Positions 1 through 57,809 of a DNA stretch of 57,809 bases are shown here, piece after piece (position 1 is the stretch's first letter; every line of letters starts with the position of its first letter). Made by a program: the position numbers and the translations under genes. The DNA comes from Legionella drancourtii LLAP12 (GTDB lineage Bacteria > Pseudomonadota > Gammaproteobacteria > Legionellales > Legionellaceae). The notes below the pieces were generated by a model, which worked only from the letters and a program-made list of their open reading frames with translations, was not told the origin of the DNA and did not search any database. The stretch is taken from NCBI RefSeq assembly GCF_000162755.2, contig NZ_JH413817.1, forward strand, positions 79,383 to 137,191, read 5' to 3'.

Positions 1-279
1 GACACTCATATAACTGCGCCTGATCGCGTGAATAAATTGATGGCTTTATTAGCGATTGCCTTCTGCTGGTGTCATAAAATGGGCGAATGGTGCCATGAAG
101 TAAAACCGATTCTTATCAAAACACATCGTAGGCTCGCTATTAGCTTATTCCGATATGGCTTGGATTTCATTGTTGATATCTTAATGAATTTATTCTACAA
201 AAAAACACTTTTTGGGGAATGCCTTAATAGAATTAGGTTAGAGAAGCCAGGTTCTACGCCTCTTGGTTATGCAGTATGA
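1..279 (+). pseudogene. IS4-like transposase, C-terminal fragment
   Basis: The reading frame is open from the first base of the window, so the gene enters from the left; a methionine at 28 is internal. The translation (DRVNKLMALLAIAFCWCHK, then HEVKPI and an SLFRYGLD stretch) resembles the C-terminal end of an IS4-type DDE transposase of the kind common in Legionella. The catalytic D/D/E positions are not in view. It is followed directly by remains of another IS, so I take it as part of a decayed element. The family call is from memory of the motif. Confidence 0.6.
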
Positions 280-731
280 AAAATTGTCGTGTACGAAGCA
301 AAAAAAGAGAAAGTAAAACATTATTTGGTGCTCTGAGCTTAAGTTCACAAGCTTTTTATTGGAAACAGGCTGAAAGAGGAAATTCCAAGATATTTATTCA
401 ATTTCTACATCAATTACATAAAGCTAAATAAACCCAACAAAAAGATAGTGATGATTATTGATAATGGTTCTATTCATCGCAGCAAAAAGGTTTCAAAATT
501 TGTAAAAAAACACGAGTGGGTGGAGTTATTTTTTTTACCGCCATACCACCTGAATATAATCCAATTGAGCTATTTTGGAAGTGGTTGAAGAGGAAAATAT
601 ATGGTGCGAATGGATTTACTTGTATTGAGCAATTGATTGGTCGTATTAGAAAATTTATCTGGCATTACAATGAAAATAAATTGCTTGACCCTATTCAATT
701 TGAGTTTAACGCATATCGGGAGTTGTTATAA
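280..731 (+). pseudogene. IS630-like transposase remnant with frameshifts
   Basis: Three pieces of one DDE transposase appear in different frames: FGALSLSSQAFYWKQAERGN (about 328-390), then IDNGSIHRSKKV (about 455-495), then PPEYNPIELFWKWLKRK (about 545-600) followed by a C-terminal WHYNE segment. The DNG and PEYNPIE motifs are typical of the IS630/Tc1-mariner catalytic core. One frame break lies near 420 and another just after the LPPY codons near 545, where one base appears to be missing. The 5' end of the gene is absent. It cannot encode a working transposase. Confidence 0.7.
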
Positions 732-963
732 ATGTTTTTGGATGGTTGCTTATTAAATAATATGACAAATATGGGCCATTTTCGTTTATCACAACAGAAT
801 CATAAAATCTTTCCTGAAGAGTGGTAATTTCAGTTTTAACTGCGAGGAGCAATCTATTAACATTTCGTTGATATTCTTTTCTTTTTGAATATTCCTGCAA
901 ACAATATGTAAAAATTACTGCAATTACAGCACCTATAAGACCAGACATAAGGTTATTCCACAT
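706..963 (-). CDS. small membrane-anchored protein, 3' end replaced by IS debris
   Basis: An 85-residue product starts with one hydrophobic segment (residues about 5-24, LMSGLIGAVIAVIFTYCL) followed by a charged, probably helical part (SKRKEYQRNVNRLLLAVKTE). The topology is an N-terminal membrane anchor with a cytoplasmic tail. The last codons overlap the end of the IS630-like remnant on the other strand, so the original 3' end has probably been lost to insertion. I do not recognise a family and cannot assign a function. Confidence 0.45.
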   Translation of the reverse strand: MWNNLMSGLIGAVIAVIFTYCLQEYSKRKEYQRNVNRLLLAVKTEITTLQERFYDSVVINENGPYLSYYLISNHPKTFITTPDMR

Positions 964-1074
964 TATTTTATCCTTAAATAAGTGCAGATGTATTTTAAGG
1001 ATAGATGATATCTTTGTTTTTCAGAATAACAATGATAATTCTATTCACATCTTTTCGTATTAGTTCAAATCAGC

Positions 1075-1152
1075 TATCATATGCCAAGTTGGGTAAGATT
1101 TTGGGTAAACTTCGAGTCCATATTATTTTAATAAAATATAATCAATGAGTTA
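1075..1152. repeat. 78-bp direct repeat, left copy
   Basis: This stretch matches 11059-11136 over its whole 78-bp length without gaps; I count 62 identical bases. Shared blocks include GAGATTTTG/AAGATTTTG, TTCGAGTCCATA and TATAATCAAT. The two copies lie in the same orientation outside the biosynthetic cluster and its decayed flanks. It sits in the gene-free stretch 964-1206, in which I see nothing else. Confidence 0.7.
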
Positions 1153-1206
1153 CAGCACAGGTAATCAGGCGAATTTTAACGGTTCTTTCCCATTTAAGGG
1201 GCCGCG

Positions 1207-1428
1207 TCAATCACCCGCAGAGCACCTTAACACGCCTCTATAATTTTCAAAATTCCTAAATCCATAAGCGCTTCTTTGTGTGAGTTTCATCTTTCGATGA
1301 AAGCCTTCAGTTATTCCATTTGATTTAGTAAATCGCCACATTCTAGCTACTTCATCTTTCCATGAGGTTAGTGTCTTACCTAGAGAAGCCAATGCTTTAA
1401 ATGGGCTTTGCTTTAAATCATTGAGCAT
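1207..1428 (-). pseudogene. ISL3-like transposase, C-terminal fragment
   Basis: The product begins MLNDLKQSPFKALASLGKTL and continues with WRFTKSNGITEGFHRKMK and YGFRNFENYR, which is the well-known C-terminal end of ISL3-family transposases. The N-terminal two thirds, with the catalytic centre, are missing, and the last residues (GVLRCSAGD) depart from the usual ending. It starts only 11 bases beyond the stop codon of the exporter gene. A second, shorter piece of the same transposase sits at 14876-14926 in the same orientation, 46 of 51 bases identical by my count. Confidence 0.75.
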
Positions 1429-1439
1429 TACAAATCACC

Positions 1440-2645
1440 TTAACTTTTTCTGAGCAACTTCACTGCTTTCCTATTGTTGGTAGTCAAGGAGTTACTTTGT
1501 TTGAGGGTTAGTGATAGGTAAATTCCTAAAATGAGTATGCAGTATATGATTGCTACACTATAAGAGTTAATCTGCCCTAAACCTGTTAACACCCCATAAT
1601 ATTGCCCAATACCTTCCCCTATTCCCATGCATAAGGCATTAATTGCGAAGATAGCAACTTTTTGATCCGGTAGTGTTTTTTGGCTTAAAATAACTTGAAA
1701 TCCGGGAATAAATGCAATTTCAGCTAATGAAATTAAGATAACCCCCCCAATTATCCCCAGTGGATTATTTAGATATATAAGTACAGAGAATCCTAGGATT
1801 GCGAAGATAAAACCAGAGGTTAGTTGAGCATAAATAGACATTCTTTTATGAAAAAAAACATTGATTTTGATTGAAAATAATACAGCGACAAGGCTATTGG
1901 AAAAGCCAATTACCCAAATATATGATTTTAGCCCATAAGTATTTGCCATCAATATGGGGGCTAAGGAAAAGATTTGAGCGTAGAAAAAATAGGCGATGAT
2001 GATGAGTGAATATACTTTTAAAAGTTCGTTGTGAGTTAATAACAATTTGATATTTTTAAAATAGCTTTCTTGTTTAGGGATGTTAGAATTTGATAAGCTC
2101 AAATAAGAATAAACTGAAGAGAAAACTAAAGTTAAGGCTGTTGCTTTCAAGGCGTACGTAATATTACTATATAGTGCTATCATATTAAATAATAAAGGCC
2201 CAAACATCGCTGCAATATTGGTTGCAACATGCAAAATGGCAAAGCGCTTATTTAGGGAAGCAGGGCTATTTATTTGATTAATGAGCACTCTAATTAACAT
2301 TGAATTGTTACCATAGCAGATGCTAATCAAAAAAATAGATATAAATACGTGAGGATCGCTATCTGTTATTAATAAATATCCTATAGCTCCTAATAATTGC
2401 AAACCGGAAACTAAAAGATTGACTCTAATTTTATCAATGAGGGGAGCAAGTAAAATTCTCGAAAAGCGAGATGCCCAGATCCCAAGTAGCATAACTAACC
2501 CTACCTCAACTTTACCTAGATGTTTAATGTCATATAAAAAAATAGCAATAAAAGATAAAGGAGCAAAATAACAAAGGCAATTTATTATCTCCAAGATAAA
2601 AAAGAGCCTCGCTTGGTTTTCATGACTGCCTGAAATCATTCTCAT
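1440..2645 (-). CDS. MFS-type exporter, last gene of the hydrazine cluster
   Basis: The 401-residue product is almost entirely hydrophobic, with about 12 predicted membrane segments, a short N-terminus and a basic C-terminal tail (NNRKAVKLLRKS). The RFAILHVATNIAAMFGPLLFN region, with charged loop followed by a glycine-rich helix, fits a major facilitator transporter. The start codon overlaps the stop of the ATP-grasp gene (ATGA), so the two are probably translationally coupled. As the terminal gene of a small-molecule cluster it most likely exports the product or provides self-resistance. Substrate is inferred from context only. Drug/peptide efflux is the best alternative description. Confidence 0.75.
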   Translation of the reverse strand: MRMISGSHENQARLFFILEIINCLCYFAPLSFIAIFLYDIKHLGKVEVGLVMLLGIWASRFSRILLAPLIDKIRVNLLVSGLQLLGAIGYLLITDSDPHVFISIFLISICYGNNSMLIRVLINQINSPASLNKRFAILHVATNIAAMFGPLLFNMIALYSNITYALKATALTLVFSSVYSYLSLSNSNIPKQESYFKNIKLLLTHNELLKVYSLIIIAYFFYAQIFSLAPILMANTYGLKSYIWVIGFSNSLVAVLFSIKINVFFHKRMSIYAQLTSGFIFAILGFSVLIYLNNPLGIIGGVILISLAEIAFIPGFQVILSQKTLPDQKVAIFAINALCMGIGEGIGQYYGVLTGLGQINSYSVAIIYCILILGIYLSLTLKQSNSLTTNNRKAVKLLRKS

Positions 2646-3886
2646 ACAGTTAACTCTGTAGTAATTGATGTGAGTAATTGTTCTAGTGATGCGAAATCAT
2701 GTTCTTCTGCTAAAATATAACCGAGTCTTTGCATAGCAAAGTCTTCGGGTGGCATTAGGATTTTTGTACCACGCGCTACAAGTTCTTCGATTTTTATTAG
2801 TCCAGGGGGAGTATCTGGTGTATCTTTATAATTCAGACCATAAAAAGGCTGTGAATCATGGGCTAAAATAAATTGAATACCTGAGTATTTTGGAATTGCT
2901 TTTTTGGGTATTAGAGGAAATTTTTTTTCTGTAAGAGATCTTATTACAAAGATCAACCAGTTAAAGTTTAGGCTATTCTCAATGAGATGAGTATGAATTA
3001 AATCGCCTCCAATGCGCGCCGCAATTTCAATTAGTTTGAATCCACTATCTGCCCATTTTCCTTCAAGATGAAAGGGGCAATTATTAATCCCTAGTGCGTG
3101 AATAACTTCTTTGCTAGCGTCTTCTATAGCAGTACAAACCTCTTTAGGATAATTGGCCGGAAAAATATGTCTGTATTCTAAATGCCAATCATCTGTTGTT
3201 AGCTTGTCGGTAATCCCGGCAATAAATATATCATTATTCAAAACAACCCCTTCAACACTGAATTCTTGCCCAGAAATAAAGGTTTCCAATATAAATTTAT
3301 TTCCATAGCGATTATAAAACCAACCCTCTTCGGTATCACCCAATAGCGTGGTTAAAGTTTTAAAAGCTTGGAAAGCCTCTTCAAGTGTATTGATTATAAA
3401 AATCCCTTTAGAGCCTGAAGCAGAGATAGGTTTTAAAACGGCTGGAAAACCAATATTAGAAATATTATTTTCTATATCTTTGAAGGAACTGACTTCAGCA
3501 AAAGAAGGCACTAAAGCTGGATTATGATTAAAAATAGTTTTGCGCATTTCATATTTATTGCGTGCTCGATAGGCAGCATCTGTATCTATAGAAGGGATAT
3601 TGATGGCTTTTGCAATTTTACTGCATAAAACAACATCAGTATCTGTCCAAGAAAAAACGGCGTCAATGGTATATTTGTTTGCTAGGTCTAAGGCATTTTG
3701 GATGGATTCAGCTTCATTTTTGTTATCATTATATTTATAAACAGCGGTTAAATCTTTTAGGTGTTCAGGAATGCTTGCTGCTAACATAATAACTTTATAG
3801 CCGCAGACTTTAACAGCATCATAAATAGCATGTTGCTCGTCTATAACGCTGCGGATATTGGTGAATAACAAATATTTATCAGTCAT
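2642..3886 (-). CDS. ATP-grasp ligase of the hydrazine cluster
   Basis: The 414-residue protein has the ATP-grasp layout: a pre-ATP-grasp domain (1-110), the lysine strand and glycine-rich loop GFPAVLKPISASGSKGI (about 147-163), an E-containing strand FILETFISGQEFSVEGV (about 198-214), and late metal-binding residues in FHLEGKWADSGFKLIEIAARIGG (about 272-294). This is the class that includes L-amino-acid ligases and carnosine-synthase-like enzymes, which join a carboxylate to an amine via an acyl phosphate. It overlaps its upstream neighbour by one base (TAATG) and its downstream one by four. I infer that it condenses the hydrazino acid, or its precursor, with another amino acid. Substrates are unknown. 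Confidence 0.8.
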   Translation of the reverse strand: MTDKYLLFTNIRSVIDEQHAIYDAVKVCGYKVIMLAASIPEHLKDLTAVYKYNDNKNEAESIQNALDLANKYTIDAVFSWTDTDVVLCSKIAKAINIPSIDTDAAYRARNKYEMRKTIFNHNPALVPSFAEVSSFKDIENNISNIGFPAVLKPISASGSKGIFIINTLEEAFQAFKTLTTLLGDTEEGWFYNRYGNKFILETFISGQEFSVEGVVLNNDIFIAGITDKLTTDDWHLEYRHIFPANYPKEVCTAIEDASKEVIHALGINNCPFHLEGKWADSGFKLIEIAARIGGDLIHTHLIENSLNFNWLIFVIRSLTEKKFPLIPKKAIPKYSGIQFILAHDSQPFYGLNYKDTPDTPPGLIKIEELVARGTKILMPPEDFAMQRLGYILAEEHDFASLEQLLTSITTELTV

Positions 3887-5499
3887 TATTTTTCCTCGTT
3901 CAGAGTCAGTATCTGGGATAGTTGGTGTATTAAGTTGAAAGGGTTTAATTTTTTTCCGTAGTTCAAGTCAAAATTTTTGCGATAATCAAAATTATCTAAG
4001 TTCAGATGATTGTCAAGAAAAATATTTGCAAACCACAACAACCACTGAATAGCATAAATGTATAGAGTAAGTGCGGTACGATGATGTCGTTTATTTATTT
4101 GGGCATCTATCTGTTTCAGATAGGTGAAGTATTCTGATATCTCAAACATGAGTTTTTTTCTAATAAGGCAAAGTTCAATGGCATTAAAGTTGTCTATATT
4201 TGCAAAATAAAAAAATCGCTTAATGGCCATTTGTACATCTTGAATAAATAAAATATCCTTATTTATCCATTGTCCTGGCTCGGGAACAATAAAAGAGTAA
4301 GCTTGTAGCTGTTCGTTTAACTGATGCAAATGAGTTAGCAAAAAGCTAAATTCTTTATTATCAACAAAAACATTCCTAAAAGGATATGGTGTATCTAACC
4401 TGACTTTGAACAGAGAGGAACTTGGCTGGTAGTGCAATACAATTTTTTGAAAAATTATGGCGTAAACATAAAACTGTGATAATCCTATAAATATGACCCC
4501 TTTGTTTTCTTCTGATTTTTCGTTGTAAAAAAGTGCTGCAGTAAAACAGTGATATATTTCTGGAATGATTTTTAAGGGCCCTTGATGCGGTAGTAGCCCC
4601 ATGCTAATGTTAATTGATTGTCCTGATTGGGCGAAACAAGTCAGAGGGAAATCTAGAGTATCATTGTTATACTTATGAAGTAGGATACGTTCTTTGGAGC
4701 TGTAATCGTCAGCTTGAGTATATAATAATTCGATTTGTTTTAGGAAAGATTTATCAATTTCTAAATATAAAATATGAAGAGGTCGCGTTGTTAAAAATGA
4801 GCCAGTCGTTTTATTTCGTGGCTCCAACAATTGAAATTCTCTATGAAAGTGGCCACAAAAATGGCAAGCAATGGTTTGAATAAGGGCATCGCATTCTTGG
4901 CATTTTCCACTCAATTCCTCAAGAATAATAAATTTTTGTGTTTGTTCGTCATAAGGGTAGCTGATTTCTTTGCTAAAGATTTGACCGTGCTGTTTAAGCT
5001 CCAAAAGGAGCTTATTAATATCGTAATTTCTGGGATTGGAAATGGCGTAATTAACAAAAGGGATTGTTAGTGCTTTGGAAAGAGCTAGAAATAATTGGCT
5101 GATTTCTCCAGGTTTTTCATCATGCATAACAACCAAAGGGGGGGTATGAGATGGCACTATTTGCTTCGCATTAAAATGAAATATATCCTCATTTATTTTG
5201 AGCCAATCAGCATACCAAAAAGCAACAAACGATAGCTCACTATTTCCTATATTTAAAATGCTGTGGTGCTCAAAAGATTCTAGGAATATCAGATCCCCGG
5301 TTACAACAGTTTGTGTGTAACTTCCTGATTTAATAATTCCGGTTCCAGATTTAATAAACCAAATCTCTTGTTCATGATGATTTTGTGTATCTGTTTCTTG
5401 AGCAACAGTAAGGCTGAGATCAGATGAGAAAAATGGTACGGCAATGCTAGCGACAAAAAGATGGGCTTCTTCTAAAGTATAGTTGTTAAGAATTTTCAT
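3886..5499 (-). CDS. cupin protein with degenerate MetRS-like second half (putative hydrazine synthetase subunit)
   Basis: A 537-residue protein with two parts. Residues about 30-95 form a cupin: HHEQEIWFIKSGTG (41-54; likely metal ligands among H41, H42 and E45) and GDLIFLESFEHHSILNIG (68-85; H78/H79). From about residue 130 to the end it is collinear with the MetRS-like protein at 7840-9378: ISYPY (180) with ESYPF, a C-x2-C-x8-C-x2-C zinc knuckle at C200/C203/C212/C215 with identical spacing, FLKQI (252-256) with LTKQI, SGQ with TGQ, then exactly 91 residues on, VDNKEFS (379-385) with LDGEKFS. The HIGH segment is missing and the KMSKS loop is lost. In known hydrazine synthetases (Spb40 family) a cupin is fused to an active MetRS-like domain and makes the N-N bond; a role here beside the intact synthetase is inferred. 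It overlaps both neighbours by one base. Confidence 0.75.
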   Translation of the reverse strand: MKILNNYTLEEAHLFVASIAVPFFSSDLSLTVAQETDTQNHHEQEIWFIKSGTGIIKSGSYTQTVVTGDLIFLESFEHHSILNIGNSELSFVAFWYADWLKINEDIFHFNAKQIVPSHTPPLVVMHDEKPGEISQLFLALSKALTIPFVNYAISNPRNYDINKLLLELKQHGQIFSKEISYPYDEQTQKFIILEELSGKCQECDALIQTIACHFCGHFHREFQLLEPRNKTTGSFLTTRPLHILYLEIDKSFLKQIELLYTQADDYSSKERILLHKYNNDTLDFPLTCFAQSGQSINISMGLLPHQGPLKIIPEIYHCFTAALFYNEKSEENKGVIFIGLSQFYVYAIIFQKIVLHYQPSSSLFKVRLDTPYPFRNVFVDNKEFSFLLTHLHQLNEQLQAYSFIVPEPGQWINKDILFIQDVQMAIKRFFYFANIDNFNAIELCLIRKKLMFEISEYFTYLKQIDAQINKRHHRTALTLYIYAIQWLLWFANIFLDNHLNLDNFDYRKNFDLNYGKKLNPFNLIHQLSQILTLNEEK

Positions 5500-6566
5500 T
5501 ATGAACCTAATCCAATTAATTCCATGGCTTTCTGAGCAATGCCATAACTTAGTCTATATCCAGATCCTGATGCGCCAGAAATATTCACAATATTAGGAGC
5601 TATTTTTTGAATATTAACCTCTCTGTTTTTTGAATAAGAGTCGCAAAATACTCTCCCTCCAGAAAATAAGGCCGTAAAATCTAAGCCGTATTGCTCTAAT
5701 ATATGAGTACCCAAGCTCAGTTCATCTTTGGATATAGTGTGACTTTGTTGAGGATTGTCTACCATTTCCTGAGAGTTGAGGCTAAATAGCCATTGATAGC
5801 TATAAGGTAAAGGAAGGAGAAAAGAGTCGTCATCATGCATCATAATGACAGAATTATGCTCAGTTGGTTTTTGATTTAAATGAAAAGCAATTATTTTTTT
5901 AACAAAAGAGGGGGCGGCTTTCATTTCTTCAGAAAAATTGGTTTTTATTTTATAAGTCAACCAAGGGCCTGTTGCTATCACTAGCTGGGTCGCTTTAATC
6001 AGTAAACCATGAGTACATTTTATATGGCAGAAACCATCTTGCGCTTCAATTTCTTCTACTAACGATGCCTCGTAAATACTAACCTGCTGATCCTTTAAAA
6101 AATAACTTATGCGAGCAATGAGTTGTGTTATTGATGCATAGTGAACATCATTATTGCTCATAAAGCATTGTTTATCACGAGGAATTGTTAGTTTGTCTAA
6201 AGATAAATTTTTGATTTTGGATGGGGAAATTTCCTCCAAAGTATTTCCCAGATAATTTTCTTTAAAATTTAATACATTTTCTTCATTAATTAGATGTAAG
6301 CATGGTGTAAAAGTTAATCCTAAATTTAGGTGTTTGGATAGATCGGAAATAACGTTTTTACTGCGCTTAATTAATTCTGCAGTAAAGATTCCTTTCGATA
6401 TGGGAGCACTTAAGCCAGCAGAATAAAGACTTGCCCCCGTTGCCAGGCTCGATTGCTCAATAATGGCGATATGTAAATGAGGACAGGTTATTTTTGATAC
6501 TAAAGCAGTCATCAGTCCAATAATGCCACCCCCAATAATTGCAAGATCGTATTGTTTTCTAATCAT
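5499..6566 (-). CDS. FAD-dependent amine/amino-acid oxidase (DAO family), putative hydrazine-cleaving oxidase
   Basis: The 355-residue product starts with the dinucleotide-binding motif DLAIIGGGIIGLMTAL and then EQSSLATGASLYSAG, the usual second FAD contact of the DAO/glycine-oxidase family. ATGPWL (about 198) and the C-terminal SGASGSGYRLSYGIAQ match the family ending. Length is normal. In s56-p1, triacsin and pyrazomycin pathways a homologous flavoprotein oxidatively cleaves the lysine-amino acid hydrazine adduct to release hydrazinoacetic acid; I infer the same job here from the gene set. The start codon overlaps the stop of the hydroxylase (ATGA). A simple sarcosine/glycine oxidase role is the alternative. 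Confidence 0.8.
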   Translation of the reverse strand: MIRKQYDLAIIGGGIIGLMTALVSKITCPHLHIAIIEQSSLATGASLYSAGLSAPISKGIFTAELIKRSKNVISDLSKHLNLGLTFTPCLHLINEENVLNFKENYLGNTLEEISPSKIKNLSLDKLTIPRDKQCFMSNNDVHYASITQLIARISYFLKDQQVSIYEASLVEEIEAQDGFCHIKCTHGLLIKATQLVIATGPWLTYKIKTNFSEEMKAAPSFVKKIIAFHLNQKPTEHNSVIMMHDDDSFLLPLPYSYQWLFSLNSQEMVDNPQQSHTISKDELSLGTHILEQYGLDFTALFSGGRVFCDSYSKNREVNIQKIAPNIVNISGASGSGYRLSYGIAQKAMELIGLGS

Positions 6567-7827
6567 TTAGAGCCCCAATTAACTAAACTTGTTCCATCAA
6601 TCTGTGAATACAGAGGGTAGCCAGCAATATCATTCGCAATTACAGCACTACGATAAGCAAGGAGACTTAAATTAGGATCTGCTATACCATGGGAATGACG
6701 AGCACCATTTTGAATATATATGCTACAAGTATCCATACCATCCCATGAGAGTTTATAATTTTCATCAATCAGCATGTTGTTTTCGCTATCAAAATGAATT
6801 TTTTCTTTGAGCGAATTTAAAAAAGATGGGAGTATATGGGTATAGCCAGTACAAAAAATAACAATATCGGAGGTGATCTTTTTTAAAAGGCCTGTTTCTC
6901 TATCAATTACCTCTAACTGGTATTTATTATCATATGACATCTTAGTTAATTTATGGCTTGGCAGTAAGGTTATTAGCCTATTTTTTTATAAATAAATTCT
7001 AGTTCATATAATTTTTGATAAATATTATCAATAGTATGATTTGAAATCCCATCACTAGCTAAACGCTGTTTTTCTAAGAGGGATGATTTGAGATGCGGTG
7101 GTAATTGATAAAAATATTTGATGTATGAGGGAAGAAATAATTCATTTGCAAATGCGGAGTCATCAATCGCATCAAAATTTTGCTCTTTGGATATCCAATA
7201 TATTTTTAATGGAAGTCCATTAGTTTTAGATAAAGAGTCAAGCAAAATTTCTGCCCCACTTTGACCTCCTCCTATAATTGTAACTTTCTTATTGCTCAGA
7301 TCGGTTTTTTTATGAAGATATTCTGCACTATGAAAAACTTCATCATTCACAAAATCTTTACAATAATCTGGAATATAAGGCACTAATCCACTTCCAAGTA
7401 CTAATTTCTTTGTTTGATAGGTTTCTTTTGTTGTTGTGATAGCAAGTTCGTCTTGGATTAGAGAAATATCTAGAATTGTCTCATCTTCACGTACTGATCT
7501 AAGGTCGTTAAATACCCATTCTAAATATTGGGAAAATTCCAAACGGCTGGTTTCTTTAAAATCTGCCGTTATAAATTGATAAAGTTTTCCTGACTGATGA
7601 AGATAATTAATAAAGGAATATTTGTTAGTCGGATCCACAAGCGTTACTAAATCTTTAAGATAAGATACTTGTAATTTAGTACCTGGTATAAGCATTCCTG
7701 GGTGCCAATGGTATTTTATCTTTTTATCGCAAAAATATGCTTTAATATCTGGGGTTTTCTCTAACAAAGCAGCCAAACTTAAATTGGCGGGGCCGGCGCC
7801 AACACCAAATACATCACAGTACATCAT
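6563..7827 (-). CDS. lysine N6-hydroxylase (IucD/SidA family), interrupted by a -1 frameshift
   Basis: Two adjacent frames form one enzyme. The first (7827-6973, 284 aa) has the FAD motif FGVGAGPANLSLAALL, WHPGMLIPGTKLQ and YLKDLVTLVDPTN, and the NADPH motif VTIIGGGQSGAE. The second (in frame from about 7000 to 6563) has FCTGYTHILPSFL and QNGARHSHGIADPNLSLL, the family's C-terminal signature. One extra base in the A7 run at 6981-6987 would join them as YKKNRLITLLPSHKL and give about 421 residues, normal for lysine N6-hydroxylases. It makes N6-hydroxylysine, the nucleophile for N-N bond formation in hydrazine synthesis or a hydroxamate precursor in siderophores; no siderophore synthetase is present here. 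It may be a mutation, a sequencing error, or slippage-dependent expression. The start at 7827 has an AAGGATG ribosome site. Confidence 0.85.
6981..6987 (-). other. A7 homopolymer at the hydroxylase frame break (possible slippery site)
   Basis: On the coding strand the codons read TAT AAA AAA ATA GGC TAA, so the zero frame stops right after the run. A one-base backward slip on the seven A residues gives TAT AAA AAA AAT AGG CTA, which continues into the conserved C-terminal part of the enzyme. A-AAA-AAA is a classic sequence for -1 ribosomal frameshifting and for transcriptional slippage, and also a classic place for indel mutation or base-call error. Confidence 0.7.
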
Positions 7828-7839
7828 GACAACATCCTT

Positions 7840-9378
7840 TTATTTTAAATGCTCAATAGAAATTAGCGGAATTGATATATCTAAAGGAAGATATCCTTCT
7901 GCCTGAAGAGATTCGTTAGGGTTTGGAAATCCATGAAAACCTAATCCCGACCATATTTTTCCCGATAACTCTGGCATCACAGGATAAAAGAGAACAGCAA
8001 AACACTTTAGCCAAAGTGTATGAGCTACCGAATCTTTGGGGTCCTGAGCGAGGAATAAAGTGAGATTATGATATATCTGCGTAGCTGAGTAATTTTCAGG
8101 CATGGTGATAGCATAGGATTGTTCAATTAACTCGTCATAGCGTGCTTTAATTTGCAGGGAATTTAAACCTGATCTAACCTTAATTGCCTGATTACCCAAT
8201 ACCTTTGTTAATCGTGTTGCCACTTGATTATGAAAGTTAATAAACTCATTCGTTTTAAAGTCATTGAAGATGTTATCTACGTTGATCTTTAATAAATAGA
8301 ATCGAAGAATATCGATTGAAACTTCATTTGCTAAGCTGTCTACCCATATAGCATGCTTTCTGCTCGTAGAGAATTTTTCACCATCTAAGGTTAAAAAATA
8401 GCTGGGAAGGTAATGAGTAAGACCTGGAGATTTGATGGTTATAGCATAGTTAAGTGTATTAATCATAAATGACATAATATTATCAAAACCAAAACTTGCA
8501 ACGGTTTCTACGTAACCTGGTTTATCAGTATGGAGTTCATCCAAAGGGTTTTTTTCTAATTGATGTTGCTCTTTGAATTTTTCACCAAGAGTATATAAAT
8601 AGTGAAAAAAATTACCATAAGTATAAAATACCGAATTTTTCTGCCCTGTTTCTACCCCCCAGGAAATTGGAATAGACAGTCTTGATGTATCTGTTTGTGA
8701 GCAGAGCGTGGCAACTTTGTCTAAAAGTACTTTGGAATTTGTTTTAGAAGATATTTGTTTTGTTAGCTCATGTGTTTGTATTGGTAAAAACATCGAGTGA
8801 ATTTTTTTAAGCTCAATCATATTATCGCTTGTTTTGCAGGATAAATTTTTTGCTTGTTCTGGTTTAAAATATAAGCCGCAATGTTCACAAATAAAGCTAT
8901 GAATTTTTTGTTCACAATTAGGACAATTCCCGGTAATAAAACTAGGAGGTAAAAAACCTCTTTCTTTAGTGAAAGGGTATGATTCTTGTTCAGATATAGT
9001 GAAAGGAATAATGCGATCATGTATTTTTTTAGCTATCTTAGAGAAGAGCTCTTTTTCATGAAGGGGATTTACAAAGTCATCTAGAGCAATGTTCATTTTT
9101 AGAAGATCTTGTTTAATACATTGATGATAATATTCGCAAATTTCCTCAGGCTTCTTATTTTCATCGAGCGCTTTTAGTAATACATAACTATCATAACTAT
9201 CTGTTCCACCATAAATATAGGCTTTATTTCCAATTTGTTGGTTATATCGTTTTATGACGTCAAGTTTGAGATAGGGGCCGCCTATATGTCCTAAATGAAG
9301 TCTGCCATTGGGGGTGGGAAAGACCAGATAGAGGAGGAGCGTTCGATTAATATTTGTTGATTTTCCTTTTTTTGACAT
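7840..9378 (-). CDS. methionyl-tRNA-synthetase-like enzyme of a hydrazine synthetase
   Basis: A 512-residue class I aminoacyl-tRNA synthetase homologue: YLVFPTPNGRLHLGHIGGPY (17-36) carries the HIGH-type motif HLGH (28-31), C152/C155/C164/C167 form the MetRS zinc knuckle, and LDGEKFSTSR (331-340) is the KMSKS loop. It lacks the C-terminal tRNA-binding domain of many MetRS proteins. Embedded between a LuxR regulator and a lysine hydroxylase, it is unlikely to be the housekeeping MetG. In Spb40/Tri28/PyrN-type hydrazine synthetases such a domain activates an amino acid with ATP and esterifies it to N6-hydroxylysine before rearrangement by the cupin; I infer this role. A strong AAGGAG ribosome site precedes the ATG, and the stop lies 12 bases before the hydroxylase. 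Confidence 0.85.
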   Translation of the reverse strand: MSKKGKSTNINRTLLLYLVFPTPNGRLHLGHIGGPYLKLDVIKRYNQQIGNKAYIYGGTDSYDSYVLLKALDENKKPEEICEYYHQCIKQDLLKMNIALDDFVNPLHEKELFSKIAKKIHDRIIPFTISEQESYPFTKERGFLPPSFITGNCPNCEQKIHSFICEHCGLYFKPEQAKNLSCKTSDNMIELKKIHSMFLPIQTHELTKQISSKTNSKVLLDKVATLCSQTDTSRLSIPISWGVETGQKNSVFYTYGNFFHYLYTLGEKFKEQHQLEKNPLDELHTDKPGYVETVASFGFDNIMSFMINTLNYAITIKSPGLTHYLPSYFLTLDGEKFSTSRKHAIWVDSLANEVSIDILRFYLLKINVDNIFNDFKTNEFINFHNQVATRLTKVLGNQAIKVRSGLNSLQIKARYDELIEQSYAITMPENYSATQIYHNLTLFLAQDPKDSVAHTLWLKCFAVLFYPVMPELSGKIWSGLGFHGFPNPNESLQAEGYLPLDISIPLISIEHLK

Positions 9379-9421
9379 TGGTTGGTACTCCTTAATTCCA
9401 TTTCAAAAATGATGGAGAACA

Positions 9422-10153
9422 TTAATTATCTTTTAATTCAACAGACAATTGCGTTCTAAATATACTTTCGGGGACTGTATTTAAAAAACCATAAGAAATG
9501 GCTACATCAATTAATTCATGCTTATTTTGCGCATTAAATTTATACCTTAATTGCTCCATATATTCATGAACGGTTCTAGCAGAGATATTAAGATATTGGC
9601 CTATCTGTTTAGCAGTTTTTCCTCTTAGCAAATAAAAAAGCACTTCTGATTGGCGGTCAGTTAATTTAATGTCATTAAAGCTTTGACTCAGCATATAGCT
9701 GTCTTGCCCAATGAGATTGTTATTAACTCCTTCGATTTTTGTTCTTGCAAGTAAAGAACCTATTTCTAGAGAGGCTGCATTGGTAATGTCTGCCCCATGA
9801 AAAATAGTACCAATACATTGATCACCGTCCATGAGTGGGGTTTTTGTGAATATATATGCCTTCCAAATCTGTCCGGCAAATGGATGTATATCTAGAATTC
9901 GCATTTTTTGTAATGAGTGGATAACTCTTTTATCCTGTTCTCTGAACATAGACGCAGCATTGATGGTATCACAAGGCATATCAAAGTCAGTTCGACCGAT
10001 AATATCTTCTTTATGGTTTAATCCTATGATATCAACGTAATCTTGATTAGCATGCATGAATACAGAATCCAGATCCTTGCAACCGCAGACACCTGGCATT
10101 TGATCAAAAAAAGATTTCATGTGGTCGCTAATCATTTGAACTTCCATTTTCAC
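9422..10153 (-). CDS. PAS-LuxR transcriptional regulator of the cluster
   Basis: The 243-residue product has an N-terminal PAS domain (about 15-130; GVCGCKDLDSVFMHANQDY, then GRTDFDMP and FHGADIT) and a C-terminal LuxR/GerE helix-turn-helix (about 160-220; LTDRQSEVLFYLLRGKTAKQ, then YLNISARTVHEYMEQLRYKF). PAS-LuxR proteins of this layout are numerous in Legionella. It is the first gene of the minus-strand cluster, 43 bases ahead of the MetRS-like gene, so it is probably the pathway regulator. The ligand is unknown; a PAS domain may sense the product or the redox state. A 21-bp palindrome lies about 57 bases upstream. Confidence 0.85.
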   Translation of the reverse strand: MKMEVQMISDHMKSFFDQMPGVCGCKDLDSVFMHANQDYVDIIGLNHKEDIIGRTDFDMPCDTINAASMFREQDKRVIHSLQKMRILDIHPFAGQIWKAYIFTKTPLMDGDQCIGTIFHGADITNAASLEIGSLLARTKIEGVNNNLIGQDSYMLSQSFNDIKLTDRQSEVLFYLLRGKTAKQIGQYLNISARTVHEYMEQLRYKFNAQNKHELIDVAISYGFLNTVPESIFRTQLSVELKDN

Positions 10154-10209
10154 ATAGGTTGAATTTAATAATATCCTGGCGTCATTATAACGATAAATTA
10201 TTTTTTCTC

Positions 10210-10230
10210 TACCCGTAACAGTTACGGGTA
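10210..10230. promoter_or_regulatory. perfect palindrome, candidate LuxR operator
   Basis: TACCCGTAA and TTACGGGTA (9-bp arms, 3-base centre CAG) form a perfect dyad between the regulator (start 10153) and the divergent gene fragment at 10250. There is no T-run on either side in the direction of transcription, so a terminator is unlikely. Size and position fit a dimeric HTH regulator's binding site for autoregulation of the cluster. Which protein binds is inference. Confidence 0.5.
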
Positions 10231-10249
10231 ATGGATGGGTTTTAAAATT

Positions 10250-10324
10250 ATGAATGCAACATTAATAAAATTGGAAGGAGTGGATACTCCGTGTCTGTTG
10301 ATTGATTTAGATAAACTAAAGTAA
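10250..10324 (+). pseudogene. N-terminal stub of a DSD1/D-threonine-aldolase-like protein
   Basis: A 24-codon frame encodes MNATLIKLEGVDTPCLLIDL and then DKLK before a stop. The pattern E/G-V/L-D-T-P-x-L-L-I-D-L-D-K-L is the conserved start of alanine-racemase-fold PLP enzymes of the D-threonine aldolase / D-serine dehydratase (DSD1) group. The rest of the gene is absent; transposase debris follows at once. It is divergent from the LuxR gene and may once have belonged to the pathway. Confidence 0.5.
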
Positions 10325-10338
10325 AATATATATGTGAA

Positions 10339-10645
10339 TCAAAAGTCGGCTAGTGGATAGGCTCTTAGCAACATAGCGGTGGCAAATTTACCAAAGATAT
10401 GGGAGAAGAGTAAGCCCGCAGATGATCGAACAAGCCCGGCAATTTTTCGCGCTATCTTAGCGGTGTAAGCATGGTTATGCTGAGCCAGCATAATAGGAAA
10501 CGAGTCCATTAAATACAGATCATCATCCTCTTCCGTGACTTGGGTTGCTTGTAAATTGGCAATGAGCTGACGAAAAGCGTCATGCAATCGGTTAACTCGA
10601 TGAACAAACGCAGCATATAGCGGAAGGGACGGGAACCAAGATTTT
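10339..10645 (-). pseudogene. DDE transposase remnant
   Basis: The frame extends upstream of its first methionine (SLPLYAAFVHRVNRLHDAFR) and continues with LYLMDSFPIMLAQHNHAYTA, a segment seen in IS4/IS982-like transposases around the first catalytic Asp (MDSFP). After about residue 55 the sequence loses resemblance and stops. No terminal repeats were identified. The exact IS family is uncertain. Confidence 0.55.
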
Positions 10646-10766
10646 AAATGATCAGACTTTTAATGTTTTTAAATCCTCTTAAGACTCCAAATAAAAATGG
10701 TTCTCGAACTATTTGCTAACACAGTAAAATAGAGTTTAAAGTAATAATGTATTTGTTGGAATTTGT

Positions 10767-10980
10767 ATGGATAATAATCAATCTATTCATGTAATTGATT
10801 GGCGTAGAGATGAATAATTTGCTCAATATCCTGAAGGAGCTCGTGATAAATCTTTATTATATTGTCCTGTTCACTTATAAAAAAGCTATAGAAAAAGGAA
10901 TAATTTAAAAAGCTCACTATGACATACCGGACGTATTACAAATGGAAACGATTTTTACAGTTAAGAAATTAGAATTATAA
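10767..10980 (+). pseudogene. decayed orphan gene fragment
   Basis: A frame beginning MDNNQSIHVIDWRRDE meets a stop at 10815-10817, then continues in the same frame as FAQYPEGARDKSLLYCPVHL before another stop. The sequence between stops reads like real protein, so this is a coding remnant with in-frame stops. I recall similar DWRRDE...YPEGARDK starts in Legionella proteins but cannot name the family. Downstream, to about 10980, only scattered open pieces remain. Confidence 0.4.
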
Positions 10981-11058
10981 ATTTAATCTACAAGCTATAG
11001 ATAATTTAAATCAAGTCTCTTTAATATTTCCCATCTTTTCGCAACGCTTCGATTCTGT

Positions 11059-11136
11059 TATCATACCCTAATTTGGGCGAGATTTTGAGTAAGATTCGAG
11101 TCCATACTATTTTAGTTTTATATAATCAATAAGCTA
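11059..11136. repeat. 78-bp direct repeat, right copy
   Basis: Same length and orientation as 1075-1152, about 79% identical by my count. Together the two copies enclose roughly 10 kb holding the biosynthetic cluster and its debris. They may be att-like scars, copies of a dispersed Legionella intergenic repeat, or ends of a lost element. Confidence 0.7.
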
Positions 11137-11143
11137 TATCAAT

Positions 11144-11166
11144 GTTCGATTCCGGCCCTAGCACCA
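11144..11166 (+). other. tRNA 3'-end-like segment (possible att scar)
   Basis: GTTCGATTCCGGCC followed by CTAGCACCA looks like the T-loop, 3' T-stem, acceptor strand and CCA of a tRNA gene. The 5' half of the T-stem does not pair and there is no cloverleaf upstream, so it is not a functional tRNA. Integrases often use tRNA 3' ends, and this lies immediately beside the right repeat. It could be chance. Confidence 0.3.
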
Positions 11167-11224
11167 ATTACACATTGAATTAAAACTACATAATGAGCAT
11201 CATTGTCCTTTAACAAGGTGTAAC

Positions 11225-11818
11225 ATGCCCAAAAATATTAATCAAAAGCAGTATTCAAAAAATGCTGATAATTCAATGACTAAATATCAATTCACCTTTA
11301 AATTGACTAGGCCATCAGCAAATTTAGAGAATGATCCCTCCGTGATGAAGAACCAATTTCACTTGGAATTTGATAAAACTACCAGGACGCTAGGCGATGC
11401 TGAGCCAGTGTATAAACCACGGAAGAAACGTTTGCCTCCCCTTGCCCCTTCAGAAACTAATGCGCCTAACAAGATAAAGAATATTTATATCACCACCCTT
11501 TATCACCCTTACTCATCTGCATCTGGAACTCCTTCTGGGCTCTATACAAACGCAAGCTCGCCAACATTCTTTAAGGCTGCGCAAAATAGGGATCATATTC
11601 CTTCTACACATAACCTTGATGCATCTGTAATTATGCCCACAAAAGCTGCTCTAATTCCAAGTATTAAGGCTGAAAAAATAAAAATTTCTAATTTGATTAA
11701 TGCTGAAATGATTGATGAGAAAAAATTAGACATCTCAACAATCAATATCTTAGCTAAAACATTTAATGTATCTGCTGAAAACCTGGAAACGGAATTATCC
11801 ACTGCAATACGCTGGTAA
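11225..11818 (+). CDS. orphan 197-aa protein, possible effector
   Basis: A polar, basic and proline-rich N-terminal half (KPRKKRLPPLAPSETNAPNK near residues 60-80) lacking a signal peptide or membrane segment is followed by a more ordered C-terminal third (IKISNLINAEMIDEKKLDIS, TFNVSAENLETELSTAIRW) that looks helical. The acidic residues close to the C-terminus are compatible with a Dot/Icm translocation signal, but weakly so. The gene has its own upstream AAGGTG ribosome site and sits at the edge of the mobile region. No family recognised. Confidence 0.5.
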   Translation: MPKNINQKQYSKNADNSMTKYQFTFKLTRPSANLENDPSVMKNQFHLEFDKTTRTLGDAEPVYKPRKKRLPPLAPSETNAPNKIKNIYITTLYHPYSSASGTPSGLYTNASSPTFFKAAQNRDHIPSTHNLDASVIMPTKAALIPSIKAEKIKISNLINAEMIDEKKLDISTINILAKTFNVSAENLETELSTAIRW

Positions 11819-11915
11819 ACAAACTCAGTCGTGCGAGATCTATGGGGGCAGACTCTCAACGATCTCGTCATAATTTTGTACAATCATATTTTGTTCAGGT
11901 ACATAACGCGTTCTC

Positions 11916-12050
11916 TTATTTCTTATGTAACTGCTTACGCCAGCTATATAGCTTGTTTTTAGCAACTCCTGTCTTACTGACTTATGGCCTTGCTCAATGA
12001 GCTCTATTGCTTTTATTTTAAATTCTTGTGTAGTTGTTGTTGCTCATCAT
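11916..12050 (-). pseudogene. IS3-type OrfA remnant
   Basis: In two frames one can read TTTQEFKIKAIELIEQGHKS and then GVAKNKLYSWRKQLHKK followed by a stop: the helix-turn-helix start of an IS3-family OrfA. A frame break lies between the two pieces, and OrfB is absent. The remaining sequence from 11819 to 12274 holds no other feature I can support. Confidence 0.6.
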
Positions 12051-12274
12051 AACTCCTCGCTACTGGAAACAATGTGTCTTGGAAATCGAGGGAAGATCAT
12101 CTGGAGCCAGCGACCGATAGCCTTGTTTTTTCTATAGTGAAATCAGGTAAATTTAAGATAAGATTATATCTAGGCACTTCAATCTCCTTTTGATCGCTAA
12201 ATCAATGATTTAGTTTAGACTAATTTGATTAAAGTGCCGCCTCATTTGGTGTAGAGCCAAAAGTAACCTAATAC

Positions 12275-13939
12275 CTATCTACATTGTGGAAATTTAAAGG
12301 CAACAATACGAGTACTCCAGTTTGGTTGAGGACCTGTGACTGGCGTATATTGGGTTGTATACCAAAATGTGCAGTCGTCTACCGGATCAATCGCCATACT
12401 GCTGTAATCACCCCAACGATTTCTGTCTAAACTTCCAATAAGTTGAGATCCTGCACCATAGACAACAGTGTTTTCTACACGCATCATGTTAAGAGGATCT
12501 GTCACTAGTCTTCCGGTATAACGTATGGATGGAAACATTCCAATACCTGAAATGCTATAACCCATAGCGATATCTCCGCGTTTGTCCATGGCAATACTAC
12601 CCATCCAACGACTGATATTATTATCACTAGGCTGCATATAAGTACCTTGCTGGAAGATAGCTGGAGTTCCCTGGTTATTCACCCGAATTTCATACCAACG
12701 CGTCCCTGAAGCCTGATTACCTACCTGAACATTATGATTTACCACCATGGATTGATAGCGACCAAAATTACGGTAAGCCAAGCGATACAACATTCGGTCT
12801 GATAGGACTTCAAGCTTATCATTTGTGCCAGGTTGGGGAATGCAATCTGCATTTGGATCATTACATACAATAGGATTAAAGGGCTGGACTGCAAGTGCAG
12901 TTGGTCCATTAAAACTGCTGTTTGCAGGCGTTTGCCAATCCACATGAAATTTCCAAAGGGCAATACTGTTTGGAAACGTATTACCTTGAGCATCCTGGTT
13001 AAGACCAACAAAATAGTTCGGAGATCCTGCGGGGGGCAACGTCTGTCCATCCAAATTAGAGGGAAGGAAATTACCTGCAGCTGGAACTGGTTGGAAGCAT
13101 TGCATCGGTCTTGCGGACAATCCTTGCAACATATTTGTTCGGTCAAGAGCACATGCTGCTGGACCACCTGCCGTCGGAATTGCGCCTACAAGATCTGGTG
13201 CACCACTAGGGAACATGACAAAACTCATGTAATAAGCATCAGGCCAAATACCAAGCTTACCGTAATCATTAAAATTAGTACCAAAATCAAACGCATAGCG
13301 ATTGTAGGTACCGGTTGCATCAGAAGTGGTAGAAACGGCCACGCATTGCATAAACGGCGCTGTGGTTACTGCAAATTGGGTCATTACCCAGCGATTAGCT
13401 ATTTGATCATAGACTACAATAGGATCACCGTCATTATCTGCCTCACAAGGTCCTCCAAATCCTTGCCATAAAGAATTTCCAGGGAACGGACCTGCGATTA
13501 GTTGCCCTGTTTGTTTATTAAAAACAGCAAAATTAACATTAACCCATTCAACTATCTGGGTTAAACCTACCGCGGCATTGGGATCTGGGGGACTAAACGC
13601 GGGTGAGAACCCCGGGAAACCTACTCCTAAACCCAAAAAATTCAGCATAGTAGTTGTTTCAAGCGGAAGGCCTGATAATTTTTGCAATGCTTTATCTTCT
13701 CCAAAGCGATATGGGGTTTTCAATTTGGGCGGCGCTGTAAACAAAGGTATTTCTCTAGCAACAGATGGAACATTAGACGTAACTAATGCCATTTCTCTTA
13801 AGGGCAGAGAAAGATCATGCATTACTTCGGGAATTTCTATAACGTTCATATTTGACTTGTCTGAGGCAAATACATCGCCCCACAATACTCCTCCAACAAG
13901 GTTAAACATGAGTCCAACAGTAACATTAAGTTGTTTCAC
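12275..13939 (-). CDS. large secreted protein of unknown function
   Basis: A 554-residue protein with an N-terminal hydrophobic signal (VTVGLMFNLVGGVLWGDVFA) and no further membrane segments. The body is rich in aromatic, Gly, Asn and Asp residues and contains repeated blade-like phrases such as DGDPIVVYDQIANRWVMTQF, GKLGIWPDAYYMSF, SRWMGSIAMDKRGDIAMGYS and WGDYSSMAIDPVDDCTFWYT, which suggests a beta-propeller-like exported protein. Several cysteines may form disulfides. It is 29 bases downstream of a beta-barrel protein gene on the same strand, so the two are probably co-transcribed. Proteins with these phrases occur in many bacteria without assigned function. Confidence 0.65.
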   Translation of the reverse strand: MKQLNVTVGLMFNLVGGVLWGDVFASDKSNMNVIEIPEVMHDLSLPLREMALVTSNVPSVAREIPLFTAPPKLKTPYRFGEDKALQKLSGLPLETTTMLNFLGLGVGFPGFSPAFSPPDPNAAVGLTQIVEWVNVNFAVFNKQTGQLIAGPFPGNSLWQGFGGPCEADNDGDPIVVYDQIANRWVMTQFAVTTAPFMQCVAVSTTSDATGTYNRYAFDFGTNFNDYGKLGIWPDAYYMSFVMFPSGAPDLVGAIPTAGGPAACALDRTNMLQGLSARPMQCFQPVPAAGNFLPSNLDGQTLPPAGSPNYFVGLNQDAQGNTFPNSIALWKFHVDWQTPANSSFNGPTALAVQPFNPIVCNDPNADCIPQPGTNDKLEVLSDRMLYRLAYRNFGRYQSMVVNHNVQVGNQASGTRWYEIRVNNQGTPAIFQQGTYMQPSDNNISRWMGSIAMDKRGDIAMGYSISGIGMFPSIRYTGRLVTDPLNMMRVENTVVYGAGSQLIGSLDRNRWGDYSSMAIDPVDDCTFWYTTQYTPVTGPQPNWSTRIVAFKFPQCR

Positions 13940-13968
13940 TATTTTTTACTCCTTGTAAAAAATCAATA

Positions 13969-14697
13969 CTATTTCTCATAACCCTTTGGTGCTGCGTTAG
14001 GAAATGTGTATCGGACACCAATTGAACCCATGTTATAATGTTGATTACTGATAGGAGTAGAGTCAAACTGACTGATCCCCTTCCAGGCAAGGCTTATTGA
14101 AATATTTGGGTTATATTGATATTGAACTCCAGTGCCATAAGTTAATGCAGCACTTGAATTATCTTGGTTGTACGAGCCGGGATTGAAAAAAATAGCACCT
14201 TGTGGATCATTTACAGATAAAGATGAAAATAATGCTGCAACTCCTACTTTAGCAAAAATATTTAATTGGTAATTATTAAGAGGAAGATATCCTACCAAAT
14301 TGCCACCAACAGATTGTGCATCAAGATGCCCCTTCATTCCGCCTGTCGCCGTTGTTATTTGCCCTGTAAACGTGCTTAAGCTCTGTTGTCCCCAATAAGT
14401 ATAATTTGCTTCAAGACCCAGATAAGAAGTAAAGCTATATCCTAAATCAGCATAAGCACCAACTTGCCCTCGAGTATTTAACCCATACACATCGGTCACA
14501 CCACCTGTTAATGTTCCGCCACTGTCTACAAATCCGGTAGCAGGAGCTACTACATAAGAAGGGCCATTGCTTGCTCCTATGCCCACTTCAGCATATGGAC
14601 CTTTTTGTATCGCGAATGCGAAACAAGGTAACATTAAAAGAGCTGTAACACAGCATTTACTACTAAAAGCCATTAAAAAATACTCCTTATTTTTCAA
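13969..14697 (-). CDS. outer-membrane beta-barrel protein
   Basis: 242 residues with a signal peptide ending CFAFA, then alternating-residue strands typical of an eight-stranded OmpA/OmpW-like barrel: GPYAEVGIGASNG, GAYADLGYSFTSYLGLEANY, NIFAKVGVAALF, SISLAWKGISQF and the last strand MGSIGVRYTF. An additional short tail (NAAPKGYEK) follows the last strand, unlike the usual terminal aromatic residue. First gene of a probable two-gene unit with the secreted protein at 12275-13939. Function beyond a surface barrel is not evident. Confidence 0.7.
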   Translation of the reverse strand: MKNKEYFLMAFSSKCCVTALLMLPCFAFAIQKGPYAEVGIGASNGPSYVVAPATGFVDSGGTLTGGVTDVYGLNTRGQVGAYADLGYSFTSYLGLEANYTYWGQQSLSTFTGQITTATGGMKGHLDAQSVGGNLVGYLPLNNYQLNIFAKVGVAALFSSLSVNDPQGAIFFNPGSYNQDNSSAALTYGTGVQYQYNPNISISLAWKGISQFDSTPISNQHYNMGSIGVRYTFPNAAPKGYEK

Positions 14698-14725
14698 AAT
14701 ATTAGGCCAAGAAAATCTTGGTTGA

Positions 14726-14962
14726 TTAACTATTTAGTCCATTTTTAACACTGCTCAGGACCTTTAAATGAGCCATGCTAAAATAACAGAAAAACACCTC
14801 GTTGTTAATTTTATAACGGAATAAAATACCGGGTTTTTCAACGGAAAATATCAGCTTTCCAAGCAGCAGAGTTTTACCTAGAGAAGTGAATGCTTTAAAG
14901 GGGCTTTGTTTTAACTCATTGAGCATATCCAGGAAGACAGAGAGTACCTCTCGACACGTCAC
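14726..14962 (-). pseudogene. ISL3-like transposase scrap
   Basis: Inside this 78-codon frame, MLNELKQSPFKAFTSLGKTL (encoded 14926-14867) is nearly identical to the segment of the transposase fragment at 1207-1428. The residues before and after it do not match any transposase. Only about 60 bases are recognisable. It marks another decayed copy of the same IS. Confidence 0.6.
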
Positions 14963-15079
14963 TTAAATAGGCTACGTAAAATAACGTTTTATTTTATGTA
15001 CTTACACTGGCCTAAATATTTTCATCGCTGTGCAGAAGTGCTAGGATAGCTCCTTAAATTACATAGGGATGGAATATCA

Positions 15080-15844
15080 ATGAATATCAATAACAAAGCA
15101 CATTGTTCATTTGCTGCAATAGCATTGATGTGTATGGGGGCGGGGGCTGCAGTGGCTGGGAGTATGGGGCCTGTAGCTTCGCCAATGTCTTTTGTTGCAA
15201 CACTTAGTGCTGGTCCAGTTTGGCCTACAAATGCGGGCAAGACGCAAACGCTTATTCTTACGCCTGATATTGAAAAAGCTTATATAGCCAAGAAATCAAG
15301 CCAAACCTTAGCGGATGGTGAATTCTTTTTAGGAGCTCAAACTTCTGCCTTACCTTATAATCTGCAGGCACAATTAGGGGTTGCTGTAGCGACTACTAGT
15401 CAAGTTGGCCTCTCAGGAATTATTTGGGATGATGCATTACCAGAATTTGATAACTATGCGTATAAATATCAATTACGTCACACCCATGTTGCTTTAAAAG
15501 GAAAACTAGTCGCAGACCGTGGTTATTTCGTGACTCCATGGGTAAGTGCCAGCATTGGTGTTGGTTTTAATCAAGCCAATAGCTATATGAGTTGGCCATT
15601 GATTGAGGAAGCAGTACCAACACCTGATTTTTCAAATCATATGACCACGGCTTTTACGTATACCGTTGGTGCGGGTGTGCAACGTAATCTTACCCAAAAT
15701 TGCCAGGTTGGTATTGGTTATGAATTTGCCGATTGGGGACATAGTCATTTAGGGCGTGCAGACGGGCAAACAACACGTAGAGGATTGGCGCTTAATCACT
15801 TGTATACTAATGGGCTTCTGTTCAGTATCAGTTACATTTCATAA
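15080..15844 (+). CDS. outer-membrane beta-barrel protein
   Basis: 254 residues. The N-terminus is a signal peptide (CSFAAIALMCMGAGAAVAG). The mature part has amphipathic strands including LQAQLGVAVATTSQVGLSGI, YKYQLRHTHVALKGKLV, YFVTPWVSASIGVGF, YTVGAGVQRNLTQNCQVGIG and a terminal GLLFSISYIS. This layout is common among the many paralogous small barrels of Legionella. An AGGGATGG ribosome site precedes the ATG. A strong hairpin follows the gene. No specific role can be given. Confidence 0.7.
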   Translation: MNINNKAHCSFAAIALMCMGAGAAVAGSMGPVASPMSFVATLSAGPVWPTNAGKTQTLILTPDIEKAYIAKKSSQTLADGEFFLGAQTSALPYNLQAQLGVAVATTSQVGLSGIIWDDALPEFDNYAYKYQLRHTHVALKGKLVADRGYFVTPWVSASIGVGFNQANSYMSWPLIEEAVPTPDFSNHMTTAFTYTVGAGVQRNLTQNCQVGIGYEFADWGHSHLGRADGQTTRRGLALNHLYTNGLLFSISYIS

Positions 15845-15873
15845 TGAATTCGTGTACGTAATATTCGTCATAA

Positions 15874-15909
15874 TGTAAAAACAAAGCAGAGTACCGCTTT
15901 GTTTTTACA
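15874..15909. terminator. bidirectional terminator hairpin
   Basis: Perfect 14-bp inverted repeat TGTAAAAACAAAGC ... GCTTTGTTTTTACA with an 8-base loop, located between the ends of the convergent beta-barrel and EamA genes. A- and T-rich arm ends suit termination in both directions. Confidence 0.75.
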
Positions 15910-15922
15910 CTTCCTAGCGTCG

Positions 15923-16339
15923 TTATTCTGTCGCAAATAAAATTAAAGCGATAATTGCGAATCCCATTCCCAATCCTTGTTTTAAAGTTAATCCTTGTTT
16001 TAGGAATATCATGCATAGCATGAGGGTGATCATTGGATACATCGAGGTGACCAATACTACTGGCATTGTTGGTCCATTGCGTAATGCCAAAATGAAAAAA
16101 ATACAGGCAATACCACTGGCCAAGCCATTAAGTAGCCCGTAAATACCGCCTTTGGCGTGCAGGTCGAGTTTAAAATCAAGCAACACCAAGGCAATAATAC
16201 CGGAAATTAACACCCCTATACTTGAATAAAAGGTGATGGAGAGTGGATTAATAAAGCTGGATGCTCTTGTTCCCCAATATCCCCAGGCGCCATAAAGTAA
16301 CAAGGCAATTAATGATGGATAATACCAGCTAATATTCAT
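15923..16339 (-). CDS. half-size EamA/DMT-family transporter
   Basis: 138 residues with about five hydrophobic helices: YYPSLIALLLYGAWGYWGTR, SITFYSSIGVLISGIIALVL, YGLLNGLASGIACIFFILAL, VVLVTSMYPMITLMLCMIFL and LGMGFAIIALILFA. This is a single EamA repeat, half of the usual ten-helix drug/metabolite transporter, so it presumably works as a dimer. There is no partner half-gene next to it. Substrate unknown. Confidence 0.75.
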   Translation of the reverse strand: MNISWYYPSLIALLLYGAWGYWGTRASSFINPLSITFYSSIGVLISGIIALVLLDFKLDLHAKGGIYGLLNGLASGIACIFFILALRNGPTMPVVLVTSMYPMITLMLCMIFLKQGLTLKQGLGMGFAIIALILFATE

Positions 16340-16467
16340 TTACGTTCTCTTAATTCGATTTAATGTATTTAGTTTGCACAGGATAACTGCTCATCCATTA
16401 AAATAATACTGCTACGTGTTAAAAACCTTGAGCTTTTAATAGTATACATATCGTTGACTAATAAAAA

Positions 16468-16490
16468 ATATCCACAAAATCTGTGGATAA
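16468..16490. promoter_or_regulatory. paired inverted DnaA-box-like sequence upstream of lolC
   Basis: ATATCCACA (16468-16476, one mismatch to TTATNCACA) and TGTGGATAA (16482-16490, a perfect box on the other strand) face each other across five bases, giving an 8-bp-arm dyad. It lies about 110 bases before lolC. It may be a DnaA-regulated promoter element or simply an inverted repeat; nothing else here suggests an origin. Confidence 0.4.
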
Positions 16491-16600
16491 GTGTGTGGGT
16501 TAACTGATGACTAAATAATAAGTAGTCAAAGCTAAGGGAAGCTATATCCCTTAACCGCGTTTTTATCTACAATAAGATTTTAACCCAAATTAAAGTAATT

Positions 16601-17845
16601 ATGTATAAACCACTAGCCCTATTTATGGGGTTGCGCTACACGCGTTCGCGAAAGAAGAATCATTTTGTTTCTTTTATTTCTCTAAGCTCAATGTTAGGCA
16701 TTGGCTTAGGTGTCATGGTTCTTATTACTGTTTTATCAGTAATGAATGGCTTTGATCAGCAAATACATAATCGTTTTTTTGGCATGGCCCCTGAGATTAC
16801 TGTGAGCGGCCCTGGTGAGCGTATAAATGATTGGCCTGAGGTCGCCAAGAAAATTCAAACTATCCCTGAAATTAAAGCGCTGGCGCCGTACGTGGGGGGG
16901 CAAGGTTTATTAGTGCACGAAGGCCAGGTTTTACCCATTATCTTAACTGGTGTGATGCCAGATAAAGAAGAGAATATAACTCATTTGAAAGATAAATTAC
17001 TCGCGGGCAACATCGATAATTTAAAGCATTTTGGCATGATTCTCGGTAAAGGGCTTGCTGATAGCTTAGGGGTTATGATTGGTGATAAAGTCACCGTCAT
17101 GATTCCCCAAGCAACTGTAACTCCTGCGGGAATGGTACCTCGTTTTAAACGCTTTACGGTGGTTGGTGTTTTTTCGGCAGGAACTGGATTTAATTTTGAT
17201 ACCAAAATAGCGTTTATTAATATTGAAGATGCGCAAAAATTATTGCAGTTAGGTAATGATGTGAGTGGCATTAAGATGAAAATAAATGAAGTGTATCAGG
17301 CTCCTGAATTATCCGATCGCCTCTCCCATTTATTAGGTGAGCAATATCAGGTTGGTAATTGGACGCAGCAATTTGGTTCGTTTTTTGAAGCTGTGAAGAT
17401 GGAAAAAAACATGATGTTTATGATCCTATTGCTAATCATTGCAGTAGCTGCATTTAATTTAGTTTCTTCTTTAGTAATGGTCGTTAATGACAAACAAGCA
17501 GAAATTGCCATTTTAAGAACCATAGGGGCTACTCCTTCAACCATCTTATGGACGTTCATCGTTCAAGGAATGATGGTAGGCATTGTGGGCACACTTTTTG
17601 GTTTAATTGGTGGACTAATATTGGCTGAAAATGCGACGACTATCGTGAATCATTTACAAACCTGGTTTCATTTTAAAGTTTTGTCATCCAGTATCTATTT
17701 TGTGGATTATTTGCCCTCCAAGATTATGTTTGGCGATTTATGGCGGGTATGTGTTATGGCGTTATTAATGAGTTTTTTTGCAACGATTTATCCTGCCTGG
17801 CGTGCCTCAAAAACTATAATTGCGGAGGCTTTGCATTATGAGTGA
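16601..17845 (+). CDS. lolC: lipoprotein-releasing ABC transporter, membrane subunit LolC/E
   Basis: The 414-residue protein starts with the LolC/E signature [20 protein letters not shown] and has one N-terminal membrane helix (about 25-50), a large periplasmic domain (to about 265), and three C-terminal helices, the layout of LolC/LolE in the inner membrane. With LolD it detaches lipoproteins from the inner membrane and hands them to LolA. It overlaps lolD by eight bases. Only one LolC/E gene is present, so the complex may be a homodimer (LolF type) as in several gammaproteobacteria; that part is inference. Confidence 0.9.
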
Positions 17846-18524
17846 TATTATTTTAAGTAGTAACCAATTATGTAAATCCTATAATGATGGGGCTTCTAAA
17901 GTTGAGGTGCTCAGAGGAATTGACTTATCCATAGCCAAAGGCGAGCGCGTGGCGATTATTGGTCCCTCTGGTTCGGGTAAAAGTACCTTATTGCATTTGC
18001 TTGGTGGTTTAGATCAGCCAACCAGTGGTGACGTATTCGTTAAGGGAGTGAATTGGCAAAAGATAAATGAAAAAAAACGTTGCCAATTACGCAACCAAAG
18101 TTTAGGGTTTATTTATCAGTTTCATCATTTGCTCCCTGAATTTACTGCGCTTGAAAATGTGTGCATGCCGTTATTGCTGGGGAATGCTTCAGTGAAAGCG
18201 GCAAAAATGGCGGCAAGTAAAATATTAGATGCGGTAGGTTTGCAGGCTAGAAAAGAGCATAAACCCGCACAACTTTCTGGTGGTGAGCGCCAACGTGTAG
18301 CGATTGCACGCGCCCTGGTACATCAGCCTCATTGTGTATTAGCTGATGAACCTACGGGGAATCTGGATCAGGCAACCGCTACAAAAGTATTTGATTTAAT
18401 GTTAGAACTTAACCAAAAAATGAATACTGCTTTGGTTATTGTGACGCATGATCAGCAATTGGCACAACGCATGGATCGCGTATTAGTTTTAGGTGAGGGG
18501 CTTTTAGCTGAGTTTAATTGCTAG
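17838..18524 (+). CDS. lolD: lipoprotein-releasing ABC transporter ATPase LolD
   Basis: 228 residues from the ATG at 17838, which is preceded by GGAGG at 17824-17828; a longer frame from 17820 lacks such a site. Walker A is GPSGSGKST, the Q-loop region [18 protein letters not shown] is the LolD hallmark, the ABC signature is [15 protein letters not shown], and Walker B is [12 protein letters not shown]. The switch His follows in VTHDQ. It powers lipoprotein release by LolC/E. The eight-base overlap with lolC indicates coupled translation. Confidence 0.95.
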
Positions 18525-18630
18525 TCCTGAATATTTGTTATTCTGAACCCTGGCTAAGTTAAGGCCTCATTGCATTTCGGATGATAATAATATAGTTTGA
18601 AGTAAGATTAACTGCAAACAGGGATTAGAA

Positions 18631-18957
18631 ATGTTCACCAAGTCACAGAGGCCTAGATCCGACACATATATTGTTTTAAGTAGAGATGATAAGAAAAAAG
18701 CTCAAGTAAGTGTTCCTTCTTCACCAGGCCTTAAACCGCCTGCTTCTCCCCTTCCTTTTATGCCTATTAAGAGTGAGCAGGAAGAGTTTATTAAGGATAC
18801 TGGCATTCCTTTACCAGAGACGGAGACGCGAGAGTTTTTATCACGAAGAGGTCAATATCGATATCTTCTCGCTAAAGCACAACAGAACGACAAAGAAGAT
18901 AGTCAGGAAGAAATTAAAGAGTCTTCGGTAGCGAAGTCTTGTTTTGTTCTATATTAA
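18631..18957 (+). CDS. small orphan protein with acidic C-terminal block (effector candidate)
   Basis: 108 residues, no signal peptide or membrane helix. The middle is proline-rich (SSPGLKPPASPLPFMP), the C-terminal 25 residues contain an acidic block (NDKEDSQEEIKESS), and the protein ends KSCFVLY. An E-rich block shortly before the C-terminus is a known feature of Dot/Icm substrates. The terminal CFVLY resembles a prenylation box but is one residue longer than CaaX. Transcribed alone, with a hairpin after it. No family recognised. Confidence 0.5.
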   Translation: MFTKSQRPRSDTYIVLSRDDKKKAQVSVPSSPGLKPPASPLPFMPIKSEQEEFIKDTGIPLPETETREFLSRRGQYRYLLAKAQQNDKEDSQEEIKESSVAKSCFVLY

Positions 18958-18978
18958 TGAATAAATTGATGGAGTATG

Positions 18979-19000
18979 GGAACGGCTAAATAGCCGTTCC
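18979..19000. terminator. hairpin between convergent genes
   Basis: GGAACGGCT and AGCCGTTCC (9-bp arms, loop AAAT) lie between the 108-aa gene and the end of asnS. Only a short TT follows, so termination strength is uncertain. Confidence 0.5.
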
Positions 19001-19019
19001 TTGGAAGAGGTAGCGCTTG

Positions 19020-20423
19020 CTAGTAGTCAGCATGTCCTGGTGTGCGTGGGAAAGGGATCACGTCGCGGACATTCGCTAAACCGGTCACATAGCTTACTAA
19101 ACGTTCAAAGCCTAAACCAAAGCCGGCATGAGGAACGGTGCCATAACGACGTAGATCGCGGTACCATTGATAGCTTTCTTTATTAAGATTGCATTCTTCA
19201 ATACGTCTATCCAGAATATCTAAACGCTCTTCACGTTGGCTGCCCCCAATAATTTCACCAATTCCTGGGGCTAAAACATCCATGGCGGCAACGGTTTTTT
19301 CATCGTCATTAAGGCGCATGTAAAAGCCTTTAATTTCTTGAGGATAGTTTGTGAGAATTACTGGCTTTTTGCAGTGAACTTCAGCTAGATAGCGTTCATG
19401 TTCTGACTGTAAATCCAGCCCCCAGCTTACTGGGAATTCAAAGTTATGGCCTGATTTTTCCAGAACTCTAATGGCATCCGTATAGGTCATGACTTCAAAT
19501 TCAGAATCAGCAATGTGTTTTAGGCGTTCGAGACATCCTGGAGCTACAAATTGATTGAAAAATTCCATATCATCCAGGCACTCGTTAAGTACTGCCTTGC
19601 ACAGGTAACGCAACATGTTTTGGCTTAAATCACAAATATCGCTCAAGGTAGCAAAGGCTACCTCAGGCTCAATCATCCAAAATTCTGCTAAGTGCCTGCT
19701 GGTATTCGAATTCTCGGCACGGAAGGTTGGGCCAAAGGTATAAACCTTAGACATAGCCATACAATAAGCTTCCAGATTTAACTGGCCTGATACCGTAAGA
19801 AATGTTTCTTTGCCAAAGAAATCTTTGCTAAAGTCAATTTGTCCTTGCGGATTCTTGGGAATATTCAACAAATCTAAAGTGGAAACACGGAACATTTCTC
19901 CAGCCCCTTCACAGTCACTGGCGGTAATAATCGGCGTGTGAATCCAAAAATAACCTTGTTCGTGGAAGAAACGATGTATGGCTTGCGATAAGCAATGACG
20001 CACACGCGTAACGGCACTGAAGGTATTTGTACGTGGGCGTAAATGAGCAACGTCACGCAAAAACTCGAGTGAGTGGCGTTTGGCTTGGATTGGGTAAGTG
20101 TCTGGATTTTCTACCCAGCCCACGACCTGAATCTGCTCGGCTTGAATTTCAAAAGATTGACCTTTACCTTGGGAAGCAACTAATTTTCCGCTAGCAATAA
20201 GTGAACAGCCTGCATTTAGTTTGGTAATTTCATCGTGGTAATTCGCTAAACCATCTGTAGCAACGATTTGAATAGGGGCAAAGCATGAACCATCATGCAC
20301 GCTAATAAAAGACAAGCCTGCTTTGGAGTCACGGCGGGTTTTTACCCAACCTCTTACTGTAACGTGTTCATCAACATTGATTGCACCATTCAAACATTCT
20401 TTGATGGTAAAAACTTCGGCCAT
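19020..20423 (-). CDS. asnS: asparaginyl-tRNA synthetase
   Basis: 467 residues, the standard length. The N-terminal OB-fold anticodon domain ([20 protein letters not shown]) is followed by class II motifs: motif 2 around [20 protein letters not shown] (about 231-250) and motif 3 in [17 protein letters not shown] (about 435-452). The [14 protein letters not shown] wording distinguishes AsnRS from AspRS. It charges tRNA-Asn directly, so asparagine need not be made on the tRNA. Single-gene unit with a divergent small gene upstream. Confidence 0.95.
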
Positions 20424-20492
20424 TTTTTTATTCCTGTTGGTTGAATGTATTTAATGCGATGATACACTAAATAAAATTGGTGAGGGAGCATT

Positions 20493-21053
20493 ATGACGCA
20501 AAGAGTTTTATTCCTATTATTATTTTGTTGTTCTTTTCTGGTAGAAGCGGGCGATACGGTATTAAAATTGTACAGACCTTATGGTGACATGACAGAACAG
20601 GTTGTTCCTACCGTAAAGAAGACGTTATTGGGGCAGTGTTTGACTCAGTCACGATTGATCTTGCGTGAAGATGCCTGGCGTTGTGAAGCCGAAGGAAAAA
20701 CATATGATCCTTGTTTTGTTAAAGCAGGTACTAATCGTACAGAGGCTTTATGCCCACAATCGCCGTGGATTGGGGATAGCGTACAGATTATGGTGCGTAC
20801 GCCGTTAAATAATGAGCTAAACCAAACTTTGGATATGTCGCAAGCCTATCCATGGGGAATTGAACTATCAAATGGTGAGCGTTGTTTAGCAATCGATTCG
20901 GCTAAGTTGTATGATGAAATGCCGATACGCTATCGTTGTACTAATAAAAATCTATTAGTAGGGCATTTGCAGCGTTGTAAGAATGTATGGAGTATGCTTG
21001 AGAAAACGCCTGAAGGTGTAATTACTGTTGAGCTGGTTAAGGCCTGGTTTTAA
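20493..21053 (+). CDS. small secreted cysteine-containing protein, unknown
   Basis: 186 residues with an N-terminal signal (VLFLLLFCCSFLVEAG). The mature part holds seven cysteines, suggesting disulfides in the periplasm, and phrases such as WRCEAEGKTYDPCFVKAG, NGERCLAIDSAKL and IRYRCTNKN. Divergent from asnS with a short shared promoter region. No family recognised; it reads like a conserved Legionella periplasmic protein. Confidence 0.55.
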   Translation: MTQRVLFLLLFCCSFLVEAGDTVLKLYRPYGDMTEQVVPTVKKTLLGQCLTQSRLILREDAWRCEAEGKTYDPCFVKAGTNRTEALCPQSPWIGDSVQIMVRTPLNNELNQTLDMSQAYPWGIELSNGERCLAIDSAKLYDEMPIRYRCTNKNLLVGHLQRCKNVWSMLEKTPEGVITVELVKAWF

Positions 21054-21113
21054 TTGAGTTGCAAGTTATTGTAGCCAGGTCATTCGGGCTACATCTGCTG
21101 CACCATGAACAGC

Positions 21114-21749
21114 TTAGAGTGAGGCCGCAGGCGCTGCATCTTGAAATGCTTTAAGCGTTAAGCAATGTGTGTTAATCGCATTAATTAATGGATAGGCATG
21201 CATGGCAAAATTAAAGCGATGTGCATTGAATACTTGTGGTATGAGGCAAAGATCGGCTAATGACGGTGTCGTGCCAAAACAAAAGGGTTCAGTGCGCTCG
21301 ATTGTTTGTAACTTCGTTTCAAAAGCATCAAATCCTACTTTTAGCCAATGATGATACCACGAGGTTACTTGTGCTTCGCTGGCATTAAACTCTGCTTTTA
21401 AACGATTTAATACCCTTAAATTATTTAATGGGTGCATGTCACAGGCTACGATCTGTGCTAAGGATCTTACTGCCGCTCGATTCAATGGATCTTTAGGCAA
21501 TAATGCAGGGTAAGGAACGCTTTCATCCAGATAATCAATAATGGCTAACGATTGGCTGATAATATGCCCATCAACTTCCAAAGAGGGAACCAATTCTTGT
21601 GGATTTATGCGTTGGTATTCTGGTCTATGATGTTGGCCGCCATCGTTGATTAAGTGAATGCTGATTTTTTCATGGGCTATGCCTTTTAGATTAAAGGCAA
21701 TACGTACACGATAGCAGGCTGTCGAGCGGAAATAATCATAGAGTATCAT
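21114..21749 (-). CDS. maiA: maleylacetoacetate isomerase (zeta-class GST)
   Basis: 211 residues with the zeta-class GST start LYDYFRSTACYRVRIAFNLK; the S-x-x-C-x-x-R-V-R motif contributes the glutathione site. PQELVPSLEVDGHIISQSLA is the usual thioredoxin-fold cis-Pro and Ser region. The enzyme isomerises maleylacetoacetate to fumarylacetoacetate in tyrosine degradation. It is the third gene of the lly-fah-maiA run, 39 bases behind fah. Homogentisate dioxygenase is not in this window. Confidence 0.9.
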   Translation of the reverse strand: MILYDYFRSTACYRVRIAFNLKGIAHEKISIHLINDGGQHHRPEYQRINPQELVPSLEVDGHIISQSLAIIDYLDESVPYPALLPKDPLNRAAVRSLAQIVACDMHPLNNLRVLNRLKAEFNASEAQVTSWYHHWLKVGFDAFETKLQTIERTEPFCFGTTPSLADLCLIPQVFNAHRFNFAMHAYPLINAINTHCLTLKAFQDAAPAASL

Positions 21750-21788
21750 GGTAGCTCCGTATGGTAGTATGCATTGGGCCTTCCGACT

Positions 21789-22778
21789 TTAACCAAAAGC
21801 GCGTTCAACAATTTGCTCAATTGCACCAAAAAGACTTTTTCCTTGCTTATCAAGCATTTCAATACGAATGGTATCGCCAAAATGCATGAATGGCGTTTTA
21901 GGTTGGCCGTGCTCAATGATTTCCAACATTCTTTTTTCGGCAATACATGAAGAACCCTTGCTGCGATCAAGATTAGATACGGTTCCTGAGCCAACAATGG
22001 TTCCTGTACTTAATGCTCTTGTTTTGGCCGCATGCTGAATAAGCTCGGTAAACGAAAAAGTCATGTCGCTTCCCGCATCAGGTTGGCCAAACAAAGTCCC
22101 ATTTAAGTGACTCAATAAGGGTAAATGCAAACGTTGTCCATCCCAATTAGGCCCTAATTCATCAGGGGTTATCGCTACCGGCGAAAAGCTACTGGACGGT
22201 TTTGATTGAAAAAAACCGAATCCTTTGTTCAGTTCTTCGGGGATTAAATTACGCAAGGATACGTCATTAACTAACATTAATAATTTAATGTGCTGGCCTG
22301 CATTTTTATGATTAATACCCATAGGAACATCATCGGTGATCACGGCAACTTCGGCCTCAAAATCAATCCCATATGCTTCATCAGCAGTAAGAATTGGGTC
22401 TTGTGGGCCAAGAAACGTATCGGAGCCGCCCTGATACATCAGTGGATTGGTCCAGAAATCGGCCGGCATTTCAGCGCCACGTGCTTTACGGACTAATTCA
22501 ACGTGATTCACATAAGCACTGCCATCGGCCCATTGATAAGCTCGAGGCAGGGGTGATGTACATTGTTTGGGATCAAATGTAAAGCCATTACTCACACGCT
22601 GTTCATTTAATTGTTGATAAATTTTTTGCAGCTCGGGTTCCACTTGTTGCCAATGATCCAGGGCATATTGTAAGTTAGGGGCAATTTGGGGAACACGTAG
22701 CGCATGAGTCAATGCTTGATTGACCACGCATAATTCACCATCTCGTGATGAGGTTGATTTTAAGGTAGCTAATTTCAT
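21789..22778 (-). CDS. fah: fumarylacetoacetase-family hydrolase
   Basis: 329 residues with the FAH metal-binding core: DFEAEVAVITDDVPMG (about 144-159) and STGTIVGSGTVSNLDRSKGS (about 257-276), which together hold the acidic metal ligands and catalytic loop. Length matches the bacterial FAH group rather than the 420-residue eukaryotic form. It hydrolyses fumarylacetoacetate to fumarate and acetoacetate. Its ATG lies eight bases past the restored stop of lly, with an AGGAA ribosome site, so the two were one transcription unit. Confidence 0.9.
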   Translation of the reverse strand: MKLATLKSTSSRDGELCVVNQALTHALRVPQIAPNLQYALDHWQQVEPELQKIYQQLNEQRVSNGFTFDPKQCTSPLPRAYQWADGSAYVNHVELVRKARGAEMPADFWTNPLMYQGGSDTFLGPQDPILTADEAYGIDFEAEVAVITDDVPMGINHKNAGQHIKLLMLVNDVSLRNLIPEELNKGFGFFQSKPSSSFSPVAITPDELGPNWDGQRLHLPLLSHLNGTLFGQPDAGSDMTFSFTELIQHAAKTRALSTGTIVGSGTVSNLDRSKGSSCIAEKRMLEIIEHGQPKTPFMHFGDTIRIEMLDKQGKSLFGAIEQIVERAFG

Positions 22779-22786
22779 AGAAATTC

Positions 22787-23835
<1,049 letters not shown>

Positions 23836-23900
23836 TATCAAGATACTCCGTTATCGTTTTGATCCATTAAAGAGCGCGTATTTACCATTAAAGTAAGTAA

Positions 23901-23934
23901 TTTTATCCTCTTAGAGCCGTTTAGGAGGATAAAA
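23901..23934 (-). terminator. hairpin after the O-methyltransferase gene
   Basis: TTTTATCCTC and GAGGATAAAA are perfect 10-bp arms with a 14-base loop. It lies between the stop of the methyltransferase (23958) and the start of lly, so it probably separates two transcription units. The following bases are only moderately T-rich. Confidence 0.5.
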
Positions 23935-23957
23935 TGCTTAATTTACGGCAGAGATTT

Positions 23958-24629
23958 TTATTTCTCTGCTGGTTCTGCTCGTTGCACTAAAAACAATCCA
24001 TCTGCTATAGGCAACAAGCTTACAAATACGCGCTTATCCTGTTTAATCAATTCATTGAGCTTTCTTATTTCTCTTGTTTGTCCGCCAGTTTCATTGTCAT
24101 CAATTACTTTACCATCCCAGAAAACATTATCAATAGCAATAATTCCTCTCGGCTGAATCAGCTTTAATGCCAATTCATAGTAATTGACGTAATTGGTTTT
24201 ATCGGCATCAATAAAGATAAAGTCAAATTTTTGTTCCCAACCTTCATCAATTAAGGCATGCAGTGAATCCAGCGCCCGGCCAAGACGTAACTCAATTTTA
24301 TGATCTTGTTTTGCCTCTTCCCAAAATATGTGGGCTCTTTTTGTCCATTCGGCACTAATGTCGCAGGTGATTAAACGACCATCATCAGGCAATGCTAATG
24401 ACATTGCTAAGGCACTGTATCCTGTAAATGTTCCTAATTCCAGTACATTTTTAGCGCGAATCAGATGCAATAGAAATTGCATAAATTGTGCTTGTTCCGG
24501 CGCTACTTGCATATTCGCCAGTTGCATTGAGGAGGTTTCTTTGCGCAAGCTCTCTAAGGAAGGGTGCTCACGCAATGATTTATCAAGCATGTATGCATAT
24601 AATTCAGGAGTTAAGCTTAACTGTTTCAT
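23958..24629 (-). CDS. SAM-dependent O-methyltransferase (CCoAOMT-like)
   Basis: 223 residues of the type I methyltransferase family that includes caffeoyl-CoA and catechol O-methyltransferases. The SAM-binding motif I is NVLELGTFTGYSALAMSLAL (about 80-99), motif II region DGRLITCDISAEW, and DFIFIDADKTNYVNYYELAL (about 135-154) holds the metal-binding Asp residues. Its start directly abuts the stop of the amino-acid dehydrogenase gene, so they share an operon. The acceptor is unknown; a catechol-like phenol would fit the neighbouring aromatic amino-acid catabolism. Confidence 0.85.
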   Translation of the reverse strand: MKQLSLTPELYAYMLDKSLREHPSLESLRKETSSMQLANMQVAPEQAQFMQFLLHLIRAKNVLELGTFTGYSALAMSLALPDDGRLITCDISAEWTKRAHIFWEEAKQDHKIELRLGRALDSLHALIDEGWEQKFDFIFIDADKTNYVNYYELALKLIQPRGIIAIDNVFWDGKVIDDNETGGQTREIRKLNELIKQDKRVFVSLLPIADGLFLVQRAEPAEK

Positions 24630-25703
24630 TTAAACTAACTTCTCTTGTGCTAAGGCATCTGCTATTTCGTTCGTAGGTAAATTATCTTTTGCTGAACGTG
24701 AAAATATTTCCAACAGATGCGTGTAGATATGGTCGATTTGCTCATTGATTTGACTCTCGGGCGTATGCAAATATTTTGACGCCGCAAAAATTAATCCGCC
24801 GGCATTAATTACATAATCTGCGGCAAATAAAATACCTTTATCATGTAAGACTTTACCATGATAGCTATGCGCTAATTGGTTATTTGCGGCACCCGCAATA
24901 ATTGTTGTTTGTAATTGGGGAATGGTAATGTCATTGATAATCGCACCTAAAGCACAAGGTGCAAATACATCACATGGAACTTTATGGATTTGATCCGTGC
25001 TCACTGGTTTGGCACCAAATTCTTTAACCGCTTGCTCTACTGCAGCAGGAGAAATGTCGGCAACAGTAAGTTTTGCACCTAAGTCATGTAAATGTTTGGC
25101 AAGGGCATAGCCAACATGGCCAAGACCTTGAATCGCTACATGAACCCCATTGAGGTTATCTTTATTCAATTTAAAGGCAACTGCTGCTTGAATACCGCGC
25201 AAAATACCTTTTGCGGTAGAGGGCGATGGATCGCCATGGTGCTTTGATAAACTGGCCACATAAGGGGTATGTTCGCCAATAATATCCATATCGCTTAATA
25301 GCGTTCCGCTATCTAGCGCCGTAATGTAGCGACCATTTAATTCATTTATAAATTTACCAAATTGGTGCATGTAGCCTGCACGGTCAAAGGAGCCTTTGGG
25401 TTTTATAATTACTGCTTTACCACCACCTAAAGGTAAGTTAACCGAAGCGGCTTTGTAGCTCATACCCCGAGCAAGGCGCATCGCATCTTTAAGTGCTGCT
25501 GCGGTACTAGGATATTCGATAAAACGGCAACCGCCTAAGGCTGGGCCTAATTTTGTATTATGGATGGCAATGATTGCTTTCATGCCAGTTGCTGGATCAA
25601 CTTTAAAGTGTAAATCACCAAAACCATGGGCTAAGGCGTATTCGAGGAAATCGTCTTCTGCTTTTGCTTGGTTATTGTTGGTTCTATTATCAACAGACAT
25701 CAT
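24630..25703 (-). CDS. leucine/phenylalanine/valine dehydrogenase family enzyme
   Basis: 357 residues of the Glu/Leu/Phe/Val dehydrogenase superfamily in its short form. Substrate site: KLGPALGGCRF and the catalytic lysine in NLPLGGGKAVI (about 92-102); the Rossmann motif is VAIQGLGHVGYALAKHL (about 189-205). It reversibly deaminates a branched-chain or aromatic amino acid to the 2-oxo acid with NAD. Leucine dehydrogenase is the default call. Proximity to HPPD raises the possibility of aromatic substrates. First gene of a unit with the methyltransferase. Confidence 0.8.
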   Translation of the reverse strand: MMSVDNRTNNNQAKAEDDFLEYALAHGFGDLHFKVDPATGMKAIIAIHNTKLGPALGGCRFIEYPSTAAALKDAMRLARGMSYKAASVNLPLGGGKAVIIKPKGSFDRAGYMHQFGKFINELNGRYITALDSGTLLSDMDIIGEHTPYVASLSKHHGDPSPSTAKGILRGIQAAVAFKLNKDNLNGVHVAIQGLGHVGYALAKHLHDLGAKLTVADISPAAVEQAVKEFGAKPVSTDQIHKVPCDVFAPCALGAIINDITIPQLQTTIIAGAANNQLAHSYHGKVLHDKGILFAADYVINAGGLIFAASKYLHTPESQINEQIDHIYTHLLEIFSRSAKDNLPTNEIADALAQEKLV

Positions 25704-25836
25704 TGCTTAAACTCCTCTTTTAAATATTTTTTTGCAGAAGTTATAGACCTATTTATCGATTAAATCAATGATAATTTGGCGTCTTGCGGTATGCTGGTAT
25801 AAACTAAACCAGTTATTTATCAAATTGGAGAATGTT

Positions 25837-26547
25837 ATGCGACAGGTCGTTGCCAAGATGCTTATATTGATGGCTGTAACGCCGTTTACTTTTGCTGCAG
25901 ATGTAGTAATTCCGCCGCAATTAGTTCTTGATAAAGTTCTCTTTCAGATTTCTGCAAAACAATGGGTGACAACCCAATCTGCTTTATTGGGGGTCAATAT
26001 TAGTGTTACTTTAGCGAAGGCTGATTTAGTGAAGGCGCGCGCGGATATTATGGAACGCTTAAATAAAATTGCTAAAGGTGATTGGCATTTACTGGCATTT
26101 GATCGTTCACAAGACAGTTCAGGCCTTGAAAAACTTGATGTTCAAGCGCAAGCCCGTGTGGATCAAACGGCATTGACTGATATTTATCAAAATGCAAAAT
26201 CAGTGAGTATACCAGGGGCTAAATATGAGGTCGCGAGTGTTGAATTTAAGCCTAGCATGGAAGAGACACAGACGGTTTTGGCCAAGGTTCGCGATCAATT
26301 GTATCAACAGGTAAATGATGAAATTGCGCGGATGAATAAGGCGTACCCAATGCAAAACTACAGTGTAAGTAATTTGGTTTTTGTTTCTGGAGATAATCCG
26401 CCGGTGCAGACACCTCGCGCTTATCAGGCTAAAGAAATGAACAGTATGATGATGATGGCAGGGGCGGCCGCTGCTCCCGCATTAACGGTGAGCAATGAAT
26501 TGACCTTGACTGCGATGGTGGAAGCCGCTTCTAATCGTAAACAATGA
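25837..26547 (+). CDS. periplasmic SIMPL-like protein
   Basis: The ATG at 25837 follows a TTGGAG ribosome site and gives 236 residues with a signal peptide ending TPFTFA; the longer frame from 25768 is not supported. The mature part shows alternating strands and helices (LEKLDVQAQARVDQTALTDI, KYEVASVEFKPSMEETQTVL, TVSNELTLTAMVEAA) in keeping with a SIMPL/DUF541-like fold, where a BP26-type oligomer is known. No function can be assigned. Monocistronic. Confidence 0.5.
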   Translation: MRQVVAKMLILMAVTPFTFAADVVIPPQLVLDKVLFQISAKQWVTTQSALLGVNISVTLAKADLVKARADIMERLNKIAKGDWHLLAFDRSQDSSGLEKLDVQAQARVDQTALTDIYQNAKSVSIPGAKYEVASVEFKPSMEETQTVLAKVRDQLYQQVNDEIARMNKAYPMQNYSVSNLVFVSGDNPPVQTPRAYQAKEMNSMMMMAGAAAAPALTVSNELTLTAMVEAASNRKQ

Positions 26548-26603
26548 GCGTGTAGGACGAAGGGCGGAAAACTGCTTTTGTTAAGAATAAGGAAATACGC
26601 CAT

Positions 26604-26700
26604 TCTTCCCCTAGGGGAAGAGAGCACTTAAAATGTACTTGCCACAATACTCACCCTCATCCGCCCTTACGGGTATCTTCTCTTATTGCAAGGAGAAGGA
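26604..26700. repeat. intergenic palindromic repeat element
   Basis: A perfect 18-bp palindrome TCTTCCCCTAGGGGAAGA (26604-26621) is followed by CTCACCCTCATCCGCCC, a pyrimidine-rich stretch with small hairpins ending in AAGGAGAAGG. Similar CCCTCATCCGCCC intergenic elements occur in many proteobacteria, so it is probably a dispersed repeat rather than gene control. Confidence 0.45.
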
Positions 26701-26748
26701 AAGTTTTCTTTAGCTTATTGCCAAATAATTAAATACAGGGGAATTAAT

Positions 26749-27471
26749 TTGTTAGTCGTTGAAAAAATTATCGGTCATCGCGGAGCTTCAGCTTATGCTC
26801 CTGAGAATACTTTAGTTGCCTTTAATAAAGCTTTAGATATGGGTTGTCGCTTTGTTGAGTTTGACGTGATGTGCAGCGCTGATGGCGAGCCGTTTGTCTT
26901 TCATGATGACAAATTAAAAAGAACTACCAATGGCCGTGGTGAAATTGGCCAGGTTGCCTCGTCCTATCTGCAAACACTTGATGCTGGCGCTTGGTTTTCG
27001 CGACAATTTAAAGGCGAACGTATTCCGCATTTTAAAGAGGTATTGGCGTGGTTGTCGGCAACAAATGTGCAAGCAAATATCGAAATAAAGCCTTATCCAG
27101 GTACCGATGAGCAAACTGCGGTTACCGTCTTAAGTCACTTAAATCGCTATTGGCCTGAAGGAAAAGACTTACCTCTTGTTTCCAGTTTTTCCTGGGATGC
27201 TTTAATGATGTGTCGTAATCTCGCCCCTGAAATGCCTTTGGGTTTACTCGTTCATACTTGGGATGAACAATGGTTGCAAAAAGCCAAACAATTGGCTTGT
27301 TTTTCTATTCATTTTAACCGCAGGATTTTAACTGCTGCCCGCGTTCAGGCGGTTAAGGATGCAGGATATCTTGTTTGTGCTTACACAGTGAATCGAAAAC
27401 GGCTGGCCAATAAGTTATTTCAATGGGGTGTAGATGCCGTTTTTAGTGACTATCCAGATTTACTTGCATGA
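26749..27471 (+). CDS. ugpQ: glycerophosphodiester phosphodiesterase
   Basis: Start taken at the TTG at 26749, after an AGGGGAA ribosome site; upstream in-frame sequence lies in an intergenic repeat. The product (240 residues) opens with IIGHRGASAYAPENTLVAF, the GDPD catalytic HR and E-N-T motif, then FVEFDVMCSADGEPFVFHDD with metal ligands E, D and the second catalytic His, and NIEIKPYPG. It lacks a signal peptide, so it is the cytoplasmic UgpQ type, releasing glycerol-3-phosphate from glycerophosphodiesters. Its stop overlaps the start of the UgpB gene. Confidence 0.85.
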   Translation: MLVVEKIIGHRGASAYAPENTLVAFNKALDMGCRFVEFDVMCSADGEPFVFHDDKLKRTTNGRGEIGQVASSYLQTLDAGAWFSRQFKGERIPHFKEVLAWLSATNVQANIEIKPYPGTDEQTAVTVLSHLNRYWPEGKDLPLVSSFSWDALMMCRNLAPEMPLGLLVHTWDEQWLQKAKQLACFSIHFNRRILTAARVQAVKDAGYLVCAYTVNRKRLANKLFQWGVDAVFSDYPDLLA

Positions 27472-28745
27472 ATAAATTAATTGTTTTCTTATTTCTTTTA
27501 TTATGTGCTTTGTCGGTACACGCAAAACGCATTGAACTGGTGCTTTGGCATGGTATGGCTGGTTATTTAGGTGATGAAGTTAGTGCACTTGCATATGATT
27601 TTAATCAAAGTCAAAGTGAATACTTTGTTAAACCGGTTTATAAAGGGAATTACATCGAAACTTTAACTAGCTTTGCTGCCGCCTTCAGAGCTCAGAAACC
27701 ACCGGCAATGGTACAAGTTTTTGAGGTTGGTACTGCTATCATGAGTTCACCTAAAGGGGTCATTAAGCCAGTTGATGAGCTGATGCAAGAACAAGGATTG
27801 CATTTGCCTAAAGAAGATTTTATTCCCTCTATTCGCGAATTTTACAGCAAAGATGGGCAGTTGATGGCCTTACCTTTTAATCTCTCCGTGCCGATTTTGT
27901 ATTACAACGTAGATATGCTCGCTAAATTAGGGTACACCAGTACTAATTTTCCGCGTACTTGGGAGGAGATGGAAGTATTAGCCCTGAACGTAAAAAAAGC
28001 AGGTTATCAATGTACCTATACTACAGCTTATCCGGGGTGGGTTCTTTTTGAATCATTTTTAGCAATTCATGGGTTGCCTTTAACCCAGGGGGAGCCGCAA
28101 CAGGCTGCCTTTGATACACTGCAATTAGCGCATCATTTTGCGCGCTTAAAACGTTGGCATGCTCAGCATTATTTTCGTTATGCAGGACGCGTGGATGATG
28201 CGACTGTTTTATTTACCAGCAGCATTTGTCCTTTATTTAGCCAATCCTCCGGGGCTTATAACAGTTTGGCGGCCTTAGTTCCTTTTCATTTGGGGGTTGC
28301 CAGCATGCCGTTGGATACGCAAATCAGTAAAGTACGCCATGCGAACGTTGCTGGAGGTGCCGCACTCTGGGCAGTAGCGGGGCAAACAAAAGAACACTAT
28401 AAGGGTATTGCGCAATTTTTAGTCTTTATTGCCCAGCCTAAAACACAACAACGTTGGCACGAACATACAGGTTATCTGCCATTAGGATTGCAAGGCCGTT
28501 ATGCCGATATTTTGAAAAACAGCCAGCATCCCAATTTATTATTGGCACAAACCGATCTCAAAACGAATTGGCTCGATAAGCCATTGCGCTACGAGGGACC
28601 ACAAAATCAAATTCGTAGTATTAATGATGAATTATTAGAGGCCATGTTTGCGGGTTTAATAAGCCCTGATGCGGCGCTACATGAGGCCTCCAGGCGTACA
28701 AATCATGTCTTGTTACGCTTTGCACGCAATACTAAAAGTGACTAA
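27468..28745 (+). CDS. ugpB: glycerol-3-phosphate/glycerophosphodiester-binding protein UgpB
   Basis: 425 residues with a signal peptide (VFLFLLLCALSVHA) and the UgpB phrases IELVLWHGMAGYLGDEVSAL, FNQSQSEYFVKPVYKGNY and QEQGLHLPKEDFIPSIREFY. It is the periplasmic substrate-binding part of the Ugp ABC importer. ATGA overlap with the phosphodiesterase gene shows a functional pair: uptake of glycerophosphodiesters and their cleavage. The membrane and ATPase subunits are not adjacent and must be encoded elsewhere if the importer is complete. Confidence 0.9.
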   Translation: MNKLIVFLFLLLCALSVHAKRIELVLWHGMAGYLGDEVSALAYDFNQSQSEYFVKPVYKGNYIETLTSFAAAFRAQKPPAMVQVFEVGTAIMSSPKGVIKPVDELMQEQGLHLPKEDFIPSIREFYSKDGQLMALPFNLSVPILYYNVDMLAKLGYTSTNFPRTWEEMEVLALNVKKAGYQCTYTTAYPGWVLFESFLAIHGLPLTQGEPQQAAFDTLQLAHHFARLKRWHAQHYFRYAGRVDDATVLFTSSICPLFSQSSGAYNSLAALVPFHLGVASMPLDTQISKVRHANVAGGAALWAVAGQTKEHYKGIAQFLVFIAQPKTQQRWHEHTGYLPLGLQGRYADILKNSQHPNLLLAQTDLKTNWLDKPLRYEGPQNQIRSINDELLEAMFAGLISPDAALHEASRRTNHVLLRFARNTKSD

Positions 28746-28754
28746 TTCTATGAC

Positions 28755-30536
28755 TTATAATGGCTCCAGAAAGTTTTCAAGGTTTGGTTTTTGATTTAGG
28801 CGGTACTGATAAACTACATAAAAAGCCATTACATTTTTTAAATAATTACGTGTTTCCTGCCATGGTAAGGTCTCAATCCAAACATCAATTTCTTTGGGTG
28901 GATGGTTTCTTAACCAATAAACCACCTGCTTGGGGCCAGCATTATACGCGGCGGCAATTAGTATGGGATGATTACTAAAGCGTTTTGATAATTGTTTTAA
29001 ATAAGCCACACCAATGTTGATATTTTTTTCAGACAAAAATAATTGATTTTGATTGGTGTAAGGAATCTTATCTGCCTTAGAAACTACGCCTGCAGTATAG
29101 GGCATTACCTGCATCAAGCCGCGCGCACCAACTGAAGATGTTGCATCTTCCCTGAAGCCGCTTTCCTGGCGAATAATGGCGTAAATAAATTCAGGTGGTA
29201 CCTCATATTTTTTAGAATATTGTTTAACCGCATCTTTATAAGCCAAGGGGAATCTTAATGAGAGTTGATTGTTTAAGGTCTCATTATTACTTAAGTATAC
29301 TGATTTACCATGCCACTGCAGTGTCGTATCAATCCAATAAACTAAGGCGCTGGCCTCATCTTTAGGTAGTTCACTGATAAAATCATTGAGTAATCGCGAG
29401 GCCTGTAACGTATTTTTGTTGCTATATAAGGTTTTAACCTGGTCAATAAAGGCCTGGTAAGGTTTTAAGACATCCAAATTGTTTATTGGGGGCTCATTAG
29501 TGAAGCTAGGCGTTTGTTTAAGGCGAAGACTGGCCAGAAACCCATAGTATTGCCGGCTTTTGGCCAAAGGCTCATAGACCACACGGGCTTCGGCGGTTTT
29601 ACCTTGTTCTTCTAAAGAACGTGCCAGCCAATATTGCCAACAGGGAGCATCTTTATTTTTTGAATCATTGATTAAGGCCGTTACCTGCGGCCAGTCTTGG
29701 CGTTTTAAGGCAAAGCGTATTTGCCAATCCAGCAAGATGTCATTATAGTATTGCGGTTGTACTTTGGCGAACCATTGCAGTGTATCTTCATTATTGCGCA
29801 TGGCTTTATACAACGCAACATGGGCGAGAAAAGCTTGTTGTTGTGCCGAATCAAGTATGAGTTTGGTTTTGCCTTGTTGCCATAGTTGCAATGCGCTTTC
29901 CATGTTAATGGAGATTAGGCGTTTGAGGCCATAAAGATAAATAGCACTGTTTAAACCACCGGCATTAAGTTTATTAATCGTTCTTGGGTTTTGATACACC
30001 GCATTTAATGCTTGAATTTCTGTTGGATGCGGCATTTTATATTGTTTTAGCAAATAACGTGCTAATTGAATGTTGCGTTTATCTAGGGCAAGGGCGATGC
30101 GTTGCGTAATTAGTTCCTGATTAAAGTCATCATTCTTCATCAATAAGTCAAATAAATTATTGCAGGCTTGGGGTCTTGAGTCACCCGTTAACCACAATGG
30201 GATGGAATCTTTAAGTGCTTCTTGCTGGGCGCCAGTATTATATTTCGCCATTTGTTCATAGCAGACAAGATTCATGTCGTTAGACGGTTGATAATACTGG
30301 GTATAGTTTGCCCAATCTTTGGTACGTGCGAGTTCATAAAGCCAGCGTTCACGTAATTTATTGGAAAGTGGGGTGGTGCCTTTAATAAAATCGAGAAAGA
30401 TGGGCGTTGGGGTAATTGGCAGATGTTGGCTTAACGAAGTATAGGCATTAAAACGTTCCATATACTCTTGTCCCGAAAGTGCCAGGCAAGCCTGTGATCC
30501 GATGAGTCCGCATAACACGATGATTAATTTTTTCAT
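28755..30536 (-). CDS. slt: soluble lytic murein transglycosylase
   Basis: 593 residues: signal peptide (LIIVLCGLIGSQACLA), a long alpha-helical superhelix (about 20-420) as in Slt70, then the SLT catalytic domain with IIRQESGFREDATSSVGARG (catalytic Glu) and LMQVMPYTA, followed by NINIGVAYLKQLSKRF and AAYNAGPKQVVYWL. It cleaves peptidoglycan glycan strands to 1,6-anhydro products in the periplasm. Convergent with ugpB with only nine bases between the stops. Confidence 0.9.
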   Translation of the reverse strand: MKKLIIVLCGLIGSQACLALSGQEYMERFNAYTSLSQHLPITPTPIFLDFIKGTTPLSNKLRERWLYELARTKDWANYTQYYQPSNDMNLVCYEQMAKYNTGAQQEALKDSIPLWLTGDSRPQACNNLFDLLMKNDDFNQELITQRIALALDKRNIQLARYLLKQYKMPHPTEIQALNAVYQNPRTINKLNAGGLNSAIYLYGLKRLISINMESALQLWQQGKTKLILDSAQQQAFLAHVALYKAMRNNEDTLQWFAKVQPQYYNDILLDWQIRFALKRQDWPQVTALINDSKNKDAPCWQYWLARSLEEQGKTAEARVVYEPLAKSRQYYGFLASLRLKQTPSFTNEPPINNLDVLKPYQAFIDQVKTLYSNKNTLQASRLLNDFISELPKDEASALVYWIDTTLQWHGKSVYLSNNETLNNQLSLRFPLAYKDAVKQYSKKYEVPPEFIYAIIRQESGFREDATSSVGARGLMQVMPYTAGVVSKADKIPYTNQNQLFLSEKNINIGVAYLKQLSKRFSNHPILIAAAYNAGPKQVVYWLRNHPPKEIDVWIETLPWQETRNYLKNVMAFYVVYQYRLNQKPNLENFLEPL

Positions 30537-30553
30537 AAATCTTCTTCGTCGAA

Positions 30554-31207
30554 TTAAATGTTCGTTAATTGTGCACGCATAGTGTTAATCGTTTCTTGAT
30601 AATTATTGCTGTTGAATATAGCTGAACCGGCAACAAATTGATTAGCACCTGCGTGTGCCAAAGTAGCAATATTTTTGCTTGTAACACCGCCATCCACACA
30701 TAGATCCAATTGTGGGTAGCGTTGGCGAATTTGCGTTATTTTTTCAATGATTTCTGGAATTAATTTTTGGCCACCAAATCCTGGATTGACGGTCATGACT
30801 AAGACAAAATCAAGTTTGTATGCACACCAGGTTAACACGTCAATCGATGTTGCTGGATTTAATACCAAGCCTGTGGCACAGCCCAAATCTTTAATCAGTT
30901 GCAAGCTGCGGTCTAAATGAATGGTTGCATCTGGATGTATGCTGATACGCTTGGCTCCAGCTTTGGCAAAGGATTCAATAAGAGCATCCACTGGCTTAAC
31001 CATGAGGTGGACATCTATGGGGAGCTGAGGAAAACGTTTGATTAATGCGGCACAAAAAGCAGGGCCGAAGGTTAGGTTGGGGACATAATGATTGTCCATT
31101 ACATCAAAATGAATGTAGTCCGCACCTGCCAACATGACCGCGCCCACTTCGTCGCCAAGACAGGTGAGATCTGCAGAGAGCATTGAGGGTAAAATTTGGT
31201 AGGTCAT
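30554..31207 (-). CDS. rpe: ribulose-phosphate 3-epimerase
   Basis: 217 residues, standard size. It starts LPSMLSADLTCLGDEVGAV, has the metal and catalytic motifs HFDVMDNHYVPNLTFGP and VDVHLMVKP-type (PIDVHLMVKPVD), MTVNPGFGGQKLIPE and LCVDGGVTSKN. TIM-barrel enzyme of the pentose phosphate pathway. It lies 17 bases upstream of slt on the same strand and may be co-transcribed with it. Confidence 0.95.
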   Translation of the reverse strand: MTYQILPSMLSADLTCLGDEVGAVMLAGADYIHFDVMDNHYVPNLTFGPAFCAALIKRFPQLPIDVHLMVKPVDALIESFAKAGAKRISIHPDATIHLDRSLQLIKDLGCATGLVLNPATSIDVLTWCAYKLDFVLVMTVNPGFGGQKLIPEIIEKITQIRQRYPQLDLCVDGGVTSKNIATLAHAGANQFVAGSAIFNSNNYQETINTMRAQLTNI

Positions 31208-31687
31208 GGTGTGATTTTTTTAAATTTTGCGATGGTATATATCATATGCTGTTCACCAGAAACATTCTATAAAAAAGACTTTTTCCGGTGAAAGAAGTTT
31301 CTTCAATAAGCTAGAACTGAGAGACACATGTTACATGTAGGCTGGTCGTGCCTTATTAATGAAAAGTGGCGTGAATCAAGAACAACAAAAAGTAATTAGT
31401 GTTATCTTGAATAAAGCAACTGAAGAAATTAATAAAATTCTATTTTAAGATACGAGCATGTAAACGACGAACTTAGTAGTACAAAAAATACGTCACCCAA
31501 TTAAGATGCGTATGTTACAGGTGTGTTGTGAGTAGGACTTGATGCGTACGGACAGAAAAAACGGCTAAAATAATAAGCACGCATTGTTCTTAGAAAGCAT
31601 GTTCTTCTTTTGATTTGATGTTTGATTGTCTGGAATTCGAAATTAATATAGCATAGCCCAAATAAAAAGCCGGACACCATTATCTAT
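31208..31687. other. gene-poor stretch with one short coding remnant
   Basis: This AT-rich gap separates rpe from the surface-sugar island. A 29-codon frame at 31359-31448 (MKSGVNQEQQKVISVILNKA and a short helical tail, INKILF) looks like the C-terminal end of a lost helical protein. I see no RNA gene, repeat or convincing promoter in the rest. Confidence 0.35.
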
Positions 31688-32077
31688 ATGCTAAAAAATC
31701 ATCTTATTCGCTTTATGTTTGTTGGGTTATTAAATACTTTATTTGGATATAGTTTATATGCCCTTTTTATTTATTTAGGATTTATATATTATCTGGCCAT
31801 TATATTTTCAACTGCTTTAGGTGCTTTATTCAATTTTAAAACGATTGGCAAATTAGTCTTTAATAGTAATGATAATAGCTTATTTTTTTTGTTTATTTTT
31901 TATTACTTAGCTCTTTCACTATTAAATATTTGCCTGGTAAATTTTTTTACAAAATTTATAAATGATTATTATGTAAGTGGCTTTCTCTCTGTTGTTATCT
32001 GTGCTTTGGCTTCTTTCATTATAAATAGGAAACTTATGTATAAACCAAAGGAATTCATCTGTGAAAAAATTAATTAG
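31688..32077 (+). CDS. gtrA: GtrA-family membrane protein (lipid-linked sugar flippase-like)
   Basis: 129 residues with four membrane helices, starting LIRFMFVGLLNTLFGYSLYA, the GtrA signature, and with the small loop FNFKTIGKLVFNS. GtrA proteins are thought to flip undecaprenyl-phosphate-linked glucose across the inner membrane. Its end overlaps the GTG start of the GtrB-like gene by 17 bases, the standard pair. Marks the left edge of the AT-rich glycan island. Confidence 0.85.
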   Translation: MLKNHLIRFMFVGLLNTLFGYSLYALFIYLGFIYYLAIIFSTALGALFNFKTIGKLVFNSNDNSLFFLFIFYYLALSLLNICLVNFFTKFINDYYVSGFLSVVICALASFIINRKLMYKPKEFICEKIN

Positions 32078-32996
32078 TATTGTAACGCCCTGTTACAACG
32101 AAGAAGATAATGTTGAGGAGTTATTTAGGCGAGTAGAGAAGGTTTTTAATACCCAACTACCACAGTATGATTTCGAGCATATTTTTATTGATAATGCTTC
32201 TACAGATAAGACAGTGGAAAAGCTTAAAGCCATGGCTTTAACTGATGCGCGAGTAAAGTTGATTATTAATTCCAGAAATTTTGGTCATGTCCGATCGCCT
32301 TTATATGGATTATTACAAGCAAGTGGCGACGCGGTTATTTCCGTTGTTGCCGATCTTCAAGATCCGCCAGAAATGATTCCAAGCTTCATTGAAAAATGGG
32401 AAGAGGGCAATGACATTGTTCTTGCGATAAAAAAAGACAGCGAAGAAAATAAAATAGTTTTTAGAATACGAAAATTTTATTACAATCTTTTAAGTCGGCT
32501 CTCGGAAGTAAAAATTTTCAAAAACTACACTGGCTTTGGTCTTTATAATCGCAAAGTAATGGATGCACTAAGAACATTTCAAGATCCTTATCCTTTTTTT
32601 AGGGGGATGATCGCCGAAGTAGGATTTAAGGTTGCTGAACTTGCATATAACCAGCCAGTAAGAGAGAAAGGGATAACTAAAAATAATTTTTATTCTCTTT
32701 ATGATATGGGGATCTTGGGTATCATGAATAACTCTAAAGTTCCTCTTAGACTGGTTGTATTTCTGGGCTTTATTTTGAGTTCCATTTCTGCCTTCGTTGG
32801 TTTAGGTTATCTCATCGCTAAAATTATCTATTGGAATGAAATGAAACTGGGCATGGCTCCTTTAGTAATAGGCGGAGCCTTTGCTTTCTCAATTATGATT
32901 TTTTTCTTAGGAATTATTGGTGAATACATTGGCGCAATTTATACCCAAGTCTTAAATAGACCCTTGGTTTTTGAAAAAGATAGAATCAATTTTTAG
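32061..32996 (+). CDS. gtrB: GtrB-like undecaprenyl-phosphate glycosyltransferase
   Basis: 311 residues from a GTG start. The GT2 domain begins ISIVTPCYNEEDNVEELFRR, with the nucleotide-binding DNASTD and the metal-binding VVADLQDPPEM motif; FGLYNRKVMDAL follows. Two C-terminal membrane helices (VVFLGFILSSISAFVGLGYL; LVIGGAFAFSIMIFFLGIIG) anchor it. It transfers a sugar from a nucleotide donor to undecaprenyl phosphate on the cytoplasmic face. With GtrA it supplies a lipid-linked sugar to a periplasmic glycosyltransferase. Confidence 0.85.
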   Translation: MKKLISIVTPCYNEEDNVEELFRRVEKVFNTQLPQYDFEHIFIDNASTDKTVEKLKAMALTDARVKLIINSRNFGHVRSPLYGLLQASGDAVISVVADLQDPPEMIPSFIEKWEEGNDIVLAIKKDSEENKIVFRIRKFYYNLLSRLSEVKIFKNYTGFGLYNRKVMDALRTFQDPYPFFRGMIAEVGFKVAELAYNQPVREKGITKNNFYSLYDMGILGIMNNSKVPLRLVVFLGFILSSISAFVGLGYLIAKIIYWNEMKLGMAPLVIGGAFAFSIMIFFLGIIGEYIGAIYTQVLNRPLVFEKDRINF

Positions 32997-33040
32997 TTTT
33001 AAAGCACTGATTTATAAAAGCGATTAGGGCTGTTTTTTAG

Positions 33041-33060
33041 GTTGGGCCAACGAGCCCAAC
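33041..33060. repeat. small intergenic hairpin
   Basis: GTTGGGC and GCCCAAC (7-bp arms, loop CAACGA) between the converging gtrB and polytopic protein genes. There is no T-run after it on either strand, so it may be a dispersed hairpin rather than a terminator. Confidence 0.45.
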
Positions 33061-33128
33061 GTACACTATATTCGTGCTCTATTCTACCAAAAGAGTAAAA
33101 TAGAGTATGTTTCCGTCTTTATCCCATC

Positions 33129-34439
33129 CTACTGAATCTCGCCACGTTGCACTGATAGAATATAGCTTGGCGTTAAAGCATGGTAAACAGCATTCATTAG
33201 ATTCATATATAAAAAGAACGCTACAAAGGGTAGTAACAGCTTTAAATTCTTTGCCCTTAATAATTGCCAAAACTGATATAAAGCAAAAGGAAAGAGCAAA
33301 AGATAGATAGCAAAAGTGAATCTATCTTCCAGGCCTGAAAATATATGCAGCAAAATACAGAAAAATACGCCAATGATTATTGCTCGTCTTTGTTTAATGG
33401 CTATATTTTTATATTGAAGAATTAAGCCACAAAAACCAAAGTAAACAATGAAGCTGGACAAAAATACAATTACTTTCTGAAATGATTCAGAGATATTCTG
33501 ATAGACAAACAAGGTATAATGAGAAAATATCATTAATATTTTTAACATCAGATAAGATAACCCATTAATGCTAAACCAATAAAATTTATGGCTGCTGCTT
33601 GTTACAAATGGATTTGGAAAAACATTGGCGACAGCCGTTGGTATAAAAGAAAACGAGACATGAGTAGCCTCTTTGCCCCATGAATATTGTAATTTACCTA
33701 AACTCATCGCTGGGAAGGGGGTTAATTTATCGAAGGTATGATAATTGTAATAGATTTGCGGTAAAAAAACGATTAAGGCAGTGATGCCAAAAATGAATAA
33801 AGAGACAAAAATTTCTCGTAGTTGTTTTTCCTCAAGACACTCCCAAAAAAAGATCAAGGAAATAAAAGCAAAAAGCCATAAATTAGCGGGACGCACTTCT
33901 ACTGCATAGGCAGAAACCAAACCGAGCAAAAAAACTCTAAAATAGCTTTTTCTCATCCCAAAGAATATGGCGATACTGATAAGTAATAAGCAATTTGAAA
34001 GAGACTCAGTTAATGTAACACTAAGGTAGCTTAGTATATAAATATTTAATAACAGGCTAGCGAAAATAAATAACCTGAACCGTTCATTTTTAGTGAGTGA
34101 CCGTGCTACTAAATAGGCCGCGCCAACGTACATAACAAATTGCCACACTAAAACATGAAAAGCATAGATTCGCTTAAGAGGCGTTATCAAATTGATGAAA
34201 TAGAGAATAAATGGATAGCCGTAAGTTCTTACTTCCCCCGTTCCCGTAACAAACAAGTTTTTAGCCAATTGTATATATCCTATGGCATCACCTACACCAA
34301 CACCTTGACCCTGCGTACAAAACAGTACGGGTTTTTGCCATTGATAAAAAATATAGCTCAATGCAAAAGAAGCAGCAATTAAGCTAAAATAGTACCAATA
34401 AAAGTACCTACTCTCTGTTTTGTTGATACTTGCTATCAT
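33129..34439 (-). CDS. polytopic glycosyltransferase-like membrane protein
   Basis: 436 residues with roughly 10-12 membrane helices. After the first helix comes a periplasmic loop with GVGVGDAIGYIQLAKNLFVT and TYGYPFILYFINL; an Asp in a G-D-A-x-x-Y loop followed by a G-YP motif is typical of GT-C (GT39/ArnT/PMT-like) enzymes that use lipid-linked sugar donors. Basic C-terminal half. Next to GtrA and GtrB it is the natural candidate for the periplasmic transferase that decorates the O-chain. Very AT-rich. Exact acceptor unknown. Confidence 0.65.
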   Translation of the reverse strand: MIASINKTESRYFYWYYFSLIAASFALSYIFYQWQKPVLFCTQGQGVGVGDAIGYIQLAKNLFVTGTGEVRTYGYPFILYFINLITPLKRIYAFHVLVWQFVMYVGAAYLVARSLTKNERFRLFIFASLLLNIYILSYLSVTLTESLSNCLLLISIAIFFGMRKSYFRVFLLGLVSAYAVEVRPANLWLFAFISLIFFWECLEEKQLREIFVSLFIFGITALIVFLPQIYYNYHTFDKLTPFPAMSLGKLQYSWGKEATHVSFSFIPTAVANVFPNPFVTSSSHKFYWFSINGLSYLMLKILMIFSHYTLFVYQNISESFQKVIVFLSSFIVYFGFCGLILQYKNIAIKQRRAIIIGVFFCILLHIFSGLEDRFTFAIYLLLFPFALYQFWQLLRAKNLKLLLPFVAFFLYMNLMNAVYHALTPSYILSVQRGEIQ

Positions 34440-34462
34440 TCGACTTTCCTCTTTGTCTACGT

Positions 34463-35467
34463 TTATATTCCGTCTGCTAGCACTAGAGCCGCTGTTGCAT
34501 TCTGGTCACTATTTTTTATCATTTTTAGTGGCGAAGTATTCGCGTACATTAGGCTCGTTGCTTCTTCAATAATGCATTGCATGGATGTTTTCTGGGGCTT
34601 ATATCCCCAAAAAGCAGCTTTATAATTTTCTGAATAATATTTCTTTTTCAAGCCTGTTGCATTGATACTTAAATCTGCAGATTCAGTATATGAAAACGAA
34701 AAGCTGAAATTTTCTTTGATAGCGGTTAAAAGGGAGAATTTATCAATAGGGGCTTGGCTGTAGCAATCAAACACTTCATTTATAGAATCTTCTGCAAGTA
34801 TTAAAGAAACTATTTGATAGAAATCTTGGGGATGCAAGAAATCGCGCCATATATTCTGCGCGTTGGTATAAAAATGTTCTTGATTTTTAACTGCTCTTAA
34901 AATATCCGTAATTAAATAACGGTTAGTTAAGTCTATATTTCTACTAAAATAATTAAAAATTCTTAAATCAATAATATTTAAATGACGCAAGCTACGATGC
35001 AGTAATTCACAATAAATTTTGGATTTTGCATACCAGTCTGTTTCAAGCTGATTATTTAGATCAAGACAGGTTTTGCTGCATTCATCAACCGGTTTTTCAA
35101 AATTTGAGCCATAAGCTATGCCACTACTTAAAAAAATGTATTTTGTCTTAGGATGGTTATGTAAATAATCTAAAGCCATTTTATCGTATTCTGCGGTAAT
35201 GGCAAAAATAGAAGCACCCATAGCTTTTGCATCAGCAGGATTGCCAACGCCAATAAAATTAATGATGGCATCGTAAGAATTATCTTTATTAAATTGAGAA
35301 TAAGTTTTTACCTTAAAAATTGCTGGTAAATTTTCTATGCTTAACCAAGTTAATAAAACCTCAGGATTACGTCCATATAAATCAAGCGCAACATCATTGC
35401 GAAGAGCAATGGTACGGATAAAATCTTGAGCTATATAGCTCGTAGCACCTAAGACAGCAATTCTCAT
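34463..35467 (-). CDS. YerF-like NAD-dependent reductase of a branched sugar
   Basis: 334 residues with a Rossmann start MRIAVLGATSYIAQDFIRTI and a short-chain-type Y-x-x-x-K in WYAKSKIYCELL; FLSSGIAYGS precedes it. This is an extended SDR. Its start overlaps the stop of the YerE-like gene by four bases. In yersiniose A synthesis YerF reduces the acetyl branch left by YerE to a 1-hydroxyethyl group; position and family support that role, but the sequence alone would only say NAD-dependent epimerase/dehydratase. Confidence 0.65.
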   Translation of the reverse strand: MRIAVLGATSYIAQDFIRTIALRNDVALDLYGRNPEVLLTWLSIENLPAIFKVKTYSQFNKDNSYDAIINFIGVGNPADAKAMGASIFAITAEYDKMALDYLHNHPKTKYIFLSSGIAYGSNFEKPVDECSKTCLDLNNQLETDWYAKSKIYCELLHRSLRHLNIIDLRIFNYFSRNIDLTNRYLITDILRAVKNQEHFYTNAQNIWRDFLHPQDFYQIVSLILAEDSINEVFDCYSQAPIDKFSLLTAIKENFSFSFSYTESADLSINATGLKKKYYSENYKAAFWGYKPQKTSMQCIIEEATSLMYANTSPLKMIKNSDQNATAALVLADGI

Positions 35468-37233
35468 TCATAAGCCCCTGCTAATACTTTATGTTGCTCG
35501 CCAAATTCAAGTTTGGGCGATTGGTTGTCTAGTTTGTCACCGAAAGCAAGCCTGGGTCTGCATTCGTTCACTTCCTCAATATTTATCTCAATCAATAAAG
35601 GATTAAGAGTTTGCAGAAATAACTCTAGTGCATTATTAAATTCTTCTAATGAGTTGATATGCAGCGCGTGCATATTATAACCTTGACCAAGTTTTACAAA
35701 ATCACTGGAATAGCTCTTCCAATAGGTGGAACGATTACGACCAGCAAAATAAAGATCTTGAAAATTTTTTACCATGCCTAAAGCTTTGTTGTTAAGAATA
35801 ATAGTTAAAATTGGTAGCTTTTCTCTGGCAATGATATCCAGTTCTTGTATATTTAACTGCGCTCCGCCATCTCCGGAAAAGCTGATAACCGGTTTTTGCG
35901 AACCCAGATGCACGCCGATTGAGGTGGGAATAGCAAAGCCCATTGCGCCTAAACCACCTGAATGATGCGTTTTTTGCCCCTCGCTATGACGCAGTGTGTG
36001 CGCAGCCCACATTTGGTTATTGCCAACATCACAAACAAACTGCACTTCTTTATTTTTAAGACGTTGATTCATTAAATTAAATAGTACAAAAGGATTTAAT
36101 TTAATCTCTTGATATTCATTAATGAATAGATTTTTTTTCTTTTCTAGTAAATGATTAACCCAGGAATTATGATTTTCTTTGTTGTATTTTTCTCTACTGA
36201 ATTCTTTATAAAAAGAATGGACATCAAGACAAAAAGATTCATCGGCCTTAATGCGATTATTGAGCTGGTGCTCATCAATATCTATTTGAATAACATAGGC
36301 TTTTCGCGAAAAATCCTGGCAGTCAGCTCCAGTTTGGCGGACATCAAGACGCGAACCAATTACTAAAAGTAAATCACAATTTTGTAACGCATAATTGGCT
36401 ACTCGTGTGCCATAAGCGCCAATCATTCCTAAATAAGGGGCGGCCTCTGTAATTTTTTCACTTCCTTTGAGGCTTGCGGCATAAGGAATATTCATCGTGT
36501 TCAGTTTTTTTATAAAATCATGAAACTGAGGATCATTGACTGCGCCTCCCCCCAATAGCACTAATGGCTTATCTGCCATTCGCAGTTTTTTTTGAATATT
36601 AGGGGTTATAATTTTCGCCTCATTAGAGAAAAAAGGTTTGGGTTCCTCCTTTTCTAAAAGCGTTAAAAGAATCTGTTCATCAATTAACTCACGTTGAATA
36701 TTCATGGGAATATCTAATAAAACAGGACCCGGGCGGCCATTTCGCGCCAAATCGATTGCTTTATCCAACTCGGGTAGAAATTGCTCCACACACTCAATTT
36801 TCTTTGCATATTTAGTGATCGAACAAACGATACTAATAATATCGAGTTCCTGAAATCCCTGTTGCTTTATTTTCTTATCGCCGCGTGATTCACTCGTATT
36901 TACTTGCCCAGTCAGAAAGAGGCAGGGAATATTATCGAACCAGCAATCGGCAATCCCCGTCACTAAATTAGTAGCCCCCGGTCCACTTGTTCCCAAAGCA
37001 AGTCCCATGATTTCATTATTAGTTGCTCTGGCAACGCCTCCTGCCGCAAAGGCTGCTCCTTGCTCATGATGGACAGAAACCAGTTTTGTCATAGCGAGAT
37101 TATTAATGCTATCAACCAGATGAGTAATCATGCCACCAATAAGCTCAAAGCCGACAAAAATTTTTTTATGGGCAAGAAGCCGGGCTACTGCATCGGATGC
37201 CTTTATTAGCGATCTACCTTCACTATTTTGCAT
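35464..37233 (-). CDS. YerE-like ThDP-dependent enzyme adding a two-carbon branch
   Basis: 589 residues with the acetolactate-synthase fold: catalytic Glu in VSVHHEQGAAFAAGGVAR (about 52-69), middle domain with VLLGGGAVN, and the ThDP motif SFSGDGGAQLNIQELDIIAR continuing to IILNNKALGM. In a cluster that makes CDP-4-keto-3,6-dideoxyhexose the best match is YerE, which decarboxylates pyruvate and adds the acetyl unit to C-4. A biosynthetic acetolactate synthase is less likely because no ilvN-type regulatory subunit is adjacent. ATG overlaps the next gene. Confidence 0.75.
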   Translation of the reverse strand: MQNSEGRSLIKASDAVARLLAHKKIFVGFELIGGMITHLVDSINNLAMTKLVSVHHEQGAAFAAGGVARATNNEIMGLALGTSGPGATNLVTGIADCWFDNIPCLFLTGQVNTSESRGDKKIKQQGFQELDIISIVCSITKYAKKIECVEQFLPELDKAIDLARNGRPGPVLLDIPMNIQRELIDEQILLTLLEKEEPKPFFSNEAKIITPNIQKKLRMADKPLVLLGGGAVNDPQFHDFIKKLNTMNIPYAASLKGSEKITEAAPYLGMIGAYGTRVANYALQNCDLLLVIGSRLDVRQTGADCQDFSRKAYVIQIDIDEHQLNNRIKADESFCLDVHSFYKEFSREKYNKENHNSWVNHLLEKKKNLFINEYQEIKLNPFVLFNLMNQRLKNKEVQFVCDVGNNQMWAAHTLRHSEGQKTHHSGGLGAMGFAIPTSIGVHLGSQKPVISFSGDGGAQLNIQELDIIAREKLPILTIILNNKALGMVKNFQDLYFAGRNRSTYWKSYSSDFVKLGQGYNMHALHINSLEEFNNALELFLQTLNPLLIEINIEEVNECRPRLAFGDKLDNQSPKLEFGEQHKVLAGAYE

Positions 37234-37257
37234 TTTAGTCTCTATTCCTGAGCGTAA

Positions 37258-38571
37258 TTAAAAGCCAATACCAAAAAATTCCTCAAATTTTTCAATAACA
37301 AAATCAAGATGAGCTGCGGTCAAACCGGGATATAAACCAATCCAAAAAGTATTATTCATAATAATATCCGTGTTTATAAGCTCCCCATATATCCGATAAT
37401 TTAGTGATTCAAAATAAGGTTGGCGAGTTAAGTTTCCGGCAAATAAAAGCCGGGTACCGATTTTATGTTGTTCAAGGAATTTTAATAAATCAACGCGATC
37501 AATTTTGTGCTCAGTTTTTAGCGTTATTGGAAAACCAAACCAAGAGGGTGATGATTTTTCGGTTGCTTCGGGCAATATGATAAAATCTTCACAAGAACGC
37601 AGTCCTTTATGGAGGTGATTAAAATTAATTTTTCTTGCTTCAATAAATTGCGGCAAACTTTCTAGCTGTGCTAAACCACAGGCTGCCTGCATATCGGTAA
37701 TTTTTAAGTTGTAGCCAAGGTGTGAATAGGTATATTTATGATCATAGCCACTTGGTAATGAGCCGAATTGCTGGGCAAAACGCTTGCCACAGGTATTATC
37801 ACAGCCAGGCGCACAATAGCAATCGCGTCCCCAATCCCTGAATGACTCGATTAGTGTATGCAACATTTTAGATTTAGTAAAAACAGCTCCACCTTCACCC
37901 ATCGTAATATGATGAGCTGGATAAAAACTAACGGTGGCAATATCTCCAAAACTACCGACCATTTTCCCTTCATAGGTGGAGCCCAATGCATCGCAGCAAT
38001 CTTCAATAAGCCACAAATTATATTTTTCTTTAAGGCGTTGTACTTCCGTTAGATTAAAGGTATTGCCCAGGGTGTGTGCGATCATAATCGCTTTGGTTTT
38101 ATCTGTAATTGCGGCTTCAATAAGGCGTGCATCAATGTTATAGGTGGGGATATCTACATCCACAAAAACAGGGACTAATCCATTTTGAATAATAGGATTT
38201 ACAGTGGTTGGGAAGCCGGCAGCAACGGAGATTACCTCATCACCTGGTTTTAATTGGCGCTCGCCAAGTTTAGGTGAGGTTAAAGCAGTTAAGGCAAGAA
38301 GATTTGCTGAGGAACCAGAGGTGGTGGTTAAAACATAGGGTACGCCTAAGTAAGCGGCTAATTTATTTTGGAATGCCTCATTAAAACGTCCGGTGGTAAG
38401 CCAGCCATCCAATGACGCTTCGACCATATTTTGTAATTCCAGAGCACCCAACACTTTTCCTGAAGGAGGGATAACCGTTTTACCTGCTTCAAATGTCTTT
38501 GGTTGATACTCCAGTTCCGCATAATGGGAAACTAGTTTTAAAATTTCTTGACGTAGCTGCTCTTTTGTCAT
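37258..38571 (-). CDS. rfbH: CDP-4-keto-6-deoxyglucose 3-dehydrase (E1)
   Basis: 437 residues, standard for RfbH/DdhC. The PLP-fold protein has [20 protein letters not shown], where His replaces the usual aminotransferase Lys, as required for the PMP-dependent C-3 dehydration. The iron-sulfur cysteines [12 protein letters not shown] show the C-x-C-x7-C spacing of E1, with an earlier DCCDALGS about 57 residues before. It removes the 3-hydroxyl together with the E3 reductase at 40455-41423. Confidence 0.95.
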
Positions 38572-38577
38572 GCTGAA

Positions 38578-39657
38578 TTAACCTATTTGTGAGTTCATAT
38601 AATCGTTAATTTCATTAATCGTATAATCATACATATTAATCCCTTCTAGCCAAGCCTTATACCAATTAACCGTACGATCTAAGCTTTCTAGAAGCATCCA
38701 CTGTGGTTGCCAATGCAATTTTAATTTTGCCTTAGAGCAATCCAATTTTAAAAAATGAGCTTCATGTACATGAAGGCTTTTATCGACAGCGAAGCTTGCT
38801 CCTGCACCCCAAATCTCAGCCATCTGTTTGACTATCCATTCAACCGGCTTGGCATTATTTTCCATTGGGCCAAAATTCCAGGCCTCAGCAAAGGAAACGC
38901 CTTCTTTATAGAGACTTTCAGCAAGCTTAATGTAACCAGATAAGGGTTCGAGAACATGTTGCCAAGGTCTTATTGCTTGAGGATTTCTAATGTATACTTC
39001 TTTTTTATCGGCAAAAGCTTTAAGAATATCGGGCACTAATCTATCCTGTGCCCAATCGCCACCACCAATTACATTACCTGCTCTTGCGGATGCTATAGCA
39101 CAACCATGCTCATGGTAATTATGTTCATTAAAAAAGGAGCGTCGATAAGAATTGGTAACTAATTCTGCACAGCCTTTACTACTACTATAGGGATCAAAAC
39201 CACCCATTGGCTCTGATTCTCGATACCCCCATGGCCATTCTTGATTTTCATAGCATTTGTCGCTGGTGACATTGACTAGCGCTTTAACCGTATTAATGGA
39301 ACGTGTTGATTCCAATAGATGAACTGTCCCCATAACGTTCGTGCTATAGGTATCTACAGGGATCTCATAAGATAAGCGAACCAAGGGCTGCGCGGCCAAA
39401 TGAAAGACAATCTCGGGTTTAAATGCATTCATACATTGATAAAGTGTGTTCAGATCACGAATATCCGCTATCTTGGAGGCAATTTTATTTTGAAGCTGTA
39501 TTTCTGCAAAAAGACTAGGGGTAGTCGGTGCGTTTAAAGCATAGCCTTGGACTTGTGCACCGAGACTATGTAACCACAAGCTAAGCCAGCTTCCTTTAAA
39601 TCCAGTGTGCCCAGTAATAAAAACACGCTTTCCTTGCCAAAAATTAAGATCTATCAT
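38578..39657 (-). CDS. rfbG: CDP-glucose 4,6-dehydratase
   Basis: Start set at the ATG at 39657, four bases past the rfbF stop; the longer frame upstream lies inside rfbF. The resulting 359 residues equal the family length. MIDLNFWQGKRVFITGHTGF has the GxxGxxG NAD motif, followed by YSTNVMGTVHLLES, VNVTSDKCYENQ and PYSSSKGCAEL (Y-x-x-x-K). It converts CDP-glucose to CDP-4-keto-6-deoxyglucose. Second step of the pathway, encoded directly after the cytidylyltransferase. Confidence 0.95.
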   Translation of the reverse strand: MIDLNFWQGKRVFITGHTGFKGSWLSLWLHSLGAQVQGYALNAPTTPSLFAEIQLQNKIASKIADIRDLNTLYQCMNAFKPEIVFHLAAQPLVRLSYEIPVDTYSTNVMGTVHLLESTRSINTVKALVNVTSDKCYENQEWPWGYRESEPMGGFDPYSSSKGCAELVTNSYRRSFFNEHNYHEHGCAIASARAGNVIGGGDWAQDRLVPDILKAFADKKEVYIRNPQAIRPWQHVLEPLSGYIKLAESLYKEGVSFAEAWNFGPMENNAKPVEWIVKQMAEIWGAGASFAVDKSLHVHEAHFLKLDCSKAKLKLHWQPQWMLLESLDRTVNWYKAWLEGINMYDYTINEINDYMNSQIG

Positions 39658-39661
39658 TAGC

Positions 39662-40435
39662 CTATTCCCATACTTTCCAAGGTGCCTTGTTATTATTCCA
39701 TAGCTCTTCCAGATAAGTTTTATCACGCAGAGTATCCATAGGTTGCCAGAATCCTTCATGCTCATAGGCCACTAGCTGATTTTCACTGGCCAGCTGATTT
39801 AGCGGGTATTGCTCCCAAATACATGCATCACCATCAATATAGTTTAAAACCTCGGGGGATAAAACAAAGAAACCACCATTAATCATTCCACCATCACCTT
39901 TTGGTTTTTCTTTAAAATGTTTTACCATCCCTTGCTGTATATCTAATGCACCAAAACGACCCGGTGGATAGGTCGCCGTTAAGGTTGCTAATTTTCCATG
40001 CGCTCGATGAAATGCAATCGTTTCCGATACGTTTACATCACTTAAGCCATCACCATAAGTGAAGCAAAATAAGTCATCGTACATAATATGTTCCGCAACC
40101 CTTAGAAGTCGTCCGCCAGTCATTGATGTCTCACCAGTATCCACTAGTGTTATTGTCCAGGGCTCTGCACGTTTGGAGTGAATTTCCATTTTATTTTCGC
40201 GCATGTCGATGGTTACATCGGACATGTGAAGAAAGTAGTTTGCAAAGTATTCTTTAATTACATATCCTTTATAGCCGCAACAAATTACAAAATCATGAAT
40301 ATTATGAGCAGAATAGAGTTTCATAATATGCCAAATAATGGGTTTGGCACCGATTTCAACCATTGGCTTAGGCTTTACGGTGGTTTCTTCACTTAAACGA
40401 GTCCCCAAACCACCAGCAAGAATCACTGCTTTCAT
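39662..40435 (-). CDS. rfbF: glucose-1-phosphate cytidylyltransferase
   Basis: 257 residues, exactly the RfbF/DdhA size. It begins MKAVILAGGLGTRLSEETTV, the nucleotidyltransferase signature, then KPKPMVEIGAKPIIWHIMK, with FCFTYGDGLSDVN as the metal-binding Asp motif and GFWQPMDTLRD at the end. Forms CDP-glucose from CTP and glucose-1-phosphate, the first committed step of 3,6-dideoxyhexose synthesis. Confidence 0.95.
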   Translation of the reverse strand: MKAVILAGGLGTRLSEETTVKPKPMVEIGAKPIIWHIMKLYSAHNIHDFVICCGYKGYVIKEYFANYFLHMSDVTIDMRENKMEIHSKRAEPWTITLVDTGETSMTGGRLLRVAEHIMYDDLFCFTYGDGLSDVNVSETIAFHRAHGKLATLTATYPPGRFGALDIQQGMVKHFKEKPKGDGGMINGGFFVLSPEVLNYIDGDACIWEQYPLNQLASENQLVAYEHEGFWQPMDTLRDKTYLEELWNNNKAPWKVWE

Positions 40436-40454
40436 TATTTACTCCATGTTAAAA

Positions 40455-41423
40455 TTAGTTTGACGGGACAAAGGCATCCGCGTAAAAATTATCAGGATTT
40501 AAACCTTCTTGCAGAAAAAGTTCTTTTGCTTTATCAATTAGATTAGGGGAGCCGCAGGCATAGACCTCATATCGTGATAAGGATGAGAAATCCTCTAGCA
40601 CTGCTTCATGTACTAAGCCAAATCGACCCTTCCAGGATTCATCGTTTCCTGAGACAACAGGAATATATTTAATATTTTTAAACTCTTTTGCCCAATTGCT
40701 AGCAACATCGGTATAAAATCGTTTTGCTTCGGTCATACCCCAATAAATAAAAATTTCCCGTGAACTTCCGGCAGAAATTAACCCTTCAGCCATTGCTTTT
40801 ATCGGTGCAAAACCGGTTCCACCTGCCAATAAAATAATGGGATTTGTTGTTTCCCGAATAAAAAAAGTGCCTTTAGGCCCTTCAATGCGCATTAATTGAT
40901 TTAGGGAAATATTCTTCAGCAATTGACTAAATTCCCCATTTGGCAGCAGGCGAATATGTAATTCAATAAGGGAATTTTCTTTAATATTGGCGAGTGAATA
41001 ACTGCGTTTTACGCCTTGGTAACTAAGGTCTATATATTGACCGGGTAAATAGTTGAACGCAGAAGTTGGTGGGATTCTTAGGGTCAAAATAGCAATATCA
41101 TCGGCTTTAATAGCCAATTTATCAACCTTGCAGGGCAAGGTCATTGATTCAATATTTGCTAATTCCGGGCAATAGCTAGCGTTTAGAGAAATGTTTGTTT
41201 CGGCATAAGAGGAGCAGGTTAAAAATTTACCGCTACTAATGACTTCACCATGTTCATTTTTTACAGAACCGGATAAAAGGCTGGCTTCACAAAGATTGCA
41301 ATTTCCTTTTTTACAGCTGTATTCTAGGAATAACTTATTTTCTAGAGCGCCATCAAGAATGGTTTTATTCTTTAGTGCTTTATAAATAATCCCGGCTGGA
41401 TTTATTTTAACATTGTAAGTCAC
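40455..41423 (-). CDS. ascD: CDP-6-deoxy-delta-3,4-glucoseen reductase (E3)
   Basis: 322 residues: N-terminal plant-type ferredoxin with YSCKKGNCNLCEASLL and a later TCSSYAE (C-x4-C-x2-C...C), then an FNR-like FAD domain (GQYIDLSYQGVKRSYSLAN, R-x-Y-S) and an NAD domain (ILLAGGTGFAPIKAMAEGL). It passes electrons to the [2Fe-2S] E1 enzyme RfbH. It heads the minus-strand run E3-rfbF-rfbG-rfbH-yerE-yerF, which therefore contains every step to a CDP-linked 3,6-dideoxy sugar. Confidence 0.9.
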   Translation of the reverse strand: MTYNVKINPAGIIYKALKNKTILDGALENKLFLEYSCKKGNCNLCEASLLSGSVKNEHGEVISSGKFLTCSSYAETNISLNASYCPELANIESMTLPCKVDKLAIKADDIAILTLRIPPTSAFNYLPGQYIDLSYQGVKRSYSLANIKENSLIELHIRLLPNGEFSQLLKNISLNQLMRIEGPKGTFFIRETTNPIILLAGGTGFAPIKAMAEGLISAGSSREIFIYWGMTEAKRFYTDVASNWAKEFKNIKYIPVVSGNDESWKGRFGLVHEAVLEDFSSLSRYEVYACGSPNLIDKAKELFLQEGLNPDNFYADAFVPSN

Positions 41424-41855
41424 TTTACAAATCCCTTTGTATAAAATTAGAGCAATTCAGTGATGATTCATCATATGCTAACCCACAATTAAAGTGAACT
41501 CAATGTATTTTAATCGCGATAATAATACGGGTACGAAACAGAGCAAAATAGAGATTGGTATCAGTAATCAATTTGAAGATTGAACGTTCTTAACCTAATT
41601 TGGAAATAATTAATTTCAAAAATAGTCGATTTTCAAAAGCGATGAATTTGGTTAAGGTGTGCCAGGTGAGTTCTACTTATACACAGTATTTGGCGTTTAC
41701 CATGCAAATAAATGGTACAAAAATTAATCTTAATATTGAGTATTTGATCAAATTATGGCATAATAAACCTGTGCTTCTGCTCTTGTAACTTTAAAAATTA
41801 CCTCTTATATAAGAGGAGTTACAGAGACCTAATCATGCTTTTTAGGAAGAATAAT
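41424..41855. other. gene-free stretch
   Basis: AT-rich sequence that must contain the promoters of the divergent E3 and 41856 genes. A 62-codon frame at 41600 has no ribosome site and unconvincing composition. I see no hairpin with a T-run and no RNA gene. Confidence 0.4.
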
Positions 41856-42122
41856 ATGAGTGAAAATTGGCCTACCAGAGACAGAGATTTACAAACAGCA
41901 CGCGTCATTATGGAAGAGTATGCAAATGAACGTGAGAGTGGTGCATTGGGGCTTTTTGAAATTGTTGTTGATCCCACTGAAAAGCGTATGAATTTTTGTT
42001 TGTCAGGATGGGTTATTATTTTAGCTAAGCATTTTAATTCAATGTATGGAGTGAGCCAAGGGGATTTTGTGACCCGTCAGGTGATTTCTCGTTGTATTAT
42101 TCAAGGACAAACCTTACATTAG
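41856..42122 (+). CDS. small conserved-looking cytoplasmic protein
   Basis: Start taken at the second ATG (41856) because TAGGAAGAA lies just before it; the first methionine at 41835 has no such site. The 88-residue product begins MSENWPTRDRDLQTARVIME and contains LGLFEIVVDPTEKRMNFCLS and a C-terminal helix. Soluble, no signal. No family recognised. A hairpin (CCCTCTC at 42130, GAGAGGG at 42147) follows. Confidence 0.5.
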   Translation: MSENWPTRDRDLQTARVIMEEYANERESGALGLFEIVVDPTEKRMNFCLSGWVIILAKHFNSMYGVSQGDFVTRQVISRCIIQGQTLH

Positions 42123-42224
42123 ACTTCAGCCCTCTCTGATGCATAGGAGAGGGGAAATTCCCATTCGCTCCGATTTGTCTGCCATCAAATGGAAACGGTG
42201 ATTGCGATGGAGTACTCTGCTAAT

Positions 42225-42587
42225 TCAACTAAATATAGATTTAAGTTTAGCCTCAAGTACATCTATTTTAAATGGCTTTAAAATATAACCATCGACTTTT
42301 AAATTTTTACTATTGATTATTAAATCCTTATCTGTTTCTGCTGTAAGGAGAATAAATTTTTGCTGCTTATTTCGAAATTCATTCCTTACTTTACTCAGTA
42401 GTTCAAGACCATTCATTTCTGGCATATTAAAATCGCTAATCACTAAATCAAAGTCTTCCTTCTGCATTATCTCCCATCCTGATTCTGCATTTTCAGCTTG
42501 CGTAACTTCCGTATAGCCTAATTGATTTAAATAGTTATTTATAATTTTTCTCATTGTTGCAAAATCATCTATTATCAAAACTTTCAT
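42225..42587 (-). CDS. CheY-like single-domain response regulator
   Basis: 120 residues forming only a receiver domain. VLIIDDFATMRKIINNYL has the acidic pair D8-D9, DFDLVISDFNMPEMNGLELL the phosphoacceptor Asp (about 54), FILLTAETD the Thr/Ser, and GYILKPFKIDVL the conserved Lys-Pro. No output domain, so it must act through protein contacts, as CheY does. It is the last gene of a unit with the membrane and VWA proteins (56 bases behind). No chemotaxis genes are nearby. Confidence 0.9.
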   Translation of the reverse strand: MKVLIIDDFATMRKIINNYLNQLGYTEVTQAENAESGWEIMQKEDFDLVISDFNMPEMNGLELLSKVRNEFRNKQQKFILLTAETDKDLIINSKNLKVDGYILKPFKIDVLEAKLKSIFS

Positions 42588-42643
42588 AAAATCATCCTTT
42601 TCTTATGATTTATTCTTTTTAGTTGTTTATGAGGACGTAACCT

Positions 42644-43291
42644 TTAGCTGAGTTTCAAAATATTCTCTATCTGGTTTAGATTCATATTCTCAAATGTTTC
42701 AGGACCACTAATCTCTAATTTATCTTTGTAGGTTAAATAAATTTTTTCTAATAACTTATGAGCGTTTTTATATTTATCAGCATAATCTTGTTTCTCAAAG
42801 CGTAACTGCTCAATTAAAGCTTCATATTGATAGTCATCTTCTGAAGGATCACCATCTAAAATCACCTCTTGAGGACTATTTTCCACCGGAATATTAACTT
42901 CTTTACTTTGCTCACTCTTATTTAATAGCATTATTTGCTCAATGCAATAAACATATGATTCGGTGATCTTACTCATAAAAACCGGCATCATTTCAATTGC
43001 GGCAGGGTGGTAATCAACAAAAAGATTGAGTAAGTTATTGTATGAATCTTTTTCCACAGCAATAACGTCCATTATTTTTTTTTCTAACTCAGGCATTAAT
43101 GGGGCGCCTAGAGTACTTTTTAACAGTTCCTCATCATTAATTATTTGAGTTTTTAATAGATTTTTACTCTTCTGAAATGCGTTTAAAATAATATTTGTTT
43201 GTCTTTTTTTAATGATCATTAGAATTATGATAATTGTTGTAAAAATCATAATACAACCTAGGAGTGCTAAATTAAGAAGATTAATATTCAT
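42644..43291 (-). CDS. membrane-anchored coiled-coil protein of the VWA operon
   Basis: 215 residues. One N-terminal membrane helix (LALLGCIMIFTTIIIILMII) is followed by a soluble helical region; the C-terminal half (YQYEALIEQLRFEKQDYADK and neighbours) looks like coiled coil. Start overlaps the stop of the VWA gene by four bases. No catalytic motif seen. Its place between a VWA receptor-like protein and a CheY suggests an adaptor at the membrane, which is inference only. Confidence 0.55.
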   Translation of the reverse strand: MNINLLNLALLGCIMIFTTIIIILMIIKKRQTNIILNAFQKSKNLLKTQIINDEELLKSTLGAPLMPELEKKIMDVIAVEKDSYNNLLNLFVDYHPAAIEMMPVFMSKITESYVYCIEQIMLLNKSEQSKEVNIPVENSPQEVILDGDPSEDDYQYEALIEQLRFEKQDYADKYKNAHKLLEKIYLTYKDKLEISGPETFENMNLNQIENILKLS

Positions 43292-45111
43292 AAAGTTTGA
43301 TCTCGGATTTTTTTTATTTTCTTACGGTAATTCATTCTTATTATCATAAACGAACAAGATAGTATTAACATAAACAATAGGATACATATTAAAAATATCA
43401 AGTTATTAAATTTGGAACCACCTTCTTCTGGTTTTATTGTTTTCAGCTTGTTTAAAGGGGGGGCTTTTTTTACTTTAAGACTAACGGCTGATTTTAAGTT
43501 GATTGTAGGTAATTGGCTGGTAAGTTGTTCTGAAGAGCAAAAATCAGAATGGGGTGATACATTAAACTCGGCAGCGCGGCCGCTGAGTAAACGTGCATTT
43601 ATTCTAATTAGCACATCATTAAGTGAAAAAGATGGTTCTTGGCATAAGGAGACTAAATCTGCATTCCATACATTTTTATTTTTTGATATTGGCACATTAA
43701 TCGCTTTATTTTGATATTTAATTGTTATCTTAACGGAATCTGGATCGATTACTTGTGGTGTAATTAACTCAATCTTGAGCGAATGATCTAAATTAAACGT
43801 ATAGTGAAAGGGATCGCTTTGCACTGACATTGTAAATTGGCGCTTTCTTGATAAAAATTCACTCTTCGCTACCCATTTTGCAACATAATTACCATTAGGT
43901 ACCTGAAGTAGTCTTTCAAGTTTAAAAACGCCTTTACTCAAATAAGGAATTTTATAAGAAAATTGTTTGCCTGCGCCTTCAAGTTCAAAATTCATATTCA
44001 TCGCATTTAGCAATACAGCGGAGTCGATTAATTTATTATCCTCTTCTAAATGTCCCGATAAAGGGAGCAACTCATCATTGAAATATACTCCGCTGGAAAA
44101 ATTGGTTATTAAATTAACATTGGTCAAGATAATCACTTGTTTTAGTTTCATTGAGGGGCCACTTAAAATCCAATTACCTGGAGTAGGCTGATCAATATTA
44201 AGAATTTTATAATCCCCAATAGAAACAGAATTTTCATTATCCATATTTAAGTCGCGCTTTGTTCCAGAAGGACTTGATAAATACATTGCTGCGCTATGAG
44301 GGTCCGTATTTTTTTTAAAAATCAAGGTAAACTGTTGTATGCTCTTATCGATGAATATTGTTGAGGTTGCCTCTTTATCTACTGTATTTGATGAATTTTT
44401 TTGAACCGCTTTTGCATTGCTAAAAGATTCTTGTGCTTGTTTCGTAATAATTGGAGCTTCTTGTACTGAAATTACTGATGAGAATATTGCATATAACGCA
44501 TTATCCAGATCTTTTGCAGAAATAACCGGTTGAAATAATGCATTGGTTTTTAAAGAAATATTAGATAAAAGTGTACTATCAGCCTCATTTGATAAACCTA
44601 TGGTGTAAACTTGGACATGCTCCCTTTGTAATATAGGAATAGTTGTTTCATTTAACTGCTGCGTTGATTTTTTATTTAAGGCATCTGAGCCTAGATCTAA
44701 CATCCCATCTGTTAGGAGAATAATTACTTTTTTATTTTTACTCCACGATTTATTTACACCATTTAGAGCTGCATCAATATTAGTCCATGCTCCATCTGAT
44801 TTGATTTGTTTTTTCTTTTTTAAAAATGACTCTTGAAATTTGGCAGTGACTATTTGGGGGGGGATAATTTGTTCCAAATCATTTGAAAATGTACTAACAC
44901 TTACAACGGCTCTATTATTAACAAGGTAGTTAAATAATTTAACTGCAGTAACTCTAAGGTTTTGAGGATCTGTGTGTTTCATACTTCCAGAAACATCGAT
45001 AAGTAAGTGGATTTCCGGTAAATCTTTAGTGGTAGAGGCCGCATAGCCAGAAAAGACAATCAAGAAGTGAAATAAAAATAGGGCATAAAAAGCAGATAAT
45101 CGTTTTGTCAT
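43288..45111 (-). CDS. exported VWA-domain protein (TIGR03503-like)
   Basis: 607 residues: signal peptide (AFYALFLFHFLIVFSGYAA), VWA domain with the MIDAS motif EIHLLIDVSGSMKHTDPQNL (about 33-52), IILLTDGMLDLG and TIGLSNEADS, several beta-sandwich-like segments, and a C-terminal membrane helix (LIFLICILLFMLILSCSFMI) with a basic tail. Topology: large periplasmic part anchored at the C-terminus. This matches my memory of the TIGR03503 family, whose role is unknown. First gene of a three-gene operon ending in a CheY-like protein. Confidence 0.7.
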   Translation of the reverse strand: MTKRLSAFYALFLFHFLIVFSGYAASTTKDLPEIHLLIDVSGSMKHTDPQNLRVTAVKLFNYLVNNRAVVSVSTFSNDLEQIIPPQIVTAKFQESFLKKKKQIKSDGAWTNIDAALNGVNKSWSKNKKVIILLTDGMLDLGSDALNKKSTQQLNETTIPILQREHVQVYTIGLSNEADSTLLSNISLKTNALFQPVISAKDLDNALYAIFSSVISVQEAPIITKQAQESFSNAKAVQKNSSNTVDKEATSTIFIDKSIQQFTLIFKKNTDPHSAAMYLSSPSGTKRDLNMDNENSVSIGDYKILNIDQPTPGNWILSGPSMKLKQVIILTNVNLITNFSSGVYFNDELLPLSGHLEEDNKLIDSAVLLNAMNMNFELEGAGKQFSYKIPYLSKGVFKLERLLQVPNGNYVAKWVAKSEFLSRKRQFTMSVQSDPFHYTFNLDHSLKIELITPQVIDPDSVKITIKYQNKAINVPISKNKNVWNADLVSLCQEPSFSLNDVLIRINARLLSGRAAEFNVSPHSDFCSSEQLTSQLPTINLKSAVSLKVKKAPPLNKLKTIKPEEGGSKFNNLIFLICILLFMLILSCSFMIIRMNYRKKIKKIRDQTL

Positions 45112-45408
45112 TACACTTCCTTTATATAATCTTAAATTTAGCCATTTACATTCAATTTGTTGTCTAAATGCGCGTCACATTATGGTTTATTATTTTATTT
45201 TTATTAGCGGCAGAACTCGATATAACTTAAGTACTTCAATCGCAATCAGTTGTTCTTACGATTGCATGGCGTTGATATGAAGATGAATAAGGGATTCTTC
45301 AGGCGGGATTGGTGTGAATGCTTAACCCTTAGCTAAGGCCGGGTGCAGTCTATTCTTTTTATTTCTCTTCTTTCTTTTAAATTCTTTTCAAAAAAGAAGG
45401 TAATTTGT

Positions 45409-46155
45409 TTAAAACTCAAGCAAATACCGGTCATAATTTTGTTTATATTCAGTCGAATTTTGATATTGCAATAATACTTGATTTAATGATGTTAATAAGC
45501 TGGTTTCGCTTGGGTTTACTGCAATACCAAGACCATAGCCATACATGTAAGCCGGGCCTGCTAATTGAAAGGTATCCGATGAGTTGGATGCCCAGTATGT
45601 CGCCGTTGGGTTATCAAGCAAAATGATATCTACTTCATTTTTATTTAATCCAGTTAGTTGGTCTGAGACGCTGGCATACATTTTTAATTTGGGGTTTTTA
45701 ACACCCATGGCATCTAATTGTTGCGGGAAAATTGTTCCTGTTTCCAAGCCGATTCGTTTCCCATTTAAAAATGCTAAGGTAAATGGCTCTGTTTTGGTGG
45801 ATGGTTTGGTGACAAAACGCGAATAGCTCGGTAAATAGGGTAAGCTGAAATTTACAATTTTCGCCCGTTCAGGGGTGATCGTGATTGAACTAATGGCCAT
45901 GTCAATTTCTTTTCTGGCTACGGCATCGATTAATGTATCAAAGCGCATAATGTGGTATTGACAGGTTCGCTGCATGATTTTGCATAAGGTATTCATCATG
46001 TCGATATCAAAACCATAAATTTCTTTTTTTGAACCCTGCATGACGAATGGTGGGTTAAAGCTTTCTGTTCCAATATTTAAGACGGGGAGATCTGCTGCAA
46101 ATACTGTGGAGGTGAGGCAAATACTGGCGAGCAAAACACGACGAATAAAATTCAT
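45409..46155 (-). CDS. periplasmic amino-acid-binding protein
   Basis: 248 residues with a signal peptide (VLLASICLTSTVFA) and the SBP family 3 pattern: LNIGTESFNPPFVM, EIYGFDIDMMNTLCKIM, FDTLIDAVARKEIDMAISSI and TITPERAKIVNFSLPYLPSY. ISSI/TITPERA is the standard ligand-binding hinge. Similar to ArtJ/HisJ type arginine or polar amino-acid binders. No ABC permease or ATPase adjacent, so it must pair with a distant transporter. The gap 45112-45408 upstream of the VWA gene contains nothing I can identify. Confidence 0.85.
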   Translation of the reverse strand: MNFIRRVLLASICLTSTVFAADLPVLNIGTESFNPPFVMQGSKKEIYGFDIDMMNTLCKIMQRTCQYHIMRFDTLIDAVARKEIDMAISSITITPERAKIVNFSLPYLPSYSRFVTKPSTKTEPFTLAFLNGKRIGLETGTIFPQQLDAMGVKNPKLKMYASVSDQLTGLNKNEVDIILLDNPTATYWASNSSDTFQLAGPAYMYGYGLGIAVNPSETSLLTSLNQVLLQYQNSTEYKQNYDRYLLEF

Positions 46156-46248
46156 TTTAATTTCAGTACAATAGTTATTGATTTTTATAGATTATAACGA
46201 GAGTATTAGTTTTGGGAATTAAAAGTTTCATTATTTAATAAATAATTT

Positions 46249-48981
46249 ATGTCAATAGAAATCCCTGAGTTGCTCGAATCAAAATCGTGGTTTATCGAAA
46301 AACATTTTTCAGATTTGTCACATCCGTTAAGTGACAGCGTAAAAAAACTGATACTGGTCAGTGACTATGCGTGCAAGCAGGTACAATTATTAAAAAATCT
46401 ATTAATGAACGATGAGTGTACTGCGTTGCTTGCACGCGAAGATTATTTTCATGCCTTAAACAAGGTCCCTTTTAGTTTGGCTCCAGCGCATTATGCCCGC
46501 GAATTACGGCACTTTCGGCATACGCATTTTTTGCGTTTGTTACTTCTGGAATTATCTGGAATTAGCAGCACCGCAGAAGTTATGCATTCTTGGTCTGATT
46601 GCGCTGATGCGTTGATCTTACATGCTTTGCAGTATTGCAAACAGATCTTGTCTGTACGCTATGGCACCCCTCGCGATGCTGATGGTCATGAGGTTTTCTT
46701 ACTGACTTTAGCTATGGGAAAGCTTGGGGGAAGAGAACTTAATTATTCTTCGGATATTGATCTTATTTTTGCTTATACCATGGCAGGTGAGACCGATGGA
46801 GAAGAGCGTATTGAAAATCAGCAGTACTTTAGTAAAGTTGTTCAGCAATTTAGCCAACTCTTGCAAAATGTGACGCCTGACGGTTTTGTTTTTCGTGTTG
46901 ATTTAAGACTAAGACCTAATGGTGATAGTGGTACCTTAGTACCGAGTTTGGCGGCAATGGAAACTTATTATCAAGAACAGGGGCGTGATTGGGAACGCTA
47001 TGCGATGGTGAAGGCGCGCGTGATTTCTGAAGCACTCGCTGATGTGCCTGCTTGGTTTGAACGTTTAATTGTCCCTTTTGTTTATCGGCGTTATGTCGAT
47101 TTTAGTGTGATTGAATCGCTCCGCAGTATGAAGGCAATGATTGAACGCGAGGTGCAATTAAATCCGCGTTTGGATGATATTAAACGTGGTCAAGGTGGTA
47201 TTCGTGAAGTAGAGTTTATTCTTCAAAATTTTCAATTAATTCGTGGTGGACGCTTGCCCCCCTTACAACAGCAAAATGCCTTAGCGGTGCTTGCTGTCTT
47301 AAAGCGTGAGCGTTTGTTGCATCATAGTGAGGCGTTAAAACAGGCGTATTTATTTTTGCGTCGCTTGGAAAATACGCTCCAGAGTTTAAATGATCAACAG
47401 ACTCATTCTTTGCCCGATGAACCAGTCAAACAAATGCAGGTGACTTTGGCTATGGGGTATGCCTCATGGGATAATCTGCTTGCCAAATTACATCAATATC
47501 AACGTATTATTCGTTATGCTTTTCGCGCGGTGATGGGCAAAGTAGATTATTATGAAGATGCAAAGCGCTTATTAGCCAATCAATTGGCCAGTCTTTGGCA
47601 GGGGCATGTTGAATCCACAATGGCCATTAATTTATTGACTAGTTTCGGTTTTGCAAATGCAGAACATTGTTATCAAATGATCCATGCTTTTCGTCATGGT
47701 CCGCGCTGTCGACGTTTGCCGCAAGGGGCGCGTATGCGTTTGGATCGATTTATGGTTTTGTTACTGACAGAACTGACTCATGTTGAAAAAACGGATGAAG
47801 TCTTATTGCAAGTGATGCATTTACTCGAAAATATTGTTGGGCGCAGCGCTTATCTGGCTTTATTAACTGAAAATCCGCAGGTGTTAACGGAATTACTTTT
47901 TTGGTTTGCCCATAGTTCATTTATTACTTCATTACTCGTAAATCAACCGTTTTTGTTAGAAGTATTGCTGGATCAAGGGCAAGAATGGCGGCCGCAAGCG
48001 CGTCAACAATTAGAGTTGTTATTACTTGAGAAATTAGCACATCATCAGGATGTGGAGGCTCAAGAAGAAATGTTACGTCAATTTAAATTAACTAATTGGT
48101 TGATGGCTGCTCGGGCTGAGCTTTATGGTTTTAGCAGTTCTGTGCGTATTGGTAAATTTCTTTCTGATGTTGCGCAAGTAATTGTGAGCCAGGTTTTAGT
48201 CATCGCCAGTGAGCAATTGTCTTTGCGTTATCCCGAAATGAAGGAAGTCCAATCGAGTTTTGCCATTATTGCTTATGGCAAACTGGGTAGTCGTGAGATG
48301 AATTACGCCTCAGATTTGGATTTAGTTTTCTTACATAGAGTAAGACCTGTCGATGAAGCTTTAGTTACGCGTTTGACACAGAAGATTTTGCATATGCTGA
48401 CTACGCGTTTGCAATCGGGTATTTTATACAGTGTGGATACGCGACTCAGGCCCTCGGGGACGGCGGGTCTATTGGTAAGTCATATTGATGCTTTTATCGA
48501 ATATCAAAAAAAACAAGCATGGACGTGGGAACATCAGGCTTTATTAAAAGCGCGGATATTGACTGGAAATCCCCGCATGAAACATGATTTTTTACAGTTG
48601 AAAAAAGAAGTGTTGTCTTTGCCAAAAGACAAGCTTATTTTGCAACAAGAAGTATTCGCGATGCGTGTGAAAATTGATCAGCATCATGATAGTAATCCAT
48701 TAAAAAATATTGCTGATGGCTTGTTGGATTTAGAGTTTTTAGTGCAGTTCTTAATTCTGAATTTAGGCAGTCCGGTTTTAGCACGCTCCACCCATACGTT
48801 AAATCAGTTGAATTATTTATTTACAGCGGGTGTTTTAAACAAAGAACAATTTGCTGTTTTGAAAAAAGCATATCGACACTATCATCATTTACTGCATCTG
48901 GCTTTATTACGTCCAGGAAGCACCCGGGATGAGCGTATTCAGAATCAGGTGACAACTATTTATCAGCAATTTTTATTTTAA
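46249..48981 (+). CDS. glnE: glutamine synthetase adenylyltransferase/deadenylase
   Basis: 910 residues. Two nucleotidyltransferase domains are visible: GGRELNYSSDIDLIFAY (about 163-179), the deadenylylating half, and GSREMNYASDLDLVFLH (about 681-697), the adenylylating half, both with the G-x-x-x-x-x-x-S-D-x-D motif. HHDSNPLKNIADGLLDLEFL near the C-terminus is the usual follow-up region. It adjusts glutamine synthetase activity in response to PII. Divergent from the binding-protein gene. Confidence 0.95.
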   Translation: MSIEIPELLESKSWFIEKHFSDLSHPLSDSVKKLILVSDYACKQVQLLKNLLMNDECTALLAREDYFHALNKVPFSLAPAHYARELRHFRHTHFLRLLLLELSGISSTAEVMHSWSDCADALILHALQYCKQILSVRYGTPRDADGHEVFLLTLAMGKLGGRELNYSSDIDLIFAYTMAGETDGEERIENQQYFSKVVQQFSQLLQNVTPDGFVFRVDLRLRPNGDSGTLVPSLAAMETYYQEQGRDWERYAMVKARVISEALADVPAWFERLIVPFVYRRYVDFSVIESLRSMKAMIEREVQLNPRLDDIKRGQGGIREVEFILQNFQLIRGGRLPPLQQQNALAVLAVLKRERLLHHSEALKQAYLFLRRLENTLQSLNDQQTHSLPDEPVKQMQVTLAMGYASWDNLLAKLHQYQRIIRYAFRAVMGKVDYYEDAKRLLANQLASLWQGHVESTMAINLLTSFGFANAEHCYQMIHAFRHGPRCRRLPQGARMRLDRFMVLLLTELTHVEKTDEVLLQVMHLLENIVGRSAYLALLTENPQVLTELLFWFAHSSFITSLLVNQPFLLEVLLDQGQEWRPQARQQLELLLLEKLAHHQDVEAQEEMLRQFKLTNWLMAARAELYGFSSSVRIGKFLSDVAQVIVSQVLVIASEQLSLRYPEMKEVQSSFAIIAYGKLGSREMNYASDLDLVFLHRVRPVDEALVTRLTQKILHMLTTRLQSGILYSVDTRLRPSGTAGLLVSHIDAFIEYQKKQAWTWEHQALLKARILTGNPRMKHDFLQLKKEVLSLPKDKLILQQEVFAMRVKIDQHHDSNPLKNIADGLLDLEFLVQFLILNLGSPVLARSTHTLNQLNYLFTAGVLNKEQFAVLKKAYRHYHHLLHLALLRPGSTRDERIQNQVTTIYQQFLF

Positions 48982-49114
48982 CTTATCGTATGCATAAAGC
49001 ATCGGCGCTTTACAGCGCGTGGTGAACTCATGGTGATACGCCGGAACATACATTTGACAAAGACTTAAATCATAACTACCTTTGGACTCAGGATTATTAA
49101 TTAAAGGACTAAAA

Positions 49115-49534
49115 ATGAAAGCACTTTATACGGCAACAGCTCATACTCATGGTGGTCGTAATGGTCATGTGGAAACTGCTGATGGCCTTTTGAAATTAGA
49201 TTTAGCGATGCCTAAAGAATTGGGTGGAAATGGCGGCGGCAATAATCCAGAACAATTATTTGCAGCAGGGTATGCCGCTTGTTTTGAAAGCGCTATTCGT
49301 TATGTTGCGCAAGTGGACAAAATTGCATTGAAAGATGCCTCGATGACCTCTGAGGTTTCTTTATACCCGACTCCCGAAAAAGGGTTTAAGCTTGGTGTCA
49401 TGTTACACGCTAAAATCGTTGGTTTAAGTCAAAAAGAGGCGGAAGATTTAGTACATAAAGCGCATCATGTTTGTCCTTATTCTAATGCGGTACGTGGCAA
49501 CATCGATGTACAATTAAAGGTTAGTGCAGAATAA
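49115..49534 (+). CDS. ohr: organic hydroperoxide resistance protein
   Basis: Start at the ATG at 49115, which has AAAGGAC before it and gives a 139-residue protein (family size about 140). MKALYTATAHTHGGRNGHVE, GGNNPEQLFAAGYAACFESA and VHKAHHVCPYSNAVRGN show the two redox-active cysteines, in the sequences AACFESA and HHVCPYS. It reduces organic hydroperoxides, using lipoyl thiols in known cases. No OhrR repressor gene is adjacent. Confidence 0.95.
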   Translation: MKALYTATAHTHGGRNGHVETADGLLKLDLAMPKELGGNGGGNNPEQLFAAGYAACFESAIRYVAQVDKIALKDASMTSEVSLYPTPEKGFKLGVMLHAKIVGLSQKEAEDLVHKAHHVCPYSNAVRGNIDVQLKVSAE

Positions 49535-49581
49535 GTATCTTAGCCCGGGTTTGGTAAAGTTATTTCCGGGCCGTGAAATTC

Positions 49582-49812
49582 TTATGCTAACCCATCTCGC
49601 AAATTGCGCAATTTCTCAATCATTACGCTTAGCGCTTCGGTTTTGCTGCGATAAATATCATCATAAGAAACATGGAACGTATTAAATTCATCCTCACATT
49701 CCACATGCTCTTCAGAAAGTTCAGTAATTAGTTGTTTGGATAATAAATAGAAGTCATTTTCAACTTCAAAACTTATAATCCATACTTCTTCACCTATCTT
49801 AAAATCCGTCAT
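49582..49812 (-). CDS. small acidic hypothetical protein
   Basis: 76 residues, acidic, soluble. MTDFKIGEEVWIISFEVEND resembles the start of a small SH3-like barrel, followed by VSYDDIYRSKTEALSVMIEK, a C-terminal helix. Convergent with ohr. Upstream (49813-50019) is a hairpin and nothing else. No family recognised. Confidence 0.5.
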   Translation of the reverse strand: MTDFKIGEEVWIISFEVENDFYLLSKQLITELSEEHVECEDEFNTFHVSYDDIYRSKTEALSVMIEKLRNLRDGLA

Positions 49813-49971
49813 AATTATCCACTCTGGTTATGATACTGTACTAATTGAGCTCGAATGATAACAAGCAAGTCTTTGGCTGAAAAGAGGGGCCATCTATAGG
49901 TTAAGCTGTGAAGTCTATAGCCTAGCTATTTTCATCAATTTGAATGCTAATTTCAAAGCATTGATTTGTTG

Positions 49972-49989
49972 CTGGGCTTTACAGCCCAG
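49972..49989. repeat. small intergenic hairpin
   Basis: CTGGGCT and AGCCCAG (7-bp arms, loop TTAC) just beyond the end of rimO. In the direction of rimO transcription no strong T-run follows, so terminator function is uncertain. Confidence 0.45.
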
Positions 49990-50019
49990 TTTGCATAAGT
50001 AGATTGAATGGCTTAATCG

Positions 50020-51327
50020 TTACGCAAATTCAGCAAACAAATCATAATCATCACTATCAATAATCGTGACGTTAGCAAATGAGCCGATCTTAATGCCGGG
50101 AGTTGGTGGCAGTATCACTAGGCCATCAATTTCTGGAGCATCGCTTTTACTCCGAGCGATGATTTGCTCAGGAGTGATCTCATCAATCAATACTGTTTGC
50201 GTCGTGCCAATTTTGTTTTGTAGCTTAGTACGACTGATTTCTGCTTGTAATTGCATGAAACGATGATAGCGTTCTTCTTTAACTTCTTCAGGTACAGGAT
50301 TTGCTAAATCATTTGCCTTAGCACCTTCAACTGGCGAATATTTGAAGCAACCTACACGGTCTAATTGGGCCTCTGCTAAAAAATCGAGCAGCTCTTCAAA
50401 TTCTTCTTCAGTTTCTCCTGGAAAACCGACAATAAAGGTAGAACGCAAGGTAATATCTGGGCAAACTTCACGCCACGCGGCGATACGCATTAATGTATTT
50501 TCACTACTGGCTGGGCGTTTCATTGCTTTGAGCACCCGAGAACTAGCATGCTGCAAGGGAATGTCCAAGTAAGGAAGGATTAGCCCATCACGCATTAACG
50601 GAATAATTTCGTCCACATGAGGATAAGGGTAAACATAGTGTAAACGAACCCAAATGCCTAATTCACCCAATTGTTCACATAAATCATAAAAACGGGTATT
50701 AACCGTTTTTCCTTGCCAGGTTACTGGCTGATAACGCGTATCCACTCCATAAGCACTCGTGTCTTGTGAAATGACTAGAATTTCATTTACACCTGCTTCT
50801 TTTAATTTTTTCGCTTCAGATAAAACCTGCACCAACGGATAACTTTGCAGTTTGCCGCGCATGGTGGGAATTATGCAAAAAGTACATTTTTGATTACAGC
50901 CTTCAGATATTTTTAAATAAGCATAATGACGTGGTGTCAGTTTAATTCCTTGGGGGGGAACCAGTTGCATGAAGGGATCTGCTGGGGGGGGAAGGTGTTC
51001 GTGTACGGCATTAACCACTTCTTCATAAGCGTGCGCACCACTAACATGTAATACATCTGGGCAGGCTTCTTTAATGACATCCGCTTTGGCGCCTAAGCAT
51101 CCGGTGACAATAACACGACCATTTTCAGCCATTGCTTCTTTAATTGTATCTAGTGATTCTTTAACCGCACTATCAATAAATCCACAGGTATTGATGACAA
51201 CTACTCCTGCATCTTGGTAACTGGAAACCAACTCATACCCTTGGGCACGTAGTTGCGTAATGATTCGCTCCGAATCAACCAAAGCTTTAGGACAACCTAA
51301 GCTAACAAACCCAACTTTATGATTCAT
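50020..51327 (-). CDS. rimO: ribosomal protein S12 methylthiotransferase
   Basis: 435 residues. The N-terminal UPF0004 domain starts [20 protein letters not shown] and has the other cluster cysteines in NTCGFI and TGCLGAK. The radical SAM motif is [14 protein letters not shown] (C-x3-C-x2-C). A TRAM domain closes the protein (TVLIDEI to the end). It methylthiolates the conserved Asp of ribosomal protein S12. The [11 protein letters not shown] wording separates RimO from MiaB. Confidence 0.95.
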
Positions 51328-51536
51328 AAGATTCTAACTGTAAAAAAAGTGAACGAATTATAACCTTTCTTGAGTGGTATTGTCGACAGGGTTAACAATG
51401 TTTTAGGTACTTTGTTGCGGAGATCAAATCTTTGTAAAGAATTTGCAAAAATTTGAACCACAAATTTTTTAAGATGAGGAAATTATCTATTCTATTATGT
51501 AGTATCAATTCATAATTAGTTAATTAAGGAAATAGT

Positions 51537-52061
51537 ATGAGTCCAATACAAAAAGAGCAGATGCGTTTACTTGAGTTAAAAAAATTGCAAGTACTTAATC
51601 AGGATGAACTAAAAGAACGCATGAAGCTTGAACTAAAACATAAGGAATTTATGCACTTAACCTATACTGAAATGGAAGCAAAGTTAAGAGTGCAAAGGCA
51701 AACTTCGTTACAAGCCGGGGTTCAGAGCCCATTTATTGATGATGTTGTGAATGCTTACAAAGAGCAATATGCTCAGGAAAGTTGGTATGAGGAACCTGGG
51801 GCAAATGGTAATGATGTCCAATTTAAATTCGCATCAGAAGAAGAGTTAGCTAATTTTTTCATGAAACAAAGTGAAAAAGGAGCCTCCTTTGTAATGTATG
51901 ATGTTGCCACTAAAAAAGTAATGGCTTATTCAAATGGGGATGGACATTTGTACCATGCTAATGGAGGCGTCGTTAAGGCTGGCGAGAAAATTAAACCATC
52001 TGATATCGATGAACAAAGTTTTGAAATACCAAACCAGCAAAATGCAAGGAACACTCCATAA
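51537..52061 (+). CDS. orphan 174-aa soluble protein
   Basis: The N-terminal 60 residues are strongly charged and helical (KEQMRLLELKKLQVLNQDEL and KERMKLELKHKEFMHLTYTE), probably coiled coil. The rest holds a compact-looking domain with FKFASEEELANFFMKQSEKG and ASFVMYDVATKKVMAYSNGD. No signal peptide. An AAGGAAA site precedes the ATG. Monocistronic, followed by an almost empty 260-base gap containing a short CTCTGC-type tandem at about 52100-52120. It could be a Legionella-specific cytoplasmic protein or effector; no family recognised. Confidence 0.5.
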   Translation: MSPIQKEQMRLLELKKLQVLNQDELKERMKLELKHKEFMHLTYTEMEAKLRVQRQTSLQAGVQSPFIDDVVNAYKEQYAQESWYEEPGANGNDVQFKFASEEELANFFMKQSEKGASFVMYDVATKKVMAYSNGDGHLYHANGGVVKAGEKIKPSDIDEQSFEIPNQQNARNTP

Positions 52062-52325
52062 TCATCACGGCGATTAAGATAATGATATGGTGTAATCTGT
52101 CGTCCTCTGCCTCTGCCTCTGCATAGGTGGGGAGCTTACACTGGCTCAAATGCCAATTCATGATGGTTTTCTGGTTGCATGAGAATAACAGATTTCCTTA
52201 GCGCAATGTCAGTATCAGATTAAAAAGCAGAACAGCGCTTATTCCTCCTCGATTTTTTATCCGAAACTGGCGTTAATTTAATGGCCGTACACATCATCAG
52301 AGCCTCCTAGACCAAATAACCGCGA

Positions 52326-54089
52326 TTAGTTTAATTTTATTTGGTTTAAGGTTGTTAAAAATTCATCAGCAGAATTTTCACCAACTAGTTTTAACTCATC
52401 AAGTTGCTGGCCTTGTGCATTAAAAAACACAAAAGTTGGCGGTGCCACGACATCAAAATAGTTAAGGATTGCTTTATCATTCGCGGTATTTGCGGTGACA
52501 TCGACTTTAATTACCCTAAAATGGCTCAGTATTTGTTGTACCCGCGGATCTTTAAAGGTTGTTGCGTCCATGACTTTACACGCATTGCACCAGTCCGCAT
52601 AAAAATCCAACATCACCGGTTTACCGTGTGCGGCAACTATTTCTTGTTTTAGACTGCTTAAGCCTTGTTCATGCAGAATATTAGCCGTGTTTGTGCTGAT
52701 TATTTTCTCGGTAGTTAACGGTTGTAGCGGATTAGTCGCTCCTTTGCTGGCGCCGATTAAAATTAGAAAACCATAAGCCAACAAAATAAGCCCGAGGCTT
52801 TGATTAAATTTTTCGCGATTTGATGTGGAGTAAGTTAAGGCACCACTGTAAATGCCTGAAAAAATAAGCAAACTTGCCCATAAACCCATGCTCAGTGTAG
52901 GCGGCGCTATGCGTGAGATTAATTCAATAGCAACGGCAATGAAGAGTACGCCAAATATCGCTTTGAGGGTATTCATCCAACCGCCGGTTTCTGGCAGCAA
53001 TTTTCCTGCAGAAGTGCCAATTAACAAGAGCGGGGTGCCCATGCCCAAGCTTAAAATAAATAAGGTCACGCAGCCTAAGAGCACATTTTTCGTTTGCGCA
53101 ATATAGGTTAAGACCCCAATTAATGGTGCGGTAACACAAGGGGATAATATGAGGGTAGACAAACAGCCCATAACGGCGGCACCAAGATAATGGCCCCCGA
53201 GTTGGCTACGGCTGGTATTGCCTATTTTTGCCTGCCAGGAATGCGGTAATTTAAATTCATAAAAGCCAAACATGGATAAAGCGAGAAGCACAAAAATGAG
53301 GCTAAAGAGGACAATCGACCATGGTGATTGCATACTAATTTGCAAATTAGCACCAAGTAAAGCGACAACAGCACCCACGATGGCATAAGTCACGGACATA
53401 CTCAGTACATAACTAAAGGAAAGGAAAAAGGCTTTTCTTGTCGTTATTTCTTTGCCATGGCCAATAATAATCCCGGATAAAACGGGAACCATGGGTAAAA
53501 TACAGGGTGTGAATGCCAATAATAAACCAAAACCATAAAAGGTTAATAAGATCATAGCCCAACTATGATTTATAAAGACTTCGCTAATGCCACTGTTATT
53601 TGTCGTTGCGACTGGTGTGGTGGATTCAGGTTTTTGTGTGGTTGGCCCTATAGTGGCTTGGCTTAACGCTAATTTATCATCAATGGTTAATTGAATTGAT
53701 TTTTGTTCGGGAGCATAGCAAAAACCATCATCAGAACAACCTTGATAATTTAAGGTAAGCAACGTTTTGCCTGGTTTATTACCTAAAATGGCTATGGGAA
53801 TGGAGACATGATTGCGATAAACCGTATAAACATGGCCCTGCTTATCAACTTTTTTCGTCGTGGCTGGAAAACGGATGCTGCCTAAGTGAATTGTGTTGTC
53901 TGCTTGAGGTGTTAATTTAATGCGATCGCTATAAAGGAAATAATTGGGTTTTACTTGGAAATTAATCGCAAACGTATTGGGATCAATTTTTGTCGCATTC
54001 ACCTGAAATACGTGTGCAGACGGTAGAGGATTGGCGTAGCCAATAATGGTGAAGAAGCAACCTAAGAATAATAACAACCATTTTTTCAT
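52326..54089 (-). CDS. dsbD: thiol:disulfide interchange protein DsbD
   Basis: Start set at the ATG at 54089, which begins the signal peptide MKKWLLLFLGCFFTIIGYA; longer frames add a charged stretch before it. The 587-residue protein has the N-terminal domain with NYQGCSDDGFCYAPE (catalytic cysteines), about eight membrane helices with FTPCILPMVPVLSG and LSPCVTAPLIGVL, and a C-terminal thioredoxin domain with FYADWCNACKVMD. It moves electrons from cytoplasmic thioredoxin to periplasmic thiol pathways such as DsbC and cytochrome maturation. Confidence 0.95.
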   Translation of the reverse strand: MKKWLLLFLGCFFTIIGYANPLPSAHVFQVNATKIDPNTFAINFQVKPNYFLYSDRIKLTPQADNTIHLGSIRFPATTKKVDKQGHVYTVYRNHVSIPIAILGNKPGKTLLTLNYQGCSDDGFCYAPEQKSIQLTIDDKLALSQATIGPTTQKPESTTPVATTNNSGISEVFINHSWAMILLTFYGFGLLLAFTPCILPMVPVLSGIIIGHGKEITTRKAFFLSFSYVLSMSVTYAIVGAVVALLGANLQISMQSPWSIVLFSLIFVLLALSMFGFYEFKLPHSWQAKIGNTSRSQLGGHYLGAAVMGCLSTLILSPCVTAPLIGVLTYIAQTKNVLLGCVTLFILSLGMGTPLLLIGTSAGKLLPETGGWMNTLKAIFGVLFIAVAIELISRIAPPTLSMGLWASLLIFSGIYSGALTYSTSNREKFNQSLGLILLAYGFLILIGASKGATNPLQPLTTEKIISTNTANILHEQGLSSLKQEIVAAHGKPVMLDFYADWCNACKVMDATTFKDPRVQQILSHFRVIKVDVTANTANDKAILNYFDVVAPPTFVFFNAQGQQLDELKLVGENSADEFLTTLNQIKLN

Positions 54090-54380
54090 ATTAAACCTTG
54101 ATACCCTCAATGTAATTGCCTTCATTGTAGTGCGAATCAATGGAAAAGGTAACTCTTGTTAAGAAAAAAGTCATTTTTGCAGATTTATTTAAAAATTAAC
54201 CAAGACAGGCTACAAACTCGCATTATTTATGGGGATTTCTTTTTGTTAAACTTCCTTGAGGAACGCAAAGCAAAAGTCACTCTAGCGTTGCATATTACCT
54301 AAAAGAGGTTTATCCATGCATCATGGCCTTACACTGATTATATCAATAAAAATAAAAGCGAAAATTTTTCATTTTGACCC

Positions 54381-54408
54381 TTGAAAGTGAGCGCCTTGCC
54401 CCCATATG
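54381..54408 (+). promoter_or_regulatory. sigma-32 heat-shock promoter of groESL
   Basis: CTTGAAA (54381-54387) and CCCCATAT (54401-54408) separated by 13 bases match the sigma-32 consensus (CTTGAAA, 13-17 bases, CCCCATNT) almost perfectly. It lies 46 bases before groES. It is the only clear feature in the gap 54141-54453. Confidence 0.85.
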
Positions 54409-54453
54409 TCAATCAGCATCAATACTGTTTAATTAAATCAGGAGATATATGTT

Positions 54454-54744
54454 ATGAAAATTCGTCCTTTACACGATCGCGTTGTAGTTCGTCGTATGGA
54501 AGAAGAGCGTACCACAGCAGGTGGTATTGTGATTCCAGATAGTGCTACTGAAAAACCAATGCGTGGTGAAGTTGTGGCTGTTGGCGCTGGTAAAGTGCTT
54601 GATAACGGCGATGTTCGCGCTTTAGCGGTTAAAGTTGGCGATGTTGTATTATTCGGTAAATATTCTGGTACAGAAGTAAAAGTTGATGGTAAAGAATTAG
54701 TTGTGATGCGCGAAGACGACATCATGGGTGTAATTGAGAAGTAA
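54454..54744 (+). CDS. groES: co-chaperonin GroES
   Basis: 96 residues, the standard size. [20 protein letters not shown] and the mobile loop [20 protein letters not shown] are diagnostic; [20 protein letters not shown] and MGVIEK complete the fold. The heptamer caps GroEL. AGGAGATA precedes the ATG and a heat-shock promoter lies upstream. In Legionella this gene is also called htpA. Confidence 0.98.
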
Positions 54745-54761
54745 TTGACTTATTTCATTAG

Positions 54762-56423
<1,662 letters not shown>

Positions 56424-56443
56424 GCCTTTCCCACCATTTCGTG

Positions 56444-56472
56444 AAAAACCCGCTGTAATGGCGGGTTTTTTT
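56444..56472 (+). terminator. rho-independent terminator of groESL
   Basis: AAAAACCCGC, loop TGTAATG, GCGGGTTTTT with further T residues to 56472: a GC-rich stem and a clean T-run just after the groEL stop. Confidence 0.95.
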
Positions 56473-56579
56473 ATGTTTTGTTTGTAACCGGTTCGCTTCA
56501 CCTGTTGTTCACCAAGATTTTGCTATTCCCCTGATTTATTACTTCGGTTTTTATTGTTGAACCTTTGCGGCTAATTAAC

Positions 56580-57461
56580 TTAAATAAAATTAGCATTTGC
56601 TCTTTGCATCAAATCTTTAGCTTGTTGCATGTGTTTCTCAGTGGCTGTTGGCGAATGTAAAACGAATTTAGAAACGCACAAGGCAAATATTAGCCTTCGT
56701 ATATCCCAAATCGTATCTTGAAACTGGTCTAATTTTTCTCGGGTTTGATGGGTAATTTTTTTTTCTAATCTTAAATTTTCAGAACTAATAGCGATAGGAG
56801 CACAATTGGTAATCATGTCACCACGTAATTTTTCCACAAAGATAAAGGTATTTATTTCTTCTGGCTTTGTTTTATGAATTTCCTGCAGGGTACTTTTGAA
56901 AAAATTGTACACCATTCTTTGATGGAATAAATAAAGCTTGTATGAATAATGGTAGGCTTGAAATAATAAATAATCTCCCACTAATATAATGGCAATGCCA
57001 ATAAGCGTACAAATGGCACGGTTAATTACCATGTCAGCAGGGCTCTCAGGCGAGTTAAGATCCGTCGTTTGCGCCAAGAGCAAAAAAATCATGATGGTTG
57101 TAAAGAAGACACTGATGTCATAGCGTTGAGGATTTAAAGAGGAAACCGATAAGCCAATGAGCGCCATAATAAAGACAACTGGGATGAGCCTATAATTAAA
57201 TTGCATGATATAAATTAGAGGAATTAAAATTACCAGAGCAGCAAAGGTGCCGCCAATACGATGGATTGCTCGTCGCACAATTAAGCCAGGTTCAATACCC
57301 GCACTAACAACCAAAACTGTGAGTAAGACCCAAAATTTATGAGGAATTGTTGAAAATAGATAAATGAACATGGCCATCATAAACATACTGGCTAAATGGG
57401 TAAAGCGTGCATAATCCAGTCTTTTTTTCATTTCTGCTGTAGAGAGCATAAATTGTTCCAA
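56580..57461 (-). CDS. FUSC-family inner-membrane protein, C-terminal part
   Basis: 293 residues with six hydrophobic helices near the N-terminus (LASMFMMAMFIYLFSTIPHK, WVLLTVLVVSAGIEPGLIVR, GGTFAALVILIPLIYIMQFN and following) and a charged C-terminal helical region. The G-x-E-P-G-x-x-x-R-R-A-x-x-R-x-x-G-T pattern after the second helix is the FUSC/YccS signature of putative aromatic-acid or toxin exporters. It overlaps the upstream frame by 34 bases; together they may represent one protein split by a frameshift, since YccS-like proteins usually have an additional N-terminal half. Confidence 0.7.
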   Translation of the reverse strand: MEQFMLSTAEMKKRLDYARFTHLASMFMMAMFIYLFSTIPHKFWVLLTVLVVSAGIEPGLIVRRAIHRIGGTFAALVILIPLIYIMQFNYRLIPVVFIMALIGLSVSSLNPQRYDISVFFTTIMIFLLLAQTTDLNSPESPADMVINRAICTLIGIAIILVGDYLLFQAYHYSYKLYLFHQRMVYNFFKSTLQEIHKTKPEEINTFIFVEKLRGDMITNCAPIAISSENLRLEKKITHQTREKLDQFQDTIWDIRRLIFALCVSKFVLHSPTATEKHMQQAKDLMQRANANFI

Positions 57462-57809
57462 TGGGTAAATGTTTGTTGTAAACAGTGCATAATATAATGT
57501 TGCAGTTTGGTTTGTGCTTCTATTGGCATGGGTAATAGATCGCAGGTTGAATAAGTTGGCATCTTGAGCCTAAGCAGCTGCAGATTATTTTTAATCCCAT
57601 ACCAAAACACCTCATTCTTTGTCTCATAATAAAGATTATCTAAAGAATGTTGAATATTGCGCAAATTTGTGGCGATACGATAAGCTTGCATCATGTATTT
57701 TTTGGGGAGCAGTTTACGATAGTTACGTGCGATCCCTAAATGCAGAATTTCTGCTTCGGTAACACTATTTTTCTCCTCATTGATTGCGCAGTTGATGTCT
57801 TCTTCAAGG
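57428..57809 (-). CDS. upstream partner or N-terminal part of the FUSC protein, cut by window edge
   Basis: The frame is open to the right end (LEEDINCAINEEKNSVTEAE can be read at the edge), so the methionine at 57694 is internal. The visible residues are soluble and helical (RIATNLRNIQHSLDNLYYET, IEAQTKLQHYIMHCLQQ), consistent with the cytoplasmic region between the two membrane halves of YccS/FUSC proteins. It ends in QQK 34 bases inside the next frame. Whether the split is natural cannot be decided here. Confidence 0.5.
   Translation of the reverse strand, partial: LEEDINCAINEEKNSVTEAEILHLGIARNYRKLLPKKYMMQAYRIATNLRNIQHSLDNLYYETKNEVFWYGIKNNLQLLRLKMPTYSTCDLLPMPIEAQTKLQHYIMHCLQQTFTHWNNLCSLQQK

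What the first reader, a model, noticed from the sequence alone, without database searches (positions are those of the whole stretch)
3886..9378. Split hydrazine synthetase with a cupin-pseudo-MetRS subunit beside an intact MetRS-like subunit
Known hydrazine synthetases are one cupin-MetRS fusion. Here an intact MetRS-like protein (HLGH, KFSTSR) stands alone, and the cupin protein carries its own second half that aligns without large gaps to residues about 85-480 of the first: same C-x2-C-x8-C-x2-C knuckle, FLKQI/LTKQI, SGQ/TGQ, and exactly 91 residues on, NKEFS/GEKFS. The HIGH segment is gone and the KMSKS loop is dead. This looks like duplication of a fused ancestor followed by loss of the cupin from one copy and of catalysis from the other, giving a catalytic/pseudo heterodimer. 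I know of no described system with this arrangement.
Basis: partly seen in the sequence, partly recalled or inferred. Interest (0 to 1): 0.95.

Follow-up and report, generated by a model that had tools for sequence, protein, structure and literature searches.

The report
Hydrazine synthetase with a dead half
A Legionella gene cluster for making nitrogen-nitrogen bonds carries its rearrangement enzyme on a protein whose second half looks like a disabled tRNA-synthetase-like enzyme, beside an intact separate one; separate partners are already known, the disabled half appears to be new.

Summary
P0001 (3886-5499, -) is a cupin followed by a degenerate MetRS-like half: zinc knuckle kept, HIGH segment gone, KMSKS loop altered, about 53 residues missing behind it. 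P0002 (7840-9378, -) is an intact MetRS-like protein (HLGH, KFSTS); 9l8v, the PyrN MetRS-like domain, ties for its best sequence match among solved structures. The premise is wrong: split cupin/MetRS sets were described in 2010 and assayed in 2021, and 15 of 143 held Legionellaceae genomes carry one. What I found nowhere else is the pseudo-MetRS on the cupin chain. Duplication of one fused ancestor is not supported: P0001 and P0002 as sisters is rejected (p-AU 0.005); P0002 falls with split-type proteins, while P0001's C-terminal part and the gene order NMO-DAO-cupin::MetRS resemble fused-type synthetases. Best reading: a fused-type synthetase lost its own adenylation and serves, if at all, as cupin subunit to a split-type MetRS-like enzyme. 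Doubts: P0001 is one sequence on a very long branch, the N-hydroxylase frame beside it is broken, and one cupin metal ligand is Gln. A new variant of a known kind.

The parts
9422..10153 (-). P0008, PAS + LuxR-type HTH regulator, 43 bases upstream of P0002
   Evidence: Pfam PAS_4 E 9.7e-15, GerE E 9.2e-15
7840..9378 (-). P0002, intact standalone MetRS-like protein, 512 aa, split-type
   Evidence: tRNA-synt_1g E 1.3e-44; best PDB chains 9vq4 and 9l8v, each E 1.2e-29, 9l8v titled PyrN C-terminal domain; tree
9286..9297 (-). HIGH motif of P0002 (HLGH, residues 28-31)
   Evidence: invariant columns
8362..8376 (-). KMSKS-type loop of P0002 (KFSTS, residues 335-339)
   Evidence: invariant columns
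6973..7827 (-). P0005, N-terminal piece of a lysine/ornithine N-hydroxylase-type monooxygenase (NMO)
   Evidence: Lys_Orn_oxgnase E 2.5e-91
6563..6940 (-). P0004, C-terminal piece of the same NMO in another frame; the gene is broken in this window
   Evidence: TIGR04439 positions 311-430, P0005 covers 1-284; one open frame in 15 of 15 Legionella split loci
5499..6566 (-). P0003, FAD-dependent oxidoreductase of the DAO family (Spb39/Tri27-like role inferred)
   Evidence: DAO E 1e-15; nearest rows are DAOs of fused loci, on a very long branch, only one split row in the set
3886..5499 (-). P0001, cupin followed by pseudo-MetRS, 537 aa
5176..5499 (-). cupin part of P0001 (residues 1-108): H41, E45, H79 kept, Gln39 at the first metal position
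   Evidence: best PDB sequence hit 5uqp (RHS1), E 2.2e-8; fold hits 4rd7 then 5uqp
4855..4902 (-). zinc-knuckle cysteines C200-C215 of the pseudo-MetRS
   Evidence: invariant columns; in the confident part of both models
4345..4359 (-). NKEFS (381-385), altered KMSKS column
   Evidence: alignments; alignment A4 placed this column differently
4018..4347 (-). helical C-terminal part (385-494) with PEPGQW (406-411) and RT (474-475), fused-type signature
2642..3886 (-). P0006, ATP-grasp ligase
   Evidence: ATP-grasp_4 E 1.4e-20; amino-acid ligase models DdaF and BacD match below their cut-offs; a relative beside the B. arboris MetRS-like gene
1440..2645 (-). P0007, MFS transporter
   Evidence: MFS_1 E 1.7e-22

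Best explanation
A hydrazine-forming biosynthetic operon (MetRS-like, NMO, DAO, cupin, ATP-grasp ligase, MFS) of a Legionella species. P0002 would adenylate an amino acid and pass it to the hydroxyl of an N-hydroxylated diamino acid; the cupin of P0001 would rearrange that ester into an N-N bond; the DAO would cleave the conjugate to a hydrazino acid, the ATP-grasp enzyme would ligate it, and the MFS protein would export it. P0001 looks like a former fused-type cupin-MetRS hydrazine synthetase whose MetRS half lost adenylation while a split-type MetRS-like protein took that step over. The kept zinc-knuckle and helical parts most likely serve as a scaffold, docking P0002 or stabilising the cupin. 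Shown: homologies, motif losses, gene order, and that P0001 and P0002 are not sisters. Inferred: every reaction, the docking role, and descent from a fused enzyme. Unknown: whether the pathway runs here, since the NMO frame is broken.
For: Homology and motifs. P0002 is closest in the PDB to the PyrN MetRS-like domain and P0001's cupin to RHS1/5uqp, both parts of proven hydrazine-forming systems (PMC8664883, passages). A fused-type HMM (10 rows) scores P0001's half 50.0 bits over two colinear stretches, split-type (13 rows) 42.8 over one, housekeeping (13 of 45 rows, random) 21.7; the C-terminal part alone scores 21.3, -2.3 and -1.3. With an earlier 8-row fused HMM the C-terminal part scores 16.5 bits, the best of 2000 shuffles 4.0. 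PxxGxW plus RT in 9 of 10 fused rows, 0 of 13 split, 0 of 7 housekeeping. Gene order NMO-DAO-cupin::MetRS in 8 of 12 fused loci (7 by annotation; one by BLAST), as in the window. The NMO N-terminal piece groups weakly (87/70) with six fused-type NMOs, outside the starred 15-row Legionella NMO clade. P0002 in a starred split-type clade; sisterhood rejected. PyrN's two halves, cut apart or each mutated, work in trans. 429 codons without a stop; 2000 base shuffles give 29 on average, at least 16. Coding overlaps of 1-4 bases from the NMO piece to the MFS gene. No other cupin or MetRS-like frame in the window.
Against: P0001 is a single sequence on an extreme branch (5.99). Grouping it within eight fused rows (p 0.115), with housekeeping MetRS (p 0.224) or with the nine-row split clade (p 0.105) is not rejected; the best tree puts it beside three other split rows, 94/93 unstarred. 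The knuckle region alone is closest, sequence to sequence, to housekeeping MetRS (36.5 bits against 24.4 split and 21.2 fused), and hhalign agrees. Cupin HMMs do not tell fused (51.7 bits) from split (46.4 to 55.6). The PxxGxW/RT signature was picked after seeing the alignment; L145, a fused row, lacks it. Both structure models are poor outside cupin and knuckle (mean pLDDT 50.9 and 49.8) and were built on MetRS-like rows, so the PyrN fold hit is not independent. NMO broken. Gln39 stands where 30 of 30 cupin relatives have H, D or E.
Confidence: 0.5

Rival explanations
1. A decaying locus. The operon was once an ordinary hydrazine synthetase set; the NMO frame is lost, the cupin has lost a metal ligand, and P0001's second half is simply eroding.
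For: NMO in two frames while 15 of 15 Legionella split loci have it in one frame; Gln39; very long branches of P0001 and the DAO; no relative of P0001 found.
Against: 429 codons without a stop at 18-22% identity to fused relatives; genes still overlap by 1-4 bases; knuckle cysteines, H41, E45, H79, PxxGxW and RT kept. In PyrN, H50A, the position of Gln39, leaves about 82% activity, though D63A kills RHS1. The NMO break could also be a sequencing error or a phase switch.
Confidence: 0.22
2. The second half comes from a housekeeping MetRS, or another MetRS paralogue, joined to a standalone cupin, not from a fused synthetase.
For: Best single-sequence matches of residues 150-262 are housekeeping MetRS; hhalign E 2.3e-7 to housekeeping against 8.7e-6 split and 1.6e-5 fused; grouping with housekeeping not rejected, p 0.224.
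Against: Whole-half HMM scores favour fused (50.0) and split (42.8) over housekeeping (21.7); the C-terminal part matches only fused; cupin-first order in the chain and NMO-DAO-cupin::MetRS gene order.
Confidence: 0.13
3. One reading: a fused ancestor was duplicated; one copy lost the cupin, the other lost catalysis.
For: Neighbouring MetRS-like and cupin-pseudo-MetRS genes; equal spacing of 183 residues from knuckle to KMSKS column; P0001 with the nine-row split clade not rejected, p 0.105.
Against: P0001+P0002 as sisters rejected, p 0.0046; P0001 with P0002 and six Legionella split rows rejected, p 0.007; the other eight members of P0002's clade are split-type with small separate cupins; P0002 lacks the fused motif that P0001 has.
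Confidence: 0.1

Closest known systems
Fused cupin-MetRS hydrazine synthetases (PyrN, Spb40, Tri28)
   Same: N-terminal cupin, C-terminal MetRS relative; NMO and DAO next door, the hydrazinoacetic-acid gene set (PMC11705231, passages)
   Different: P0001's MetRS half lacks HIGH, has an altered KMSKS loop and about 53 residues fewer behind it; a second, complete MetRS-like protein is present
Split MetRS-like + small cupin hydrazine synthetases (R. jostii RHS1 set, PMC8664883; gene pairs such as Dpn5-Dpn6 and Bac1-Bac2, and Afn8/Afn9, PMC11705231)
   Same: Separate complete MetRS-like protein, cupin encoded nearby, NMO
   Different: The split cupins fetched here are 109-146 aa ORFs; the window's cupin protein is 537 aa with a pseudo-MetRS
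Legionella split sets (15 of 143 held Legionellaceae genomes); PMC2922099 already lists L. pneumophila among carriers of the MetRS paralogue
   Same: MetRS-like (31-33% identical to P0002), NMO (46-50% to P0005), cupin
   Different: Small cupin, no DAO or ATP-grasp relative in the 13-14 kb fetched (BLAST E 1e-3 and 1e-5), NMO in one frame
Burkholderia arboris plasmid locus L002 and Deinococcus ficus locus L195
   Same: NMO, MetRS-like, cupin, FAD oxidoreductase and ATP-grasp genes together
   Different: Small standalone cupins (116 and 123 aa)

Membership tests
MetRS/cupin hydrazine synthetase system | MetRS-like protein with HIGH and KMSKS-type motifs, nearest to hydrazine synthetase MetRS domains | tested here: met
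   P0002: HLGH, KFSTS; tree; PDB 9vq4/9l8v E 1.2e-29
MetRS/cupin hydrazine synthetase system | cupin with four metal ligands including the invariant Glu | tested here: inconclusive
   H41, E45, H79 kept; Gln39 where 30 of 30 relatives have H, D or E
MetRS/cupin hydrazine synthetase system | N-hydroxylating monooxygenase encoded beside it | tested here: inconclusive
   present by sequence but in two frames
MetRS/cupin hydrazine synthetase system | ATP-dependent N-N bond formation | not testable with these tools
   needs an assay
Fused cupin-MetRS hydrazine synthetase (P0001) | cupin N-terminal to a MetRS-like domain in one chain | tested here: met
Fused cupin-MetRS hydrazine synthetase (P0001) | catalytic MetRS-like domain with HIGH and KMSKS | tested here: not met
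   no HIGH; NKEFS at the KMSKS column; so P0001 is not filed as a working fused synthetase
Methionyl-tRNA synthetase (housekeeping) | score above the curated cut-off of MetRS models | tested here: not met
   P0001 27.6 bits against 587 (NF001100); P0002 330.8 against 551 (NF008863)

The most novel reading that the evidence does not exclude
A two-chain hydrazine synthetase in which the cupin rides on a catalytically dead MetRS that docks a live MetRS-like partner from another subfamily and holds the unstable ester next to the cupin: a pseudo-synthetase kept as a channelling scaffold in N-N bond formation.
Probability: 0.3. Interest if true: 0.65.

Novelty: new variant of a known kind. Interest (0 to 1): 0.42.

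Why it matters
If the pseudo-half is a kept scaffold, it would show how an N-N bond enzyme can lose its own adenylation step and still use its shell to work with a partner, and would point to a docking surface between MetRS-like and cupin proteins, which in PyrN are known to work even when cut apart. It also shows that hydrazine-type gene sets in Legionella come in split (15 of 143 genomes), fused (2 of 143) and, in this window, mixed forms; the products are unknown to me and no paper in the held library has both 'hydrazine synthetase' and 'Legionella'.

Tried and rejected
Searches for relatives of P0001 that gave none. Legionellaceae: 28 of 143 genomes matched at E 0.001 or better, 16 in the cupin range only, 12 in the MetRS range only (repeated at E 1e-6 as 'order', the tally again 143 genomes); of the 16, 14 are small cupins, one is the fused enzyme of G008, one (L110) another protein. 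Class sample: 4 of 369, MetRS range only. Phylum sample: 0 of 398. Plasmids: none of 72,556 records at 1e-5. Viral contigs: none. These negatives are weak: the samples are small and share genomes, and a fused synthetase query found 0 of 398 in the phylum sample too. Genome contigs was scanned with P0002 (no relative confirmed) and with GlnE, to name the genus, not with P0001.

A fused-synthetase query in the class sample listed 315 of 369 genomes; the 30 best were fetched as loci and every one that one search used was counted as housekeeping-type on a BLAST match to housekeeping rows; I did not check each for a paralogue. Cupin HMMs could not place the cupin. The DAO tree has a single split row and very long branches. 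MAFFT alignments disagreed on the KMSKS column of P0001 (A4, against A1, A6 and the L-INS-i alignment); I followed the latter because the spacing fits. An earlier view of mine, in the notebook, that NKEFS is not the KMSKS column, was dropped for that reason. Promoter and terminator scan: 28 promoter-like sites against 40.8 expected, 10 terminator-like sites against 5.2, not used.

Rows dropped: tree and motif counts used 13 of 22 split, 10 of 12 fused (L154, L191 left out) and 7 housekeeping rows; L190 (match in three pieces) was dropped throughout the trees. The measuring script stopped with an error at the second housekeeping row, after 24 rows were printed; P0001's numbers come.

Full report
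Where it is. The window is a Legionella chromosome stretch: the GlnE gene at 46249-48981 matches Legionella species first, up to 79% identity (L. saoudiensis, L. rowbothamii), and no genome is held for it. Seven - strand genes form one block: PAS-LuxR regulator, MetRS-like P0002, an N-hydroxylase-type monooxygenase in two frames (P0005, P0004), DAO-type oxidase P0003, cupin-pseudo-MetRS P0001, ATP-grasp P0006, MFS P0007. From the second NMO piece to the MFS gene neighbours overlap by 4, 1, 1 and 4 bases.

The cupin protein's second half is a MetRS relative by Pfam (E 5.2e-7), by pairwise BLASTP to P0002 (E 6e-8) and by an HMM of 29 MetRS-like rows (E 7e-12). The four knuckle cysteines are kept, HIGH is absent, and the KMSKS column reads NKEFS. 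The distance from first knuckle cysteine to KMSKS column is 183 residues in both proteins. Behind the loop P0001 has 23 residues where nine fused synthetases have 75 or 76 before a shared PxxGxW motif.

The premise does not hold. PMC2922099 (2010, passages seen) describes the MetRS paralogue either fused to a cupin or beside a standalone cupin gene, always with a lysine N6-monooxygenase, and lists Legionella pneumophila. PMC8664883 (2021, passages seen) assayed fused and standalone forms and showed that PyrN's halves work in trans. PMC11705231 (2024 review, passages seen) lists gene pairs. In my searches 17 of 143 held Legionellaceae genomes had a strong P0002 match: 15 with MetRS-like, NMO and small cupin genes, two with fused cupin-MetRS frames.

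Two origins. P0002 falls in a starred clade with six Legionella, one Robbsia and one B. arboris split-type rows. P0001 does not pair with it: sisterhood is rejected (p-AU 0.0046), as is membership of the group P0002 plus Legionella (p 0.007). Where P0001 does belong is less sure: within the fused rows (p 0.115), with the nine-row split clade (p 0.105) and with housekeeping MetRS (p 0.224) all stay possible, and its branch is 5.99 changes per column. Pointing to fused-type synthetases: the best whole-half HMM score (50.0 bits against 42.8 split and 21.7 housekeeping), a C-terminal part that only the fused HMM recognises (21.3 bits against -2.3 and -1.3), the PxxGxW and RT motifs (9 of 10 fused, 0 of 13 split, 0 of 7 housekeeping), the gene order NMO-DAO-cupin::MetRS in 8 of 12 fused loci, and a weak grouping of the NMO N-terminal piece with fused-type NMOs (87/70). 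Pointing elsewhere: the knuckle region is nearest to housekeeping MetRS sequence by sequence.

Can it work? The cupin keeps H41, E45 and H79; its first metal position is Gln39, where 10 of 10 fused and 20 of 20 split cupins have H, D or E. In PyrN the alanine mutant at that position keeps about 82% activity, in RHS1 it is dead (PMC8664883), so the change is not decisive. The NMO frame is broken in this window, while the 15 Legionella split sets have it in one frame. Against plain decay, the pseudo-half has 429 codons without a stop (base shuffles: mean 29, minimum 16) at 18-22% identity to fused relatives.

Structure. Two AlphaFold2 models, built from the window and whole-genome rows that the tool admits, are confident only for the cupin and the knuckle part (mean pLDDT 50.9; 49.8). 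Foldseek puts the cupin next to 4rd7 and 5uqp (RHS1), and the second half next to 9l8v, the PyrN C-terminal domain (E 6.8e-9), just ahead of E. coli MetRS (E 2.7e-8). As the alignment held MetRS-like rows, this is support, not an independent proof.

Mechanism. By analogy with PyrN and the hydrazinoacetic-acid gene set (Spb38-Spb39-Spb40), P0002 would make the aminoacyl adenylate and the ester with an N-hydroxylated lysine or ornithine, P0001's cupin the N-N bond, the DAO the cleavage to a hydrazino acid, and the ATP-grasp and MFS proteins ligation and export. All of these steps are inferred. The pseudo-half most likely acts as scaffold or docking part; nothing here tests that.

Novelty. The held literature was searched with eight term sets; in the listings and passages seen I found no cupin carrying a degenerate MetRS. 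Most subscription papers are not held, among them the 2024 family survey cited by the review, so this is not proof of absence. I rate it a new variant of a known kind.

Noticed in passing
L110, frame of 434 aa (unnamed Legionellaceae genome G026, contig C68, about 60.4 kb): A protein whose C-terminal part matches the split-cupin HMM (39.1 bits, residues 332-399) behind an N-terminal part that by eye looks like a heme-oxygenase-like diiron domain: possibly an oxygenase-cupin protein of the kind recalled from SznF, another N-N bond enzyme.
   Followed up: no
L004 (Rhizobium phaseoli plasmid pRphaN161b): A split set (SidA-type monooxygenase, phytanoyl-CoA dioxygenase, cupin, class I tRNA ligase) lies between nodA and nodD2 on a plasmid from root-nodule rhizobia.
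   Followed up: no
plasmid collection: 187 of the 311 plasmid records that match P0002 are Escherichia; Klebsiella rows are annotated as class I tRNA ligase beside a KamA-family radical SAM protein. What these MetRS relatives do was not looked at.
   Followed up: no
window 1-12000: G+C is 0.335-0.354 here against 0.369-0.420 in 12001-32000, which would fit an acquired island.
   Followed up: no
window 6930-7000: The NMO reading frame is broken between P0005 and P0004; cause unknown (sequencing error, phase switch or real loss); unbroken copies exist in other Legionella genomes.
   Followed up: partly
   Followed up: partly
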